From Pleurocapsa sp. PCC 7319 (lineage in GTDB: Bacteria; Cyanobacteriota; Cyanobacteriia; Cyanobacteriales; Xenococcaceae), in assembly GCF_000332195.1 (NCBI RefSeq), contig NZ_KB235922.1, forward strand, positions 930,001-994,000: a stretch of DNA of 64,000 nt. Reading direction: 5' to 3'. Below are positions 1-64,000 of this stretch, piece after piece. A model generated the notes under the pieces. That model worked only from the letters and a program-made list of their open reading frames with translations. It was not told the origin of the DNA and made no database searches. The translations under genes were made by a program, and so were the position numbers. Numbering within the stretch: the first letter of the stretch is position 1; each line of letters starts with the position of its first letter.

Positions 1-152
1 ATTAGTTGTGAGCCGAAACCGCTCAATTATGATTAACAATTAGTCTCTTATATCCATACATATTAAGCATTCATAATAAGCATTCTCATGTTTTTTTGTG
101 GGAGTGTCAATGCCAAATTGGCAGATTTTTAATTACGTAATATTAAGCTTTT

Positions 153-3100
153 CTAGAGATCAAGTTGCTGCTGAGCCAGATAGTAGTAAAGTCCCTGCTG
201 AGACATGAGTTCTTCATGGGTGCCCTTTTCAACCAGAAGTCCTCGATCTAGTACCAGAATGCAGTCGGCATTGTGTACAGTCGAAAGACGATGAGCAATG
301 ATAAAAGTGGTGCGATCGCGAGCCAAGCGAGCCAGATTTTGTTGAAATCTTCGTTCAGACTCGGTATCGAGAGAGCTAGTAGCCTCATCCAAAATCAAAA
401 TTCGCGGTTCTCCTAATAGAGCACGAGCGATCGCAATTCGTTGTCGCTGTCCCCCAGAGAGGTTAGTACCCCGCTCTCCAACTTTGGTGTTGTAACCTAA
501 AGGCATCCCTTGAATAAATGCATGAGCTTCAGCGAGTTTAGCTACTTCGATGACTCGATCGAGGCTAAATTCAGGTCGATAAAGAGTAATATTTTCGAGA
601 ATAGTGCCAGAGAACAAAAAACACTCCTGAGGCACAACTCCAAGTTGCGATCGCAAAGATTGCGGAGAGACATGCTGCAGATCGTGGTCGTCAATCCAGA
701 TGTTGCCATTAGTTGGATAATATAAACTCTGAAGTAGCTTAACCAAGGTCGTCTTCCCCGAACCACTACGACCGACTATGGCAACAGTTTGTCCCGCTTT
801 CACCTCAAAGGAAATATTTTGGAGAACGTTGCGTTGTTCATCAGTTTCATAGCGGAAAACAACATCTTGCAACCGCACATCTCCCCGTATAGGTGGTAGC
901 GTTAGCATTTGGTTAGCAGAAGTTTCTTCTGGCTCAGTATCAAAGACATCATTGAGTCGCTCTACGGAGATTAGCACTTCTTGAAGTTCATCCCAAAGAC
1001 CAACCAAGGCAATCACTGGGCTGATAATATGACCTTTCATCATATTGAAAGCCACATATTGACCAATCGTTAGCTGCCCTTGAATCACGAGAGTTGCTCC
1101 GTACCACAGTAAAGCAGTGCCACCAATAGAATTAATTAGTCCACTGAGAAGTCCCAAGTTAATTGCCAGTTTCTGACCTTTAAATCGCACATTTAACTGA
1201 TGGGTTAAGCTATCTTCCCAACGCCAACGCAACTCTTGCTCTGCCGCAGCTGCTTTCACCGTGGATACTCCCGTCATCATCTCAACCAGCGAGGAGTTTT
1301 GATCCGCTGCGGCGTTAAACCGCTCTCGAGATATCTTGCGTAGCAAGGGTGTTGCCCCAAGGGTCAAAATCACTATCGGGGGAATTAATGCTAGCACCAG
1401 TACGGTAAGCTGCCAATTGTAATAGAGCATCAGCCCCAAATAGACAAACCCCGTCAGGAAATTTAACCAAGAAAGAAGCACCTGTCCAATCAGAAAACGC
1501 TGGATCTTTTGGTTTTCCTGAACTCTGGTAGTAATATCTCCCACTCGGCGAGATTCAAAAAAATTGAGAGGTAGTTTCAGAGCATAGTTGATGAAGCCGC
1601 CGATCATAGTCAAATCGAGGCGGTTAGAAAAATAACTCAGTAGATACTTCCGAATCGAAGATAGGAGCATAGCCCCAATGCCAAACATCAAAGCTCCCAA
1701 AACGAATACATTGAGGGTACTCTGACTTTTATTGACCATTACTTGGTCAACAATAATCTGGGTAAATAGGGGAGAAATCAGCCCAAAAACTTGGATTAGT
1801 ATAGAAGCCAAGATAATCTGCAACCCCAAAGAGCGATAAGGCCACAGCAAATGGATAAATCTACTTAGAGAGCGTTTTTCGTTAGGAGTTTCGTATAAAC
1901 GTTCTGTCGGTTCTGGCAGCAGAGCATATCCGGTCCAGCCAGCCACAAAATCTTGGCGCGAGAGCCGATATTTTCCCTTAGCTGGGTCGGCGACCAAAAC
2001 TTTATCGCCCTTGATCCAATATACTACGACGTAGTGATCGCCTTGCCAATGGGCTATCCAAGGATTTTTACGATCAACGAGACGACTCAAGCTAGCTCGT
2101 ACAGGTCTTGCTTGATATCCCAAACTTTCTGCTGCTTTGGATAATCTTTGGAGAGAGGCTCCAGAACGACCAACCCCGGACAGATCGCGTAAGGTGTTAA
2201 TACTAAATCGCTTGCCCCAGTACTGACTGATCATTGCTAAACAGGTAGCACCGCAGTCTGATGAACTTTGTTGCTCGATAAAAGGATAGTTTCTCCATAA
2301 ATCCAGTTTACGTTTCAAGGGCTTGGGAAACTCAATCTCTGGAGATTTTGGCTCTTCTTCGACTTTGGGCAGTAATGAGTTGGGAGGATTTCCCGTCTGA
2401 GAAATTCGACTAGGAGTAGGAGGAGTTGGTTTGTGACGGAGAACTATCGCATCAGTTTTATGTCCGTTAAGAGCTTCGACTCCTGACTCAGATTTACTAC
2501 TATCTAAAATTGGAGCGATCGCTGTTACAGCTTCCCAATTTTGTTGGGGTAGCTGATAGACTAATAAATCCGTCTGAGTAACCCAATCTACAGGAGTAAG
2601 CACGGGATAACCCCAGTCCAAACCTCTGGGGGAGGGGTGATTCTGAATCTTACCGCGACGTAACCAGAATCGACCTGTCTCTGGAGTAGCAGCTTGAGCG
2701 AGGGATTCCCCTTTAGCAATTCGTTTTTCTAATAGATAAGGACAGATTTGCTGTAGTCGATGACTTGGCAGAGAGCGTAAAACAGTAGCAGTTTTAAAAA
2801 AGATTAAGCGTTGGCGATGTTGAGCAACAGTCAGACATTTTTTTTGCAGTTCCGGTTCTCTGGCTAAAAAAGGCTGGAGTTTTTCTTGGGAAATTCTGGC
2901 TACTCGAACCTTACTTGCAGCGATCGCTCTATAAGTTAAGGAGACTTCACAAAAAAGAGCATCAATACCAAAAGTGTCCCCTTCAGTGAGCAACTGAACC
3001 GAGACTTCTCTTTGCTTTTCTGCGTCAAAGCTCAGCAATCTTAGTCTTCCCTGGCAAATTAAATAGAAATACTGAGAATTTTGTTCTTGTTGAGTATTAT

Positions 3101-3302
3101 TTGCTGAAGCAGAAAGGAAATCACCCAGAGAATCGCCGATTTGACCCTCAAACATTTCAAAAGAGTGGCTAAATTCTTTGATAAGCGATTTGTTATGAGG
3201 AGTCAACTTTATTTGCATTGAAAGACATTCTAAAATCAAAGAATCATCTTTCCGCAGAGAAGCCTGGAAACCGTTGCTCAGCGCTGGCGAATTGTTCTTC
3301 AT
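153..3302 (-). CDS. HetC-like exporter: cNMP-binding + C39 peptidase + ABC transporter
   Basis: Peptidase-containing ABC exporter of the family that cleaves double-glycine leaders and exports the peptide or protein across the inner membrane. Domain order from ATG 3302 (1049 aa): cyclic-nucleotide-binding-like domain (about 40-165); proline-rich linker; C39 cysteine peptidase with Cys350 in SSDCGATC, His423 in GDHYVVV and Asp439 in VADPAKG; a membrane domain of about six helices (480-760); ABC ATPase with Walker A GRSGSGKTT (Lys850), signature LSGGQRQR, Walker B ILILDEATSSLD and H-loop AHRLS. An in-frame TTG lies two codons upstream; ATG is preferred. Size and order match Anabaena HetC (heterocyst development), but related proteins occur in cyanobacteria without heterocysts. 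No HlyD-type adaptor or obvious leader peptide is seen nearby. Family call secure; substrate unknown. Confidence 0.9.
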   Translation of the reverse strand: MKNNSPALSNGFQASLRKDDSLILECLSMQIKLTPHNKSLIKEFSHSFEMFEGQIGDSLGDFLSASANNTQQEQNSQYFYLICQGRLRLLSFDAEKQREVSVQLLTEGDTFGIDALFCEVSLTYRAIAASKVRVARISQEKLQPFLAREPELQKKCLTVAQHRQRLIFFKTATVLRSLPSHRLQQICPYLLEKRIAKGESLAQAATPETGRFWLRRGKIQNHPSPRGLDWGYPVLTPVDWVTQTDLLVYQLPQQNWEAVTAIAPILDSSKSESGVEALNGHKTDAIVLRHKPTPPTPSRISQTGNPPNSLLPKVEEEPKSPEIEFPKPLKRKLDLWRNYPFIEQQSSSDCGATCLAMISQYWGKRFSINTLRDLSGVGRSGASLQRLSKAAESLGYQARPVRASLSRLVDRKNPWIAHWQGDHYVVVYWIKGDKVLVADPAKGKYRLSRQDFVAGWTGYALLPEPTERLYETPNEKRSLSRFIHLLWPYRSLGLQIILASILIQVFGLISPLFTQIIVDQVMVNKSQSTLNVFVLGALMFGIGAMLLSSIRKYLLSYFSNRLDLTMIGGFINYALKLPLNFFESRRVGDITTRVQENQKIQRFLIGQVLLSWLNFLTGFVYLGLMLYYNWQLTVLVLALIPPIVILTLGATPLLRKISRERFNAAADQNSSLVEMMTGVSTVKAAAAEQELRWRWEDSLTHQLNVRFKGQKLAINLGLLSGLINSIGGTALLWYGATLVIQGQLTIGQYVAFNMMKGHIISPVIALVGLWDELQEVLISVERLNDVFDTEPEETSANQMLTLPPIRGDVRLQDVVFRYETDEQRNVLQNISFEVKAGQTVAIVGRSGSGKTTLVKLLQSLYYPTNGNIWIDDHDLQHVSPQSLRSQLGVVPQECFLFSGTILENITLYRPEFSLDRVIEVAKLAEAHAFIQGMPLGYNTKVGERGTNLSGGQRQRIAIARALLGEPRILILDEATSSLDTESERRFQQNLARLARDRTTFIIAHRLSTVHNADCILVLDRGLLVEKGTHEELMSQQGLYYYLAQQQLDL

Positions 3303-4077
3303 CGTCAAAAGTTTTACTAGATACCCCTTTCTCGATTGATAACTTCGGATTTAACTGCCTTCATTAACCTACAATTATTCTGAAATGTCATTAAAGATTT
3401 GATGAAGATTTACAGATGTAGTCAACAGTAGCCAATGGATTTATAGCGATCGCTAATCGTAAATTATGCCGATTAACCGAGTGGGTCAAAAGAACCTAAT
3501 TTGAGATTTTTTTAGGCAAAAATAGTCTGCGTGAGACTCAAAAAATTTAATAAGTTAACAATATAAGCAGTATTGGCTCAATATCGATTGACATAATACT
3601 AAAACCAAGAAGCAGCAAGGTTTCAGATTACCAGATGAGATGCTAAATCAGTTTTATAAAGTTCTCAACAAGGTGATTTCACCGGGCAAGATATAAAGAA
3701 AACTTATTTAATGAAATTTAATAAAAGAGCTTTGCTCCAGCTCTAAGCTTAATTAGCTGATGGTCAATTACCTAAGAGAGTGGACAAAGATAGGATGCTC
3801 CCATACAGACTTTTATTAGGACACTTATTACTTATTACTTACGAGTAATCAAATAAACTTGTCTTAATGTAACTTTGTACGGCTATAATCATCTCTTCAT
3901 CAAAACTTTAATTAAACTTAAAAACTTCATATTATTTTCAGAAAAAAAACAGGTATTTAACCTGATGTTAATCATTTCATTCATGGATATATTGAGAAAT
4001 ACATTCACTATTAAAAAACTGGATTTGTAAGTTTTAATGCGTATTTATTACTTATTTATCTAAAAAAATAATAAACA
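3303..4077. other. Intergenic region, 775 bp, divergent promoters
   Basis: AT-rich spacer between the exporter and the small secreted protein, which diverge from it. It holds one HIP1 site (about 3449), a 7-bp tandem repeat (ACTTATT, 3823-3843) and a short open stretch (3593-3697) with a peptide-like reading but no credible start. No RNA gene recognised. Confidence 0.5.
3823..3843. repeat. Heptamer STRR (ACTTATT)
   Basis: Two exact ACTTATT units followed by ACTTACG. The complement is a rotation of the AAGTAAT heptamer found inside the 119-bp mobile repeats at 26.5 and 61.9 kb. Confidence 0.6.
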
Positions 4078-4611
4078 ATGAATAATAAAAAATTTAAGGG
4101 AATTATTTTCACAACAGCTTTGACTAGTTTTGCTTTTGCCATATTTCCTACAGCAGCAATCAGCACTACTAATCAAGATAATAATGATAACTTTGGACTA
4201 GAATTACATTACTTTGAATCTGCCTATCAATGTGGTGCTGGTGAGATTGATATAGATGTAAAAGTTTATAAAAATGGTCAGTTAATTCAATCCATGTCCA
4301 AAGGAGAGCGTCTTTTATTAGACGATGTCGACTCGGTAAATGACTTGAACTTTGAATATGATTCAACAGAATGTAATTTCAATGCCAATATCAATCAATT
4401 ATTAGGTCCCCAAGATACAGTACCTAATCTTCCTGGAGCTTATGCCCAAACATCTATTCAAGATATGGTCAATAATTTGAATAGTTATGAAGAACTTTTT
4501 TTAGTCGAACTTGGGACCACTAATACATCTAGTAGTTATTATGATTTACAAGATGTGGTTTTGGTGGTAGATAACAATCCAGTACTACCCACTACTCAAT
4601 TACCCGACTAA
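4078..4611 (+). CDS. Small secreted protein of unknown function
   Basis: A 177-aa protein that I do not recognise. It begins with a basic N-terminus and hydrophobic stretch (residues 8-28) that looks like a signal peptide, with likely cleavage near Ala26-Ser29. The mature part is acidic and rich in Asp, Asn and Ser. It has two cysteines (Cys52 and Cys99) that could pair in an oxidising compartment. The C-terminus ends in a short Pro/Thr segment with no membrane anchor. It stands alone, divergent from the exporter, and is followed by a strong hairpin terminator after its repeats. Export as a periplasmic or extracellular protein is inferred. No double-glycine leader is visible, so it is not an obvious substrate of the neighbouring C39 exporter. 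Confidence 0.7.
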   Translation: MNNKKFKGIIFTTALTSFAFAIFPTAAISTTNQDNNDNFGLELHYFESAYQCGAGEIDIDVKVYKNGQLIQSMSKGERLLLDDVDSVNDLNFEYDSTECNFNANINQLLGPQDTVPNLPGAYAQTSIQDMVNNLNSYEELFLVELGTTNTSSSYYDLQDVVLVVDNNPVLPTTQLPD

Positions 4612-4747
4612 TTTTGATCTTAAAGCTTTTAGCCTTTAGCCTTTAGCTTTTAGCCTTGGTTTGACTGCTAAAAGCGTAATTGAGTTTAAGACTCCGACCT
4701 CTTAGGTCGTCGACAATCAGGTAGAGTTTAAGACTCTATTTGATTGA

Positions 4748-4765
4748 AGCTAATAGCTAATAGCT
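4748..4765. repeat. Heptamer STRR (AGCTAAT)
   Basis: Two exact AGCTAAT units and a partial third. The same heptamer family recurs at 4981-5001 and 24454-24485. Confidence 0.6.
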
Positions 4766-4795
4766 ACGGCGTAGCCGTTTCTTTATTTGGTTATT

Positions 4796-4826
4796 AAGGC
4801 GATCGCCTCTGGCGATCGCCTTTTTT
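4796..4826 (+). terminator. HIP1-based intrinsic terminator
   Basis: Perfect 12-bp stem AAGGCGATCGCC / GGCGATCGCCTT around loop TCT, followed by a T run. Each arm contains the HIP1 octamer GCGATCGC. It ends transcription of the secreted-protein gene on the plus strand. Confidence 0.8.
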
Positions 4827-4880
4827 AGTTGCAAACCAATGGTTATTTATAGCACTACGAGAAAACATTAGGACATTTTC

Positions 4881-4908
4881 TATTCCCTATTCCCTATTCC
4901 CTATTCCC
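4881..4908. repeat. Heptamer STRR (TATTCCC)x4
   Basis: Four exact tandem copies of TATTCCC. The same heptamer occurs in about three copies at 7661-7681. Confidence 0.85.
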
Positions 4909-4980
4909 TTTGAACAAATATGTTATGTCCTAAGCTTAAAGCGTAATGCTATAACTTGAGTATCGAACGGATGTTCAAAA

Positions 4981-5001
4981 AGCTTAGAGCTGATAGCTGA
5001 C
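4981..5001. repeat. Heptamer STRR (AGCTTAG, AGCTGAT, AGCTGAC)
   Basis: Three degenerate 7-bp units, related to the five-unit tract at 24454-24485. Confidence 0.6.
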
Positions 5002-5035
5002 CTCACTCTTAAAAATGCCCTGACCCTAACTGAGG

Positions 5036-6037
5036 TTATTTAACAAATTGAGGCATAATTTCTGCGGCGGTAAACAAACCGGTAATTCCACGACAGTTTA
5101 AAGCCATACCTGCTTTAAGATAGCCAAAAGCAGGACCACAAACATTGGCTGCCATACTAGTTTCATCTCCCAAGGTAAAAGTATGGGTCGAAATCTTCCC
5201 TTCAAAAGTACGTCCTGTGATCTTAACGTTGGTGCTAAGGGGTTTTTTGGGGTTGCGAGTATCTACTACCCCTCCAACAGTTACGCGATCGCGACTACAA
5301 ATACCAGCTAACTCCAGCATGATATCGTCGGCGTGTTCCATATTTTCTAGAGAAATAATACCGTCAGTTTTGTCTAATAACATAGCTACTTCTTGATCGG
5401 TCATTGCTCTGGCTGTCTCTACGTTATATCCAGGCATATGAGCAATATCTTCTCGGATAGTAGCGCGGTAAGCTTCCCAATTGGCAATTCCTACTCCAAA
5501 AGTAATTTTAACGCTGTGTATTTCAGCATAGCTTTGAGCAGCGACCGCTGCTGCTGCAGTTAGCAAACCTGGAGTTGCACCACAACCTGTTAAATATGTA
5601 ATACCAGCTTGTTGTAGATCTGATTGCAATTCTAATAGTTGTTCTACTGCACTAGTACGTTTTAACGCATCTACTAAGACACCTTGCCATCCAGACTGAA
5701 TAAACTGCTTAGCTACATCTGCCATGAAGGTATTGGGTAAATTAGGCAAAGCCAAAAAATATCCATCTACCGCAGCATTTTTAATGACATCTTGAATACT
5801 GTTACTACTCAGAGTGCCATTTTGAGCTAAATATCCGACCGAATGGCGATCGCGATAGATGGAAATCGCGGCATCAATATTTAATCCTGCCGAATCGTAA
5901 ACATACCCTTGATGATCTGCTACGACTACCAATTTCATCTCTGCCTTGGGGGCTAATACTTTGGCGGCGGCTTGTCCTAAACCTCCAAAACCTAAAACGC
6001 CAACTTTGATGGGACTGGTAGTTTTTTCAATAATCAT
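5036..6037 (-). CDS. Saccharopine-dehydrogenase-like NAD(P)-binding oxidoreductase
   Basis: A 333-aa protein from ATG 6037; an in-frame GTG seven codons upstream is less likely. The N-terminus has a Rossmann dinucleotide-binding motif, [14 protein letters not shown]. The overall form resembles the saccharopine dehydrogenase / dihydrodipicolinate reductase-like fold, with catalytic-domain signatures such as [14 protein letters not shown] and [13 protein letters not shown]. Cyanobacterial relatives are very similar along the whole length, usually annotated only as saccharopine-dehydrogenase-like. The true substrate is unknown to me; an amino-acid or polyamine-like imine reduction would fit the fold but is inference. 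It is monocistronic, divergent from the DUF2997-ycf35-ferredoxin operon. Confidence 0.8.
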
Positions 6038-6414
6038 TTCTAACTCTAACCTCAACACATAACAGATTTTATTATCTGAGTTTGTGGCTTCAATGAGACC
6101 AAATAATTAAAAAATTATTGTTACTTCCCAAAAATATATTATTGACCAAATTAAATAATTGTATATTTTTATTAACAAAATATTTTTTGTGACCTTTATC
6201 CTCTTGACTCTAAACTTGATATACGGAAAACTTAAAATATGTAGAAGTAAACTAAGCACACTTTATTAATATTTGATAAGATTCTCATAGTATTAAGGCA
6301 ATTACTCAAAATATTTATCTTGAGAACGATATAACGAAAACTAGCGACTCTGTTAGCTGAAAATTTTTGTTTTCTAGAAGTCAGAGTAAATGCCAAATAA
6401 GCGATCGCACTTAC
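6038..6414. other. Divergent promoter region, 377 bp
   Basis: AT-rich spacer between the oxidoreductase and the DUF2997-ycf35-ferredoxin operon. It presumably holds both promoters. A HIP1 site lies at about 6401. No gene or clear operator seen. Confidence 0.5.
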
Positions 6415-6624
6415 ATGGAAACACTAGAGTTCATTATTTATCCAGATGGTCGGGTTAAAGAAACAGTTACAGGTATTGTTGGCTCATCTTGTCAAGAGGT
6501 GACAGCAGCAATTGAAGCGCAGTTAGGTGTTGTTGTTGACCAGAAAACAACCTCTGACTTCTACGCTCAAAAAGCAACTCAGTCGGCGACCGTAGCTACT
6601 CAAAGCAACTACAGCGACTGGTAA
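6415..6624 (+). CDS. DUF2997 family protein
   Basis: A 69-aa protein from ATG 6415; an in-frame TTG 16 codons upstream gives an implausible extension. The sequence METLEFIIYPDGRVKETVTG is typical of the small DUF2997 family, which in cyanobacteria and plastids sits beside Ycf35. It continues with an invariant-looking Gly-Ser-Ser-Cys segment and a Ser/Thr-rich tail. It is the first gene of a three-gene operon, 60 bp ahead of ycf35. Its biochemical role is not known. The gene neighbourhood with a ferredoxin suggests a job in electron transfer or a cofactor-dependent step, which is inference only. Confidence 0.85.
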   Translation: METLEFIIYPDGRVKETVTGIVGSSCQEVTAAIEAQLGVVVDQKTTSDFYAQKATQSATVATQSNYSDW

Positions 6625-6684
6625 TTTTAGATAGTTTAATAAAACAGCTTTCGTAAATTTATTTCGATTTCATAGAGGAAATTT

Positions 6685-7071
6685 ATGTCACATTTCAGCA
6701 ATATCAAAACTAAAATTCGTAATTTAGATTCTTTGAAAGCCGCTTTAAGCGATCTAGATATAGATTGGAAAAATGGACCAGGAATTGTCCGAGGATATCA
6801 AGAGCAAACCGTAAAAGCAGATGTGATCGTAGAGCAAGATAATAACTACGATGTAGGATTTAGCTGGAATGGCAAGGAGTATGAGCTTGTAGCTGATTTA
6901 CAGTATTGGCAAAATCCATTAACCGTAGAAGGGTTCTTGCGTCAAGTTACGCAACGCTATGCTTATCACACAGTAGTTAATGAAACTGCAAATCAAGGGT
7001 TTGCCATTACTGAACAAGAAAAAAATCAAGATGGTTCAATTCGCTTAGTTGTTCAACGCTGGAGTGCGTAA
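6685..7071 (+). CDS. ycf35: Ycf35 / DUF1257 family protein
   Basis: A 128-aa protein matching the Ycf35 (DUF1257) family found in cyanobacteria and red-algal plastids. It starts MSHFSNIKTKIRNLDSLKAA and carries the typical VAD-LQYWQNPLTVEGFLRQV segment. The start is backed by an AGAGGAA Shine-Dalgarno stretch a few bases upstream. Its stop codon overlaps the ferredoxin start as TAATG, so the two are probably translationally coupled. The molecular function of Ycf35 is unestablished. The conserved link with DUF2997 and a [4Fe-4S] ferredoxin is the main clue. Confidence 0.9.
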   Translation: MSHFSNIKTKIRNLDSLKAALSDLDIDWKNGPGIVRGYQEQTVKADVIVEQDNNYDVGFSWNGKEYELVADLQYWQNPLTVEGFLRQVTQRYAYHTVVNETANQGFAITEQEKNQDGSIRLVVQRWSA

Positions 7072-7505
7072 TGGCCGATTTTTCATCTGAGCAAAAAAGT
7101 GGTTTAGAACCAGAATTAGGTGGAATTCTTAGAGATACGGTCGAAAGAAGCGGCTTTGAGCCGGAACTAGGTGGAATCAACCGCCAAAAAGGGGTCTATG
7201 TAGATGAAAACATCTGTATTGGCTGCAAACACTGTGCTCATGTTGCTTCTAATACCTTTTACATCGAACCAGACTACGGTAGATCCAGAGTGTTTAATCA
7301 AAATGGAGATACGGAAGAATTAATTGACGAAGCGATTGATACTTGTCCTGTTAACTGTATTCATTGGCTTGATTATACAAAGCTCAAGCAAATGGAAGCT
7401 GAAAGAAAGTATCAAGTAATTCAAAGTCTGGCAATTCCTCCTGAAATGAGGCGATCGCAGTTAAGTAAAATAGGCAAAATAAACCACACAACCAATAAGT
7501 CCTAA
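7071..7505 (+). CDS. [4Fe-4S] ferredoxin with duplicated N-terminal motif
   Basis: Soluble electron carrier, 144 aa. The cluster ligands are a CIGCKHC motif (three Cys) and a distal CPVNC, so a single [4Fe-4S] cluster is expected: the first motif lacks the fourth Cys of a two-cluster ferredoxin. Ahead of it lies a tandem duplicated segment, SGLEPELGG and SGFEPELGG about 19 residues apart, a feature shared by cyanobacterial homologues. A basic, Lys-rich C-terminal tail follows the domain. It is the last gene of the operon, starting inside the ycf35 stop codon, and is followed by a hairpin terminator. Partner enzyme unknown. Confidence 0.9.
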   Translation: MADFSSEQKSGLEPELGGILRDTVERSGFEPELGGINRQKGVYVDENICIGCKHCAHVASNTFYIEPDYGRSRVFNQNGDTEELIDEAIDTCPVNCIHWLDYTKLKQMEAERKYQVIQSLAIPPEMRRSQLSKIGKINHTTNKS

Positions 7506-7527
7506 AACCTAAAATCTAGTAGAATTG

Positions 7528-7564
7528 AGTCTCCGATTGCAAATTGCGATGGGAGACTACTTTT
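7528..7564 (+). terminator. Terminator of the ycf35-ferredoxin operon
   Basis: Long hairpin AGTCTCC-GATTGC / GCGATG-GGAGACT with one internal G-G mismatch and loop AAATT, followed by ACTTTT. It lies 23 bp after the ferredoxin stop. Confidence 0.75.
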
Positions 7565-7660
7565 ATCTAGTTTTTTTGTCCATTAGCTATTGGCTACTAG
7601 CTTTAGTTACATGGTCTAAGTAGGTAGGCAGAATAATTTATAAAACCATACTATTAAGCT

Positions 7661-7681
7661 ATTTCCCTATTCCCTATTCCC
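7661..7681. repeat. Heptamer STRR (TATTCCC)
   Basis: ATTTCCC followed by two exact TATTCCC units; the same heptamer as at 4881-4908. Confidence 0.7.
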
Positions 7682-7723
7682 TTGCCGTAGGCATTTTATA
7701 TTTAATTACACCCACCTACTTAT

Positions 7724-8836
7724 TTATTCTTGCCAATGTTTTAACTCATTATTCTCGGACAAAAAACTGCGCAGTTTTTGCCGATAAAGATTTCGATACT
7801 CTTCAAACTGATACTGGTCAACCCTAATCCCAAAATTAGGATCGGCTTTTCCCTGTATAATTTTGGCTATTTTATTATTTACTATGACTGAATAATGGCT
7901 GCCATCAAAAGTATGGTCAGGATTTTTAGTAATTGTTGAAGGAGCTGAAAAATCATACATCGCATCATAACTTTGAGCTAGCTGATGAAATCCCTTTAAA
8001 TAACAGTCCATTAAACCTCTGCCATAGGTGTCATTGATCATACTCCAGGCAGATCTTGATGGTACATAGCCCACAAACTTGGCTTCAGGAAAAAACTTTC
8101 TGAGATTAGCAAAAGTTTCTACTGCAGAAAGATCGCATTGTTGCGGCGGGGCGGGTTTATAAAATTCTGGATTGTAAACTGGTGGATGAGCAAAATCTAA
8201 TGGTTCAAAATTTCGATCATAATAATTTCCAGGATCGGGACTCAATCCCAGAAGAGTCATAGCAGAAAATAATAATACATCAGCCGATAAATAAGCTTCT
8301 AGAGGGGATTTCGTTGCTAGGTTCTCCACATTAAGTGGCTCTTTTTCTGTTCTGTCTTGAGCCACAAAATTGAGACCATCTACCCCTATGTAGACAATTT
8401 TAGGTTTTAAACCTTGTGCTTGTAAAAAATCAGCATAATTAACAAAATCAGGTATTTCCGCACCTTTAAGAGCATAGTTGAAACATTTGCTATCTGGGAA
8501 ATTGGACACTCTTAAGGCGATCGCTCTAGAACTACCCAGAATAATGCAGTCATAGTTTGACTTATCTTTAGTTCTGAGGAATAAATTAGTTTTGGTAATT
8601 CTTTCGTTAAAAGCAAAATTCTTACCAGTCAGTATATTGCCATGGCTATACCAAAGAGGATCGATCGCCCAGTTTATGGCTGTAACAGACCCTAATAATA
8701 AAAAAGTTACTAGCCCATATAGCTTAAAGCTAAATCCTGAATTTTTATTTTGTGGGGAATCTTGAGATACTGACAAGTCTAGGGGTTTATCTTTATTAAA
8801 ACTAAATAATTCTGTGGCCGCACTCTTAAGATCCAT
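7724..8836 (-). CDS. SGNH/DltD-like membrane-anchored protein
   Basis: A 370-aa protein with one membrane helix near residues 36-58 and a large domain expected on the outer side. A GSSRA motif gives a candidate catalytic Ser, and DGSHY near the C-terminus supplies the Asp-x-x-His of an SGNH-type triad, so the fold resembles DltD/AlgX-type accessory proteins. It lies just downstream of the MBOAT acyltransferase on the same strand (47-bp gap). In known MBOAT systems such a partner moves an acyl group from the MBOAT to the glycan, so O-acylation of the surface polysaccharide is inferred. Substrate and acyl group unknown. The family is conserved but poorly described in cyanobacteria. Confidence 0.7.
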   Translation of the reverse strand: MDLKSAATELFSFNKDKPLDLSVSQDSPQNKNSGFSFKLYGLVTFLLLGSVTAINWAIDPLWYSHGNILTGKNFAFNERITKTNLFLRTKDKSNYDCIILGSSRAIALRVSNFPDSKCFNYALKGAEIPDFVNYADFLQAQGLKPKIVYIGVDGLNFVAQDRTEKEPLNVENLATKSPLEAYLSADVLLFSAMTLLGLSPDPGNYYDRNFEPLDFAHPPVYNPEFYKPAPPQQCDLSAVETFANLRKFFPEAKFVGYVPSRSAWSMINDTYGRGLMDCYLKGFHQLAQSYDAMYDFSAPSTITKNPDHTFDGSHYSVIVNNKIAKIIQGKADPNFGIRVDQYQFEEYRNLYRQKLRSFLSENNELKHWQE

Positions 8837-8883
8837 TTTCTAGATTAGTAAGTAAATAATATGTATTTTGTCTACTTGAGAAA

Positions 8884-10467
8884 TTAAAATTGGAAGTACA
8901 AAAATTCACTAACTCGAGCAAAACAAAGTAGTGAAATTGATGTTAGCCCCGCAACAATTACTGTCCAAATTTTATTTGGTCTCCAGGATAAGTATTTCCA
9001 GAATTGCTTTTGCCACTGTGGTTGATAAGATTCAACTGGTTCAGTCAAAGTTGGATTGTATATACTCATCCATTGTTGGGTATTAGGAGTAAACCAAGCA
9101 ATAAATAATAAAATCACAATACCAAAAGTGGCATATTTTTGACTAATACCCACATTAACTGTGAAACCTAGAAAGCCAATTCCTAGATTTCTTAAAAATC
9201 CTAAATAAGGTTCAAGAAAGATTGGTAACTCGATGCCATTAAAGCCAAACATGGACTTGAGGATCGCAGTTGCCGTCTCAAAACTATTAGCACGAAAAAA
9301 TACCCAGGAAATAACTACTGCCATAAAGGTAGCTAACCAGCCCATACCTCGTAGCAACCAATTATCATTTTTCAAATTATGACCTAAAGCTTGACGCAGA
9401 GAACGGTATAGATGATTGATAACTAAATAGATACCATGTAAACCACCCCAAAAAATAAATGTCCACCCTGCACCATGCCATAATCCTCCCAGGAGCATTG
9501 TAATTAGTAAGTTAGAGTAGCGCCTTAACTCTCCTTTTCTACTGCCCCCAAGAGGAATGTAGATATAGTCACGTAAAAAATGAGAGAGGGTAATATGCCA
9601 CCTTCGCCAGAAATCAACAATACTGATCGCTTTGTAGGGTGAATTAAAATTTAAGGGCAGTCTAATGCCAAACATATAGGCTGCCCCGATCGCCATATCA
9701 GAGTAACCAGAAAAATCAAAATATAGTTGCATAGTATAGCCTAATGCACCAACCCAAGACTCGGAGAAGGTAAGGTCGATTCCTTGAGCAGCAGCAGCAA
9801 AAGCCAAATTAGAATATTCAGCAATGCGATCGGCAAAGATCACTTTCTTAAATAAGCCAGCTACAAAAACTGTTAAACCGATGGCTAAGGTTCTTTGAGA
9901 AAAACTGTAAGTCGATGCCTTGTCAAATTGTGGTAGTACTTCTTTATGATGTACAATTGGTCCAGCAATTAGTTGCGGGAAAAAGCAAACGAACAACATG
10001 TATCTGAGAATACTGTATTCTTTAGTTTCTCCTTTATAAGCATCAACTAAGTAAGCTATTTGTTGAAAAGTAAAAAAAGAAATTGCTAAGGGAATTACTA
10101 CAGAAGGTACATAAAAATCAGTACCGATAAACTGGTTAACGTTACTAATAAGAAAGCCAGAATATTTAAAGTAGCAAATTAATCCTAAATTGAAAATAAT
10201 ACCGAGAGTAAGTACTGCTTTTTTGGCTGCTCCTTTCGCCAACACATTACCCAATAAGTATCCTAATCCGTAGTTGACAAGGATAGATACGATAATCAAG
10301 GGTAAGTTGAGCGGCTTCCACCAAGCGTAAAAAAATAAAGAAGCAAGTACCAGCCACAAGAGCGGCAATTGCTGTTTAACTTGTTTTACTTTCCTGCCTA
10401 TCCAGAAAAAAACTACCAAGGTAATAGGTAGAAACAGAAAAACAAATTCAAAAGAATTAAATAGCAT
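8884..10467 (-). CDS. MBOAT family O-acyltransferase (AlgI/DltB-like)
   Basis: A 527-aa polytopic membrane protein of the membrane-bound O-acyltransferase family, which carries an acyl (often acetyl) group across the membrane to an exported sugar. Hallmarks are DFWRRWHITLSHFLRDYIYI (His291), the catalytic-type His331 in GGLWHG, His344 in GLHG, and an N-terminal FLFLPITLVVFFW membrane segment. Length and order match AlgI. It is co-directional with the SGNH/DltD-like partner downstream and sits at one end of the polysaccharide locus. O-acetylation of the polysaccharide is the likely role; the exact sugar is unknown. Confidence 0.93.
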   Translation of the reverse strand: MLFNSFEFVFLFLPITLVVFFWIGRKVKQVKQQLPLLWLVLASLFFYAWWKPLNLPLIIVSILVNYGLGYLLGNVLAKGAAKKAVLTLGIIFNLGLICYFKYSGFLISNVNQFIGTDFYVPSVVIPLAISFFTFQQIAYLVDAYKGETKEYSILRYMLFVCFFPQLIAGPIVHHKEVLPQFDKASTYSFSQRTLAIGLTVFVAGLFKKVIFADRIAEYSNLAFAAAAQGIDLTFSESWVGALGYTMQLYFDFSGYSDMAIGAAYMFGIRLPLNFNSPYKAISIVDFWRRWHITLSHFLRDYIYIPLGGSRKGELRRYSNLLITMLLGGLWHGAGWTFIFWGGLHGIYLVINHLYRSLRQALGHNLKNDNWLLRGMGWLATFMAVVISWVFFRANSFETATAILKSMFGFNGIELPIFLEPYLGFLRNLGIGFLGFTVNVGISQKYATFGIVILLFIAWFTPNTQQWMSIYNPTLTEPVESYQPQWQKQFWKYLSWRPNKIWTVIVAGLTSISLLCFARVSEFLYFQF

Positions 10468-11068
10468 GATTTCGACTTTAAGTTAATAGATAGTCATTTG
10501 TTATCAATGATTTGCTTTATATATGCCAGATTGATAACAATCATGTTGAAAAATCAATAATAACCATAACGTTTCTTAGATTTTTTAGCTGTTTATCTAG
10601 CACATTATCTACATTATCTATTCATTTTCTCTATTAGTGAGAAGCTGCTCGATTATCCTCCGGAAGAGTATTTAAAAATACTTTTTACCCAATAAGTATT
10701 ACTTCAGTATGAAGTTAGAAAAAAGATTATAATTATAAGCAAACATTAGCAGATAGAATATCTCAATTAATACTCTTTGACTCCTCACCGTCCTAAAGAG
10801 TCGGTGATTCTGGTTGTTAGTTTTTAGTTTTTAGTTCAAATTGACTACTAATTACTAATTACTAATTACTAAAAGAAGTCTTCCTAGAAGAAAGAGGCTT
10901 TAAACCCAGAACGATGGTAAATAGTATTTTAAAATAATATAAGATGATTTTTATACTCTATTTCTCGTTACTTGCTCACATAAATTATTTAGTAACTCAA
11001 ATATAATATGTACAAATCTAGTAAATTACTACTATATTTAATCAATTGTGAATTTTAACCATAGTTTT
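10468..11068. other. Intergenic region, 601 bp, with heptamer repeats
   Basis: AT-rich spacer between two minus-strand genes. It contains TTTTTAG x2 (10821-10834), ACTAATT x3 (10847-10867) and a weak CACCG/CGGTG inverted repeat near 10787-10806 with no T run. The MBOAT promoter should lie near 10470-10700. No gene recognised. Confidence 0.6.
10821..10867. repeat. Heptamer STRRs (TTTTTAG)x2 and (ACTAATT)x3
   Basis: TTTTTAG is the complement of the CTAAAAA heptamer at 57911-57924. ACTAATT is repeated exactly three times at 10847-10867. Confidence 0.75.
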
Positions 11069-12241
11069 TTATTTGTATTCTAAGATATTTTTAGTTATAT
11101 AATCTGCTATTTTTTTATTGGCTAATGCATTGGGATGCGAATCATATTTACTTATTTGATATCTAGAAGGATTATTATCATAATCAGGAATAATATCATT
11201 GATTAAATGTATTTTAAGATTATGAGCTTTCAAACCTTCAATAATTTCTTGTTTGTTGGTAGCATCACTTGTATTCCAAAAAATCACATGAAGTTCGCTA
11301 TCTGGATAATCAGTTTTAAAAGTATCACTGAAACTATCAACTATTCCAACTAATAAATCTATATCATCTTGCTTAATAGGTCGTGGCTTGAAAAAAATTT
11401 TTTCTAAAATTAGAGATTTTTGTAAGTTTTTCTGGATTTTTATAGTTATAAAATTGCTAGGAATCAGGCTATGATCGCCGAAATTACCATCTCTAACAAC
11501 TTCTCCATTTTCATTCAAGATAAACCTGGGTCCATTAGGATCCCAAGCAGATAAGCCTGCTACACGAGGTACATGATCGCTAATAACCTGAAAAATGGCA
11601 TATTTTGGTTGACATTTGGCAATTTCAGCAATTCTTCCTTGCTCTAAAGAGGCTAGCATTTGATGAGGACCATACCCACGGAATGCAAAGTTATAGAACT
11701 GAAACTGTTGATTGGTTTTTAAACTAGTAATGTGCGGTAAAGTTTCTTGATCATTAACTCCTTCTCCAAAGGTTAGGGAATCACCCAAGAATAGGATACA
11801 TTCTTGTTCGTTAGGGTCTTGAGGAGGAGGAGTAGCCCGTAATCCATTTTTATCAATAGTATAAACTACATCAAAAACCAATTCATCAAAAAATTTCTTA
11901 GTTGTATTTACAGCTATATTTTTCTTAGGAGCATAACCAAGAAGATCATTTTCTGTATACCAAAGAATGGGATTACCAGCCCGATCGCGATTATATTCGG
12001 TAATACCGTAACGCTCAATTTCTCTAGTACCCAAATAAATTTCATAAATTCCTAAGATCATCAATACTAGGCTAATGTTGAAGTAAATTAATTGCGCTGA
12101 ACTACTTTTTTTACTGGTTCTGGCTGCATAAAAAAAGACCATAAACCATAAAAGAAAAATCCAAGCAAAAGGAATTATAAAAAACTCCAGGGACGCTATA
12201 GAGGTTACTGTAGCGATTAAAATTAGTAGATAACGCAACAT
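11069..12241 (-). CDS. SGNH/GDSL hydrolase with N-terminal membrane helices
   Basis: A 390-aa protein with about three hydrophobic helices in residues 1-70, followed by an SGNH hydrolase domain. It shows block I FLGDSLTFGEG (nucleophile Ser) and C-terminal block V DSHPN with the Asp/His pair. GDSL hydrolases of this type cleave or transfer acyl esters; next to MBOAT and carbamoyltransferase genes it probably edits ester groups on the exported polysaccharide (inference). It lies downstream of the DUF5989 gene with a hairpin between them, so it may have its own promoter. The specific substrate is not known. Confidence 0.8.
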   Translation of the reverse strand: MLRYLLILIATVTSIASLEFFIIPFAWIFLLWFMVFFYAARTSKKSSSAQLIYFNISLVLMILGIYEIYLGTREIERYGITEYNRDRAGNPILWYTENDLLGYAPKKNIAVNTTKKFFDELVFDVVYTIDKNGLRATPPPQDPNEQECILFLGDSLTFGEGVNDQETLPHITSLKTNQQFQFYNFAFRGYGPHQMLASLEQGRIAEIAKCQPKYAIFQVISDHVPRVAGLSAWDPNGPRFILNENGEVVRDGNFGDHSLIPSNFITIKIQKNLQKSLILEKIFFKPRPIKQDDIDLLVGIVDSFSDTFKTDYPDSELHVIFWNTSDATNKQEIIEGLKAHNLKIHLINDIIPDYDNNPSRYQISKYDSHPNALANKKIADYITKNILEYK

Positions 12242-12356
12242 AAATTAAGTTAGAAAATCAAGCACTACTTCATGTAAAATTTGATTGCTAATTAACAATA
12301 TTCGCGTCTGAAGCGTCAGTCTAATGTAGCAAATTTAAATCAAAATAAGATAATTG

Positions 12357-12390
12357 TTAGGAGTCAAAAGATTTTCGATCTGACTCCTAA
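12357..12390 (-). terminator. Hairpin after the DUF5989 gene
   Basis: Perfect 10-bp stem TTAGGAGTCA / TGACTCCTAA with a 14-nt loop, 17 bp beyond the DUF5989 stop. The T run beyond it is weak (ATTATCTTATTTT), so termination may be partial. Confidence 0.5.
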
Positions 12391-12406
12391 CTTATGATTT
12401 AGATAG

Positions 12407-12571
12407 TTAAAATATAGTGTAAATAAAAGGTGCGATCGCCGAACCTTGAGTCAAAACAATTAAAGCTCCTAAAAGAACTAAACAAATAATGAGTGGGGCA
12501 AGCCAAAACTTTTTCCTTTCGTAAATGTATCCCCAAAGATCGCTAACAAATTCCCAAGTATTTGCAAACAT
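12407..12571 (-). CDS. DUF5989 family small membrane protein (54 aa)
   Basis: Short gene below usual length cut-offs, read directly: MFANTWEFVSDLWGYIYERK, then one strong membrane helix (about 22-41) and a short tail ending IYTIF. This pattern matches the DUF5989 family that routinely accompanies SxtJ and carbamoyltransferase genes. Its ATG overlaps the SxtJ stop by one base (TAATG), which argues strongly for a real, translationally coupled gene. It ends the carbamoyltransferase operon and is followed by a hairpin. Function unknown; a small membrane partner of SxtJ is the simplest idea. Confidence 0.85.
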   Translation of the reverse strand: MFANTWEFVSDLWGYIYERKKFWLAPLIICLVLLGALIVLTQGSAIAPFIYTIF

Positions 12572-12978
12572 TAATAAGGCTTCTCCATATTCGATTGTTT
12601 AATCGGGGTGCTATCAATCCGATATGTTATGAGCTTGTGATTCAGTTTTTGTTCTAAGGGATCGTCATTTAAAAGACGCATTATGATTCCCATAGGAAAC
12701 AAAACAAGATAATAAACTATACCCAGAATAATTCTGGTATTAATCCAACCCAATACCAGACCAATACGCATCCAAACGTTATAGACCGGCTTCAGACTAT
12801 TTGGACTTAAAATTCCTACAAACCATAAGGGTAAAGCAATTATCCAAGGCCAAATAGCCATACTATGACCTCTAATTAAAGGTAATAATAAGCTAAACAA
12901 CACCACAAAAATTGCTCCGGTAATTAAGCCAAAATTGCGTAATTGCTGTCGGTTAAGTGTCGGTATTTCATGCATCAT
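12571..12978 (-). CDS. SxtJ family membrane protein
   Basis: A 135-aa protein with about three membrane helices (20-36, 43-57, 75-105), of the SxtJ family named from the saxitoxin locus but widespread beside NodU/CmcH-type carbamoyltransferases in polysaccharide loci. It starts 9 bp after the carbamoyltransferase stop and overlaps the DUF5989 start by one base. Met1 and Met2 are both possible starts. Its role is unproven. The fixed gene order carbamoyltransferase-SxtJ-DUF5989 suggests a membrane platform for the carbamoylation step. Nothing here suggests toxin synthesis. Confidence 0.88.
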   Translation of the reverse strand: MMHEIPTLNRQQLRNFGLITGAIFVVLFSLLLPLIRGHSMAIWPWIIALPLWFVGILSPNSLKPVYNVWMRIGLVLGWINTRIILGIVYYLVLFPMGIIMRLLNDDPLEQKLNHKLITYRIDSTPIKQSNMEKPY

Positions 12979-12987
12979 AATAGTGTC

Positions 12988-14826
12988 TTAATCTAACTCA
13001 AATTCCTCTTGCCAAGAATCATCTTTCTGCCAGGCAGGTTGGTCAGTTTTGGCTAGTAGAAAATTTTCCAGTACTAAATAGTCCATTTCTGTCCGCATGA
13101 AGCAACGATAAGCATCTTCTGGTGTACAAACGATCGGCTCTCCACGAACATTAAAAGAAGTATTGACAATCGCACCACAACCCGTTTTAGTTTCAAACTG
13201 ACGAATTAATTCGTAATAGCGCGGATTGGTCTCTTGATGAACTGTTTGAATGCGAGCAGAATAATCTACATGAGTGACAGCAGGAATTTTAGAACGAGGA
13301 ACTTTTAACTGGTCGATGCCAAATAATTCTTGCTGTTGTGGTGTCATCGAGAGGCGTACATCTTCTTGCACTGGGGCTACCATCAACATATAAGGACTGG
13401 AGCGATCGATCTGAAAATAGTCTGTAACTCGATCAATTAATACTGAAGGAGCAAAAGGTCTAAAAGACTCTCGATATTTAATTTTCAGGTTCATCACTGA
13501 TTGCATCTTGGGACTGCGTGGATCGCCTATAATAGAACGACCTCCTAAAGCTCTCGGTCCAAATTCCATCCTGCCTTGAAACCATCCCACCACATTTTCT
13601 GCCGCCAGTATCTCGGCTAGTTTCGGCAATAGTTGTTCATCTTCGAGATAGTGATATTTGGCTTCAACTCGATCTAAATAACTGCTAATTTCTGTTTTAC
13701 TAAACCTGGGTCCTAGGTAAGAACCGCACATTTTATCCTTGCCGTTAACTGAACGCTGTTGGTCATGATATTGATGCCAAATTGCTAGGGCTGCACCGAT
13801 CGCACTACCAGCATCTCCTGCTGCTGGTTGAATCCAAATGTCCTTAAAGATTCCTGCTCGTAAAATCTTGCCATTGGCAACACAGTTGAGTCCTACCCCA
13901 CCAGCCAGACATAAATAATCTTGTTGTAACTCTTGTTTGACTGTGCGACATAAGTCCAACACAATTTTTTCTGTTACTTTTTGGATCGAAGCGGCAATAT
14001 CCATCTCACGCTGAGTTAGCTTGCTTTCTGGTTTACGGGGAGGAGCACCAAATAACCGGTCAAACTTACGGTTAGTCATGGTAACACCTGTAGCGTAATT
14101 GAAATAATTCATATTCAGCCGAAATGTACCATCTCCTTTTAATTCCAGAAGATTATCCAAGATTAAATTTTCATATTTTGGTTCTCCATAGGGTGCTAAC
14201 CCCATGAGCTTGTATTCACCCGAATTAACTTTAAATCCCGTATAGTAAGTGAAAGCTGAGTAAAGCATACCCAAAGAATGGGGAAAGTTAAGCTGCCATT
14301 TAGGTGTTAACTGATTACCATCCCCCAACCAAACGGACGAAGTCGCCCATTCACCAACAGCATCAAGACAGAGAACTGCTGCCCGTGGGAAGGGACTAGG
14401 GAAAAAAGCAGCAGCAGCATGGGATTGATGGTGTTCGGTAAATAGTAATTTGGGCAATTGAGATTGTTTACAATCCCCTAGAGAAGCTAGTTCTCTTTTC
14501 AGGACTGCTTTGAGATAGAGTTTTTCTTTAAGCCATACTGGCATCGCCATCAGAAAAGAGTTAAAACCCTTTGGCGCGTAAGCTAGATAGGTCTCTAACA
14601 AACGTTCAAAAGTGATAAAAGGCTTTTCATAGAAAACAATATTGTCTAGATCTTTAAGTCTAATCCCTACTTCTTGGAGACAGTAAGAGATCGCTTTATA
14701 GGGAAATCTAGCATCATGTTTCTTCCGAGAAAAACGCTCTTCTTGAGCGGCAGCTACAATTTCGCCATCAATGACTAAAGCTGCTGCACTATCATGGTAG
14801 TATGCAGATATTCCTAGTATTTTCAT
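12988..14826 (-). CDS. NodU/CmcH/TobZ-type O-carbamoyltransferase
   Basis: A 612-aa cytoplasmic enzyme that makes carbamoyl-AMP from carbamoyl phosphate and ATP and then carbamoylates a hydroxyl on a sugar or similar acceptor (family knowledge). The N-terminus, GISAYYHDSAAALV with AAAQEERFSRKKHD, and the HHQSHAAAAF metal-binding motif are typical of the Kae1-like domain. The C-terminal domain starts near GWFQGRMEFGPRALGGRS. Full length for the family. It leads an operon with SxtJ and DUF5989 inside a polysaccharide locus, so the acceptor is probably a glycan unit. Phased A-tracts lie 160-210 bp upstream and may affect its promoter. Confidence 0.95.
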   Translation of the reverse strand: MKILGISAYYHDSAAALVIDGEIVAAAQEERFSRKKHDARFPYKAISYCLQEVGIRLKDLDNIVFYEKPFITFERLLETYLAYAPKGFNSFLMAMPVWLKEKLYLKAVLKRELASLGDCKQSQLPKLLFTEHHQSHAAAAFFPSPFPRAAVLCLDAVGEWATSSVWLGDGNQLTPKWQLNFPHSLGMLYSAFTYYTGFKVNSGEYKLMGLAPYGEPKYENLILDNLLELKGDGTFRLNMNYFNYATGVTMTNRKFDRLFGAPPRKPESKLTQREMDIAASIQKVTEKIVLDLCRTVKQELQQDYLCLAGGVGLNCVANGKILRAGIFKDIWIQPAAGDAGSAIGAALAIWHQYHDQQRSVNGKDKMCGSYLGPRFSKTEISSYLDRVEAKYHYLEDEQLLPKLAEILAAENVVGWFQGRMEFGPRALGGRSIIGDPRSPKMQSVMNLKIKYRESFRPFAPSVLIDRVTDYFQIDRSSPYMLMVAPVQEDVRLSMTPQQQELFGIDQLKVPRSKIPAVTHVDYSARIQTVHQETNPRYYELIRQFETKTGCGAIVNTSFNVRGEPIVCTPEDAYRCFMRTEMDYLVLENFLLAKTDQPAWQKDDSWQEEFELD

Positions 14827-14929
14827 GACTTTGTTATGCTTTGCCCAAAATTATAGAGCAAAGTGTAGTGATTAATATTTGATCGAGACAAACTTCTTGA
14901 AACCTTTACATGAAACAACTTAGCGATGT

Positions 14930-14944
14930 ACTACTTTAAGTAGT
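14930..14944. promoter_or_regulatory. Inverted repeat ACTACTTTAAGTAGT
   Basis: Near-perfect palindrome about 105 bp upstream of the carbamoyltransferase start. Its first 13 bases recur at 44591-44603 upstream of asd. A regulator site is possible; none is known to me with this sequence. Confidence 0.35.
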
Positions 14945-14987
14945 TTATATGAGCTTTCATGAGGTTTATGGGGAATATCTAGGCTGC

Positions 14988-15032
14988 AAAAAATTGCAAA
15001 AAAACTGTAAAAATGCAAAAAAACTGCAAAAA
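14988..15032. promoter_or_regulatory. Helically phased A-tracts (intrinsic bend)
   Basis: Five A-tracts of 5-7 bases, at 14988-14993, 14998-15004, 15009-15013, 15017-15023 and 15028-15032, with centres about 9-10.5 bp apart. They lie between the flippase stop and the carbamoyltransferase start, 160-205 bp upstream of that start. Phasing near one helical turn predicts curved DNA. On the minus strand the T-rich strand might also aid termination after the flippase gene. Confidence 0.6.
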
Positions 15033-15036
15033 TGAC

Positions 15037-16311
15037 CTATGGCTGTTCACGACGCAACAAAATAAAAACGATCGACCAGAGGCAAACTAACCTGAGAGAA
15101 TCTGAAATGAGAGTTGCCCAGGCTGCACCTTGCCAGGAAAATTGTGGAATAAGTACTATGTTTAAGATCACGTTGATGATAGCGGCTGCTACTTGTACTA
15201 TGCTGCGGGCTTTTTGATGTCCTGAACCAGTCAGGGTATCAGCAGCCAGATACTGAAAAGCGGCGATCGCCGGTAAGGGTGACAACCATAATAAAGCTTC
15301 AATCGCTTCTCGATATTCCTCCCCTAAAATTACAGGAATATACGGAGCCAGAACCCAATAGCCAATAATGCTGGCGATCGCATAAAAGGCAATCATAGGT
15401 AATAAACGTCTAGCAAAACCCAAACTACCTTTGATTCCAGAAGCCCCATGCTGAAAAAATCTAGTATAAGTAGCGCCAGACAAGGCAAATAAGGGCACGT
15501 TACCCACATCAATAAAACGATAGGCTGAGCCATAGATACCTGTTGCGGCAACACTAGATAATTTTCCCAACATAGATTTATCTAGATTCGCATTGATGTT
15601 ATTTGCCGAAGCACTAATGGAAAAATATAATCCCTCTTCAACATTAGATTTTAAATGAGACCATATAGGACGGGGAGAACCTAGCATCTTATTAACTAGT
15701 AAAATAGCGATCGCAGCAGTAATTACCGAACTAGTAAGATATAAGTAACTCCAATTAGTAATATTTGGTTGAGCAACAAATACCGACAAAGATAAAGCAG
15801 CCAGTAATTTGCCACAATTGCTGAATATTCCCAGTTGGGCTGTCTTTTTTACTAAATCACCGGCAATTAATGCTTTGAGGCTGATATCAAATAATCCCAA
15901 GCAAAGCAAATCTGCCAACAAAATTAGCAGAATTGTCCCCCAAGCAAGTTCTGTAGGGAAAATGACAGGAGAAAGCAACAACAAAATAATAGTTATAGCA
16001 GCTCCATTAGCAGTTAATAGAACCAAAGTATTGCCCCAAAATGTCTGAAAAGAGCTTCTATTGGTAGCAACATTTTTGACCAAAACATGATCGCTACCTA
16101 GAGCAACAAAAGGAAAAACAATGTTAGCTGCGGCAGTGATGACGAGAAAAGAACCATAATTTTCTTTTCCTAATAGGCGGGCAACAATAATAAAATACCC
16201 TGCTTGAATGATTACGGTGAATAATTTAGACAATAATAGCCAAAATGTATCCCTTGCCAAACTACTCTGCAATAAATTTGTAGTTTTTAACCTAATCTCC
16301 GCTAGATTCAT
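15037..16311 (-). CDS. Wzx-type oligosaccharide flippase
   Basis: A 424-aa polytopic protein of the polysaccharide-transport (PST/MATE-like) superfamily, with about twelve hydrophobic segments. The N-terminal SLARDTFWLLLSKLFTVIIQ and GSDHVLVKNVA segments are typical. These proteins flip lipid-linked oligosaccharide repeat units to the outer face of the inner membrane. It follows the ligase/polymerase-type gene by 36 bp on the same strand, consistent with a Wzx/Wzy pathway. Repeat-unit structure is unknown. Phased A-tracts begin immediately after its stop codon. Confidence 0.88.
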   Translation of the reverse strand: MNLAEIRLKTTNLLQSSLARDTFWLLLSKLFTVIIQAGYFIIVARLLGKENYGSFLVITAAANIVFPFVALGSDHVLVKNVATNRSSFQTFWGNTLVLLTANGAAITIILLLLSPVIFPTELAWGTILLILLADLLCLGLFDISLKALIAGDLVKKTAQLGIFSNCGKLLAALSLSVFVAQPNITNWSYLYLTSSVITAAIAILLVNKMLGSPRPIWSHLKSNVEEGLYFSISASANNINANLDKSMLGKLSSVAATGIYGSAYRFIDVGNVPLFALSGATYTRFFQHGASGIKGSLGFARRLLPMIAFYAIASIIGYWVLAPYIPVILGEEYREAIEALLWLSPLPAIAAFQYLAADTLTGSGHQKARSIVQVAAAIINVILNIVLIPQFSWQGAAWATLISDSLRLVCLWSIVFILLRREQP

Positions 16312-16347
16312 GATTTATTTGGTATTTCCTGAATATTCAAACTCAAA

Positions 16348-17619
16348 TTATTCAGAAATTGCATATTGATTATTTTTAGCTATGACTAAAGAGTAGGATA
16401 CTGCGACATAAATCGCCCAAAAGGAGCTACTCAGATCTGAAAATGTTCCTTCCGTTAAATTTGATAAAAAGATATACGTCAAAATGAGGAGAGGCCAGAA
16501 TCCCTCAGGACTGTTAGTTTTTCTCAACAATGCTAGCGACTGTGTTGTAGTACTTAAAAAACTGGCAACAAAAACAGCTAAACCTACAAATCCTATTGAT
16601 AGCCAAAGATCCAGAAATCCATTGTGAGAATAAATGACTGGTATTCTCACTGCCAACTGTATATAGGCAGAAGGACCGCTTAAACCATTCCAAAATGCAG
16701 CTAATCCATAACCCAACCAAGGACGAAGCTGAATTTGTTCCCATACAGCTTGCCAGATAAAAATTCTACCTGACAACGTGGCATCTTTGCCTACAGAACT
16801 AAACAGAGTATCTGAACCTATGTATCCAGCAATCCAAATTAAACTGGCAATACCCACAATGGTCACAGCTAAGACGGCTGAAACCATTACTTCATATCGC
16901 CAACGAAAAATACGATAAACCAGGCACAACATCAGCATGACGGCAAAAGTAGCTAAAGCTGTTGTTGATTTAGACATAACCATGGTGGCGCAGCTAAGGA
17001 CGAGTAGACACCAATAGATCCAACTATATTTACCTCCTCGAAGAGCATTTAACCAAAAGATTACTCCTCCAGGTGCCATAAAGGCTCCAAATTGGTTTTT
17101 ATGAGTAAAAACTCCCCGCATCGCACCTTCATGAATTCCACCCATTATCCCGTAATAGGGTATGGCGATTACAAATAATAAGCTCAAAATTAGCAATATA
17201 CCGTAAGTCCAGCCAATAAGTTTCAATTGTTCCTCTAGAGTGTAGCGAGTTGCCAAATAAAGACCAAAACCTGTGGTACCAATCGCATACACAGTAAACC
17301 TCATAGTTTGGCTGGGATTAATTGACCAAAAATAAGAGAAACAAACGATTCCGATGAGAATCCAAAGAAGTTTATTACTAGAAATGGTTGCCAGTACTTT
17401 TTTCCAGCGTAAGGCTAATAAGATGAAGGTCACAAAATAGATCAAGACCGATATTTTTGCATGGAGAGAAAGATCGAAGTTCGCAATGATAATGCCGTCT
17501 CCCTCATTTGCTCCTTTAATTAAAAATAGAGGTGTAATAGCTTGAGATATATGAATTAAAGTGCAGATTGAAAAAACTATTTCAAATATTCTGAGTATAT
17601 TATTTGTGCTTTTTGCCAT
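16348..17619 (-). CDS. O-antigen ligase / Wzy-type polymerase family membrane protein
   Basis: A 423-aa protein with about ten or more membrane helices and a long periplasmic loop typical of the Wzy_C (O-antigen ligase/polymerase) family. The loop contains GRIFIWQAVWEQIQLRPWLG and a conserved His in YSHNGFLDLWLSIGFVG. Such proteins either polymerise repeat units (Wzy) or ligate glycan to an acceptor (WaaL); in a flippase- and Wzc-containing cyanobacterial locus, polymerase is more likely (inference). It is co-directional with the flippase and the GT2 gene. Confidence 0.85.
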   Translation of the reverse strand: MAKSTNNILRIFEIVFSICTLIHISQAITPLFLIKGANEGDGIIIANFDLSLHAKISVLIYFVTFILLALRWKKVLATISSNKLLWILIGIVCFSYFWSINPSQTMRFTVYAIGTTGFGLYLATRYTLEEQLKLIGWTYGILLILSLLFVIAIPYYGIMGGIHEGAMRGVFTHKNQFGAFMAPGGVIFWLNALRGGKYSWIYWCLLVLSCATMVMSKSTTALATFAVMLMLCLVYRIFRWRYEVMVSAVLAVTIVGIASLIWIAGYIGSDTLFSSVGKDATLSGRIFIWQAVWEQIQLRPWLGYGLAAFWNGLSGPSAYIQLAVRIPVIYSHNGFLDLWLSIGFVGLAVFVASFLSTTTQSLALLRKTNSPEGFWPLLILTYIFLSNLTEGTFSDLSSSFWAIYVAVSYSLVIAKNNQYAISE

Positions 17620-17775
17620 AATCTAAATACTATCAAATTGAAACAAATTTAAAAATAAATCTAAAATATTTTCTGAACTTTAGTTTTATAGATAGTTTTT
17701 GGTCGGCTAAATCTTTATTTTTAACGCCAGCAAAATATCTTTTAAACTCTACTTTTTAATGTAAGCAATCAAAAG

Positions 17776-18768
17776 TCAAATTAATATACTTAATCGCTTG
17801 GAGAAAAAAATAGATAATATTTGGTTATCGAAAACAGTAATCAGCTTATTTATAAAATCAATCAAAACATAAGGACAGATAAGTATCTGTCTTAAAGCAC
17901 TCAAAAGTTTTTTTTGTTTAAAGTATTCTACTGTACGATAGTAAGCTAGCCTGTTTTTAAAAGTTTTGAGATTTTGATATATTACTTTAAGTAGTTCAGG
18001 ATTTGCTTCAGAAACGTTTTCAAAATTTATAAAGCTTTGAGTTATTTCCCAAGACTGGGCTAAATACTCGGTTGGCTTTCTGCTAGAAAGAGACAGGTCA
18101 CGAATTCGATAATAATAATAGGGATGAGCTATTAGTAAAAAACGCGCTTTCTTGAGCAAACATTGTAAATAAAGCACAAAATCTTCCCCGACACTAATTA
18201 ATTCGTTGTACTCAAGATTGTGTTTGTGCAAAAATTCTCGTTTGATCAAGGGTTTAGTATAGCCATAACTCCATTTTTTGGGAGCATTTATCGGAGCAGG
18301 GCGATCGGTTTGCACGAATCTAGCAGCGTCGATTAATTCCCAAGAGATAATCTGTTGTTGATTTTCTTGTAGCAAAGTACTCCAAGGAGATTTTTCTTGT
18401 TCTCGAACTAAAAATAAATCATCGGCAACCAGATCGGCATTTTGTTCTAATGCAACTTTTAGCAAATTTTCTAACCGTCTAGGTGCATACCAATCGTCTG
18501 AATCGAGAAGAGCAATCCAGTTTCCCTGTGCTCTTCTAATTCCCAAATTGCGAGCGCAACTTACGCCTCTATTTTGCAAATTCTCAATAATTGTGAGTCG
18601 ATGATCATTAAAGCTTCGAGCAATTTTTAGAGTTGAATCGGTTGAAGCATCATCAACTAAAATAATTTCAAAATTGTGGTAAGTTTGCGCAAAAACTGAT
18701 TTTAGAGCTTGAGCGATATAATCTTCACTGTTATACGCAGGTATTACAACTGATACTACTGGTTTCAT
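17776..18768 (-). CDS. Family 2 glycosyltransferase
   Basis: A 330-aa GT-A fold glycosyltransferase from ATG 18768; the longer reading begins with TTG one codon earlier. N-terminal motif VSVVIPAYNSEDYIAQAL, nucleotide-binding LVDDASTDST and the DxD-like ALLDSDDWY mark family GT2. The C-terminus is basic and weakly hydrophobic, suggesting peripheral membrane association. It would add a sugar to the lipid-linked repeat unit before flipping. Donor and acceptor cannot be read from sequence. It is the only clear sugar transferase in the minus-strand polysaccharide block. Confidence 0.9.
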   Translation of the reverse strand: MKPVVSVVIPAYNSEDYIAQALKSVFAQTYHNFEIILVDDASTDSTLKIARSFNDHRLTIIENLQNRGVSCARNLGIRRAQGNWIALLDSDDWYAPRRLENLLKVALEQNADLVADDLFLVREQEKSPWSTLLQENQQQIISWELIDAARFVQTDRPAPINAPKKWSYGYTKPLIKREFLHKHNLEYNELISVGEDFVLYLQCLLKKARFLLIAHPYYYYRIRDLSLSSRKPTEYLAQSWEITQSFINFENVSEANPELLKVIYQNLKTFKNRLAYYRTVEYFKQKKLLSALRQILICPYVLIDFINKLITVFDNQILSIFFSKRLSILI

Positions 18769-18902
18769 CAATCTTGATTGTCCAAATAAAGCATGCTTGT
18801 AACTTACAATCCAAATAATTATTTAATATTTTGTTACTTTGCTTATCGCTCAAATATTAAATATTCATTAAAATTTAAGACATTTTTATGAAGTCATGCC
18901 AA

Positions 18903-20579
18903 CTATACTGAACCAGAAGCATTTTGAAACAAGGTTTTTCCATCAAAATACTGGGGGATTTCTGCGTTCATTAAATTTAAAATGGTGGGAGCTAAATCTA
19001 CGGTCTCACCTGAAGAAAAACCCGTCCCAGCAGGAACATCGGGTCCTTTTGCCAGTAGAAAACCTTGACCTTTATGACCACCGGCACGGCAGTGAGTTAA
19101 CGGACCAACCCGTCCCAATCTTGAACTGTCAACTACATCTGTAATTGGTTCTTGCCATATTACAACTAGGTCTGCATCTGGTAGCTTAGGATTGTCGTCT
19201 AGGGGCGTGGAATGAGTTTTAACTACTTGTTTAACTACTCGATGTCCGTTTCTACCGTCTACAAGGTCATGGAGAATTTCGGTTAATTCTGTACATAAAG
19301 CATCATACTCAGAAGCCTCAACAACTCCATCACGATCTCTTCCCTTGAGGTTAATCCGAATATGACCATTGGTAAATGCTGGTAAAGCAAATGCTTTCAT
19401 TTCTGGCCACAGAGGAGAATACCACATACTGGGCATCCAGCCCATAGCTAATTCCTGCTCTATTGGCTCATCTAATAAGCTATAAGGAGAAAGCAAACCA
19501 TGTTTTGAACCTCTCAAAAATTTTTTATGAGTCCAAGTACGGAATAATTTTTTCAGGGGATTGGGTTCGTAAACTTGACTCCAAATCTCTCCCGGCCAAG
19601 AGTTCCTAATCGGTTTAGTTACAATCGGATCTGGAGTAGAGCCAACTTTACCAGGAGCGATCGCCGCTTTACCAAAGTGAAAGCGATATAGTAACTCTGG
19701 TAATACAGCCATACTTAATAGATCGGTAAAATTGGCTGCCATACCATGAACGGAAAAACATAATACATTAACATCTTGGGGAGCAGACTCTAAAATCTCG
19801 CCAATAGCAGTATCAACTTGCTGATAGACATTTAATACTGGATCGGGTTTAGTTCCTTTGTTACTGAGAAAGTTATATACAGGGTGATCTGCCTGGCTAT
19901 GGTTGTATAAGTCATGACCTACAGTATGAGTTTCCCCAAATACCATCAAAAACAAATCCCATTGTTCCTGTTTTAGTAGTTCACAGGCGATCGCGCAGTG
20001 TCCCTCGATGCTTTGTGTCAAAGCTTCTTGAATCCAAGTGACATATTTAGGGTTCCACCATAAACCATTATCATTATGTAAAACTGGATTTTTGCCGTAT
20101 TTTTGAATAATCTGGTCGAAAATTTCGGGGGGATTAGAAGCGCTCACAGTATAGGGATAATGTCCTCCCCAACCTAAAATTTGCACTCCATTAAGATTAT
20201 TAGTAAGAGTTGTAACGGGAACATCCAAGACTGCTACTTTGTAATTTTCTCCCAGAGCATAAAAAGGAGGATATTCTTGATAGTCATAACCGCTGGTAAC
20301 AATATCACAGACTATTTTGTAATTGTCTGGATTGTAGCTAACAGTATCCCAATAGCCTAAAGTATCAGCACGACATCCTGTAGAAAAAGTTGCCCACAGA
20401 GGCTCTGTGGTCGAATATTCTGTCGGGACACCGCAGTAATTTACTGTATTATCTAAACGTCCATAAATTCCTGCTTGACAAATCCTGCTTAGATTAGGTA
20501 GGTGTCCTGCCGCCATCCAGTCTTCAATTAATCTAGGTTCAGCAGCATCTAAACCAAGCACGATTGTTGATTGTTTCAT
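18903..20579 (-). CDS. Alkaline-phosphatase-superfamily phosphodiesterase-like enzyme
   Basis: A 558-aa protein of the type I phosphodiesterase/nucleotide pyrophosphatase clan. It shows VLGLDAAEP (Asp11), a nucleophile candidate Thr64 in PLWATFSTG, GETHTVGHD (His218, His222), FSVHGM (His278) and a late GGHKGQG His. By eye, the usual metal-ligand Asp of the DHG motif is Val277 and the usual Asp before the His pair is Glu216, so metal binding may be altered; this may be general in its cyanobacterial subfamily. No signal peptide, so it is probably cytosolic. Located between GT2 and the tyrosine kinase, it may act on a glycan or nucleotide-sugar intermediate (inference). Confidence 0.8.
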   Translation of the reverse strand: MKQSTIVLGLDAAEPRLIEDWMAAGHLPNLSRICQAGIYGRLDNTVNYCGVPTEYSTTEPLWATFSTGCRADTLGYWDTVSYNPDNYKIVCDIVTSGYDYQEYPPFYALGENYKVAVLDVPVTTLTNNLNGVQILGWGGHYPYTVSASNPPEIFDQIIQKYGKNPVLHNDNGLWWNPKYVTWIQEALTQSIEGHCAIACELLKQEQWDLFLMVFGETHTVGHDLYNHSQADHPVYNFLSNKGTKPDPVLNVYQQVDTAIGEILESAPQDVNVLCFSVHGMAANFTDLLSMAVLPELLYRFHFGKAAIAPGKVGSTPDPIVTKPIRNSWPGEIWSQVYEPNPLKKLFRTWTHKKFLRGSKHGLLSPYSLLDEPIEQELAMGWMPSMWYSPLWPEMKAFALPAFTNGHIRINLKGRDRDGVVEASEYDALCTELTEILHDLVDGRNGHRVVKQVVKTHSTPLDDNPKLPDADLVVIWQEPITDVVDSSRLGRVGPLTHCRAGGHKGQGFLLAKGPDVPAGTGFSSGETVDLAPTILNLMNAEIPQYFDGKTLFQNASGSV

Positions 20580-20661
20580 TTTATGATGTATGAGAGCAGC
20601 TCCAAGTAATTGTTAATTCCTAAGGGATACGAATAAAATAGCAAAATTATATTATGTAATT

Positions 20662-22854
20662 TTAAGCAGTCGCTGTCTTGGAATGGGTGCTTTCTGAGGG
20701 TTTAGAAAAATAGTTTTTACTATATTTCGCATGATAAGAATAGCGATCAAACTCATTCGGTTTGACACCATTGATAACCATCCCTAAAACCTTTTGGGAT
20801 AGGTTGGCATTAGTTATAGTTTCCTGCGCCAATTCAGCACTTTCAGTTTCGACTATGCCTGGTCTAGTTACAAATAAAATCCCATCGGCTAGTTTACTGA
20901 GGGTTAAGACATCTGCTGTTACAGATAATGGAGGGGCATCAATAACCACCAGATCATATTCTTTTCTAGCCATTGCAACTAATTCGCTCATTTCTAGTGA
21001 ATCTAACAATGCCAGAGGATTAGGGGCAATTGTTCCTGAGGTTAGTAAGTCTAGTTGCTTCATTGGCTGAACCACCACCTGAGATATGGATTTCTTGTGC
21101 GCTACTATATCTTTGACTCCCGCTCGATTACTCACTTGCCATAGTTCATGTTGTGAAGCTTTTCTTAAATCACCGTCAATAATCATAACTTTACGACCTA
21201 ACTGAGCCATTGCTGCTGCTAAATTGGCGGTAACCGTTGATTTTCCTTCTCCTGGAACTGAGCTAGTCATCAAAATAACTTTAGGTTGTCGTTTTATAGA
21301 CAAAAATTTCAAGTTAGTTTGAATCATACGATAAATTTCGCTGGCAAAGGAATCCGGCTCCCTTTGAACGACAATTCCTCTTTGACTATCTTGAAGGGAG
21401 TCTAAGGGAATAATACCTAGAACTTGATAAGTAAACTTTTGCTTGACTTCGGGAATAGTTTTAAGAGTGCGATCCTGCATCTCAAGCAAAATTGCTGTCA
21501 GATTAGAGAGGAAGAGTCCCATCAATACTCCTAAAGCCATTAATGCCATTCTTCCCGTACTACCTTCTTCGGGAACTTTACCCAATTCTATGACCTCAGC
21601 ATTACCTGTTTGTTGATTGATCAATAATTCCAGTTCTTGCTTGTTACCCAACAAAGTGCTGTAGGTAGAACGGGCACTGTCAACCTCACGTAATAATGAT
21701 TGCTCCTGTTTCTCCAATCTAGGTATGTCTTTGGCTCGATCTAGATAGACTTGCTGATATTGATATAGAGAAGCTAGTTCTGTCTGTAAACTTAACTCCT
21801 CTATCTTGAGACCAATAAATTTTTCTAACTGATTTTCCTTAAGATTTCCGCTTTGGAGTAACCCCTCAGAAACTTGAGCTCCTACATATTGACGAATCAA
21901 TTGTTGCAGTTGAGCATTTAAATTTTCTTTTTTCTCATTTAGGCTAGCAACGGCTGGGTGGTTATCTTTAAACCTCTGGCGTTCTTGAGATAATTGCGTT
22001 TCTGTAGCACCTAACTGCTCCAGAATACTTTGTACTTGGGGAGTACTACCTAGTTGATTAGCAGCGATCGCTTGTTTTAAATCTAAGCCTAATTGGTTTT
22101 GCAAACTACTAGTCTGAGCCTTCTTACCCTGAAGATCAGCTCCGACAGAGGAAATCTGACGGTTGAGATTTCCCAGTTCCGTGACTAAAATTCTTTTTTC
22201 CTCTTTGAGATCTACAACTTGATTTTTTTCATAAAAATCCTGTAAGCGAGATTCTAAAGATTGAAGTTTACCCTCTATTTTAGGAATAGTATTAGTAATA
22301 AAACTGTCGGCATTAACAGTAGCAGATTGATTACTAATCGCCTGTTCTTTAATATATATATCCATCAAGGCGTTTACAACTTTAGAAGCAGTAACAGGGT
22401 CTTGATCTCGATAGCTTAAGGAAATAACATCAGTTCCACCTACAATTTCTACATTCAATCGTTTCTCTAACTCTTTAGTATTGAGAGGATTTCCTTCTTC
22501 ATCTTCTAACTTAAGCTGATCGATAGTTTGTTGCAAAACTGGCTGAGAAGTTATGCGCAACTCCTCTGTACTTAGAGGCGTTTGATCGTTTAATAATGAA
22601 CTAAACTGGTTTGTATCTTCGCCAATATCAACTAAAGATCCTACTGGGTTCTTTTTGAAAAGAATTTTTCCTTCTGACTTGTACGTTTTTTCTAAGAAAC
22701 TACTCAGAAAAGCCGTTGTACCAACCGTGAAAACAAAAACAGCAAAGGCTGGAACCCAACGTCGTTTTAGTTTTAATAAATATTCTCCTATATTGATGTC
22801 AAGCTCTTCTCGCTTGTTAAGATAAGCTCCTTTATCTTTTTGAAAATTAGCCAT
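20662..22854 (-). CDS. Wzc-type polysaccharide co-polymerase / tyrosine autokinase
   Basis: A 730-aa inner-membrane protein that controls polysaccharide chain length and export. Order: Wzz-type chain-length domain with a first membrane helix near residues 33-55; long periplasmic coiled coils (190-420); second helix near 435-455; cytosolic BY-kinase with Walker A VPGEGKSTVTANLA, Walker A' VMIIDGDLR and Walker B LVVIDAPP. The C-terminus carries a Tyr cluster (DRYSYHAKYSKNYF), the usual autophosphorylation site. Length is normal for fused Wzc proteins. It is the first gene of the polysaccharide block; a 519-bp spacer with its promoter lies upstream. Confidence 0.95.
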   Translation of the reverse strand: MANFQKDKGAYLNKREELDINIGEYLLKLKRRWVPAFAVFVFTVGTTAFLSSFLEKTYKSEGKILFKKNPVGSLVDIGEDTNQFSSLLNDQTPLSTEELRITSQPVLQQTIDQLKLEDEEGNPLNTKELEKRLNVEIVGGTDVISLSYRDQDPVTASKVVNALMDIYIKEQAISNQSATVNADSFITNTIPKIEGKLQSLESRLQDFYEKNQVVDLKEEKRILVTELGNLNRQISSVGADLQGKKAQTSSLQNQLGLDLKQAIAANQLGSTPQVQSILEQLGATETQLSQERQRFKDNHPAVASLNEKKENLNAQLQQLIRQYVGAQVSEGLLQSGNLKENQLEKFIGLKIEELSLQTELASLYQYQQVYLDRAKDIPRLEKQEQSLLREVDSARSTYSTLLGNKQELELLINQQTGNAEVIELGKVPEEGSTGRMALMALGVLMGLFLSNLTAILLEMQDRTLKTIPEVKQKFTYQVLGIIPLDSLQDSQRGIVVQREPDSFASEIYRMIQTNLKFLSIKRQPKVILMTSSVPGEGKSTVTANLAAAMAQLGRKVMIIDGDLRKASQHELWQVSNRAGVKDIVAHKKSISQVVVQPMKQLDLLTSGTIAPNPLALLDSLEMSELVAMARKEYDLVVIDAPPLSVTADVLTLSKLADGILFVTRPGIVETESAELAQETITNANLSQKVLGMVINGVKPNEFDRYSYHAKYSKNYFSKPSESTHSKTATA

Positions 22855-23373
22855 AAGTGTTTTTCCTTATATAATTTAAACTATTTCGCACCTTTACTTT
22901 AAATTAATTAATCCCATAGTATTTACTGTTATAAAAAATTTATAGGCGATAAGACAGGTGAGAATCTTAAAGTTTTAGTGAAGTTAAGGTCAAATAATAT
23001 AAAAATATTAAAAAGTAACTTGACATACAATATTAGTTAACAGGTTAGCTTTGATTATATTCTTAGGATCAATTAACAATTAATTACGGTTTACTTAAAA
23101 ATTTTAATTTAGCTTTATAGGCCTTATCAGATAAATGTTTATAGTTAGACTCATGAGAACCGAATCTCAATCAAGTTTTACTATTAGAAAACTATTTTAG
23201 ATGAAAACACTTAGTTATGACTATTGTTGAAGTGGAACAACAAATATATAATTACGTCTTTTTATCTAATAAGATTTAACAGTGATTTGATTTATTAGAG
23301 TCTTTAGCTAATTCTAAATTATATTTTATATTCTATATTCATTTTCGTTACGCTCGGCAGGTTTTGGATCACA
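22855..23373. other. Divergent promoter region, 519 bp
   Basis: Very AT-rich spacer upstream of the Wzc-type gene and of the small secreted protein. No open frame of note, no RNA gene and no tandem repeat recognised. Confidence 0.5.
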
Positions 23374-23847
23374 ATGGCAAGATTTCATTTTTTAGCTTCA
23401 CAAATGAATAAATTACTAAAAATCAATATATTCCACTGTTTAATTTTAAGCGTAGTTAGTTTACCTACAAATTACGAAATGGTTGTCGCCGAGACTATTG
23501 ATGTAAAAAAAATATCAGTTAAGTCCAATCAGGCGATCAAAGGTCAATCTGGAGGCTCAGTTGATAGTCAAGGTTGTGGTTTTATCGCCGTTACACCTAA
23601 CCATCAAATGAATGTTGAGGAAAGAATAGGTTATATGCGATTGACGGTACAAGCAACAGGTGGTCAGCCTACTTTGTTGGTCTTAGGACCTAATTTGGGG
23701 GATCGTTTTTGTGTATTAGGAGATGAAGTTTCGGGATTAAAACCTGAAATTTCAGGTGTTTGGGAAGTAGGAAACTACCAAATATTTGTTGGCGATCTCC
23801 TTGGAGAACAACACCAATTTACTTTGGATATTTCTACTGATAACTAA
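23374..23847 (+). CDS. Small secreted beta-rich protein
   Basis: Protein of 157 aa from ATG 23374, or 147 aa from ATG 23404, which places the hydrophobic signal segment (KINIFHCLILSVVSL) near the N-terminus and a VVA-type cleavage site after it. The mature part has a Gly-Cys-Gly, a second Cys in DRFCVLG and a pattern of short beta strands (PTLLVLGP, VWEVGNYQIFVGD) resembling PPC-like or jelly-roll secreted domains. I do not recognise a named family with certainty. It diverges from the polysaccharide block and may be periplasmic. No enzyme motif is seen. Confidence 0.65.
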   Translation: MARFHFLASQMNKLLKINIFHCLILSVVSLPTNYEMVVAETIDVKKISVKSNQAIKGQSGGSVDSQGCGFIAVTPNHQMNVEERIGYMRLTVQATGGQPTLLVLGPNLGDRFCVLGDEVSGLKPEISGVWEVGNYQIFVGDLLGEQHQFTLDISTDN

Positions 23848-23858
23848 ATGATAATTAC

Positions 23859-24266
23859 TTAATCTCCTTGATCGATACTCTTAACAGAGACCTCTATTGC
23901 ATCTACGTCAATCGTTCCAGGGGGAGTCAGTCTACTAAAATGGCCTGCTTCTATGTGTAATCTCTCTCCACAGCTCGGACAGTTAAATTCTGTATTTTTA
24001 AATCCCGTAAATTCATAGTTACATACGGGACATTTATCTTGAATCAATTTTCGCTTTAACCACCACTGAAACCCCCAAAAAGCAATCACAGGGGCAATAA
24101 AAAGTAAAGCTAATAAAATTAAAAAGCCGTTGAGCACCCAACCAAGACCAACACTAGTTAATAGGAAAGCAAAGAGAATCAGACTTAGCCAACAACCAAG
24201 ACCAGATGTATTGTATTGAAGTAATTTATTAAACCGTTCATTCACTGTGATTAGACCCTCTTTCAT
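23859..24266 (-). CDS. Membrane protein with C-terminal zinc ribbon
   Basis: A 135-aa protein with two adjacent membrane helices (about 20-68) and a C-terminal zinc ribbon formed by CPVC and CPSC, about 20 residues apart. The tail is acidic. This is the general form of small cyanobacterial zinc-ribbon membrane proteins with no assigned role. It ends 12 bp from the convergent secreted-protein gene. Zinc binding is inferred from the four Cys. Confidence 0.75.
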   Translation of the reverse strand: MKEGLITVNERFNKLLQYNTSGLGCWLSLILFAFLLTSVGLGWVLNGFLILLALLFIAPVIAFWGFQWWLKRKLIQDKCPVCNYEFTGFKNTEFNCPSCGERLHIEAGHFSRLTPPGTIDVDAIEVSVKSIDQGD

Positions 24267-24453
24267 TGAGAGTTTGAGGATTTTGTTTTCTAATTTTAGT
24301 TTAACTTGACCTCAACCAAGCAATCACAGCTACACTATATTGGCAACATAGTGTAACTGTAATTCTCCAAAATATTTCTGGTTTGATGCTCAGAAATAAA
24401 CGAAGCTTCGCTCCTAACTGTCAGTCCCAGCCTTTTACTTAACTAAACTTTAG

Positions 24454-24485
24454 AGCTGAAAGCTAATAGCTGATAGCTGACAGCT
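24454..24485. repeat. Heptamer STRR (AGCTGAT-type, about 5 units)
   Basis: Units AGCTGAA, AGCTAAT, AGCTGAT, AGCTGAC, then a partial AGCT. Same family as the tracts at 4748 and 4981. Confidence 0.8.
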
Positions 24486-24504
24486 TTAAAAGATAAATAA
24501 GTTC

Positions 24505-25596
24505 TTATACTGCTGGTTTATGACCAATCCAGTACTTACTCACAAAGTGATTTTCTACTTGAATATTCTTAAATCCAGCAACTTCTAAACGCTCTTCCAG
24601 ATTGTCTGTCGTGTAATGTCGGTAATAGGGTTCGTGGAAAATAGCAGGGAAGTTATTCATTATAGTTTGAAAATCAGGGGAATCGATCGCCTGCATCGAA
24701 TCACAAATGATAAATACTCCCCCTGGCTGTAGAACACGGAATGCCTCGTTAATCACCTGTTGTCTAGCTGCCGCAGGTAATTCATGGAAAAGGAAGACCG
24801 AAGTCAAACCATGAAAATAGTTATCTAAATAAGGCAATGCTTCAGCGTTAGCTTGAAGTAGCTGAGGTAATTCTCCTGATATTTCCGATAACAACTGATT
24901 GGCTTTGCGCAGATAGGCTGGAGATAAGTCGGTACCGAATAAAGATACTTTTGGTAAAGTACCGCGAATCATCCTTAAGGTTCGCCCTGTTCCGCAAGCT
25001 ACATCGAGTACCTTTAACTGCTGGGAGGGTAGACTAGCAAAAGTTTCTAATCCTTGCTTAAGCGGTGCTAGGATTCGGCGACGCATGGCATCAGCAGCAC
25101 CATTAAAGAGAATTTCCACCTGTAAATCATAGAGATTAGCTGACATATCGCTGAGATAGCCGTCAGTTTGATAATGGAAATTTTGTAAATAATAGTCAGG
25201 ATAACCAGATTTGTCTATTGCATCATCAAATCTTTGATAGTCTTTTTGTTGTATTCTTTCCCAAATTTTCAGCAGATCTAGCCACATTTCTGGATAATAC
25301 CGGAAGAAATCTGACCAAGGATTATCAAACAGCAAACTACTAGGGTAAATTTTTCGTCGGGCATCTTGCCAATCTTGCTCTTCTAGCTTTTTGAGCTTTG
25401 TCTGGAGCTTCGTCAATACTTCAGGCAGAAGGGGTTGACTTTTACTTTTCTGTTCAGGAATTACGGTATGGGTAAGGCGATCGCTTGCCTGCTTGTGAAG
25501 AAAAGCAAATATTTTTTTACTTTCTTGAAAGCCTTGGTAGGCCAACTTATTTAAAGGGTCGGGGATAAATTGCTCAAAGTTCGGTGTTGATTGCAT
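24505..25596 (-). CDS. Class I SAM-dependent methyltransferase
   Basis: A 363-aa protein with an N-terminal helical extension of about 190 residues and a C-terminal Rossmann-type methyltransferase domain. Motif I is LDVACGTGRTLRMI, with FGTDLSPAYL, LQANAEALPY and VLQPGGVFIICD following in order (the ubiE/small-molecule type). The extension contains Trp- and Tyr-rich segments such as DNPWSDFFRYYPEMW. Cyanobacterial homologues keep this arrangement. Substrate unknown. It stands alone, preceded by a spacer on the nitroreductase side. Confidence 0.85.
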   Translation of the reverse strand: MQSTPNFEQFIPDPLNKLAYQGFQESKKIFAFLHKQASDRLTHTVIPEQKSKSQPLLPEVLTKLQTKLKKLEEQDWQDARRKIYPSSLLFDNPWSDFFRYYPEMWLDLLKIWERIQQKDYQRFDDAIDKSGYPDYYLQNFHYQTDGYLSDMSANLYDLQVEILFNGAADAMRRRILAPLKQGLETFASLPSQQLKVLDVACGTGRTLRMIRGTLPKVSLFGTDLSPAYLRKANQLLSEISGELPQLLQANAEALPYLDNYFHGLTSVFLFHELPAAARQQVINEAFRVLQPGGVFIICDSMQAIDSPDFQTIMNNFPAIFHEPYYRHYTTDNLEERLEVAGFKNIQVENHFVSKYWIGHKPAV

Positions 25597-25743
25597 GGAT
25601 GTCGATTAAGATAATGGCACTTTGCCAGAGTTAATTGGATTTACTGGCTAAGAAAAATGAAGTTTTGTTTGTTTTTGTAAAAATATTATCTTAAGTATAA
25701 TCAATCAAATCTCCACAGCACAGGATAATTTTGAGAATTTAGA

Positions 25744-25780
25744 ATAAAAAATAGGGACTCCATAATTATGGTAAGTCCCT
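25744..25780 (-). terminator. Terminator of the nitroreductase gene
   Basis: On the minus strand, AGGGACT / AGTCCCT stem with an inner CCATAATTATGG palindrome, followed by ATTTTTTATT, about 30 bp after the stop codon. Confidence 0.8.
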
Positions 25781-25809
25781 TGGTCATTTAAGAAGCCAGA
25801 CTAAGAATA

Positions 25810-26472
25810 TTAATCCACATATTCCACTACATCTTCAGTAGCAAAACGAACTTTAGGTTTATCAGCATATTTATCATCGGCAGCACGATAACCTGCTGGA
25901 CAGAGAACAACTGAACTATATCCCTTGGCTGCTAATCCCAAGACTTTATCGTATTGTCCAGGGACAAAGCCTTCCATCGGCAAGGTGTCAATTCCCAGCA
26001 TCGCTGCACAGGTCATAAAAAATCCTAGAGCAATATAGGTTTGTTTTGCCGCCCAATGATTGACATCAAAGCCTGAATCAATAGGCTGCTTTAAAAAACC
26101 TTTAATGACATTGGCAAACCCTTCTAGATCTTCAACAGCTACTTGCTGCACTTCTGCCATTCTCTGGATGTAATGATCTACATCTGATGCATTGAGGTCT
26201 TTCTTAATTGCCAATACGACTAGATGAGAAGCTTCTACTACTGGGGTTTGCCCCCAAGAATACTCTAAGAGTTTTTGACGTATTTCTGGGTTACGAACCA
26301 CAAAAAATTTCCAAGGTTGCAATCCAAAAGAAGAAGGAGATAATACGAGGCTCTGTTCTAGGATTTTCCAGACTGACTCGGGAATTTTCCTTGTCGGATC
26401 AAATTTCTTAGTAGCATAACGCCACTGAAGTTGTTGAAGGACTTGTTCGGGAGTCAAAACTGCGTTGCTCAT
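25810..26472 (-). CDS. Nitroreductase family NAD(P)H-dependent oxidoreductase
   Basis: A 220-aa flavoenzyme of the NfsB/nitroreductase family, usually an FMN-bound homodimer that reduces nitro or quinone substrates with NAD(P)H. Recognisable parts are the N-terminal RYATKKFDPTRKIPE, SPSSFGLQPWKFFVV (FMN-binding) and the C-terminal LCPAGYRAADDKYADKPKVR. Length is standard. It is monocistronic with its own terminator. Its upstream region abuts a 119-bp mobile repeat 66 bp ahead of the start, which could affect its promoter. Confidence 0.93.
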   Translation of the reverse strand: MSNAVLTPEQVLQQLQWRYATKKFDPTRKIPESVWKILEQSLVLSPSSFGLQPWKFFVVRNPEIRQKLLEYSWGQTPVVEASHLVVLAIKKDLNASDVDHYIQRMAEVQQVAVEDLEGFANVIKGFLKQPIDSGFDVNHWAAKQTYIALGFFMTCAAMLGIDTLPMEGFVPGQYDKVLGLAAKGYSSVVLCPAGYRAADDKYADKPKVRFATEDVVEYVD

Positions 26473-26537
26473 AGGGAAAAAACTAAATTTTGTTTAGTCT
26501 ATAAGATAAAACAATTCAATTTTGTATGTCAGGTGTC

Positions 26538-26656
26538 ATATCAAGTTCGGTTGAATACTTAAATTAAGAATGAGGTCAAGTAATAAGTAACAAGTAATAA
26601 GTTTTTCAGGTCTGCAATAAGCCTGTTTATTTCAATTAATTATCCGTACTTGATAT
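26538..26656. mobile_element. MITE-like element, copy 1 (119 bp)
   Basis: Ends are inverted repeats ATATCAAGTTCGG and CCGTACTTGATAT, 12 of 13 matching. The interior carries an AAGTAAT-type heptamer tract. It is 118/119 identical to the copy at 61883-62001. No coding capacity. TA at both ends fits a TA target duplication as in IS630/Tc1-type elements (inference). Confidence 0.85.
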
Positions 26657-26673
26657 CACGCGTGACAGCTTAT

Positions 26674-28503
26674 TTATTTTAGGTCTATGGCTAGAAGTTC
26701 AATAAAAATATCATTTAAGCTAAATATTTCTGGAATGTATGCCGATTCAAGTTTAATATTTTGGTCTGCTTGCAAATATTGTTTTAATTGCCGAGAAGGT
26801 CTAAGTATAAAGATATTCTCAAATTGATTTGTGTAAGACAAATAATTTTCTGCCGGATTAATCAGTTTAAATTTTACTTGAGCAGATAAATAATGACTAA
26901 GAGACAACATATCCATCAAAGAATCTGCTTCTGCAAATATTAAAGGGGAATCTTGTTGATTAATAATCTGGGCAATCGGAATATTGTGAATATTGCGGTT
27001 TTTTTGATATATTGGCGATTTATTGAGGTTTAAAGTACAAGAAACAATCCCAACGGTCAATAATAATAAAGCGATCGCTCGCCAAAAAGTTTTAGTTTTA
27101 ATCGATTGAAAATCATAATGTAAAAAAAGATATTTATTAAATGTATAAGCAACAGCTAACTGGATACCTATTTTGGAGGGCATTAAATAGCGGGGAGTAG
27201 CTGAACTTAGTCCTTGATTTATTAAGTCAAGAATAAATAAGGGTATTGGTATTGCCAGAATTAAACTGGCGATAAACATCCATGTATTTGTATTTGATTT
27301 ATTTTTAAGATAATAGCTTGAATATGCTGATAACATCAGAATAAATAAAGCCACTATCGTACCAATAATTACCACTGGATTGAAATAATCGTGGTTTACT
27401 AGTATTGATGGATAATTAAATATCAAAATACTGACAATAAAAAAACAAAATACACCTGAATAACTGATGATTTTGTGTGTGTTTATAGAGAATTTGTTCC
27501 ACAGAGATACAATTAGAAACAAACTGCTAAACAAGAATAAACTACCAACTAAAATAATCCCAATCTGAATCGGGTTTGTATTAGGATCTAGAGGCAAATC
27601 CCCAAAGATAAGTAAAATACTACCAATCCAAACAGCGATTACTGTTGCGAAATCAAAGTAATTACGCATCCAGGTGGTATTTTCATGTACCAAGTGAGTA
27701 CTATTGAAAATTACTATTAACCAAGGTGAAAAAGCCAAGATGATAATTACCATTGCTAGCAAATACTTTTTCATCACTTGAAATTTAAAATTTTTTCTTA
27801 GTAATAGTAAATATACTCCTTGAGCGATCGCGACAAAAATAGAAAATAAAGAAGTATAAAAAGCAAAAATTGTACTAAAAATGTAACCTATCCAAGGCTG
27901 CCAGCTATTGCTCCGCAAAGCTTTGAGAAAACTAGCACTCATTAACAATAAGCCGATTGTCCATAGACTGTAAGGTCGAGCTTCCTGAGCATAAGCAACA
28001 AAAAACGGTGAAACAGACATTAAACTTACCGCTATCCAGCTAACTGTATAACTGGCAAATAACTCTCTGGCTAACCAATACAAACAGGGAAAAATTAACA
28101 AGCTGAATATAGCCGATAGAATCCTAATATTGGCTATTGAACTACTTGTTAACTGAACCAAAATACGAGTCAGTATAAAATATAAAGGAGCGTGTTCGGG
28201 GCTTTTTAATAAAGCATTAAAGGTATCCTGAATTGTTCTTTCAGGAGTTATTCGCTGATAGCTTAAAAGGGTATCAATATCTACAATATCTTGGCTAATT
28301 AAATCATCAATAATTTCGGCTTGAGTGTAACCAGCTACTCTCGTGATTGTGGCTGCTTCATCGACCCAAAATACTTTAGTTTCTAGATTGGCAAATCGAA
28401 AAAATACACCCAGCCCTAATAAAACGGTGATTAAAAATATTAATGAAAATTGATAAAAATGATGGCGATTACCAAAACGATCGCTTTTAGTCAAAAGACC
28501 CAT
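26674..28503 (-). CDS. GT39/PMT-like polytopic glycosyltransferase
   Basis: A 609-aa protein with about eleven to thirteen membrane helices, of the dolichyl-phosphate-mannose-mannosyltransferase-like group (GT39/GT83 type; uses polyprenyl-phosphate sugars on the outer face). The first outer loop has the catalytic-type Asp-Glu pair in KVFWVDEAATITR, and SPEHAPLYFILTR follows, both typical. The C-terminal domain is soluble. It diverges from the PKS gene across 165 bp and ends 17 bp from the mobile repeat. Target may be a lipid or glycan; whether it serves the PKS product is untested. Confidence 0.85.
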   Translation of the reverse strand: MGLLTKSDRFGNRHHFYQFSLIFLITVLLGLGVFFRFANLETKVFWVDEAATITRVAGYTQAEIIDDLISQDIVDIDTLLSYQRITPERTIQDTFNALLKSPEHAPLYFILTRILVQLTSSSIANIRILSAIFSLLIFPCLYWLARELFASYTVSWIAVSLMSVSPFFVAYAQEARPYSLWTIGLLLMSASFLKALRSNSWQPWIGYIFSTIFAFYTSLFSIFVAIAQGVYLLLLRKNFKFQVMKKYLLAMVIIILAFSPWLIVIFNSTHLVHENTTWMRNYFDFATVIAVWIGSILLIFGDLPLDPNTNPIQIGIILVGSLFLFSSLFLIVSLWNKFSINTHKIISYSGVFCFFIVSILIFNYPSILVNHDYFNPVVIIGTIVALFILMLSAYSSYYLKNKSNTNTWMFIASLILAIPIPLFILDLINQGLSSATPRYLMPSKIGIQLAVAYTFNKYLFLHYDFQSIKTKTFWRAIALLLLTVGIVSCTLNLNKSPIYQKNRNIHNIPIAQIINQQDSPLIFAEADSLMDMLSLSHYLSAQVKFKLINPAENYLSYTNQFENIFILRPSRQLKQYLQADQNIKLESAYIPEIFSLNDIFIELLAIDLK

Positions 28504-28668
28504 TAAATTCTATGCTTGATTGAGCTACTTACCAGAAATTAATTAAACTGGCGATTGACAAAATTAGCAAGCGATCGCCTTGAAGTTTACCATTTTTCCT
28601 GAACTCTTTTTCCATAAATTAGCTTAAGCCCAATCGACTTCCGTAAGAAGACCAATGGTAGAAAGCGA

Positions 28669-31600
28669 ATGAACTGTGCTACTCTACACCACAGTCAAAT
28701 GATTTCGATCCAACCTTTATCAGCTATGCAATTAGAGCCTATTGCAATTATTGGCATTGGCTGCCGTTTTCCTGGCGCGAACAATCCAGAAGCCTTTTGG
28801 CAACTTATTCGAGATGGAGTAGATGCAATTTCAGAAGTGCCACCATCACGCTGGAATCTCGAAAAATACTACGATCCAGATTCCAACAAACCAGGTAAAA
28901 CCCATAGTCGCTGGGGTGGTTTTGTAGATGATATTGACTGTTTTGACGCTCAATTTTTTGGTATTGCTCCAAGAGAAGCTGTGACCATGGATCCGCAACA
29001 ACGTCTGTTGTTGGAAGTTACTTGGGAAACTCTGGAAGATGCCGGACAAATTCCTGAAGATTTACGGGGTAGCAACACAGGAGTATTTATTGGAGTTGGC
29101 ACTCACGATTACTCAATTATGATGTGGCAGCAACCTGTAAATGAACCTTACGCAACGACGGGCACTGGCAATTGTATTGCTGCTAACCGCATTTCCTATA
29201 CTTTTGATTTTAAAGGGGCAAGTTTGGCGATCGACACAGCCTGTTCCTCCTCTTTGGTAGCAGTCCATCTGGCTTGTCAGAGTATTTGGTCTGGTGAATC
29301 GACTATGGCTTTGGCTGGTGGGGTAAATATGCTGCTATTGCCAACGATTATGGTGGGCTTTACTAAAGGGGGCTTTATCTCTCCAGACGGACAGTGCAAG
29401 AGCTTTGACGCTGAGGCTAATGGTTATGTTCGCAGTGAAGGAGCTGGTTTGATTTTATTAAAGCCTCTGGCAGAAGCCCAGAGAGACGGCGATCGCATAT
29501 ATGCTGTAATTCACAGTACAGCAGTTAATCAAGATGGTTATAGTAAGGGATTAGCCGCACCTAATCCTAAAGCTCAGGAAGAGGTTTTAAGAGAGGCTTA
29601 TCGTCGTTCGGGAATTAATCCGAGTGCAGTGGATTATGTTGAAGCACATGGTACAGGAACAAAAGTAGGCGATCCGATTGAAGCTAGCGCCTTAGGAGCA
29701 GTTTTAGGAAAAAATCGCCAGCCAGGAGATTACTGCCAGCTTGGCTCAGTAAAAACTAATATTGGTCACGTAGAAACCGCCGCAGGGGTAGCAGGAGTGA
29801 TCAAGGTAGCCTTGGCATTAAAACATAAACAAATTCCTCCCAGTCTGCACTTTCATAACCCCAATCCAGAGATTAATTTTGAAGAATTACATTTGCAAGT
29901 ATCAACTGAATTGACACCTTGGCAAACTGATACGCCCGCCATAGCAGGAGTCAATTCTTTTGGTTTTGGTGGTACGAATGCTCATGTGGTTATGGGAGAA
30001 GTACCTCTAGAAATTAAATCTCAAGAGGAAAATAATAATGATATTCCTTATATACTTAGTCTCTCAGCGAAAAATCAGCCCGCATTACGGGAATTAGCCA
30101 AGCAATATCTTAATTTACTGGATAATAGCAGTATAAATGTAGATCAGCTCTGTTTTACTGCTAATAACCAGCGCAGTCACTTTAATCATCGTCTTACCTG
30201 CGTTACTCAATCTCCGCAGCAGTTACAGCAGCAATTAACTGCTTACCTCTCCGATAATGAAATAGCAGGATTACGGTCAAATATCATTCCTAGCGATCGC
30301 CCTAATCCACAGATCGCTTTTCTCTTTACGGGACAAGGCTCACAATACCCAGATATGGGTAAACAGCTTTATCAGACTCAAGCAGTATTTAAACAGGCAG
30401 TCGATCGCTGTGCTGAAATCCTCGAACAATACCTAGATCGATCTTTATTAGAAATTCTGTATCCCTCAAAGTTTGATCCTCAGAACCCAACGCCCCAGAT
30501 CAATCAAACCCAGTATACTCAACCTGCTATTTTCACCATCGAATATGCCTTAACTCAACTATGGATGTCCTGGGGCATCCAGCCTAATTTCGTCATGGGG
30601 CATAGTATCGGAGAATATGTAGCTGCAACTATTGCGGGGATTTTTAGCTTAGAGGATGCCCTCAAACTGGTGGCGAAAAGGGGCAAGCTGATGCAAGCTT
30701 TACCATCTGGGGGCGGAATGTTAGCTGTATTTGCCAGTAAAGATGACGTAGAACAACTAATTCAACCTTATCTTGAGCAAGCTTCAATCGCAGCAATTAA
30801 TAGCCCTGAAAATATCGTCATTTCAGGAAATCAAAATACTTTAGATTTAATTCAGGGTGATTTAATTGCAGCAGAAATTAAATATACACCTCTGAAAGTA
30901 TCTCATGCTTTTCATTCTCCCCTGATGAAACCGATGCTGGAAAAGTTTCAAGCGATCGCAGCAGAGATTTCCTATTCCCTTCCCCAAATCCCGATTATCT
31001 CCAACGTTACAGGACAACTTGCAGATAAAGCGATCTCCACTCCTGATTATTGGGTAGACCATATCTTGCAACCAGTTAAATTTGCTGATGGGTTTAAATT
31101 TCTGTCTCAGCAAGGGACTGATATTTGCTTAGAAATTGGTGCCAAACCGAGCTTATTAAGTTTGGGTAAGGCAATTATTTCCGACACCATAAAACAACCT
31201 TTATTTCTGCCGAGTTTGTCTCCGAAACAGGATAACTGGCAGATAATGCTCAATAGTCTGGTCCAACTTTACCACCAAGGAATTAAAGTTAATTGGAATC
31301 TGGATGATAGAAAATCAACTCCTAGCTTAAGGCTTCCTACCTATCCTTTCCAACGTCAGCGATATTGGTGGGAACCAGAGGATTTATCTGCCAGTACTGA
31401 ATTTAATTATCGCAGTAAGTTTCATCCTTTACTCGGCGATCGCCTGGATTTAGCTGATAGTTCGGAAATTCGCTTTCAAAGTCAAATTAGTGCTAATAAT
31501 CCCTTCTACCTGAAGGATCATTGTCTAGAATCTCAAGTTGTCTTTCCTGCCACAGCCTACTTGGAAATAGCTCTGGCAGCAGGCAGTCAGATATATGAAA

Positions 31601-34600
31601 CTAGCCATCTAAAACTAGAACAGTTTACAATTCATCGACCACTATTATTATCAGACAAGGTAACTAAATTACAGGTGTTGCTAACCCCTGATGAATCTGG
31701 TTATGGCGTGCAGATTTTTAGCTGCGAGCAAGCTGATTTTGTTCTGCAAGCTGAAGTTGCCCTAAGTCAGCCAGAATCGACAGCAATTGAACAGCTAAAT
31801 ATACAGGAATTACAACAACAGTTAACCTCTTATCCCCAAGCGATCGCTGATTACTATGAGCAGTTACGCCAACAAGGATTAAGCTATGGTAACAGCTTTC
31901 AGGGGATTCAGCAGATCTGGCAGGGAGCAAACAGAGCGTTAGGAAAGATTAAGTTACCAGAAACTTTAGTTACCCAAGGCTATCAACTACACCCAGCTTT
32001 ATTAGATTCCTGTTTACAACTGGTTGGTGCGGCTTGGTCAAATGACGATGCGGGTCTGTATTTACCTGTAGGTATTGAGTCTTTTCAGTTTTATCAATGT
32101 CCAGAGGATGCTGTCTGGGCTTATGTGCAAGTAAAGCCAGGTAATCAAATTATTAAAGCCGATTTTCAGTTAATTAACGAATCAGGAGAAATAGTCGGGG
32201 CGATCGCTGGGTTGGCTCTACAATATCTTAGTCGTCAATCCCTCAGTAAATTACTTTCTATTACTTCTACTGAGTCAGCAGATAAAGTAGATAAACATGT
32301 CTATGAAATTAAATGGCAAGAGCAAAAACTAGATGATATTAGCCAGCGTACTGAGTCTTTATCAAACAAATGGTTGATTTTTGCCGAACAAAATGAATTT
32401 GCCGAACAGTTGAGCGCAAATTTAGGAACTGAGAATTGTATTTTGGTTTTTCCTGGTGAACAGTATCAAACTTTAGGCGAGAGAAAATATCAGGTTAATC
32501 CTGTTAAAATTGAACACTTTCGACAATTATGGGCAAATCTTGATCGCTCAGCAATCTGGGGAGTAATTCATCTTTGGGCAATAGAAGAAAATCAAACGCT
32601 GTTTGAAAATACACTAGAAGATATAAAAGCAAAACAAACTAAAAGTTGTGCCAGTTTGTTGCACTTGATGCAGTCAATAGAGCCAAGACGGTTTAAACAA
32701 CTGTGGTTAGTAACTTATGGAAGCCAATTACAATCCAATCCTAATTTTTCAGGCTCAGTTTGGGGTTTGGGTAAAACTATAAATCAGGAATATCCCAACT
32801 TACGCTCTGTATGTCTCGATTTAGAAACTCTGGATGTAGATATCTTAATCAGAGAAATACAGTCAGATAGTTCAGAAACTCAAATTGCCTATCATAATCA
32901 ACAACGCCACGTAGCCAGATTAGTAGAACAACACAACAATGTAACAGATAGTTTTCGTCTTCAGCTATCTGATTATGGCACTTTAACTAATCTCAATCTG
33001 GCACCATTACAACGTAAAGTTCCCGCACCTGGAGAAGTAGAAATTCAAGTATGCGCCAGTGGTGTTAACTTCCGTGATGTACTGAATGCCTTGGGAATGC
33101 TCAAAGAATATTTAGAGCAAATGGGCTTTACCGACTCGACCCAAGTGCCTTTTGGTGGCGAATGTGCAGGGGTTGTGGTAGCGGTAGGAGAAGGAGTAAC
33201 TGATTTTAAAGTCGGCGATGAGGTAATTGCAGCACAGGCAGTAGGTAGCTTGAGTAGTCATCTGACTGTGCCCGCTAAATTTGTGATTAGTAAACCCAGA
33301 AATCTTAGTTTTACGGAAGCAGCTACGATTCCCACCACTTTTTTGACAGCCTATTACGGCTTAAATTATTTAGTCAAAATTCAACCAGGCGACCGCATTT
33401 TAATTCATTCCGCAGCAGGAGGAGTCGGACAAGCAGCGATTCAGTTAGCACAACAGGCAGGAGTAGAAATATACGCTACGGCATCTCCTGGTAAATGGGA
33501 TTTTCTCAAAGCTACGGGAATTCAATATGTGATGAATTCCCGTAACCTCGATTTTGCCCAGGAAATTATGGAGTTAACTAAAGGGGAAGGAGTTGATTTA
33601 ATTCTCAATTGCTTTAATGGCGATTTTATTCCGAAAAATCTCGAAATACTATCTCCTAAAGGTAGATTTGTGGAAATCGGCAAGGTGGGTATTTGGAGCA
33701 AAGAAGAAGTAGCCGCAAAACGGGCAGATGTTAGTTATTTCCCCTTTGATTTATTAGAGGTATCTAATAGTAACCCTGATTTAATCGAAACCCTATTTAA
33801 TGAATTACGCCAGCAGTTTATTACAGGTAAATTAAAACCATTACCTCATAAAGTTTTTCCAGTCGCCGAAGCAGCAAATGCCTTTCGTTACATGGCACAG
33901 GCGAAGCATATTGGTAAGGTAGTTATTTCCATGCCTAGTAACGGGAATTTAGCCATCGCCAAACCCGATGCTAGCTATCTAATTACGGGAGGATTAGGAG
34001 CATTAGGCTTACAGGTAGCTGGTTGGTTAGTAGAACAAGGGGCAAAGCATTTAGTTTTACTAGGTCGTAATCAGCCATCAGCAGAGGCTCAAATAAAAAT
34101 TTCTGAGCTGGAAAAAACTGGTGTTGTCATTCAGACTCAATCAGTAGATATTACTAATTACCAACAGCTAGAAGCTGTAGTTCAAGATTTAGAGTTTCCG
34201 TTGCGGGGTGTGATTCATGCAGCAGGGATTATTAATGATGGTTTATTAGAAACCCTTGACTGGGAAAGCTTTCAAGCTGTTTTAGCGCCCAAAGTACAAG
34301 GGAGTTGGAATTTACATCAAGTAACGCGATCGCAACCTCTAGAATGGTTCGTCTGCTTTTCTTCCATTGCTTCAGCATTTGGTTCAATTGGTCAAAGCAA
34401 CTATGCTGCTGCAAACGGGTTTATGGATAGTCTGATGCAATATCGACGTGGTTTGGGTTTACCAGGCTTAAGTATTAATTGGAGTATCTGGGAAACGGGA
34501 ATGGCACAGCAGCTAAACACTTCTCAGCAAAAACGGTTAAGCCAACAAGGATTGAAAGCGATCGCACCCGAACAGGGTGTAGATATTCTGCAAGAGCTAT

Positions 34601-36330
34601 TACAAAAGCAGTCTGAGCAAGCGATCGTTTTTCCCGTAGATTGGTCAAAATTCCTCGAAAATGTCAACGATCCTTTCTTTGAGCAACTACGACCAGAAGT
34701 AGAAGATCAATCAGCAGCACCAGTCTCCACTTTTTTACAGCAACTAGCCACTACTCCAACGGGCGATCGCCATTTAGTATTACAAGAACACATACGCAGT
34801 CAGTTTGCGACAATTCTTGGCTTTAACGATCCTGAAGCCATTGACACCCAAGAGAAGTTTGCCGACTTGGGTATGGATTCTCTCATGGCAGTAGAGTTTA
34901 AAAATAGCCTTCAAGCTAGTTTAGGTAATGCGGTATCTCTTACAGCAGCCTTTGATTACCCCACTGTAGAACTATTAACGGAATATATAGCAGGGGAATT
35001 AACTGAAGAGATACTTGTAAAGGCAAAAGGCTGTTTGCCCGCTCAAAAACAGGAATATTCACCCGCACAGCAGCAAAATCCCACACCTAAAACCCAACCC
35101 CTAAAACCCAACACCCAATCCCCCAAAATAAATCCTGCTTTCTATCAGTTTCAACTCACCCCCGAATATATTAATCTCAAAAAAGACTTAGAACGGGTCG
35201 AAAAATTGGGTAATCCTTTCTTTTCTGTCCATCAGGGAATTGCGGGAGATACAACTCAGATTGGCGATCGCCAGCTAATTAATTTTTCTAGCTACAATTA
35301 TTTGGGGATGTCTGGCGATCCAGTAGTTAGTCAAGCAGCCCAAAATGCGATCGCCAAATACGGAACATCGGTTTCAGCCAGTCGCCTATTATCTGGGGAA
35401 CGACCATTACATCGGGAACTAGAACAAGAAATAGCTGATTTTCTGGGTACAGAAGACTGTATTGTTTATGTTGGCGGTCATGCAACTAACGTAACCACGA
35501 TTGGACATTTGTTTAATCCCAATGACTTAATTATTTGTGATTCTTTGAGCCACAATAGTATTCAGGAAGGATGTCATCTATCTGGCGCAACTATTATTGA
35601 GTTTCCTCATAATGACTATCAGGCTTTAGAGGAAATCCTAAATCAGGAGCGAGAACAATATCAAAAAGTATTAATTGCGATCGAAGGTGTTTATAGTACT
35701 GATGGAGATCTAGCACCATTACCCGAAATAATTAAGCTCAAACATCAATACAAGACCTTTTTACTAGTAGATGAGGCTCATTCCATTGGTACTCTTGGCT
35801 TGTCTGGTAGAGGCATCGGGGAACACTTTTGTGTCCAACCCACCGATGTGGACTTCTGGATGGGAACACTAAGTAAATCTTTTGCTAGCTGCGGTGGCTA
35901 TATCGCAGGATGTAGAGAACTTATCGAGTATCTTAAATATACTGCTCCTGGCTTTGTGTTTAGTGTTGGGATGTCTCCAGCAAACACTGCTGCTGCACTA
36001 GCCGCAATTCAATTACTCCAAGAAGAACCAGAACGAACGATTCAATTACAAAGCAGAGCTAAATTCTGTTTAGATTTAGCCAAAAGTTACAACCTCAATA
36101 CAGGTTCTAGTGCCGATTCTCCTATTATTCCTATTATCGTCGGCGAACCACAAAAAGCTGTCACCTTATCTCAAATTCTTGGTCAACAGGGTATTAACGT
36201 TAACCCGATGGTTTATCCTTCAGTTCCTTATGATGCTGCTAGATTGCGCTTGTTTATTACTTGTTTGCACACTGAATCACAGATTACAGAGACTTTATGC
36301 AAAATAGTGAAAGCTGTTCAAGAATTTTAA
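28669..36330 (+). CDS. Type I reducing PKS fused to alpha-oxoamine synthase (KS-AT-DH-ER-KR-ACP-AONS)
   Basis: A 2553-aa multienzyme. KS (22-447): Cys192 in DTACSS, His327 and His367. AT (550-860): Ser646 in GHSIGE, and HAFH (746-749), which indicates malonyl-CoA. DH: His951 and Asp1113 in HPALLDS. A structural pseudo-KR lies at about 1200-1420. ER has HSAAGGVGQAA near 1580. KR has TGGLGALG (1773-1780), Tyr1912 and Asn1916, with IND matching the B-type LDD position. ACP has Ser2071 in GMDSL. A Pro/Gln linker leads to a PLP-dependent alpha-oxoamine synthase (2140-2550) with DEAHS (2368-2372) and the PLP Lys2403 in TLSKSF. All key residues look intact, so the predicted release is decarboxylative condensation of the chain with an amino acid, giving an alpha-amino ketone. 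No thioesterase or partner genes are adjacent. ATG 28699 is an alternative start. Confidence 0.95.
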   Translation: MNCATLHHSQMISIQPLSAMQLEPIAIIGIGCRFPGANNPEAFWQLIRDGVDAISEVPPSRWNLEKYYDPDSNKPGKTHSRWGGFVDDIDCFDAQFFGIAPREAVTMDPQQRLLLEVTWETLEDAGQIPEDLRGSNTGVFIGVGTHDYSIMMWQQPVNEPYATTGTGNCIAANRISYTFDFKGASLAIDTACSSSLVAVHLACQSIWSGESTMALAGGVNMLLLPTIMVGFTKGGFISPDGQCKSFDAEANGYVRSEGAGLILLKPLAEAQRDGDRIYAVIHSTAVNQDGYSKGLAAPNPKAQEEVLREAYRRSGINPSAVDYVEAHGTGTKVGDPIEASALGAVLGKNRQPGDYCQLGSVKTNIGHVETAAGVAGVIKVALALKHKQIPPSLHFHNPNPEINFEELHLQVSTELTPWQTDTPAIAGVNSFGFGGTNAHVVMGEVPLEIKSQEENNNDIPYILSLSAKNQPALRELAKQYLNLLDNSSINVDQLCFTANNQRSHFNHRLTCVTQSPQQLQQQLTAYLSDNEIAGLRSNIIPSDRPNPQIAFLFTGQGSQYPDMGKQLYQTQAVFKQAVDRCAEILEQYLDRSLLEILYPSKFDPQNPTPQINQTQYTQPAIFTIEYALTQLWMSWGIQPNFVMGHSIGEYVAATIAGIFSLEDALKLVAKRGKLMQALPSGGGMLAVFASKDDVEQLIQPYLEQASIAAINSPENIVISGNQNTLDLIQGDLIAAEIKYTPLKVSHAFHSPLMKPMLEKFQAIAAEISYSLPQIPIISNVTGQLADKAISTPDYWVDHILQPVKFADGFKFLSQQGTDICLEIGAKPSLLSLGKAIISDTIKQPLFLPSLSPKQDNWQIMLNSLVQLYHQGIKVNWNLDDRKSTPSLRLPTYPFQRQRYWWEPEDLSASTEFNYRSKFHPLLGDRLDLADSSEIRFQSQISANNPFYLKDHCLESQVVFPATAYLEIALAAGSQIYETSHLKLEQFTIHRPLLLSDKVTKLQVLLTPDESGYGVQIFSCEQADFVLQAEVALSQPESTAIEQLNIQELQQQLTSYPQAIADYYEQLRQQGLSYGNSFQGIQQIWQGANRALGKIKLPETLVTQGYQLHPALLDSCLQLVGAAWSNDDAGLYLPVGIESFQFYQCPEDAVWAYVQVKPGNQIIKADFQLINESGEIVGAIAGLALQYLSRQSLSKLLSITSTESADKVDKHVYEIKWQEQKLDDISQRTESLSNKWLIFAEQNEFAEQLSANLGTENCILVFPGEQYQTLGERKYQVNPVKIEHFRQLWANLDRSAIWGVIHLWAIEENQTLFENTLEDIKAKQTKSCASLLHLMQSIEPRRFKQLWLVTYGSQLQSNPNFSGSVWGLGKTINQEYPNLRSVCLDLETLDVDILIREIQSDSSETQIAYHNQQRHVARLVEQHNNVTDSFRLQLSDYGTLTNLNLAPLQRKVPAPGEVEIQVCASGVNFRDVLNALGMLKEYLEQMGFTDSTQVPFGGECAGVVVAVGEGVTDFKVGDEVIAAQAVGSLSSHLTVPAKFVISKPRNLSFTEAATIPTTFLTAYYGLNYLVKIQPGDRILIHSAAGGVGQAAIQLAQQAGVEIYATASPGKWDFLKATGIQYVMNSRNLDFAQEIMELTKGEGVDLILNCFNGDFIPKNLEILSPKGRFVEIGKVGIWSKEEVAAKRADVSYFPFDLLEVSNSNPDLIETLFNELRQQFITGKLKPLPHKVFPVAEAANAFRYMAQAKHIGKVVISMPSNGNLAIAKPDASYLITGGLGALGLQVAGWLVEQGAKHLVLLGRNQPSAEAQIKISELEKTGVVIQTQSVDITNYQQLEAVVQDLEFPLRGVIHAAGIINDGLLETLDWESFQAVLAPKVQGSWNLHQVTRSQPLEWFVCFSSIASAFGSIGQSNYAAANGFMDSLMQYRRGLGLPGLSINWSIWETGMAQQLNTSQQKRLSQQGLKAIAPEQGVDILQELLQKQSEQAIVFPVDWSKFLENVNDPFFEQLRPEVEDQSAAPVSTFLQQLATTPTGDRHLVLQEHIRSQFATILGFNDPEAIDTQEKFADLGMDSLMAVEFKNSLQASLGNAVSLTAAFDYPTVELLTEYIAGELTEEILVKAKGCLPAQKQEYSPAQQQNPTPKTQPLKPNTQSPKINPAFYQFQLTPEYINLKKDLERVEKLGNPFFSVHQGIAGDTTQIGDRQLINFSSYNYLGMSGDPVVSQAAQNAIAKYGTSVSASRLLSGERPLHRELEQEIADFLGTEDCIVYVGGHATNVTTIGHLFNPNDLIICDSLSHNSIQEGCHLSGATIIEFPHNDYQALEEILNQEREQYQKVLIAIEGVYSTDGDLAPLPEIIKLKHQYKTFLLVDEAHSIGTLGLSGRGIGEHFCVQPTDVDFWMGTLSKSFASCGGYIAGCRELIEYLKYTAPGFVFSVGMSPANTAAALAAIQLLQEEPERTIQLQSRAKFCLDLAKSYNLNTGSSADSPIIPIIVGEPQKAVTLSQILGQQGINVNPMVYPSVPYDAARLRLFITCLHTESQITETLCKIVKAVQEF

Positions 36331-36455
36331 ATCAGATTCAGTTATTCGCTAAAGATAAAACATTTTATTAGAGCATTAATAAATATACGTCGAGCAAATT
36401 TTTGTTGACTAGACAACATAGACAATATAAAACTGAAACTTAGTAGTTAAAACAA

Positions 36456-38411
36456 ATGAATGTCATTTTAGAGTTTTTTTATAAGTCTCATAAAATCAAA
36501 AAAATTGTCATTATTTTAATTACTTGGTGCTTTTGCCTTTATTTGTTCTTAGTCCCAACTGCGGCCGAGGTAAAATCCTCGAGCGCCTCGCTAGATCGCA
36601 AAGCTGATATCGTCTTAGATGGTCGGAAGTTATTTGAAATTAGTAGTTCTGGTAATTTTTCGGCTACGCAACGAGCCGAAAAAATCAATTCTCTACTGCA
36701 AACCAAACTTAAACACTACTCCAATTCCCGACAAGCTTTAGATTTAACTGTAGCTAAACAGTCTGATTGGACAGTAATTCGCGTAAATAATCGTCACTTG
36801 CTAACAGTTAGCAAAAATGACTTGATTCCTGGAATGATGGCTCAAGAACAGGCTGAAATCTGGCAAGAGCAATTAGAGTCAGCTTTAGAGCGAGCAATCA
36901 AAGAAAGATCGCCTGCTCATCTCCAATGGACTATTAAAATGATGGCGATCGCTTTTACTCTAGTTGCAGGAATTCAATTTGGTTTATTTTGTCTTAAACG
37001 CCACTATAGTCGCAAACGTTTAGAATCACCTCAGCGGTGGATTTCTTGGGCTATTTTAGCTATTTTGGGCTTACAAACTTTAATTTGGCTGATATTCGTC
37101 TATTACTGTACTTATTTGTTTCCCCAGACTAGAACTTGGCAGTACAATCTGTGGCAGTCTGTTAACGATACTTTTAATACTGAAATCTTTGATTTTGGTG
37201 GAGAGATGGCTATATCTCTACGGCGCATAATCATCTTAATCTTTCTGGGTATTGGCTGGTGGATATTTGTCAGGTGGTTTTCGCAGGTGCTTAAGTTAAA
37301 TATTCTCCCCCTGACAGGGTTTGAAAGTACCTTGCAAAATTCGATCGCTTTTTTGACTCGTTATGGATTATTATTCCTGGGTATATTGTTAATCTTGAAT
37401 GCTGGAGGTATTGATTTTCGTTCTCTAACTATCGTCATCAGTGCCTTAGGCGTAGGAATTGGCTTTGGGTTACAAAATATAGCCAAAGACTTTGTTAGCG
37501 GTATAATTTTGACTTTGACTCGCCCCATAAAAATTGGTGATTTAGTAGAAGTAGGCGAAGACAAGGGCTTAGTGTTGCATATTGGTGCGCGTACTACCGA
37601 AATTTCCCATATAGATCGCCATATTATGACTATTCCTAACTCGCGTTTTATCGAGGAAACTGTCAGAAATTGGCATCGCAGCGGTTTAACTAGGGTAAAA
37701 GTTTATGTAGATGTGGCTTATGACTCCGATCGCGATTTGGTATATAAAGCTTTGTTAGCAGCAGCCCAAGTCTATCACCCAGATATTCTCAAACATCCAC
37801 CACCAAAAGCCAAATTTCGTAATTTTGGCGATCGCTCTTTACTATTCCGCGTAGTAGTTTTTATTAAGGATCCTTTTAAAGAACCAAAAGTTAGAAACCA
37901 TCTACAAAAGCATATCGATCTTAATTTTCGCAAGTATGGCATTGAAATTCCGTTTCCCCAGCGAGATCTCAATTTTAATATTCCTCAGCTCGATGAGTTA
38001 GTCGCTAACTTAGTTAAAATCTATGCCCCTTCTCAACCTAAATTGTATTACCCTCAAACAAAAACAGATTCAAGCGATCGCCAATTATCATCAGTAGAAG
38101 AATTAACTATTCGTGATGAATATGACTGGGATTCTTTGGTAGCAGCCATGCGAGGGGAACATGGCGTATCCATTACCGATCGTCGTTATGGCTTAAAAAC
38201 CTATTCTAAAGTTTTCTTGGGTTCAGAAGCCGTATCTTGGTTAATACAGTACGAAAAAGCTACTTTAGCCGAAGCGATAGCCATCGGACAATTGATGATC
38301 GAACAAAATATTATTCACCATATATTAGACGAACACAATTTTAAAAACGAACCGCTATTTTATCGCTTTTATCTAGATGAAAATAACCATAGATCAAAGC
38401 TTGATGATTGA
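36456..38411 (+). CDS. MscS-family mechanosensitive channel with C-terminal DEP domain
   Basis: A 651-aa protein with an N-terminal signal-like helix (about 15-35), a periplasmic segment, about four further membrane helices, then the MscS pore helix and beta domain: GVGIGFGLQNIAKDFVSG near residues 332-349, followed by RPIKIGDLVEVG. The cytoplasmic vestibule runs to about 530. The last 100 residues form a DEP-type domain (YSKVFLGSEAVSWLIQYEKA). MscS channels release solutes on hypo-osmotic shock; DEP domains usually bind membranes or protein partners, so regulated gating is a reasonable inference. It stands 113 bp ahead of the RelA/SpoT-like gene on the same strand. Confidence 0.88.
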   Translation: MNVILEFFYKSHKIKKIVIILITWCFCLYLFLVPTAAEVKSSSASLDRKADIVLDGRKLFEISSSGNFSATQRAEKINSLLQTKLKHYSNSRQALDLTVAKQSDWTVIRVNNRHLLTVSKNDLIPGMMAQEQAEIWQEQLESALERAIKERSPAHLQWTIKMMAIAFTLVAGIQFGLFCLKRHYSRKRLESPQRWISWAILAILGLQTLIWLIFVYYCTYLFPQTRTWQYNLWQSVNDTFNTEIFDFGGEMAISLRRIIILIFLGIGWWIFVRWFSQVLKLNILPLTGFESTLQNSIAFLTRYGLLFLGILLILNAGGIDFRSLTIVISALGVGIGFGLQNIAKDFVSGIILTLTRPIKIGDLVEVGEDKGLVLHIGARTTEISHIDRHIMTIPNSRFIEETVRNWHRSGLTRVKVYVDVAYDSDRDLVYKALLAAAQVYHPDILKHPPPKAKFRNFGDRSLLFRVVVFIKDPFKEPKVRNHLQKHIDLNFRKYGIEIPFPQRDLNFNIPQLDELVANLVKIYAPSQPKLYYPQTKTDSSDRQLSSVEELTIRDEYDWDSLVAAMRGEHGVSITDRRYGLKTYSKVFLGSEAVSWLIQYEKATLAEAIAIGQLMIEQNIIHHILDEHNFKNEPLFYRFYLDENNHRSKLDD

Positions 38412-38524
38412 TGGATTCATATTTGAAGCTGTTTATCATTTAGACTGCATATTATTTGGTTAATAGTTATGACATGAGATTTTTAAAGTCACTATTTTAT
38501 ATTTGATCATCGTAATTAGATTTC

Positions 38525-39262
38525 ATGGGTAACATCAAATATCGAACTATCTTACTTTTTATTGCTTTTCTTTTGCTATGTTCTTTTTGGGTATCAAAAG
38601 TAGTCGTAAATATTGATCTTAATCGCGATCATGAACCAACTACCATTGCCAGTTCGGATTTGCCAGAGCGATCGCCGCAAGTCTCTAATCCTTTAAAACA
38701 AACTAGTAATGACCTAGACGAACTATATCAACAAGCAGCAGAAGCACAACCATATCTCGATCAAGTAACCCAAAAAGTTGCTAGTCAGCTAGGTGGAGAA
38801 GCATTAATTCCTGAGACTTTAAAAGCGAGGGAAAGAGCAAGGAAAAAAATAGCTGCTGACTACGGTGGAGAGGTATCTAGAATTACCGATTTGGCTCGTA
38901 GTTCAGTAATTTTTGAGACTGAAAAACAAGTGCTACAAGCTCTAGACATCTTGCAACATGACATGGATGTGATACGAATCAAAAATCGCTTTCAAAATCC
39001 TGTCAACGGCTATCGAGACGTTCTGCTTAATATACAAATGCCCAACGGACACATTGTCGAAATGCAGCTACACCTACGCAGCATATTAGACGTAAAATAC
39101 AAATTTGGCGATCAACTATATCAAGAAATTAGAACTATTGAAGCCGACGCCATACAAGAACAGCGAGATTTAACCTCAGATGAAACCAAGCGAATCGAAC
39201 AGCTAAGCTCTCAAGCTGAAAAGCTATACAATGAGGCATTTGAAAAATCTCAATCTCAATAA
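38525..39262 (+). CDS. Membrane-anchored RelA/SpoT-like synthetase-domain protein
   Basis: A 245-aa protein. Residues 7-30 form a hydrophobic helix with a basic start, a signal anchor or uncleaved signal. Residues 60-205 match the RelA/SpoT-type (p)ppGpp synthetase fold: LKARERARKKI, Asp122 in ITDLARSSVIF (equivalent of the RelA GDxxGxR region), Tyr163 in NGYRDV, and Glu179 and Gln181 in VEMQLHL. A charged coiled tail follows (210-245). Family members act as pyrophosphokinases on guanine nucleotides or, in some toxins, on ATP or tRNA. Catalysis is not proven here, and the membrane anchor is unusual. It is followed after 15 bp by an 82-aa gene and then by an HD-domain gene, apparently one operon. 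Confidence 0.75.
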   Translation: MGNIKYRTILLFIAFLLLCSFWVSKVVVNIDLNRDHEPTTIASSDLPERSPQVSNPLKQTSNDLDELYQQAAEAQPYLDQVTQKVASQLGGEALIPETLKARERARKKIAADYGGEVSRITDLARSSVIFETEKQVLQALDILQHDMDVIRIKNRFQNPVNGYRDVLLNIQMPNGHIVEMQLHLRSILDVKYKFGDQLYQEIRTIEADAIQEQRDLTSDETKRIEQLSSQAEKLYNEAFEKSQSQ

Positions 39263-39277
39263 AATAAATTTAGAATA

Positions 39278-39526
39278 ATGTGCGAACAATCTAAATTACC
39301 TGAAGTAGAATACTATACGGTTAACGATCGCCCTGTCAAAATGGTGTCAACGACCGATGGGGGAGGAAGAGTTTTAGTTATGAACTTGGATACAGGTGAG
39401 TTTGAACCAGATATGAGTTATTTATCACGATGTTATAACCCCGAACAAGATGTTGAGCGACTTTCTGAAACAATGTTCGATCAATATGTCACTGAACTAA
39501 GACGTGAAATTGACGAGAAAAATTAA
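39278..39526 (+). CDS. Small conserved-type hypothetical protein
   Basis: An 82-aa acidic soluble protein with no recognised family. It has a beta-rich N-terminal half (VEYYTVNDRPVKMVSTTDGG, then GRVLVMNLDTGEF) and a helical C-terminal half. Spacing of 15 bp from the RelA/SpoT-like gene and 13 bp to the HD gene (if that starts at ATG 39540) suggests it belongs to the same operon. It could be a third component that binds one of the two enzymes, but nothing in the sequence shows this. Confidence 0.65.
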   Translation: MCEQSKLPEVEYYTVNDRPVKMVSTTDGGGRVLVMNLDTGEFEPDMSYLSRCYNPEQDVERLSETMFDQYVTELRREIDEKN

Positions 39527-39539
39527 CGTAAAAACACAA

Positions 39540-40109
39540 ATGTTAAGCGATCGTTTTACTAATGCCATCAAATTAGCAGCAGAACTCCATTCATCTCAAT
39601 TACGTAAAGGGACAAATATTCCTTATATTTCCCATTTATTAGGAGTTACCAGTTTGGTATTAGAACATGGTGGTCATGAAGATGAAGCTATTGCAGCGAT
39701 GCTCCATGATGCGGTTGAAGACCAAGGAGGCTGGGAAACGCTAGCACGAATTGAAAGTCAGTTTGGAGCTAATGTGGCTGCTATTGTCCAAGGATGTACT
39801 GATAGTTATGAGACACCCAAACCTGCATGGCGATCCCGTAAGGAAAATTATATCAAGCGTTTAGCCAAAACTTCTGCTTCGGTACGCTTGGTTTCCAACG
39901 CCGATAAGCTACACAATGCTCGTGCTATTTTAAATGATTTACGAGTATGTGGAGAACCTCTTTGGCAGCGTTTTAGTGGAGGGCGAGAGGGCACTCTTTG
40001 GTATTATAAGAGCTTGGCAAATACTTTTAAAGAATTGAATAACGGTGCATTGGCTGAAGAATTAGATCGAGTCGTAAGGGAAATCGAACGTATTTCGCAA
40101 GTTGAATGA
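39540..40109 (+). CDS. HD-domain alarmone-hydrolase-like protein (SpoT/MESH1-type)
   Basis: A 189-aa protein from ATG 39540; GTG 39504 would overlap the upstream gene. The HD-superfamily ligands are His32 (ISHLLGV), His56-Asp57 and Asp122 (NADKLHN), with the RKG motif at residues 22-24 and the HDxxED signature (HDAVED) of Rel/SpoT and MESH1 (p)ppGpp hydrolases. The neighbouring RelA/SpoT-like synthetase domain makes alarmone turnover the leading idea, so the pair could be a synthetase/hydrolase module or a toxSAS-like toxin-antitoxin. Substrate is inference. A strong terminator hairpin follows the gene. Confidence 0.85.
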   Translation: MLSDRFTNAIKLAAELHSSQLRKGTNIPYISHLLGVTSLVLEHGGHEDEAIAAMLHDAVEDQGGWETLARIESQFGANVAAIVQGCTDSYETPKPAWRSRKENYIKRLAKTSASVRLVSNADKLHNARAILNDLRVCGEPLWQRFSGGREGTLWYYKSLANTFKELNNGALAEELDRVVREIERISQVE

Positions 40110-40196
40110 ACCAACAAAGGTTAGGTGGTGTACAATCCCCACTCTCGAATCTTTGATTGAGATTCAAGATAATTTCCAATGAGCTTATTGACTAAC

Positions 40197-40235
40197 AAAG
40201 TGTTGCTTTCTCTAAAGACAGGCAACACTTTTATT
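40197..40235 (+). terminator. Terminator of the RelA-like/HD operon
   Basis: AAAGTGTTGC / GCAACACTTT stem with a 15-nt loop, followed by TATT. It lies about 90 bp after the HD gene and faces the RNase J terminator. Confidence 0.75.
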
Positions 40236-40247
40236 AGATTTCGAGAG

Positions 40248-40279
40248 AAAAATACTTCGACCACAAGGAGAAGTATTTT
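40248..40279 (-). terminator. Terminator of the RNase J gene
   Basis: On the minus strand, AAAATACTTC / GAAGTATTTT stem with an 11-nt loop, ending in a T run, directly after the stop codon at 40288. Confidence 0.8.
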
Positions 40280-40287
40280 ATTTCTAA

Positions 40288-42072
40288 CTAGGAACGGCGA
40301 GAGATTACAGGAGCCGGGGTGGTGGCAGTAGAACGCCTTCTTCTTCTCGTCAGCTTAGCAGGTTGTTTTTCAGGAGTTTGCAATAAAAACACTACGAGGG
40401 GACGACTACGTAGTTCTCGCTTCATTAAACGCTGCAAGCCGCCTTCTATTTCGAGACGTACTTCTGACCAGTTAACTTCGGGTTCACCGCCGTTGTTGGT
40501 ACTAAAGTCGCTCCAGCGATCGCCTAAAATTCGCTCCATTGTTCTTACAACTAGTTGCTGTAGCAAAGATGTTTCAATTGATGTAGCGACTCCGCGTAAA
40601 TGTAGTGCAGGAGGTGCAACTAAATTACCAGACCAATCGATCACGGCGGCAACAGTAACTACTCCATCTTCAGCTAACTGCTGTCTTTCTTTCATGACAT
40701 CATCTCGGACAATACCTGCACGATCTACTAGTTCAATACCAGAAGGAACTTCTCCGTTTACGCCAATACTATTTTCCGTAAGTTCAATAATATTACCGTT
40801 TTTGATCACCACAATATTTTCTTCAGGAATACCCATCGCCCGAGCCATTCCTGAGTGTTCCACTAGCATCCGATGTTCACCATGAACAGGCACAAAGAAC
40901 TTAGGTCTAGTCAAATTGAGCATTAACTTATGATCTTCTCTAGAACCATGACCGGAAACATGGATTCCTTCTCGGCGACCATAAATGACTTTTGCTCCCT
41001 GCATCATCAGACGATCAATCGTGTTAACTACTGCAATAGTGTTACCAGGAATGGGGTTGGCAGAAAATACAATCGTATCTCCTTCTTGGACTCTAATTTG
41101 TCGATGTTCACCCCTGGAAATACGAGTCATCGCGGCTAAAGTCTCTCCTTGAGAACCAGTAGTCAGAATTAAAACTTTATCGTCTGGTAAACGATTGACG
41201 GAGCGCAAGGGTTCAAAAAGATCGTCACGGCATTGAATATAACCCAACTTTCGTGCATGAGCGATCACGTTAAGCATGGAACGCCCTACCACTGCTACTT
41301 TGCGACCGTGCTTTTGGGCTAAATCGAGAACCATGTTTACTCGATGCACTGAAGAAGAAAAAGTTGTCACCATAATCCTTCCTTCTGCCTGACCAAAGAT
41401 GCGGTTGAGATTCGGATAGACTGAACGTTCTGATGGCGTATGTCCTGGAACTTCAGCATTAGTGGAGTCACTCAGCAAGCACAGGACACCTTTTTCGCCG
41501 TGTTCTGCTAGCTTTTGTAGGTCGTAATGTTCCCCATCAACAGGAGTATGATCGATTTTAAAATCTCCTGTGTGAATAATCACGCCAATGGGAGTATGAA
41601 TAGCGACACTAAAACTATCCGCAATTGAGTGGGTGTTACGAATAAACTCAGCAGAGAAATGCTTCCCAATGCGGACAATCTCTCTCGGGATAACACTTTT
41701 AAGCGTAGTGCGATCGCTAACTCCCGCTTCTTCTAATTTGTCACTCAATAGAGACATTGCCAGCCTTGGACCATAAATTACAGGTATATCAAACTGCTTG
41801 AGGTGATAAGCAATGCCGCCGATGTGATCTTCATGACCGTGAGTGACAATCATGCCCTTAATACGGTGAGAATTTTCTCTGAGATATGTCATATCAGGCA
41901 GGACAATATTGATACCGTGCATCTGATCTGAAGGAAAACCTAATCCAGCATCAAGCAAGATAATGTCATCTTCATATTCAAAAACACAGGTATTTTTGCC
42001 AATTTCGTGTAATCCACCTAAAGGAATGATTTTCACAGTTGGTACGCTAACTTTTTTGTTTACTTTACTCAT
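40288..42072 (-). CDS. rnj: Ribonuclease J
   Basis: A 594-aa metallo-beta-lactamase/beta-CASP ribonuclease with 5'-3' exo- and endonuclease activity in RNA decay and maturation. The motif HGHEDHIGG (His78, His80, Asp82, His83) holds the zinc ligands. The beta-CASP region and the C-terminal PVHGEHR and HVSGHGSREDHKLM motifs are present. The far C-terminus is basic (LTRRRRRS). It lies downstream of asd and dapA on the same strand, the usual cyanobacterial arrangement, but a 345-bp spacer suggests its own promoter or processing. Confidence 0.96.
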   Translation of the reverse strand: MSKVNKKVSVPTVKIIPLGGLHEIGKNTCVFEYEDDIILLDAGLGFPSDQMHGINIVLPDMTYLRENSHRIKGMIVTHGHEDHIGGIAYHLKQFDIPVIYGPRLAMSLLSDKLEEAGVSDRTTLKSVIPREIVRIGKHFSAEFIRNTHSIADSFSVAIHTPIGVIIHTGDFKIDHTPVDGEHYDLQKLAEHGEKGVLCLLSDSTNAEVPGHTPSERSVYPNLNRIFGQAEGRIMVTTFSSSVHRVNMVLDLAQKHGRKVAVVGRSMLNVIAHARKLGYIQCRDDLFEPLRSVNRLPDDKVLILTTGSQGETLAAMTRISRGEHRQIRVQEGDTIVFSANPIPGNTIAVVNTIDRLMMQGAKVIYGRREGIHVSGHGSREDHKLMLNLTRPKFFVPVHGEHRMLVEHSGMARAMGIPEENIVVIKNGNIIELTENSIGVNGEVPSGIELVDRAGIVRDDVMKERQQLAEDGVVTVAAVIDWSGNLVAPPALHLRGVATSIETSLLQQLVVRTMERILGDRWSDFSTNNGGEPEVNWSEVRLEIEGGLQRLMKRELRSRPLVVFLLQTPEKQPAKLTRRRRRSTATTPAPVISRRS

Positions 42073-42417
42073 ATGGTTTCCGTGTATTTGGTTTGTGGTA
42101 CGTATCTATTTGAATCAATAAAAACTGTAAATCTGTCTTAGAATTAATCTGTTGAAGTTCTTTCTAAGTCTTTAAAAAAGGGAATAGTATAAATTTTTTT
42201 AATTTCTAATAATAGAGAATATCAATTAGAGTAATCATCTATATCGATACATCATTTTATTCATATTAATAATTAATTATATTTAAGGAATTAAAGTAAA
42301 AACGATAGTAAAATTTCTATTTATAACAAAGATTTTTCTGACTACAACTGTTACTTACAATTATTTCTTTTAGCTTAAATAGTTTATGTCAAAATAACTA
42401 GGTTTAAAATAACTAAA
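42073..42417. other. Intergenic region, 345 bp, between dapA and RNase J
   Basis: AT-rich spacer on the path from dapA to RNase J, both on the minus strand. It may be the RNase J leader or promoter. No hairpin terminator with a T run, RNA gene or open frame recognised. Confidence 0.5.
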
Positions 42418-43308
42418 TCAGAGCAATTCCAACTCTTTTAATACTATTTTTAATTTTTCTAATAAGTCTAATTGTAGCTCACATAATGGAGTTCGCAACT
42501 TACCTACATCCCAACCTTGTAGATTTAAAGCAGCTTTAACAGGAATGGGATTGGTAGTCATAAATAAAGCCTGAAATAAGGGAAAAAACTTGACTTGAAT
42601 TGCTGTAGCTTTCTGGTTATTGCCTTTAATAAAAGCGTCGATCATTTCTTGCATTTGGTTGCCTATTAAGTGAGAAACAACACTAACTACACCCACACTT
42701 CCCACTGTAAGCAAAGGTAATGTTAAAGCATCTTCTCCTGAATAAATAGCAAAAGAAGGAGGAGTTAAACACCTAATTTTGCAAGCCTGCTCTAAATCGC
42801 CACTAGCTTCCTTAATCGCAACTATGTTACTGATCTGAGCGAGATTAGCCACTGTTTCTGGCTTCAGGTTGCTGCCAGTCCTACCTGGTATATTATATAA
42901 CATCATCGGCAGATTGGGGCAAGCTTCAGCGATCGCCTTAAAGTGATGATACAATCCCAACTGGGGCGGCTTATTATAATATGGCACAACTTGTAATGAA
43001 CCATCAAGATTAAGTTTAGCAGCTTTTTCTGTAGCAGCGATCGCTTCAGTCGTAGAGTTAGAGCCAGTACCAGCAATAATCTTAGCTTTATCGCCTACTG
43101 ATTGTTTGACTACTTTGAACAGCTCATATTCTTCAGACCAACTCAAGGTTGGGGACTCCCCTGTTGTACCGCAAAGTACTAGTCCATCGCTCCCATTTTC
43201 GACCAAATGAACCGCCAGCTTTTCTGCTACTTCATAGTTAACACTACCATCCTCAGCAAAAGGCGTTACCATCGCCGTAATTACTCTACCGAAAGGTTCG
43301 TCGCTCAT
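42418..43308 (-). CDS. dapA: 4-hydroxy-tetrahydrodipicolinate synthase
   Basis: A 296-aa enzyme of the lysine/diaminopimelate pathway that condenses pyruvate with aspartate semialdehyde. The Schiff-base Lys166 (VAIKEAS), Tyr138 (YNIPGRTG), Arg143 and Thr48-Thr49 (GTTGES) are present. The start is set at ATG 43308 ([17 protein letters not shown]), which agrees with family N-termini; an upstream TTG in frame overlaps asd by four bases and is unlikely. It follows asd on the same strand, matching consecutive pathway steps. Confidence 0.97.
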
Positions 43309-43358
43309 AGATTTCTGCCGTGTAATAATCACTATATTTGGGTTAAAAAACCCAACCT

Positions 43359-44402
43359 TCAAATACTAACTGCCGAGTTTGATACTGTTAGTAAGTTTTT
43401 TTCTAGCAATAATTCTGCTATCTGAATTGCGTTTAAAGCGGCCCCCTTACGAATTTGGTCTCCACAGAGCCACAATTCTAAATTGCAATCTTGAGAGATA
43501 TCTTGACGGATTCTTCCCACCAATACAGGATCTTGTCCTGTAGCATCTATTGGCATCGGAAAATAATTTGTCTGCCAATCCTCTACTAATTTTACTCCTG
43601 GTGCTACTCCTAACAATTCTCTTGCCCGCTGAACGTCAAAAGGTCGCTCGAACTCTAAGTTTATCGCCTCAGAATGAGCGCGTAGAATAGGTACTCTAAC
43701 ACAGGTTGCGGTTACTTTTAATTCTGGCTCATCAAAAATCTTGCGCGTTTCATTAACCATTTTCATTTCTTCTTCGCAATACCCTTGATCGTTAAGGGGA
43801 GAATTATGAGGAAACAGGTTAAAGGCAATGGGATAAGGTAATACTTCGGCTTGAGGCTGTTTACCATTTAAAATATCTCTAGCTTGAGTTTGAGCCTCTT
43901 CCATAGCTCTTGCTCCTGCACCAGATGCAGATTGGTAAGTCGAAACAACTACCCGCTTGATTGGTTGTACCTGATGTAGAGGGTAGATCGCCACTCCCAT
44001 AAGAATAGTTGTGCAATTAGGATTAGCAATAATTCCCTGGTGGGCAGCAGCAGCTTCAGGATTAATTTCAGGTACGACTAAGGGAACATTTTCGTCCATC
44101 CGAAAAGCACTAGAATTATCGATAACGACTGCACCTGCTTCTACAGCTTGTTTAGCCCAGGTTCTGGAAGTAGAACCACCAGCAGAAGCCAAAACTATAT
44201 CGACTCCCTCAAAAGAACTTTCGCTAGCAGCCTGTACAGTTATTTCTTGGTCGTTAAAGACAATTTTACTGCCAGCAGAGCGCGGGGATGCTAACAACTT
44301 CAATTGTTTAAGGGGAAAATTGCGCTCGGCAAGCAATTCTAACAGTTCTTTCCCTACTGCTCCAGTTGCTCCTAAGATGGCTACATTTACATCTCTAGAC
44401 AA
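43359..44402 (-). CDS. asd: Aspartate-semialdehyde dehydrogenase
   Basis: A 347-aa NADPH-dependent enzyme converting aspartyl phosphate to aspartate semialdehyde, used for lysine, threonine, methionine and peptidoglycan precursors. N-terminal Rossmann motif [13 protein letters not shown], active-site Cys130 in NPNCTTI, and [16 protein letters not shown] with the catalytic His. The only in-frame start is TTG at 44402, since a stop codon lies just upstream. A strong GGAGG ribosome-binding site sits nine bases before it. It is divergent from trigger factor, the common cyanobacterial order. Confidence 0.96.
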
Positions 44403-44411
44403 TTATTAAAA

Positions 44412-44416
44412 CCTCC
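44412..44416 (-). promoter_or_regulatory. Ribosome-binding site deciding the asd TTG start
   Basis: GGAGG on the minus strand, nine bases before the TTG start. No ATG or GTG is available in this frame before a stop codon, so this site supports TTG. Confidence 0.8.
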
Positions 44417-44590
44417 ATGACTATTTTTTAAGTAATTTACTTGATAAATTTAAATTGAGACTTAATAAAAATTCTTTATGTTTTGCTTACTCGATGATAC
44501 CGCTATTGACTGTTGAGCTTAAATGATTTGTCAAGACGAACCGAATAAATCGAAATAATAGTTGGCAGTTCTTAAAAATTAATGAAGTAC

Positions 44591-44603
44591 ACTACTTTAA
44601 GTA
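44591..44603. promoter_or_regulatory. ACTACTTTAAGTA motif upstream of asd
   Basis: Shares 13 bases with the inverted repeat at 14930-14944 in front of the carbamoyltransferase operon. Its distance to asd is about 190 bp. Function unknown. Confidence 0.25.
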
Positions 44604-45041
44604 AAACACAGTTGTCTATTGCCTGAGCCCTTTGTTTTGCAAATCATCAACTTGAATGAATTCATCTTTATTTTTACAGATTAACTTAATTAAATATCTA
44701 TTAAGTATCGGTTAATCGTATCATAATGTCTCATCCAAGATGAGAAGCTATTCACAGTCTTCCTAGCTCGATCATTTAAAGTAGGGAACATATTCTGATA
44801 AAAAGTGTAGCTCGTTCGATTGATATACTATGATGACTATTGGCTAAATAGGTACGTTAAAGATTGTTGTACAAAACTTCGATTTAGGGATTCAGATGAA
44901 TAGTCTTATTTCTCTAAATCACAGCGGAGTTATAAGTATTAGGCTCGATAGTTGTATCTATCAATCTTAGGTTAACCCCTAACTACCCAAATACCAAATC
45001 AAACCAATAAACCAAAAAGTAGTTTTGAGATATAAGCATCG

Positions 45042-46451
45042 ATGAAAGTAACCCAGGAGAGACTTCCTGAAAGTCAAGTAGGCTTAAATATAGAAATTGC
45101 CCCCGAAGCATCTCGTAATGCCTATGAAAAAATGGTGCAAAACCTTTCCCGTTCCAGCAATATTCCTGGGTTTCGTAAAGGCAAAGTACCGCGCCAGGTC
45201 TTGCTTCAAAGAATTGGTAATGAACGTATCAAGGCTGCTGCTTTAGAAGAACTAATTCAGAAATCTTTACAAGAGGCGATTGAACAAGAATCAATTGAAG
45301 CTCTCGGTCAACCCAATTTACGTTCTAATTTTGAAGAGTTGTTAGGGCAATATAACCCAGGAGATACAATTACTTTTTCTATTGCCGTAGATGTCTCCCC
45401 AACAATAGAACTTGCTGATTATACTCAGCTCAGTGTCAAAGCTGAAGAAGTACTTTTTAAACCCGAAAAAGTAGATGATTTTATTGAACAACGTCGTCTG
45501 CAAAAGGCTGATTTAGTTCCTGTCGAAGATCGTCCTGCTGAAATGGGAGATATAGCTTTTGTTGACTTTAAGGGAACTCTTACCGCAGAAGGAGAAGAAG
45601 GACAAGAAATTGAAGGTGGTAGTGCCACCAATTTTCAAGTTGAATTAGCCGAAGGTAAGCTAATTCCTGGCATGGTAGAGGGAATTGCTGGAATGAAGCC
45701 CGAAGAAACCAAGGAAGTGGCGGTAACATTCCCTGATGACTACCCTCAAGAGGATTTAGCAGGTAAACCAGCAGTTTTTAGCATCACTTTAAATGAATTA
45801 AAGACGAAGGAATTACCAGATTTAGATGATGATTTTGCTCAAGAAGTCAGCGATGACGAATTTGAGACGATGGAAGCTTACAGGGAATCTTTGACTAAGC
45901 AGTTTCAAGAGCAAGCTGAAAATCAAACCAAAAATAATATCAATGAGGCGATCGCAGCAGCGCTATTAGAACAAAACACGATTGAATTGCCTGAGTCTTT
46001 AGTTCAAGAAGAAGTGACTAACGTTTTAACTAAAACTCTCATGCAAATGCAACAGATGGGGGTAGACGTTAGACAGCTATTTAATTCGGATAACGTACCG
46101 ATGTTGCGGGATAATGCTCGTCCTGAAGCAGTAACCAATCTCCAAAAGTCTTTGATTATTAAGGAAATTGCCCAAAAAGAAGGTTTATCACCTGAGGAGG
46201 AGGCAATTAATGCCAAGAAAGCGGAGATACATTCAGAATTAGCTGGGCAAGAAGTTGACGAAGACCGTTTGCAGAAAATGGTTACGGAAGATTTGCTGAG
46301 CGAAAATACCTACAATTGGTTGCGTGACAAGGTTCAGGTAGAACTTGTTCCTGAAGGTTCGTTATCTGATGAAGAAGAGGAATCTGAAGAAGAGGAATCT
46401 GAAGAAGAGGTAGAAACTGCTGAAGTAGAAGTGATTACCGATCCTGAGTAA
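45042..46451 (+). CDS. tig: Trigger factor
   Basis: A 469-aa ribosome-associated chaperone and prolyl isomerase. It starts MKVTQERLPESQVGLNIEI and contains the ribosome-docking segment NIPGFRKGKVPRQ (FRxGKxP signature), the FKBP-type domain (about 160-245; GDIAFVDFKGTL) and helical arms. The C-terminus ends in a highly acidic tail (EEEESEEEESEEE) encoded by a 15-bp tandem repeat (46371-46410). It is followed by clpP and clpX on the same strand. Confidence 0.97.
   Translation: MKVTQERLPESQVGLNIEIAPEASRNAYEKMVQNLSRSSNIPGFRKGKVPRQVLLQRIGNERIKAAALEELIQKSLQEAIEQESIEALGQPNLRSNFEELLGQYNPGDTITFSIAVDVSPTIELADYTQLSVKAEEVLFKPEKVDDFIEQRRLQKADLVPVEDRPAEMGDIAFVDFKGTLTAEGEEGQEIEGGSATNFQVELAEGKLIPGMVEGIAGMKPEETKEVAVTFPDDYPQEDLAGKPAVFSITLNELKTKELPDLDDDFAQEVSDDEFETMEAYRESLTKQFQEQAENQTKNNINEAIAAALLEQNTIELPESLVQEEVTNVLTKTLMQMQQMGVDVRQLFNSDNVPMLRDNARPEAVTNLQKSLIIKEIAQKEGLSPEEEAINAKKAEIHSELAGQEVDEDRLQKMVTEDLLSENTYNWLRDKVQVELVPEGSLSDEEEESEEEESEEEVETAEVEVITDPE
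46371..46410 (+). repeat. 15-bp tandem repeat in the tig tail
   Basis: GAAGAAGAGGAATCT at 46371-46385 and 46386-46400, then ten bases of a third copy, all exact. It encodes an acidic EEEES repeat. Confidence 0.85.
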
Positions 46452-46681
46452 TTTAATGTCTTGCTTTCAAGGAAGTGGAACAGAAAGCTCCTATTATTCT
46501 TGATTAATTTTCATTCCTGATTGGCAAATTACATTTTCTCCAGAGTCCGCATTGAAAGCATTACGAGGTTAGTTGAGGCATAATAAATAATAATAGAGTG
46601 AAACACTACTCTCAACTAAGCATGGTTATGCAAGGTTAATCAAGATCATAATAATTAGTGATAAATTTTTGTCAAAAATCT

Positions 46682-47362
46682 ATGCTGGAATCGCTTTCGC
46701 CTTACGGTTTTTTGGTTAGTAATAGTAGTCCTGAAATAAGGTCTGCCCGACCTGTTGGCAATGTTGTGCCAATGGTGGTTGAACAATCAGGTATCGGTGA
46801 ACGAGCCTTTGATATCTATTCCCGTCTTCTAAGAGAGCGAATTATTTTTTTGGGGACTCCGATTGATGATAAAGTTGCCGATTCTATTGTCGCTCAGCTG
46901 TTATATTTAGAGGCAGAAGACCCCGAAAAAGATATCCAAATTTATGTTAATTCTCCTGGTGGCTCGGTTTATTCAGGAATGGCAATCTACGATACTATGC
47001 AGCAAATTCAACCCGACGTTGTAACAATTTGTTATGGAATTGCTGCTAGTATGGGGGCTTTTTTGTTATCTGGTGGTACAAAAGGGAAGCGGATGGCCTT
47101 GCCCAGTTCGCGAATGATGATCCATCAACCTTTGGGAGGAGCGCAAGGACAAGCAACAGATATTGAAATACAAGCTAAAGAAATTCTTTATATCAAACAA
47201 AGACTTAATGAACTGATCGCAGGACATACCGGTCAACCATTTGATAAGATAGCTGCCGATACGGAGAGAGATTTCTATATGTCTTCAGAAGACGCTGTGG
47301 AATATGGCTTAATTGATAAGGTCATCACCAAGTCGGAAGCGACAGATTCACCTACTACATAA
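46682..47362 (+). CDS. clpP: ATP-dependent Clp protease proteolytic subunit
   Basis: A 226-aa serine protease subunit with a full catalytic triad: Ser123 (GIAASMGAF), His148 (MMIHQPLGG) and Asp197 (ERDFYM). Spacing matches E. coli ClpP. ATG 46682 gives a typical short N-terminus; an upstream in-frame GTG at 46658 is less likely. It is 26 bp ahead of clpX, so the two probably form an operon producing ClpXP. Confidence 0.96.
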
Positions 47363-47388
47363 CATAGTTCTATTAGTACGAGGTATAT

Positions 47389-48729
47389 ATGTCTAAATAC
47401 GACTCCCATCTAAAATGTTCGTTTTGCGGAAAATCTCAAGAACAAGTAAGAAAACTTATCGCTGGTCCTGGGGTGTATATATGTGACGAATGTGTCGAAC
47501 TGTGTAACGAAATTCTAGATGAGGAGTTGATAGAAGAGGGCGCTGTTGTCTCTTCGTCAGCGGTAACTAGTAACCCCGATGCGAAACCACCCAAGAAGAG
47601 AAAGAAAACGGGTGGTATTTCTTTTGGTAATATTCCCAAACCAATAGAAATTAAAAGTTGTTTAGATGAACATGTCATCGGACAAGAAGAAGCCAAAAAA
47701 GTTCTTTCTGTTGGTGTATATAATCATTATAAGCGCTTAAGTTTAGCTAATGACCTTGATGATACTGACGACCGAGTAGAGCTACAAAAGTCGAATGTAT
47801 TACTAATTGGTCCTACGGGTTGTGGTAAAACGTTATTAGCTCAAACACTAGCCAAAGTTTTGCAAGTACCTTTTGCCGTTGCTGATGCCACTACGCTAAC
47901 TGAAGCTGGATATGTCGGCGAAGACGTTGAGAATATTTTATTACGCTTATTGCAAGTGGCGGATTTAGATGTTGATGAAGCTCAAAGAGGTATTATTTAC
48001 ATCGATGAAATCGACAAAATTGCCCGCAAAAGCGAAAATGCTTCGATCACTCGTGATGTTTCTGGAGAAGGTGTACAGCAAGCATTATTAAAAATGTTAG
48101 AGGGAACAGTAGCTAATGTACCGCCCCAAGGGGGTCGTAAGCATCCTTATCAAGACTGTATTCAAATTGATACTAAGAATATTCTCTTTATCTGTGGTGG
48201 TGCGTTTGTTGGTTTAGACAAAGTAGTTGAACGTCGATTAGGTAAGAAATCGATCGGCTTTATTCAAAAAGGCGAAAATCCAGCCTCAAAGGAGAAACGT
48301 ACTGCTGATATTTTACAGAAACTCGAATTGGATGACCTAGTCAAATTTGGTATGATTCCTGAATTTGTGGGTCGAATTCCTGTGACGGCAGCTTTGGAAC
48401 CTTTAGATGAAGAAGCTTTAATTCAAATATTAACTCAACCGCGCAATGCTATTGTCAAGCAGTACCAAAAACTCCTGGGGATGGATAACATTGAACTGGA
48501 ATTTACCGAAGGAGCAATCAAAGCACTGGCAAAAGAAGCTTATCGCCGTAAAACTGGAGCCAGAGCTTTACGAGGAATTGTTGAGGAATTAATGCTGGAT
48601 GTAATGTATGAAATTCCTTCTCGTAAAGATGTCTGTAAATGTACTATTACTGAAGAAATGGTAGAAAAACGTTCTACCGCAGATTTAATTCTCCATCCTA
48701 CTTCTTACCGTAAACCAGAATCAGCTTAG
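47389..48729 (+). CDS. clpX: ClpX unfoldase, ATP-binding subunit of ClpXP
   Basis: A 446-aa AAA+ unfoldase that recognises and threads substrates into ClpP. The N-terminal zinc-binding domain has CSFCGKS and ICDECVELC. Walker A is GPTGCGKT, Walker B is [11 protein letters not shown], and the ClpP-contact IGF loop appears as [10 protein letters not shown]. Full length. It follows clpP directly. Confidence 0.97.
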
Positions 48730-48738
48730 TTACACCAA

Positions 48739-48790
48739 AAAATTCAGTAATAATTGTAACTAAGAAAATTCAGTAATAATTGTAACTAAG
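48739..48790. repeat. Perfect 26-bp tandem duplication
   Basis: 48739-48764 and 48765-48790 are identical 26-bp units, starting AAAATTCAG and ending GTAACTAAG. They lie ten bases after the clpX stop and 82 bp before the phoH start, probably by replication slippage. Confidence 0.9.
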
Positions 48791-48872
48791 AATAAATTTC
48801 AATCTAGTTTTTAATTTTGAAACCTTAACTTACCCTAACTTGTAAGAGAAAGGCTAAAGTCTAAAATCAGGA

Positions 48873-49829
48873 ATGACAGAAAAGTCCCAAACTATCCAAT
48901 TGCCCAGTAACGAAAGTGCGATCGCTTTAGCGGGAACAAATGAACAAAACCTGAAACTATTATCTCGTCATACGGGAGTGCAGCTGATCCTACGGGGGCA
49001 GGATTTATTAGTAAGAGGTCAGGATAAAGCCGTTACACGCTGTGCCACGGCAATTAATACTCTTAAGCCATTGTGGTCAGTGGGGAAATCTCTATATGAG
49101 CCAGATATTCTTACAGCATTTCAGGCGATCGATACAGGGAGAACAGAGGAATATAGTGAGCTGCAAAAAAATGTTCTAGCTCGAACAAAAAAAGGGGAGG
49201 TTATTAGAGCTAAAACATTTAAACAAAAACAATATATTAAAGCCATTCAAAAGCATGATATAACTTTTGGCATTGGTCCTGCCGGGACGGGTAAAACTTT
49301 TTTAGCTGCAGTATTAGCTGTTCAAGCTTTGCTAAGTGATGAATGCGAAAGAATTATCTTGACTCGTCCTGCTGTAGAGGCAGGAGAAAAGCTGGGGTTT
49401 TTGCCTGGAGATTTGCAAGAAAAAGTCAATCCTTTTTTACGTCCTCTATACGACGCTTTGTATGAGTTTATCGATGCGGAAAAGATACCTGACTTAATGG
49501 AAAGAGGTAAAATTGAGGTCGCTCCTTTGGCATATATGCGAGGACGAACCTTATCTAATGCATTTGTGATTGTAGATGAGGCTCAAAATACCACCCCTGC
49601 TCAGTTAAAAATGGTATTAACCCGTTTAGGATTTGGTTCTAAAATGGTGGTGACGGGAGACATTACCCAAACTGATTTACCTGTTTATCAAGATTCAGGC
49701 TTGGTTGTCTCAAGAAAAATATTGCGTAATGTCGATGGAATTGCTTTTTGTGAATTAACTCAAGCTGATGTAGTTCGTCATCCTCTAGTACAGAAAATCG
49801 TGGCTGCTTATGAGCGGTATGATAAGTAA
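48873..49829 (+). CDS. PhoH family ATPase
   Basis: A 318-aa protein of the PhoH/PhoL family, with an N-terminal KH-like region (about 20-70) and a P-loop ATPase core: Walker A GIGPAGTGKT (Lys141), FVIVDEAQNTTPAQ as Walker B and a late VVTGDITQTDLP motif. Such proteins are thought to take part in RNA metabolism and ribosome assembly in bacteria. Its position after clpX is seen in several cyanobacteria. It may be co-transcribed with tig-clpPX, but a 143-bp spacer with a tandem duplication precedes it. Confidence 0.93.
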   Translation: MTEKSQTIQLPSNESAIALAGTNEQNLKLLSRHTGVQLILRGQDLLVRGQDKAVTRCATAINTLKPLWSVGKSLYEPDILTAFQAIDTGRTEEYSELQKNVLARTKKGEVIRAKTFKQKQYIKAIQKHDITFGIGPAGTGKTFLAAVLAVQALLSDECERIILTRPAVEAGEKLGFLPGDLQEKVNPFLRPLYDALYEFIDAEKIPDLMERGKIEVAPLAYMRGRTLSNAFVIVDEAQNTTPAQLKMVLTRLGFGSKMVVTGDITQTDLPVYQDSGLVVSRKILRNVDGIAFCELTQADVVRHPLVQKIVAAYERYDK

Positions 49830-50003
49830 TGCTGCTAATTTAAGGATTGATTTATAAATAAAAATTTAGCTTTAGTCAACATCAGGATACTGCTACTTCT
49901 ATTAGCCAAAAAAATATTCTGAAATTTTAGGTGAAAACTAAGGTTTTTCAGTCAAGTTATGACTAAATTAAGAAAGAGAACTTAGTTTAGGAAAAAATAA
50001 TCA

Positions 50004-50186
50004 ATGGAAGGACAAGGTGCAAAAATTGGTAGTACAGCTATTATTTGGAGTTTGGCTACAGGAATGATGGCTATTTCTATTCCCATAGTTAAAATGACTC
50101 AAACGGGCATTATTTTACCGGTGGCAGTTGTAATTGGAGTTAGCTTAAGTACGATCGCCATTTGGTTAAGTACTTGGTATAACTGA
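50004..50186 (+). CDS. Small two-helix membrane protein (60 aa)
   Basis: A 60-aa hydrophobic protein with two likely membrane helices (residues 10-27 and 33-53). The start has an AGGA ribosome-binding site about ten bases ahead (TTTAGGAAAAAAT). It is followed by a strong bidirectional hairpin terminator, supporting a real transcription unit. No known motif; small membrane proteins of this kind are common in cyanobacteria and mostly uncharacterised. Confidence 0.75.
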   Translation: MEGQGAKIGSTAIIWSLATGMMAISIPIVKMTQTGIILPVAVVIGVSLSTIAIWLSTWYN

Positions 50187-50289
50187 AGTCCTAACCTTTA
50201 GAGAATGTATAACAAGTCTAAAATATAACTCCGAAGTACAAATTAACTAGGAGTAATGAAAAATAAAAAGCTCTATTTTATCAACAAGA

Positions 50290-50344
50290 AAAAAACGCCC
50301 TTTTTACATCAGTTTGAAAGACGAGGCGTTTTTTATTTTTAATT
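50290..50344. terminator. Bidirectional terminator
   Basis: AAAAAACGCC / GGCGTTTTTT stem with a 35-nt loop, with A and T runs on both sides, between the 60-aa gene (plus) and gloA (minus). Confidence 0.8.
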
Positions 50345-50402
50345 TTTTTCTATTACTTTCTCTGAGTCATTCAAAATCAAATTAATTTTGCCCAGATAAT
50401 TT

Positions 50403-50825
50403 TTAAGCTGTTGCGGCAGCTTCTTTTGGTGCCGAGCCTTGGGTACCTAGCTGAATCAATTCGATCTTATAGCCATCGGGATCTTCGACAAAAGCAATAA
50501 CCGTAGTACCGTGTTTCATCGGACCAGGTTCTCTGCTTACTTTACCCCCTTGAGCTTTAATGCGATCGCAGGTACCGTAAATATCATCAACTCCTAGGGC
50601 AATATGTCCGTATCCCGAGCCAAGATCGTACTTGTCCACGCCCCAATTATAAGTGAGTTCAATTACCGTATTATCTTTTTCATCACCATAACCAACAAAA
50701 GCCAAGGTGAATTCACCCCCAGGATAGTCTTTTTGGCGCAAAAGCTTCATGCCCAAAATATCACAATAAAAGGCAAGAGATTTTTCTAAGTTACCAACAC
50801 GTAACATAGTATGTAACATACGCAT
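50403..50825 (-). CDS. gloA: Lactoylglutathione lyase (glyoxalase I)
   Basis: A 140-aa VOC-fold metalloenzyme that isomerises the methylglyoxal-glutathione hemithioacetal. It begins [20 protein letters not shown] with His5. The other metal-ligand positions are in VIELTYNWG (Glu), GYGHIALGV (His) and YKIELIQL (Glu), all present. Two betaalphabeta repeats are complete. The C-terminal AAATA tail is extra. A GAGAGGAG ribosome-binding site precedes the start. It detoxifies methylglyoxal, and no link to neighbouring genes is needed. Confidence 0.96.
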
Positions 50826-51190
50826 ATTTCTAATTCTCCTCTCTCAATGAAAAAATTCTTATTTCGTTAGCTGTTAGTTTATAGCTTAAATTACCTGAAG
50901 CAATAATAGTTAATGGTAAAGGGAATCAGCCCAATGTTAATTAATATCGATTGGGGAAATACGTGAGATACATAATATTTCGTAGGAGCGAATATTAGTT
51001 AGGTTCTACTTTGGAGTAATACTTAACTATCTAAAATTTCTTTATTCCTCATTTCTTTACTGATCCCTTTCTCTTTCCAGAGAGGGAAGTTAGTATTTGT
51101 GAATAAGGCTAAGATCCTATTTTATATTAATTATTCTTATCTACCGTGGTGTAGCTTAGCTAATCCAAAACTACACAACCTATCTATCTC
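50826..51190. other. Divergent promoter region, 365 bp
   Basis: Spacer between gloA (minus) and the TamB-like gene (plus). AT-rich, with no repeat, RNA gene or open frame recognised. Confidence 0.45.
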
Positions 51191-54100
51191 ATGAATAAGG
51201 CCCCAAATACCAAACCAGAGCAACTAAAATCTGAGAAGGGACGAATAACCAAAGTATTTTCTTCCCCTAAAACACTGGCAACAGGTGCAATTGCGATCGC
51301 CACTTTTGGTAGTTTGGGTTATTGGGGAGTACAAGTACTAGTTAGAAAGAAGCTACCGCCATTTCTCGAAGATCAGATAGGTAAATTTATTGAACGTCCT
51401 CTAGATTTAGGAGAGGTACAAAGCTTTTCCTTGAGTGGAATTGAGTTTGGTAAAACGGTTATTCATCCTACTGATACCGACACCGACAAAGTAATAGTAG
51501 AAGGATTAAAAGTTGGGTTTAATTTGATTCCGGTTTTATTTCGACGTACTTTACCTTTAGATGTCACCTTAATTCAACCGGACGTTTATTTAGAACAGGA
51601 AAAGGATGGAGAATGGGTTAACCTCGATTTTTTACAGAGTGACCCCAATAAAGAAAAAAAAGATCCTCTTATTTATTTTGATGTCAATTTAGATATTGAA
51701 CAAGCCGATATCACTGCCGTACCCTATGAACAAAATCCGCTTCAAGTCAAAGTAGACGGTAGTGGAAGATTTAATCAAAAAGAAGAGTTCCTTGATTATG
51801 ATTTAGATGCTGCTATCGAACAGGCAAAGGCAACGATACAGGGAGAAACCAAGCTACAAACTGGTACGACAGATACCAAGCTGCTGGTTAAAGATTTAGC
51901 TTTAACTGATGTGGCCACCCTATTGCCTAACTCTCCTGTCAATCTCGATAGTGGTCAACTTAATGCCGATTTAGACATTAATATTCCCTCTTTTGAAGAA
52001 ATTACTGCCGCCAATATCAAAGGAATAGTTAATCTGCAAAACGTTACAGGAGAAGCAACCGATTTAAATTCTGCCGTAACAGCAAAATCTAAATTAAGTT
52101 TTAGTGGTCGCAATGCAGAAGTTAAAGAAACTCAAGCAAGTTTAGGAGATATTACTGCTCGGGTAGACGGTCAAGTTAATTTAGACAGTGGCTACGATTT
52201 AGACTTGGATATACTGCCATTTGCCTTGAGCAGTTTACCAAAAAATATAATTCAGCAATTACCCGTGCCCGTGAAGGGAGTGGTAGAAGCTCAGGTTCAG
52301 TTACAAGGTGCCATCAAAGAGCCACAATTAATAGGCAGGATTAATAATACTCGGACGGTAATCATTGATAAAACGACCTTTAAAGAGATCGACGCTAAGT
52401 TTAAGGCTGATTTAAATCGGGTTGTGCTGGAGAATGTACAGATTATTCCCCTGGCGGGGGGAGAGGTTACTGCTGAAGGCAGCATAGACACTAATTTACA
52501 ACAGGCTTTAAATAGTAAGCAGGGGATAAATATCAATCAAATGCCCCTAGATTTTAGTTTTCAGGCAAATTTACCTACTCAAAAACTAGTTTCACCCTAT
52601 TATCAGTTACCGCAAAATGTGGCAGTAGGTAATTTTCAGGCAGAGGGGAAAATTGACGGTACAGTAGAAAACCCCGAAGCTCTAGTTAATTGGAATATAC
52701 CGGAAACAAGTACTAATAATCAAGAAGATATTGCTGGTTCAGGAGAAGTTGTGTTCATGAACAACAACTTATTTCTGCGAGATACCGAAATTACTTATGG
52801 TGATGGTCAAGCCGATCTCGAAGCAGAAGCTAATTTGGATAATCAACAGTGGCAAGCCAACTTAGATGCTAATTCTCTTAACCTCACTCCTTTTCTCAAG
52901 CAATTTAATAACCCTAACTTAAATTTAAATCGACCTGTTGCTGTTAATACTGCTCAAGCTAAATTTAATGGCAGGTTAGATCAACTCGATTTAAATCAAA
53001 TTCAAGGTACTGCTGACTTAAACTTAAGTGTTGATGGGGGAAATGTTATCCTTGATAGTCAGCTAAACTCTGGTAATCTCCAAGCAAAAGCAGTTACCAA
53101 TAATATTCAGCTAGATAATTTTGTCACTAGCTTGCCTGTAGCGACATCTTTGCAATCAGGAGAAATTAATGCTTCAGGAAAATTAAAACAAATACTGGCA
53201 TTGAAAGATAATCCTGACTTTAATAGCATTGACGCTAATGCCAACCTAGATTTGAATGTCGATGGAGAAGCTGTAGCCGTTAGTAGTCGGCTCAATTCTG
53301 GTCGAGTTCAGGCAAGTGCTAATACTAGCCAAATTAACTTAAATCGCGTTCTCCCCGATTTACCTATTCCTGCGAGTGTTCAATCTAGCCAGGTAACTGC
53401 CTCTGGAGAATTGAAACAACTGTTGAGCTTCGTAGAAAATCCCAATTTAAGTACTGTAGAAGCTAGGGTAGATGCCGATTTAGAAGTTGCCGAGGGAAAT
53501 GTTCAAGCGATCGCCAATCTTAATAATAATCAATGGCAGGCTAACGTGGACGCTAACAATGTTAGTTCCCAGTTACTCTTGGATCAATTTGCCCCTAGTA
53601 ACTTAGCCTCAGTAGAACTAGATGATATTAATGCTCAAGCAGATTTAACCGGGGATATCAATCCGTTAATTAATAACGAAGTTAATATTCCTATTGCGAT
53701 TAATCAATTTACAGTCAATTCTGGTGCGCAAAATGTCAATGCTCAAGGTGATTTAACCCTTGCAGACATTACCAGTAACTTAGATGTTACCGATACTAAT
53801 CTCGATGTTGCTGCCAACCTGGACTTTGATCGCTTACCTATAGACCAAGTTATTGCTGCTTCCACTCAGGATAACCAATTAATTGCCGAAAGCGTCAATA
53901 TCTCGGGTCAAGCAGCTTTTGATGGTCAATTTCAGGGAAAACAGTTACTTACTGAACCCAATGAACCAGGCAACGTAAATTTAACTGGAGATTTACGTCT
54001 GCTAGATTTTGCTTACAATGATATTGCCTTTGACCCGATAATGACGGGAAAAGTTAACATTCAGCCAGGAGAGGAAATCGCCCTCAATCTTAAGGGAGAA

Positions 54101-56962
54101 CAGGATGTCATTGCCGCTCGTGCCGTTCCTTGCACTGATAGCAATTGTCAACTTCCCTATCTACCCACTAATCTCGAATTACGTCAGGGAGAAGACACTG
54201 AACAGCCAGTAATTGCCACAGGCGATCGCACTGGCGATCTTTTTTCCTTGGATATTCAGAATTTTCCTCTGGCATTACTTAATCTTGCCCCCGCTAAAAC
54301 AGCAGGAATTGAAGGCGCATTGAAAGGAAAAACCACAGGTAATGTCGATCTCAACCTTTATACTCTAGCAGCCGAAGGAGATATTAATATTGCTAACCCA
54401 GGAGTGGGCTACATCGAAGCTAATCAGCTTGACGCCAGTTTTAACTACGATCCAGCAGACAACATTGCTGAGATTACCAGCTCTTCTCTAGACTTGAAAA
54501 ATAGTAAATATCAGCTTAATGCAGCATTAGATCTTCAATCAGGAGCAATAGACGGCAAATTAGCTATTCCTGAAGCTTATATTCAAGATGTATTAACTAC
54601 TTTACGTTGGTTTACAGTCGAAGACGTTACTGATTTATTTAATATTCCCGATTATGCTGAACCTGCTGCCATTAAGCCAGCACCAGAAAAAGACACCGTA
54701 GACCAATCGATCGCCCGAAAACTCAATAAGTTGCGTCAAGTCAATCGCCAAATTCAGGCTAAGGCAGCAGCTAGAGAAACTGGTGGTGTTCCTACAGAAT
54801 TAGACATTCGGGGTAAGTATGTAGGAGAAATCCTTTTAGGGGGAACAATCCAAACACCAGAAGCAGACTTTAAAGTAGAAGGCAAAAACTGGCAATGGCA
54901 ACCTGAACCTGCTTATCCCGATATTGTTGAGCCTTTGGGTCTAGTGAAAGAAGAAGCACAGTTTATTGCTCTGCCCAAACTGTCGATTGCCGGAGAGCTT
55001 CAGGGAACAACGGTAGATCTAGAAAAAGCTGAGTTACAGGTTCAAGAAGCAGTTTTATCCTTAGAGGGCAAACTATCTCCCGAACAAGAAGATCTTAAGT
55101 TTGCGATCGCCAACTTGACTGTTGATAATATTGGTAATTTTGTCGATATTCCTGTGGATCTGGCAGGAGAAATAAACGCGATCGGTACAATTAAAGGAAC
55201 ACCAACTGAGCCGAAATTGGCAGGAAAAGTAGCATTTTCTAATGGAGCATTTAACGGCAATATCTTACCTGCTAAAATTGCGGGAAAATTTGACTATGAC
55301 GGCAGTCAATTAGCATTTAACACTACTGCTCCTGAGGCAATTAAGGTAGATGCTACCGTTCCCTATCCCATAATCCCCGGTAAAAGCGATCGCCTGAATG
55401 CCAAGGTCAATTTAGAAAAAGAAGCCTTTGTTTTCTTGAGTGCCTTAAGTCAAAATTATTTAAACTGGATTAATGGCGAAGGGGATGCTCAATTACAAGC
55501 TAGTGCCCGTTTAGATTTAGCCAGAGAAGGAGTAATCTACGATTTAGCTGCCAACGGGGTTGTGAATCTGGAAGATGCTGCCATCAGCGTGGAAACGCCC
55601 TTTTTCACAGAACCATTTGTTGGCACGGGCAAAATCACCCTCAACAACCAAATTGTTAATGTTGAAGCTTTAGATGCTACCTTTGCTCAAAAAGACTTAT
55701 CTGTTGCTGGTAAATTGCCCCTCCTCACCGCAGTCCAAAACTTAGATAATCCTTTGACTGTAGATATCTCTGAAGGTCAGATTAATATCGATCAACTCTA
55801 TAAAGGTGGAATAGCAGGAAAAGTTAACGTCACTGGAGCAGCAATGGAACCCTTTATTGGCGGGGAAGTAAGCTTAGAAAATGGCAGAGTATCGATCCCT
55901 AAAACTGAAACTACCCCCACTGAAGATTCCGTCCAAATTGCTAAAAACAAAACTACCAATATATCTTCTAGAGCCAAAGCACTGACTAAAGCTCAGCCTA
56001 CCACGCCCAAAGCGAGTACATCTAATTCATCTTTTGTAACTACCTTGAATAACTTTAAGGTCAATTTAAAAGATTTTGACTTTGAGCAAGCTCCTCTCTA
56101 CCAATTTAAACTCAATGGTAATTTAACTCTCAATGGAACGGTCGACAAACCTGATAACATTATTCCTCAGGGTACTTTGATGCTTACTCGTGCCGATGTA
56201 GACTTGTTTAGTAGTAGATTTAATCTAGCGCGTAATCGAGAAAATACTATAGTCTTTACTCCGGAGGCAGGTGTATTCAATCCCGCCCTTGACATTGTTT
56301 TAAGAACTGAAGTTGAGGATCTTGATGAGCAAGAATTGAATAATTTTCGTACTGTAGAATCTAATTCTAACGAAATTGACGATCCCATCTCAGCAATCAA
56401 TAATAGTCGAACTGTCCGCATCAATTTGGCGGTCAATGGAGAAACCGCAGAAATATTACCTAACTTAGCGCAGGACAACTTTAGTTGTAATATTCGTCCG
56501 ATTAATGAACCGATAGTTGAAAACAAAAAATATTATACTCAAGCAGAATTAAATCGATTAACTCAATGTTTTAATCAATTATCACTAGAAACAGGAGGGA
56601 ATCGTGACTTAATTAATTCTTCGGCAGTAGAATTAACTAGTATTCCTTCTCTCGATCAGGGAGAAATTTTAAACTTATTGAGTGGTCAATTCGTCGCTTT
56701 TGCTCAAGATGTAAGTAACAAAAGTCAATCTGAATTGTTCAGTTTAGGGGTTAACAGGTTTATAGTCGACCCGATAATAGATAGCGTACTTTATAAAGTG
56801 GAAGATACAACGGTTAGTTTTGGTAAGAAAATTGGTTTAGATTATCTAACTGTATATCCCGATTTAGAAGGAATTTATGAAATCAACCAAGATTCATCGG
56901 TGCGTTCAACCTATGACTATGTTCTTAATGAAGCCAGAATAGAATACCAAAGAAATTTTTAA
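51191..56962 (+). CDS. TamB-like translocation/assembly protein (DUF490 family)
   Basis: A 1923-aa envelope protein. One membrane helix near residues 30-50 anchors it in the inner membrane. The rest is a long, acidic, beta-rich body of repeated strands (AsmA/TamB-like) spanning the periplasm, with many Asp-Leu-Asp-containing repeats. The C-terminal 400 residues carry the DUF490/TamB domain, with the motif pattern LNGTVDKPDNIIPQGTLML and ending in LNEARIEYQRNF. TamB-type proteins are thought to act as bridges for outer-membrane lipid or protein transport. Length is at the large end but normal in cyanobacteria. No TamA partner is seen in the window. Confidence 0.9.
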   Translation: MNKAPNTKPEQLKSEKGRITKVFSSPKTLATGAIAIATFGSLGYWGVQVLVRKKLPPFLEDQIGKFIERPLDLGEVQSFSLSGIEFGKTVIHPTDTDTDKVIVEGLKVGFNLIPVLFRRTLPLDVTLIQPDVYLEQEKDGEWVNLDFLQSDPNKEKKDPLIYFDVNLDIEQADITAVPYEQNPLQVKVDGSGRFNQKEEFLDYDLDAAIEQAKATIQGETKLQTGTTDTKLLVKDLALTDVATLLPNSPVNLDSGQLNADLDINIPSFEEITAANIKGIVNLQNVTGEATDLNSAVTAKSKLSFSGRNAEVKETQASLGDITARVDGQVNLDSGYDLDLDILPFALSSLPKNIIQQLPVPVKGVVEAQVQLQGAIKEPQLIGRINNTRTVIIDKTTFKEIDAKFKADLNRVVLENVQIIPLAGGEVTAEGSIDTNLQQALNSKQGININQMPLDFSFQANLPTQKLVSPYYQLPQNVAVGNFQAEGKIDGTVENPEALVNWNIPETSTNNQEDIAGSGEVVFMNNNLFLRDTEITYGDGQADLEAEANLDNQQWQANLDANSLNLTPFLKQFNNPNLNLNRPVAVNTAQAKFNGRLDQLDLNQIQGTADLNLSVDGGNVILDSQLNSGNLQAKAVTNNIQLDNFVTSLPVATSLQSGEINASGKLKQILALKDNPDFNSIDANANLDLNVDGEAVAVSSRLNSGRVQASANTSQINLNRVLPDLPIPASVQSSQVTASGELKQLLSFVENPNLSTVEARVDADLEVAEGNVQAIANLNNNQWQANVDANNVSSQLLLDQFAPSNLASVELDDINAQADLTGDINPLINNEVNIPIAINQFTVNSGAQNVNAQGDLTLADITSNLDVTDTNLDVAANLDFDRLPIDQVIAASTQDNQLIAESVNISGQAAFDGQFQGKQLLTEPNEPGNVNLTGDLRLLDFAYNDIAFDPIMTGKVNIQPGEEIALNLKGEQDVIAARAVPCTDSNCQLPYLPTNLELRQGEDTEQPVIATGDRTGDLFSLDIQNFPLALLNLAPAKTAGIEGALKGKTTGNVDLNLYTLAAEGDINIANPGVGYIEANQLDASFNYDPADNIAEITSSSLDLKNSKYQLNAALDLQSGAIDGKLAIPEAYIQDVLTTLRWFTVEDVTDLFNIPDYAEPAAIKPAPEKDTVDQSIARKLNKLRQVNRQIQAKAAARETGGVPTELDIRGKYVGEILLGGTIQTPEADFKVEGKNWQWQPEPAYPDIVEPLGLVKEEAQFIALPKLSIAGELQGTTVDLEKAELQVQEAVLSLEGKLSPEQEDLKFAIANLTVDNIGNFVDIPVDLAGEINAIGTIKGTPTEPKLAGKVAFSNGAFNGNILPAKIAGKFDYDGSQLAFNTTAPEAIKVDATVPYPIIPGKSDRLNAKVNLEKEAFVFLSALSQNYLNWINGEGDAQLQASARLDLAREGVIYDLAANGVVNLEDAAISVETPFFTEPFVGTGKITLNNQIVNVEALDATFAQKDLSVAGKLPLLTAVQNLDNPLTVDISEGQINIDQLYKGGIAGKVNVTGAAMEPFIGGEVSLENGRVSIPKTETTPTEDSVQIAKNKTTNISSRAKALTKAQPTTPKASTSNSSFVTTLNNFKVNLKDFDFEQAPLYQFKLNGNLTLNGTVDKPDNIIPQGTLMLTRADVDLFSSRFNLARNRENTIVFTPEAGVFNPALDIVLRTEVEDLDEQELNNFRTVESNSNEIDDPISAINNSRTVRINLAVNGETAEILPNLAQDNFSCNIRPINEPIVENKKYYTQAELNRLTQCFNQLSLETGGNRDLINSSAVELTSIPSLDQGEILNLLSGQFVAFAQDVSNKSQSELFSLGVNRFIVDPIIDSVLYKVEDTTVSFGKKIGLDYLTVYPDLEGIYEINQDSSVRSTYDYVLNEARIEYQRNF

Positions 56963-57047
56963 ATAAAATCTTTCCCAATCAAATTGGATTCTCAATCAAA
57001 AGAGGAAATGCTTTAAGATCGATTAGCTCAATTTCTAAAATAGCCGA

Positions 57048-57785
57048 ATGCAGATCAAGATTTCTATTTCTCCCCGTGCAGTTGTTAAATATTTAGTAAT
57101 TGTAGCGATATTTTTTACAGTTGTTAGTACGGGAATTCAAATTTGCAAGTATGTTTTTGACTATCGAGACGACTGGATGAAACTGTTTAATCTTGATCGC
57201 GAATTGAATTTCCCTACTTGGTATTCTGCATTTATGATTGGATTTTGTGCCATTTTACTTCGTGTCATTGCCATTGGTAAAAAACAACAGGGCGATCGCT
57301 ATACTGCTGATTGGAAGTTATTATCGTTTATTTTCATGTTGATGGCGATCGATGAAGTAGTAAGTATCCACGAAATTCTCATTATTCCAGAAGTGAGTGA
57401 AGCTCTAAAATTACCTTGGTTTCTACATTCTATGTGGGTTATTCCTGGTACAGTTTTTGTCTTATGGTTTGTCAAGCGTTACTGGAGATTTAGCCGTCAT
57501 CTACCTCTAAAATCTCAACAACATTTTATTACTGCGGCTTGTATCTACGTGGGTGGTGCATTAATTATGGAAATGATTGGCAGCCATTTGGCAGAAGCAC
57601 AAGGACAACAATATTTACCCTATGCTTTGATTGCTACTGTCGAAGAAGTGATGGAAATGTCGGGCATAATTATGTTTATCTACGGATTACTCTATTATTT
57701 GAGCCAGTGGTCAGATACCCTTAATTTACAAATAGACATCCTTAATCCTCAGCCGAAACCCTTTCATTCTAAAATCAAAAAATAA
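57048..57785 (+). CDS. Polytopic membrane protein of unknown function
   Basis: A 245-aa protein with about six membrane helices (12-32, 55-72, 88-108, 125-143, 160-180, 200-222). It contains a recurring acidic/His pattern inside or beside helices: AIDEVVSIHE, EMIGSH and EEVMEMSG. Such residues could bind metal, as in CREST-type hydrolases, but the resemblance is too weak for a call. It starts 86 bp after the TamB-like gene and may be in the same operon. Function unknown. Confidence 0.75.
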   Translation: MQIKISISPRAVVKYLVIVAIFFTVVSTGIQICKYVFDYRDDWMKLFNLDRELNFPTWYSAFMIGFCAILLRVIAIGKKQQGDRYTADWKLLSFIFMLMAIDEVVSIHEILIIPEVSEALKLPWFLHSMWVIPGTVFVLWFVKRYWRFSRHLPLKSQQHFITAACIYVGGALIMEMIGSHLAEAQGQQYLPYALIATVEEVMEMSGIIMFIYGLLYYLSQWSDTLNLQIDILNPQPKPFHSKIKK

Positions 57786-57790
57786 AAAAA

Positions 57791-57825
57791 GTCGTTAGTC
57801 GTTAGTAATTAGTTATTAGTCGTTC
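57791..57825. repeat. Heptamer STRR (GTCGTTA-type, 5 units)
   Basis: Five consecutive 7-bp units: GTCGTTA, GTCGTTA, GTAATTA, GTTATTA, GTCGTTC. Confidence 0.8.
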
Positions 57826-57910
57826 AAATATAGTCTTAAACTATACCTGAACGGGGACACAGTAAGACTATGGGGTCTTAAACCCAATTGTTTTTAGTAT
57901 TTAATTTAAA

Positions 57911-57924
57911 CTAAAAACTAAAAA
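57911..57924. repeat. Heptamer STRR (CTAAAAA)x2
   Basis: Two exact CTAAAAA units, the reverse complement of the TTTTTAG pair at 10821-10834. Confidence 0.6.
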
Positions 57925-58202
57925 CTTTTTGATAATCTGTTAATTCTCCATCTTCATTTGAGTCTATTTATCCGGCATATTTGTCACTGAAAACCACCTT
58001 TTATGCTTTCATAGTTATTCTTTTATAAAAAATGGTTCGGACACTTTTTCATCTAGAGCTTGAAAGCCTGGATTTTCCGTCATAGATAAAATTAATTGGG
58101 ATATGTCAAACCCTTATTTTTCGTTGTCGTCCAAAAGCTGCCCGAAGTATCGATCAAAGAAATTATGTAAGAAATCTAGATGATCTGTAAAACATTAAGA
58201 CA

Positions 58203-58607
58203 ATGAATCAAAATTTACCAACTAGTGGACAAATTGAGCGTGAACTTTCTCAAAAAGTTCAAAAATTATATCGACAAGAACTAGAACACTCACCAGGGAA
58301 AGTAACCTGCCAGCTTTTTGGTAATCAGCTAGCAATTGTAATTGAAAATGCTCTAACAGCTGTCGAAAAAACTTTAGCTGATATCGAACCGAAAAATCAG
58401 AAGGTGAAAAAGTTAAATTCAGCTATTAATGATGTTATTGAATCTAAACTAAAAGATTTAATTGAAGAGATGTTAGCAGTTCAAGTAAACGACATCTTGT
58501 TCGATACTACTTTAGAAACAAGTCGTACTGGTGCGATTATTACTCTCAACCAGCCCCCTGAAGTGCGGAACCCAGAATCAATTCCCAAAATAAAAACTCA
58601 AAAATGA
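58203..58607 (+). CDS. DUF2294 domain protein
   Basis: A 134-aa soluble protein matching the small DUF2294 family: it starts with a Ser-Gly-Gln-Ile-Glu-Arg-Glu-Leu-Ser helix, then KLYRQELEHSPGKVTCQLFG, IVIENALTAVEKTLAD and a DTTLETSRTGAIITL segment. Family function is not well established. There is no signal peptide. It stands alone with a 417-bp spacer upstream; no partner gene is evident. Confidence 0.8.
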   Translation: MNQNLPTSGQIERELSQKVQKLYRQELEHSPGKVTCQLFGNQLAIVIENALTAVEKTLADIEPKNQKVKKLNSAINDVIESKLKDLIEEMLAVQVNDILFDTTLETSRTGAIITLNQPPEVRNPESIPKIKTQK

Positions 58608-58936
58608 AAAATAGCTAAAGTTGAAGTTAAACATCTTGATGAGATCGACTTTAGCAAAATTGATAATTAAACCAATATTTCTGGTAGAAGCAACCTCAGC
58701 AAAATGTACACAAGCTAAAGTTTACTCTAGTAGTCTGAAGCTTAGTAGATATAATCTTAGCCTAGTTATAAGCTTAATTTATTTTAAACTTACATTACAT
58801 TTATCTAAAGATAGATTAACAATATCTTCGTGGACAACTAATCTAAGAAAAATCCCACCTTGCATCATCAGAAACTAATCAAAAGTTTCAGACCAAAGTG
58901 GGTCAAATATATGGTCAAATATATTTAGTTTCTTTC
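58608..58936. other. Intergenic region, 329 bp
   Basis: Convergent spacer between the DUF2294 gene and the porin. It has a perfect 12-bp tandem repeat GGTCAAATATAT (58901-58924). An 85-codon open frame at 58621-58878 lacks coding character. No other feature seen. Confidence 0.55.
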
Positions 58937-60601
58937 CTAAAAGCTAAAGGTAGTACGAATAGTAGTGATGACCAAATCATCGTTATCTTCATTGTTGTCA
59001 GGGTTATTAATGTAAACTACCCCAGGGGTAATGGCAATATTGTCATTAAATTGATATTGATAAAAGGCTTCTGCGTGTAAGGAGGTTTCCTCATCATCAT
59101 CAAATCCTTGAACATCAATACTAGATTTGGCTACCCAAGGTTCCATCCCGACAATAATACCAGCCAAACTTCCCTCTTTACCTAAATCGGGAAATGCCAA
59201 AGTAGCAGCCCAGTTCCAAATGTCTTGAGAACCTCGCCCAACATTCTGTCCATCCGATACAAAGTTTTCCAGAGTCCTAACCTTACTTAGACCACCCCAG
59301 CCACCAATGATAATGCGATCGCTCAGGGCAAAAGAGAACTGTGCCCCATAAGAATTACTGGCAGTAGGGATTCCAGCGTCAAAAACTTCTGGATCGAGAG
59401 GATCGGCATCTTCACCTGCTGCGGTTAGAGATTGAATATTTGCTAAATCACTACCAACTCCAGTATCACTTTGATCTTGAGCATGAACATAGGTTAGAGC
59501 CACATTCAACTTTTCAAAAGGAGTAAACAGAAGTTGACCGAGGGCACTATAGGAACCATCAAACAAGCCACTATCATCACTCGGATCGCTGGCTTCGCCA
59601 GCTAAATAACCGGCACTAAACTCTAATTTTTCGCCAAAATTATGAATTACACCCACTCCTGTTTCTCCTGGTGGAAAATAAATAGGAGCACGAGTACCAA
59701 AAGCAGAAACTGCCCCCGAACCACCATCGCCATCTAGAACACTGACAGTATTGGCAATATCATCAGCTGCCAATCCTGCTGCACCAATAATGACGTTGGT
59801 ATTCTCCCCAATTGGGCGATCGTAGAATAAAACTTCTAACCCTAGATCGTTATCAGCAGGTTCTGCAAAGGCTAAATCTCCTTGGAAAGTACCTGTTTCA
59901 TCAGCAAACGAAGGGAAGTTACCCGTAGAAAGACGAGTAAACAGTAAATCTTCCCCGGAAAAACTGGTTTCTAATTCTAAACGAGTACGATTACCAAATA
60001 CGGGTACTCGATCAATATCATCATCATTGCCATCGATACCATCATCATTGGAACCGGCAACAACGCTAGCAAGTCCAAAAATAACTTCCCCAGCTAACTT
60101 AGTAGTAGTAGAAAATTGGGTGTCTTCCAAGAGAGCAGTACGGCTTTCAAGCTCATCTACTCTGCCCCCTAAAGTAGCTAATTCTGCCTCAAACTCTTGG
60201 GTCAAACGATTAATAGTATCCAAATCCTCTTGACTCACAGCTTCTGAAGAAGCAATTAGACGCTCAATTTGATTTAAACAAGAGTTTAAGCCCGCAGCAA
60301 ATTCATAGCGGGTTAGAGCCTGACTGCCGCGATAAGTCTGGTTAGGAAATCCGGCAATACAACCGTAACGATCTACTAAACTTCTTAGGGCTTCATAAGC
60401 CCAGTCTGTGGGGGATACATCTCGCAGTTGATTGACATTAGTTACTTGACCAATACTTTTACCCTGTCCTTCCTGTCCGTACTGCTCAACTTGATTCATA
60501 AGCTCATTGGGTTCTACTTGAGCCTGAACTGAGTTGCTATAAACACCCGTTGCTAGCGCAGCCAAAAAAATTGGGGCAGTTTTGCCTACAATACTATTCA
60601 T
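58937..60601 (-). CDS. SLH-domain iron-uptake porin (OprB family)
   Basis: A 554-aa outer-membrane porin from ATG 60601, backed by an AGGA site five bases upstream; the longer GTG start is less likely. Signal peptide with AQA-type cleavage near residues 24-28. An SLH domain (about 60-110; SPTDWAYEALRSLVDRYGCI) anchors to peptidoglycan-linked polymer, and a coiled coil follows (about 115-150). The remaining 400 residues form the beta-barrel of the cyanobacterial OprB/iron-uptake porin family, ending in Phe (TTFSF). Such porins permit uptake of inorganic ions including iron. The 357-bp upstream spacer may carry regulation. Confidence 0.93.
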   Translation of the reverse strand: MNSIVGKTAPIFLAALATGVYSNSVQAQVEPNELMNQVEQYGQEGQGKSIGQVTNVNQLRDVSPTDWAYEALRSLVDRYGCIAGFPNQTYRGSQALTRYEFAAGLNSCLNQIERLIASSEAVSQEDLDTINRLTQEFEAELATLGGRVDELESRTALLEDTQFSTTTKLAGEVIFGLASVVAGSNDDGIDGNDDDIDRVPVFGNRTRLELETSFSGEDLLFTRLSTGNFPSFADETGTFQGDLAFAEPADNDLGLEVLFYDRPIGENTNVIIGAAGLAADDIANTVSVLDGDGGSGAVSAFGTRAPIYFPPGETGVGVIHNFGEKLEFSAGYLAGEASDPSDDSGLFDGSYSALGQLLFTPFEKLNVALTYVHAQDQSDTGVGSDLANIQSLTAAGEDADPLDPEVFDAGIPTASNSYGAQFSFALSDRIIIGGWGGLSKVRTLENFVSDGQNVGRGSQDIWNWAATLAFPDLGKEGSLAGIIVGMEPWVAKSSIDVQGFDDDEETSLHAEAFYQYQFNDNIAITPGVVYINNPDNNEDNDDLVITTIRTTFSF

Positions 60602-60606
60602 AATAT

Positions 60607-60610
60607 TCCT
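60607..60610 (-). promoter_or_regulatory. Ribosome-binding site for the porin
   Basis: AGGA on the minus strand, five bases before ATG 60601. It overlaps the alternative GTG frame and so favours the ATG start. Confidence 0.7.
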
Positions 60611-60613
60611 CAC

Positions 60614-60970
60614 ACACCAATAAAATTACGAAATCGATAATAAATCTGGCTCTTAAGCAATACATAGCTTGCTCTTAGCGTTAATCAAAGCTATCGCGAA
60701 AACGAAAAGCTACTTTGACAATTTCTCCTTCCTAAGTAGCATCAAGCCTATATAGGTTTGGTGCTCTCGACCCTCGTCATTCTGTTCAAAATTAAGGTCT
60801 AAAACCTTATATTTGCTCATAGAGAGGATAAGATCTAAAAAAAAACTTTTTTAGCTGGTTCTAAGTCTCTACTAGCGATCGCTGTTACCAATACTTCAAA
60901 CAAAAGCTAGGCTATAATTTTACAACTTATTTTTGAAAGTATGTTTGACCCACATCTACTATTTTGAACA
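60614..60970. other. Intergenic region, 357 bp, porin promoter region
   Basis: Between the porin start and the histidine-phosphatase stop, both minus strand. AT-rich with one HIP1 site near 60875. No Fur-box palindrome was recognised by eye and no gene is seen. Confidence 0.45.
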
Positions 60971-61768
60971 TTAAAGTTCAGCCCATTCCTCAGGCAGCAT
61001 ATTGGCGATGAGTTCAAAACCACCGTTACCATCAGGTTTAACTACATAAGCCATTCCTTGCGGAGCGGGATAGATTCCAGTAGCCGACTCAAAAATGTCA
61101 TCATGACCAACAATGATGTCGTTAGTACCACTTTCAGGAACAGCAGTTAATAGAGGTGTAACGCTGGTTTTCATTTGCTCTACCTGCTCATCGGTATAGT
61201 CTTCAAACGGAAGAAAGTTGAGAGCAGGATCTTTCTCATATTGACCAAAGGCTAAACCAGCAGTTTTCCAAGCACGACAATATTCGCTGGTAGTGACTTT
61301 GCCGATAGGTATTTCCGCTGCTTCAAAAGCATCCCCAATCATATTTGCTTGTTCCCAACCTTCTTCACTAAGTACTCGTTGAGTGGAGCAATTGTTGACA
61401 TCTGCGGTAACTTGATCTGCATAATCCTTTTCGGTCTGAGCATGCCGGAAATAGATTACATATCCACCTTGCTGGAGTTCGCTCAAAAGTTCTGAGCTAC
61501 TTATTTTGTCCAAAAAGTCGGCATTAGCTTGTTCTCCAGGGCTTAGAGTTTCGCCGCCTTCGCCACCTTCGCTACTGGTGCCGCCTGCTCCGCCTTCGCC
61601 ACCTTCGCCGCCTTCACCACCTTCACCACCTTCTGCGAGCAGATAAGAATTGGCATCTACTGGTTCGTCGCTCGCAACTTCGTAGCCATTAGCATTGACT
61701 GATACTGTTCCTGTCACACCTATGGCAGTAGCTAAACCAAGTGCTAAAAATAATTCTACTGATTTCAT
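60971..61768 (-). CDS. Secreted histidine phosphatase with acidic Gly-rich repeat
   Basis: A 265-aa protein. Residues 1-26 form a signal peptide (MKSVELFLALGLATAIGVTG). Residues 46-72 are an EGG repeat tract, broken by one AGGTSS. Residues 100-265 form a histidine-phosphatase domain with the phospho-His109 in FRHAQTEK, Arg165 and the second His222 in VGHDD. The catalytic set looks complete. The domain is at the short end of the family and substrates are unknown. EGG tracts may bind metal or act as a flexible spacer (inference). Expected location is periplasm or outside. Confidence 0.85.
   Translation of the reverse strand: MKSVELFLALGLATAIGVTGTVSVNANGYEVASDEPVDANSYLLAEGGEGGEGGEGGEGGAGGTSSEGGEGGETLSPGEQANADFLDKISSSELLSELQQGGYVIYFRHAQTEKDYADQVTADVNNCSTQRVLSEEGWEQANMIGDAFEAAEIPIGKVTTSEYCRAWKTAGLAFGQYEKDPALNFLPFEDYTDEQVEQMKTSVTPLLTAVPESGTNDIIVGHDDIFESATGIYPAPQGMAYVVKPDGNGGFELIANMLPEEWAEL
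61553..61633 (-). repeat. 9-bp tandem repeat coding for Glu-Gly-Gly
   Basis: Low-complexity coding tract giving EGG units in residues 46-72 of the histidine phosphatase. Codons vary slightly, so the repeat is old enough to have drifted at the DNA level. Confidence 0.8.
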
Positions 61769-61882
61769 TCTATTTTGATCGCAATTAAGAAATTTAATTA
61801 ATACGGCGATTATTGAGAATACATTTAATGAGAAGAAAAGTCAACTAGTAGAGTGTTAAATTAGACCAAGCAAGTCTGTGTT

Positions 61883-62001
61883 ATATCAAGTTCGGTTGAA
61901 TACTTAAATTAAGAATGAGGTCAAGTAATAAGTAACAAGTAATAAGTTTTTTAGGTCTGCAATAAGCCTGTTTATTTCAATTAATTATCCGTACTTGATA
62001 T
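61883..62001. mobile_element. MITE-like element, copy 2 (119 bp)
   Basis: 118 of 119 bases identical to 26538-26656, in the same orientation, with the same inverted ends and TA flanks. The single difference is in the central T run (TTTTTCAGG versus TTTTTTAGG). It lies 114 bp upstream of the histidine-phosphatase start. Confidence 0.9.
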
Positions 62002-62061
62002 TAAAAGGGCATATAGCTGCGATATTAAATGATTTTACAAGTTAGAACCAGAAGGGTTCAC

Positions 62062-62089
62062 AAGTAACAAGTAGGAAGTAGCAAGTAAT
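62062..62089. repeat. Heptamer STRR (AAGTAAC-type, 4 units)
   Basis: Units AAGTAAC, AAGTAGG, AAGTAGC, AAGTAAT. This is the same heptamer type as inside the MITE-like elements, only 60 bp from copy 2. Confidence 0.75.
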
Positions 62090-62158
62090 ATAGCTGCCTT
62101 CGGAGCGGGGTAATACAATCAAAGATATAAACAAGGCAACATTACTTTTTGTATTATC

Positions 62159-62185
62159 TAACTTTCAGCTTGTTGGTGAAAGTTA
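62159..62185. repeat. Perfect inverted repeat, 9-bp stem
   Basis: TAACTTTCA / TGAAAGTTA around a 9-nt loop, 48 bp past the recombinase stop. It lacks a T run, so a protein-binding site is as likely as a terminator. Confidence 0.4.
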
Positions 62186-62233
62186 ATGATCGTGACTAAT
62201 TTCTAATTATATATTCTTTTAAGTCGACAAGGT

Positions 62234-63565
62234 TTAAAAAATGAACCTTAAATTCAACTTCCACAATTGAGAATTTTCACGAATAATCTCAACTTGTTTA
62301 ATAAATTCCCGAAAATAAAAACGTCTTTCTGATTCTGATAAATCCAACCAAAATTGCGGTAGAGAAACATCCTTGGCGATCGCTTGTAAATTACCAGGAG
62401 GAAGTTGAGCAATTTTTTTTTCTAATTGGGATATTTCAGTGCGCAATTTATAGTTACGAATAGCGGCGGTTTCTTGGTCTAAAATTCCAGTTTTAAGTAG
62501 TGTTGGTAGCTGATTAATAATGTCCTGTTTCTGTTTTACTTTGGTTTTTAATGCACCTTCAAGAGCAGTTTTATCAGGTAAATTTAGTTGAGCAACAGCT
62601 AGAGGAAGCTCTGCACAGATCTTTTCAATAGTCTGGGTTAAAACTTCAGGGTAAGCAATTGCTTTGCATTTAGGATTTTGAGGACAACTATGACAACGCA
62701 AGTATAAATATTCAGTATTCTTTTTATATCTGGTTACACGAGTAATATTCATAGTTAACTGGCATTGTTGACAAATAACTAAACCTGCTAGAGAGCGTGG
62801 AGCACTAGCCGTTCTCGGTGGTAGAAGACTATTGCGTCGTAACAGACGATCTATTTGTGCTGCTTCTTCTCGGTTAATAATCGGTGTGTGGGTATTAGAA
62901 ATTAAGTCTTTATTTTTGTACTTTAAATCTCCTCGATATACAGGATTAATTAACCAATTACGACCAGTAGAAGGAGAGATTTTTTTCCCATATCGTTTCT
63001 CTAAATATCTGACTGCACCTCGTAAAGAACCAAACAATAAAAATCTTTCAAAAAAGTCTTTGACCACAGGAGCAGTACTTTTATCAATGATATATTTATC
63101 CTGACCCCTTCGATATCCATAAGGAGCTTTTCCTGGGGGGGGAAGGATCTTGAGACGATTGCGAGCATGTCCTTGTTTCAAACGAATACTCTGACTACTG
63201 ACTTGTATTTGCTGCAGTAATCTGCTTAAATTAAGCTTAAGATCGTTATTATAAGTAAAATCGAAGTTACTAGCTTGCTCCCATTGAAAAGAATTGTAAT
63301 CTTGTTCTGTGGCGATAATTTTAATTCCTAAAGACTCTAGTTGAGCAAGGCGATCGCTAATTATACTAATATTTTTACCCAATTCATCTAAACGACGAAT
63401 TAATAAAAAATCGGGCTTGTCTTGTTGGCAGTCTGCAATCAATTGTTCCAACTGTTCATGCTTACCAAAATCTTGATAAACCTGGTTTATTTCTAAGCCC
63501 CATATTTCCTGATTTGGGGCTACTTCTAATAAAGGATCACTATATAAGTAGGCAATGATTTTCAT
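62234..63565 (-). CDS. Large serine recombinase (XisF-like), substituted active site
   Basis: A 443-aa protein with an N-terminal resolvase-like domain (1-130), a Recombinase domain (150-250; GKAPYGYRRGQD, NPVYRGDLKYK), a zinc ribbon (CQQC and CHSC...C about 30 residues apart) and a C-terminal coiled coil (345-395). Ser9 in AYLYSDPL is the candidate nucleophile. Aligned by eye with gamma-delta resolvase, the LDRLGR motif is LDELGK (59-64), so two catalytic arginines are Glu61 and Lys64. The Arg near the Ser is also absent. It may be a domesticated DNA-binding protein, or a divergent active enzyme like the fdxN-element XisF family. No target element is visible in the window. Confidence 0.82.
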   Translation of the reverse strand: MKIIAYLYSDPLLEVAPNQEIWGLEINQVYQDFGKHEQLEQLIADCQQDKPDFLLIRRLDELGKNISIISDRLAQLESLGIKIIATEQDYNSFQWEQASNFDFTYNNDLKLNLSRLLQQIQVSSQSIRLKQGHARNRLKILPPPGKAPYGYRRGQDKYIIDKSTAPVVKDFFERFLLFGSLRGAVRYLEKRYGKKISPSTGRNWLINPVYRGDLKYKNKDLISNTHTPIINREEAAQIDRLLRRNSLLPPRTASAPRSLAGLVICQQCQLTMNITRVTRYKKNTEYLYLRCHSCPQNPKCKAIAYPEVLTQTIEKICAELPLAVAQLNLPDKTALEGALKTKVKQKQDIINQLPTLLKTGILDQETAAIRNYKLRTEISQLEKKIAQLPPGNLQAIAKDVSLPQFWLDLSESERRFYFREFIKQVEIIRENSQLWKLNLRFIF

Positions 63566-63729
63566 GTTTTTAAATATTGATTTAATTAGTTGCCTAATTA
63601 AGATGAAATAGATTCAAATCTATAATTTAATGATGTTTATCTGGAAATTATGGTTTTAAGTAATAATTAAATTTAATTTTTTGTGTTGATCTACTGTTAA
63701 ATTTAGTTGATAAACGAGGAGTACATCTA

Positions 63730-64000
63730 ATGGAATTACATCAAAGGACATTATTGGAAAAAAGAAGTTTTTTTCTATTACCTAATAAGATCAAACTTTA
63801 TCTCAAAGATCCTGAGGGCGAACATGAAAATCATATCTCCTACGAAAACCTCAGAGGAGAGGTACAAATTCACTCTCGTAGAAATCCTCAATTGCTTTTT
63901 CTCGCAATATCAGCAGCTAGCTTTGCTGTTGGTGTTTTTTTTCATTGCCTGCTAGTCAATCAAAGATGCGACTATGTTTTCATTCCGATGATCGCGGCAA
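63730..64000 (+). CDS. Partial membrane protein, cut by window edge
   Basis: The first 90 codons are open to the edge: MELHQRTLLEKRSFFLLPNK, a charged soluble segment, then a hydrophobic helix (about 56-75, LFLAISAASFAVGVFF) and the start of a second. An aacgaggagtac stretch upstream gives a GAGGAG-like ribosome-binding site about nine bases before ATG. Not recognised; the rest lies outside the window. Confidence 0.65.
   Translation, partial: MELHQRTLLEKRSFFLLPNKIKLYLKDPEGEHENHISYENLRGEVQIHSRRNPQLLFLAISAASFAVGVFFHCLLVNQRCDYVFIPMIAA

Follow-up and report, generated by a model that had tools for sequence, protein, structure and literature searches.

Polyketide synthase (PKS)-coupled synthesis of sphingoid bases was published in 2025 for Pseudomonas. 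According to excerpts of PMC12134224, C24-C28 sphinganines are made by PfSgaAB of Pseudomonas fluorescens MYb115, a two-gene system of a PKS and an alpha-oxoamine synthase (AOS); PfSgaB has serine palmitoyltransferase (SPT) activity and prefers L-serine nearly exclusively, and the cluster also encodes a KDSR-like SDR. Our Pseudomonas locus L100 matches this layout (PKS, AOS and, five genes on, an SDR); it is presumably orthologous to PfSgaAB, and its AOS stands in for PfSgaB in our tree. A second relative is the Sinorhizobium locus L104, whose genes we take to be rkpA-rkpG-rkpH: a PKS-type gene, an AOS 47% identical to the domain described here and an SDR 44% identical to that of our host genome follow one another in a row, each as a gene of its own next to capsule genes. 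The L104 record carries the title pSymB, and rkp-1 is called chromosomal in excerpts of PMC3557214.

Oxoamine synthase-like domains embedded in assembly lines have been catalogued before. Table 2 of a 2013 survey of PKS/NRPS proteins with embedded Aminotran_1_2 domains (PMC3870968, in excerpt) resembles our case in combining fold-type I AOS-like domains with carrier proteins, and none of the seven Aminotran_1_2 layouts given there is KS-AT-DH-ER-KR-CP-PLP2. TamD of Pseudoalteromonas tunicata is set apart by its description in excerpts of PMC4698589, a chain without a PKS module and a proposed pyrrole product. Across titles and the openings of abstracts, a coverage that leaves most subscription journals outside it, we found no description of a PKS-AOS fusion. 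Only two cyanobacterial sphingolipids had been identified by 2022, and no genetic basis for them had been reported, going by excerpts of PMC8895605.

Here we describe a cyanobacterial fusion of these two activities, encoded in a 64-kb window (the whole stretch of 64,000 nucleotides analyzed, C7:930001-994000 of genome G000, which spans 7.39 Mb and is 99.99% complete). Among named relatives, those closest to G000 are cyanobacteria of the Pleurocapsa type. Like PfSgaAB, the system pairs a single-module type I PKS with an AOS, presumed to be of the same clade, and a KDSR-like SDR. PfSgaAB, the closest known system, nevertheless differs in encoding PKS and AOS by two genes, clustered with that for the SDR, whereas here a single polypeptide carries both and the SDR is unlinked; the fused KS, moreover, falls in a clade separate from the Sga/Rkp enzymes. 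We put at roughly two in three the probability that the window protein is the chain-finishing PKS of a sphingoid-base pathway, with release by the AOS followed by reduction and glycosylation. These data suggest that the Pseudomonas route has relatives in another phylum, in fused form, and the products are probably lipids akin to sphingolipids, for which hardly any genes are known from cyanobacteria. Candidate sphingolipid genes in many cyanobacteria would be the fused gene, the related ACP-AOS genes and that of the TSC10-like reductase; Planktothrix (fused) and Microcystis (split PKS and AOS, with the reductase) are among the carriers.

Architecture and distribution of the fusion protein

The window protein has the domain order KS-AT(malonyl)-DH-psiKR-ER-KR-ACP-AOS, with all Pfam matches above their curated cut-offs (Table 1). 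The first-pass annotation had described one 2553-aa protein with intact KS, AT, DH, ER, KR and ACP and a complete PLP-dependent oxoamine synthase (Lys2403, DEAHS) as its release domain. The Pfam matches, the motifs and the retained PLP-site residues bear this out, and the domain content is that of a fully reducing single-module PKS in which the AOS is the only release domain; to it we add the stretch at residues 1234-1397, matched by PF21394, which we read as a probable structural psiKR. Motifs lie at residues 189 (DTACSSS), 325 (EAHGTGT), 364 (NIGH), 644 (GHSIG), 746 (HAFH), 2368 (DEAHS) and 2400 (TLSKS, with Lys2403). The true start may be Met20, because KS homology begins at about residue 20. 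Scanning positions 28300-28800 for promoters returned no promoter-like site and a single terminator-like site, inside the ORF. Among solved PKSs, mycocerosic acid synthase (9d2z) comes nearest, and residues 21-2090 align with it in one stretch; the two differ in that the aligned chain, at 2124 aa, is too short to include an AOS, and the product class of mycocerosic acid synthase is a different one.

Table 1. Positions of the fusion gene, its domains and two flanking genes in the window
Feature	Position	Strand	Details
PKS-AOS fusion gene	28669..36330	+	2553 aa, ATG start
KS domain	28735..29856	+	residues 23-396 (ketoacyl-synt 23-270, Ketoacyl-synt_C 278-396); Cys192, His327, His367
AT domain, malonyl type	30319..31260	+	Acyl_transf_1 551-864; GHSIG, HAFH
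DH domain	31423..32247	+	PKS_DH_N/PS-DH 919-1193; His951, Asp1113
Putative structural (psi) KR stretch	32368..32859	+	PF21394, residues 1234-1397
ER domain	33028..33927	+	ADH_N/ADH_zinc_N/ADH_zinc_N_2 1454-1753
KR domain	33970..34494	+	residues 1768-1942; Lys1875, Ser1899, Tyr1912, Asn1916
ACP	34792..34989	+	PP-binding 2042-2107; phosphopantetheine Ser2071
AOS domain	35161..36327	+	residues 2165-2553; Aminotran_1_2 2202-2543
Divergent GT39-type (PMT_2) glycosyltransferase	26674..28503	-	609 aa
MscS-type mechanosensitive channel	36456-38411		C-terminal DEP domain; downstream of fusion gene

Loss of catalytic residues, which the first-pass annotation had flagged as a threat to its reading, was looked for by aligning 11 full-length fused proteins; the other members are 51-64% identical to the window protein. 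Every residue checked is invariant apart from two DH positions. The KS triad Cys192/His327/His367, AT Ser646, both histidines of HAFH, DH His951 and Asp1113, KR Lys1875, Ser1899, Tyr1912 and Asn1916, and ACP Ser2071 are all unchanged; the Gly position of the DH H-x3-G-x4-P motif is Ser in the window protein (H951-x3-S) and S, N, E, T or G across the family, and Gln1117 is Q in 10 proteins and H in one. The intact domains and this conservation rule out a chance ORF or a decayed gene.

Homologues of the exact fusion, whose search the first-pass annotation had put forward as a check, were gathered from a contig scan with the ACP-AOS end (40 loci), an AOS search of 386 cyanobacterial genomes and tblastn of plasmids. 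The resulting 12 fused loci are scattered over the cyanobacteria and cluster together in the KS tree as well as in the AOS tree; they comprise that of the window and those of Xenococcus PCC 7305, a Hyellaceae MAG, Pleurocapsa CCALA 161, Chroococcus FPU101 (whose ORF is split across two frames), Pegethrix, Aphanothece, Okeania, genomes G011, G296 and G123, and plasmid p3 of Planktothrix agardhii. A fragmented copy from Pleurocapsa MO_192 (L012) and locus L036, whose contig ends at the AOS start, were left out of the trees. A search of 80 relatives placed the fused gene in 10 of the 27 genomes of the window's family, its own included (8 long frames, 2 fragments), and a 536-582-aa frame, the size of an ACP-AOS protein, in 25 of the 27. 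The 386-genome sample holds four fused genomes, and in G011, G296 and G123 the fused AOS is the sole clade AOS of the genome. Elsewhere the clade AOS is a separate gene after a PKS that lacks an ER (Cyanothece, Microcystis, G237, G235 and G251), follows a small ACP, or sits within FAAL-ACP-AOS and FAAL-acyl-CoA dehydrogenase-ACP-AOS proteins.

Several variants deserve a record of their own. The window genome has a second clade AOS, a 548-aa ACP-AOS protein (L079:10949-12595, that is, G000:C7:518949-520595) with sigma-70 family genes on both flanks. A second PKS-AOS fusion of Pleurocapsa CCALA 161 (L131:1-4380, DH-KR-ACP-AOS) is cut at the contig end; no ER was found in it, and it lies ~1.6 kb from a TSC10-like SDR. 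The Okeania fused protein (L016:2084-11497, 3137 aa) contains an RtxA-repeat-like insertion of ~500 aa between DH and psiKR. The 1683-aa FAAL-acyl-CoA dehydrogenase-ACP-AOS protein of G382 (L081:8968-14019) could yield an unsaturated amino ketone. On an E. coli plasmid (L122:1017-5068), FAAL, epimerase, ACP and AOS are consecutive and adjoin lptF/lptG, and this AOS groups with the SPT references in the AOS tree.

Putative loader synthases and the origin of the acyl chain

We propose that the KS-AT-DH-ER-KR-ACP portion would use malonyl units to build or lengthen a saturated acyl chain, which its own ACP would carry in thioester linkage, and that the starter probably comes from another protein, a PKS with an A domain in most relatives and a FAAL-ACP protein in G296. 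Five relatives have a second PKS (four loci) or a FAAL-ACP protein (one locus) directly upstream of the fused gene or ~2 kb away. In G123 and Chroococcus, a loader synthase of the form A-KS-AT-DH-ER-KR-ACP stops a few bases short of the fused gene, on its upstream side (BLASTP did not find a first ACP in the G123 loader), a loader lies directly upstream in Aphanothece, judged by coordinates, and a divergently oriented A-ACP-KS-AT-DH-ER-KR-ACP loader lies ~2 kb off in G011; the order in G296 is FAAL-ACP, fused gene, SDR. On one side of the G011 fused gene, the loader PKS, a lone KS, an SRPBCC protein and an SDR fall within ~15 kb, and on the other side are two GT39 genes and a GT4 gene. The window genome itself holds a loader synthase (C7:3,192,749-3,201,064, 2.2 Mb from the window gene), a lone-KS homologue (C7:2,416,415), a GT4 homologue (C7:3,477,480) and the SDR, all at distant sites. 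The claim that the protein works alone, with no partner cluster, is doubtful in light of both sets of genes.

The loader A domain is closest to McyG and to the solved structure 6ulx, which we take to be the keto-acid enzyme StsA; its best NCBIfam matches are fatty-acyl ligase models, under cut-off. The loader C-terminus and the N-terminal helix of the lone KS are docking-like, and the loader KS type was checked in G000, G011, G123 and G389. A search with the loader A domain was unspecific, with 26 of 386 genomes matched at E <= 1e-60, and frames of at least 2600 aa were therefore counted instead. Such loader-size frames occur in three of the four fused genomes versus 8 of the 382 others, and in five of seven named fused genomes. 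The loader match in Hyellaceae is a 900-aa frame (64% identical), and the matches in Okeania are partial, the best piece (55% identical) lying in a 2089-aa frame; Microcystis, which is non-fused, also has a loader-size frame of 2636 aa.

These loader and FAAL-ACP neighbors, and the loader encoded by the window genome, weaken stand-alone iterative synthesis as the only reading of the protein. An enzyme that makes the whole chain from malonyl-CoA alone is somewhat unlikely in our estimation, and the separation of the fused KS clade from the Sga/Rkp KS clade also speaks against it. It does draw strength from the 64-kb window, where no other PKS gene was found, from the fused KS, ahead of which no docking-like N-terminal segment was found, and from the closeness to mycocerosic acid synthase, an iterative enzyme. 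PfSgaA, too, is reported as iterative in excerpts of PMC12134224. The KS tree was built from a chosen subset of loci and, being rooted at its midpoint alone, is no proof that the coupling to AOS arose independently in the fused and the Sga/Rkp synthases.

A chain-finishing synthase supplied by a partner could belong to a scattered, multi-locus cyanobacterial route to glycosylated, PKS-built sphingolipids whose chain terminus would be unusual. A McyG/StsA-like A-domain loader would start on an aryl, keto or fatty acid, the lone KS and the PKS-AOS protein would extend the chain and release it with serine, and the SDR and GT39/GT4 enzymes would finish the product. We hold this full scheme tentatively and think it rather unlikely in its entirety; if true, it would be one more case of a fully reducing PKS joined to an AOS of this clade, here by fusion and perhaps through independent evolution.

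The oxoamine synthase clade and a co-occurring reductase

The C-terminal PLP domain would join an amino acid, of which L-serine is the likeliest, to the acyl chain of the acyl-ACP in a decarboxylative condensation; this would form a 3-keto-2-amino lipid and free the chain without a thioesterase. The product is most likely a 3-keto sphingoid base, probably serine-derived, that is then reduced and glycosylated. The relatives of the domain in the PDB, by sequence, are SPT, AOS, KBL, BioF, ALAS and CqsA, placing it among the fold-type I PLP enzymes, with Sphingobacterium SPT as the top match among solved structures (E 4e-72). It falls under every NCBIfam cut-off (SPT 335/640, 291/500 and 226/670 bits; BioF 364/426). 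The phylogeny of the C-terminal domain, another check proposed beforehand, was run against SPT, KBL, ALAS and BioF in IQ-TREE on 60 rows, a chosen subset of the fetched loci plus references. It places the window AOS in a distinct 37-row clade with support of 100/100, apart from all four enzyme types; the four SPT references lie outside it, and there is thus no grouping with known SPTs. The 12 fused AOS domains form one group within it (support 92/95, just under the program's star). The clade also takes in the AOS enzymes of PKS+AOS pairs from Pseudomonas (L100, ~50% identical), Paraburkholderia, Caballeronia, Sinorhizobium (S. meliloti L104, 47% identical) and Methylobacterium. The catalytic residues His2295, Asp2368, His2371, Lys2403 and Arg2527 are present in all 12 fused and all 25 other clade members. 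We reject a misassigned BioF: a BioF-like gene is encoded elsewhere in the window genome (C7:3519826), and cyanobacterial BioF falls outside the AOS clade.

Canonical SPT (3a2b/8guh) shares with the window AOS the PLP-site His, Asp, His, Lys and Arg and Ser243, and differs in its separate clade, in the NCBIfam cut-offs that the window AOS fails to reach and in Asn52, which is replaced by Tyr2209. This Tyr is a clade signature: it occurs in 12 of 12 fused members and, with a single Phe, in 24 of the 25 others, and the position is Asn in all 15 tabulated SPT, KBL, ALAS and BioF references. Gly2434, Phe2529 and Cys2408 are further clade-specific changes. These substitutions, like the failure to reach any NCBIfam SPT cut-off, would fit an AOS that uses glycine or alanine and forms a 1-deoxy or nor-sphingoid amino ketone or alcohol, or some other specialized alkyl amine. 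We consider that outcome unlikely, given the conserved Ser2402, the co-occurring TSC10-like reductase and the serine preference of PfSgaB (near-exclusive in excerpts of PMC12134224), which most likely belongs to the same clade by way of L100. Excerpts of PMC3870968 predict that Ser242 of SPT 3A2B bonds the serine hydroxyl. Its counterpart, Ser2402, is invariant across the clade and is also Ser in cyanobacterial BioF (6/6), and is therefore no proof of serine use.

In the sphingoid-base pathway that we favor, a TSC10-like SDR (G000:C7:4,364,808-4,365,605) would reduce the 3-keto group to give the 2-amino-3-ol sphingoid base. This window-genome orthologue is 60% identical (the next SDR, 35%) and lies 3.4 Mb from the window gene, unlinked to it. 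Its best PDB match is TSC10, a 3-ketodihydrosphingosine reductase, at E 4e-30 (next SDR, 2.5e-25); among the 25 NCBIfam matches listed none reaches its cut-off, the top one being a general SDR model (194/215). The SDR directly follows the fused gene in G296 and sits beside several split or FAAL-linked AOS genes. At a threshold of E <= 1e-55, it occurs in 17 of the 386 genomes, namely 13 of the 19 with a clade AOS versus 4 of the 367 others (Fisher p 1e-16, a value inflated, as are all of these p-values, by shared ancestry). Three of those four others carry a more distant AOS, ~34% identical, in 1095-1130-aa frames (confirmed as FAAL-ACP-AOS by Pfam in G083 alone), and counting them brings the tally to 16 of 22 versus 1 of 364. 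All 11 fused-gene genomes tested have the SDR, four from the 386-genome set and seven named, with Planktothrix outside the test; it is absent from 6 of the 19 sampled clade-AOS genomes and from a Planctomycetales genome. In the window's family, the SDR may serve the ACP-AOS enzyme first or chiefly, because frames of that size are found in 25 of 27 genomes. The AOS clade and the co-occurrence of this reductase together support the sphingoid-like product that the first-pass annotation had suggested.

Glycosyltransferases and neighboring polysaccharide genes

GT39/GT4 enzymes probably glycosylate the sphingoid base, and the divergent GT39 gene of the window is a candidate for this step. The possible link of that gene to the product, raised in the first-pass annotation, has gained substance from homologues that BLASTP places next to the fused gene at 3 of the 12 loci, Planktothrix and G011 among them, and from others that lie, in G391 and G123, within ~3 kb of the SDR. 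At a fourth locus, L010, a PMT_2 protein too distant for BLASTP adjoins the fused gene. GT39 copies occur in 11 of 11 fused genomes, so their mere presence is uninformative.

Minus-strand genes at 15037-22854 encode a Polysacc_synt flippase-like protein, Wzy_C, GT2, a phosphodiesterase and a GNVR/ParA-type protein (Wzz match under cut-off); between this set and the fusion gene lie a methyltransferase, a nitroreductase and then the divergent GT39. This neighborhood would suit a product that serves as the lipid anchor or carrier of the adjacent surface polysaccharide, the role put forward in excerpts of PMC3557214 for rhizobial rkpA and rkpGHIJ, and in L100, L102 and L104 the Sga/Rkp-type pairs do adjoin capsule or polysaccharide genes. 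We regard such a role as quite improbable, in that BLASTP found no relatives of the window's Wzx-/Wzy-like proteins in the flanks of the other 11 fused loci (short flanks, with partial Pfam coverage).

The minus-strand surface-polysaccharide set, taken over its full extent in the window (8884-22854), also includes an MBOAT protein and a carbamoyltransferase. Downstream of the fusion gene lie housekeeping genes as well as the mechanosensitive channel. A member of the Asp/Arg beta-hydroxylase family recurs near the fused gene or GT39 (L080:6249-7013, L126:5597-6352 and L138:7325-8083, with PF05118 scanned in L080) and might hydroxylate the lipid.
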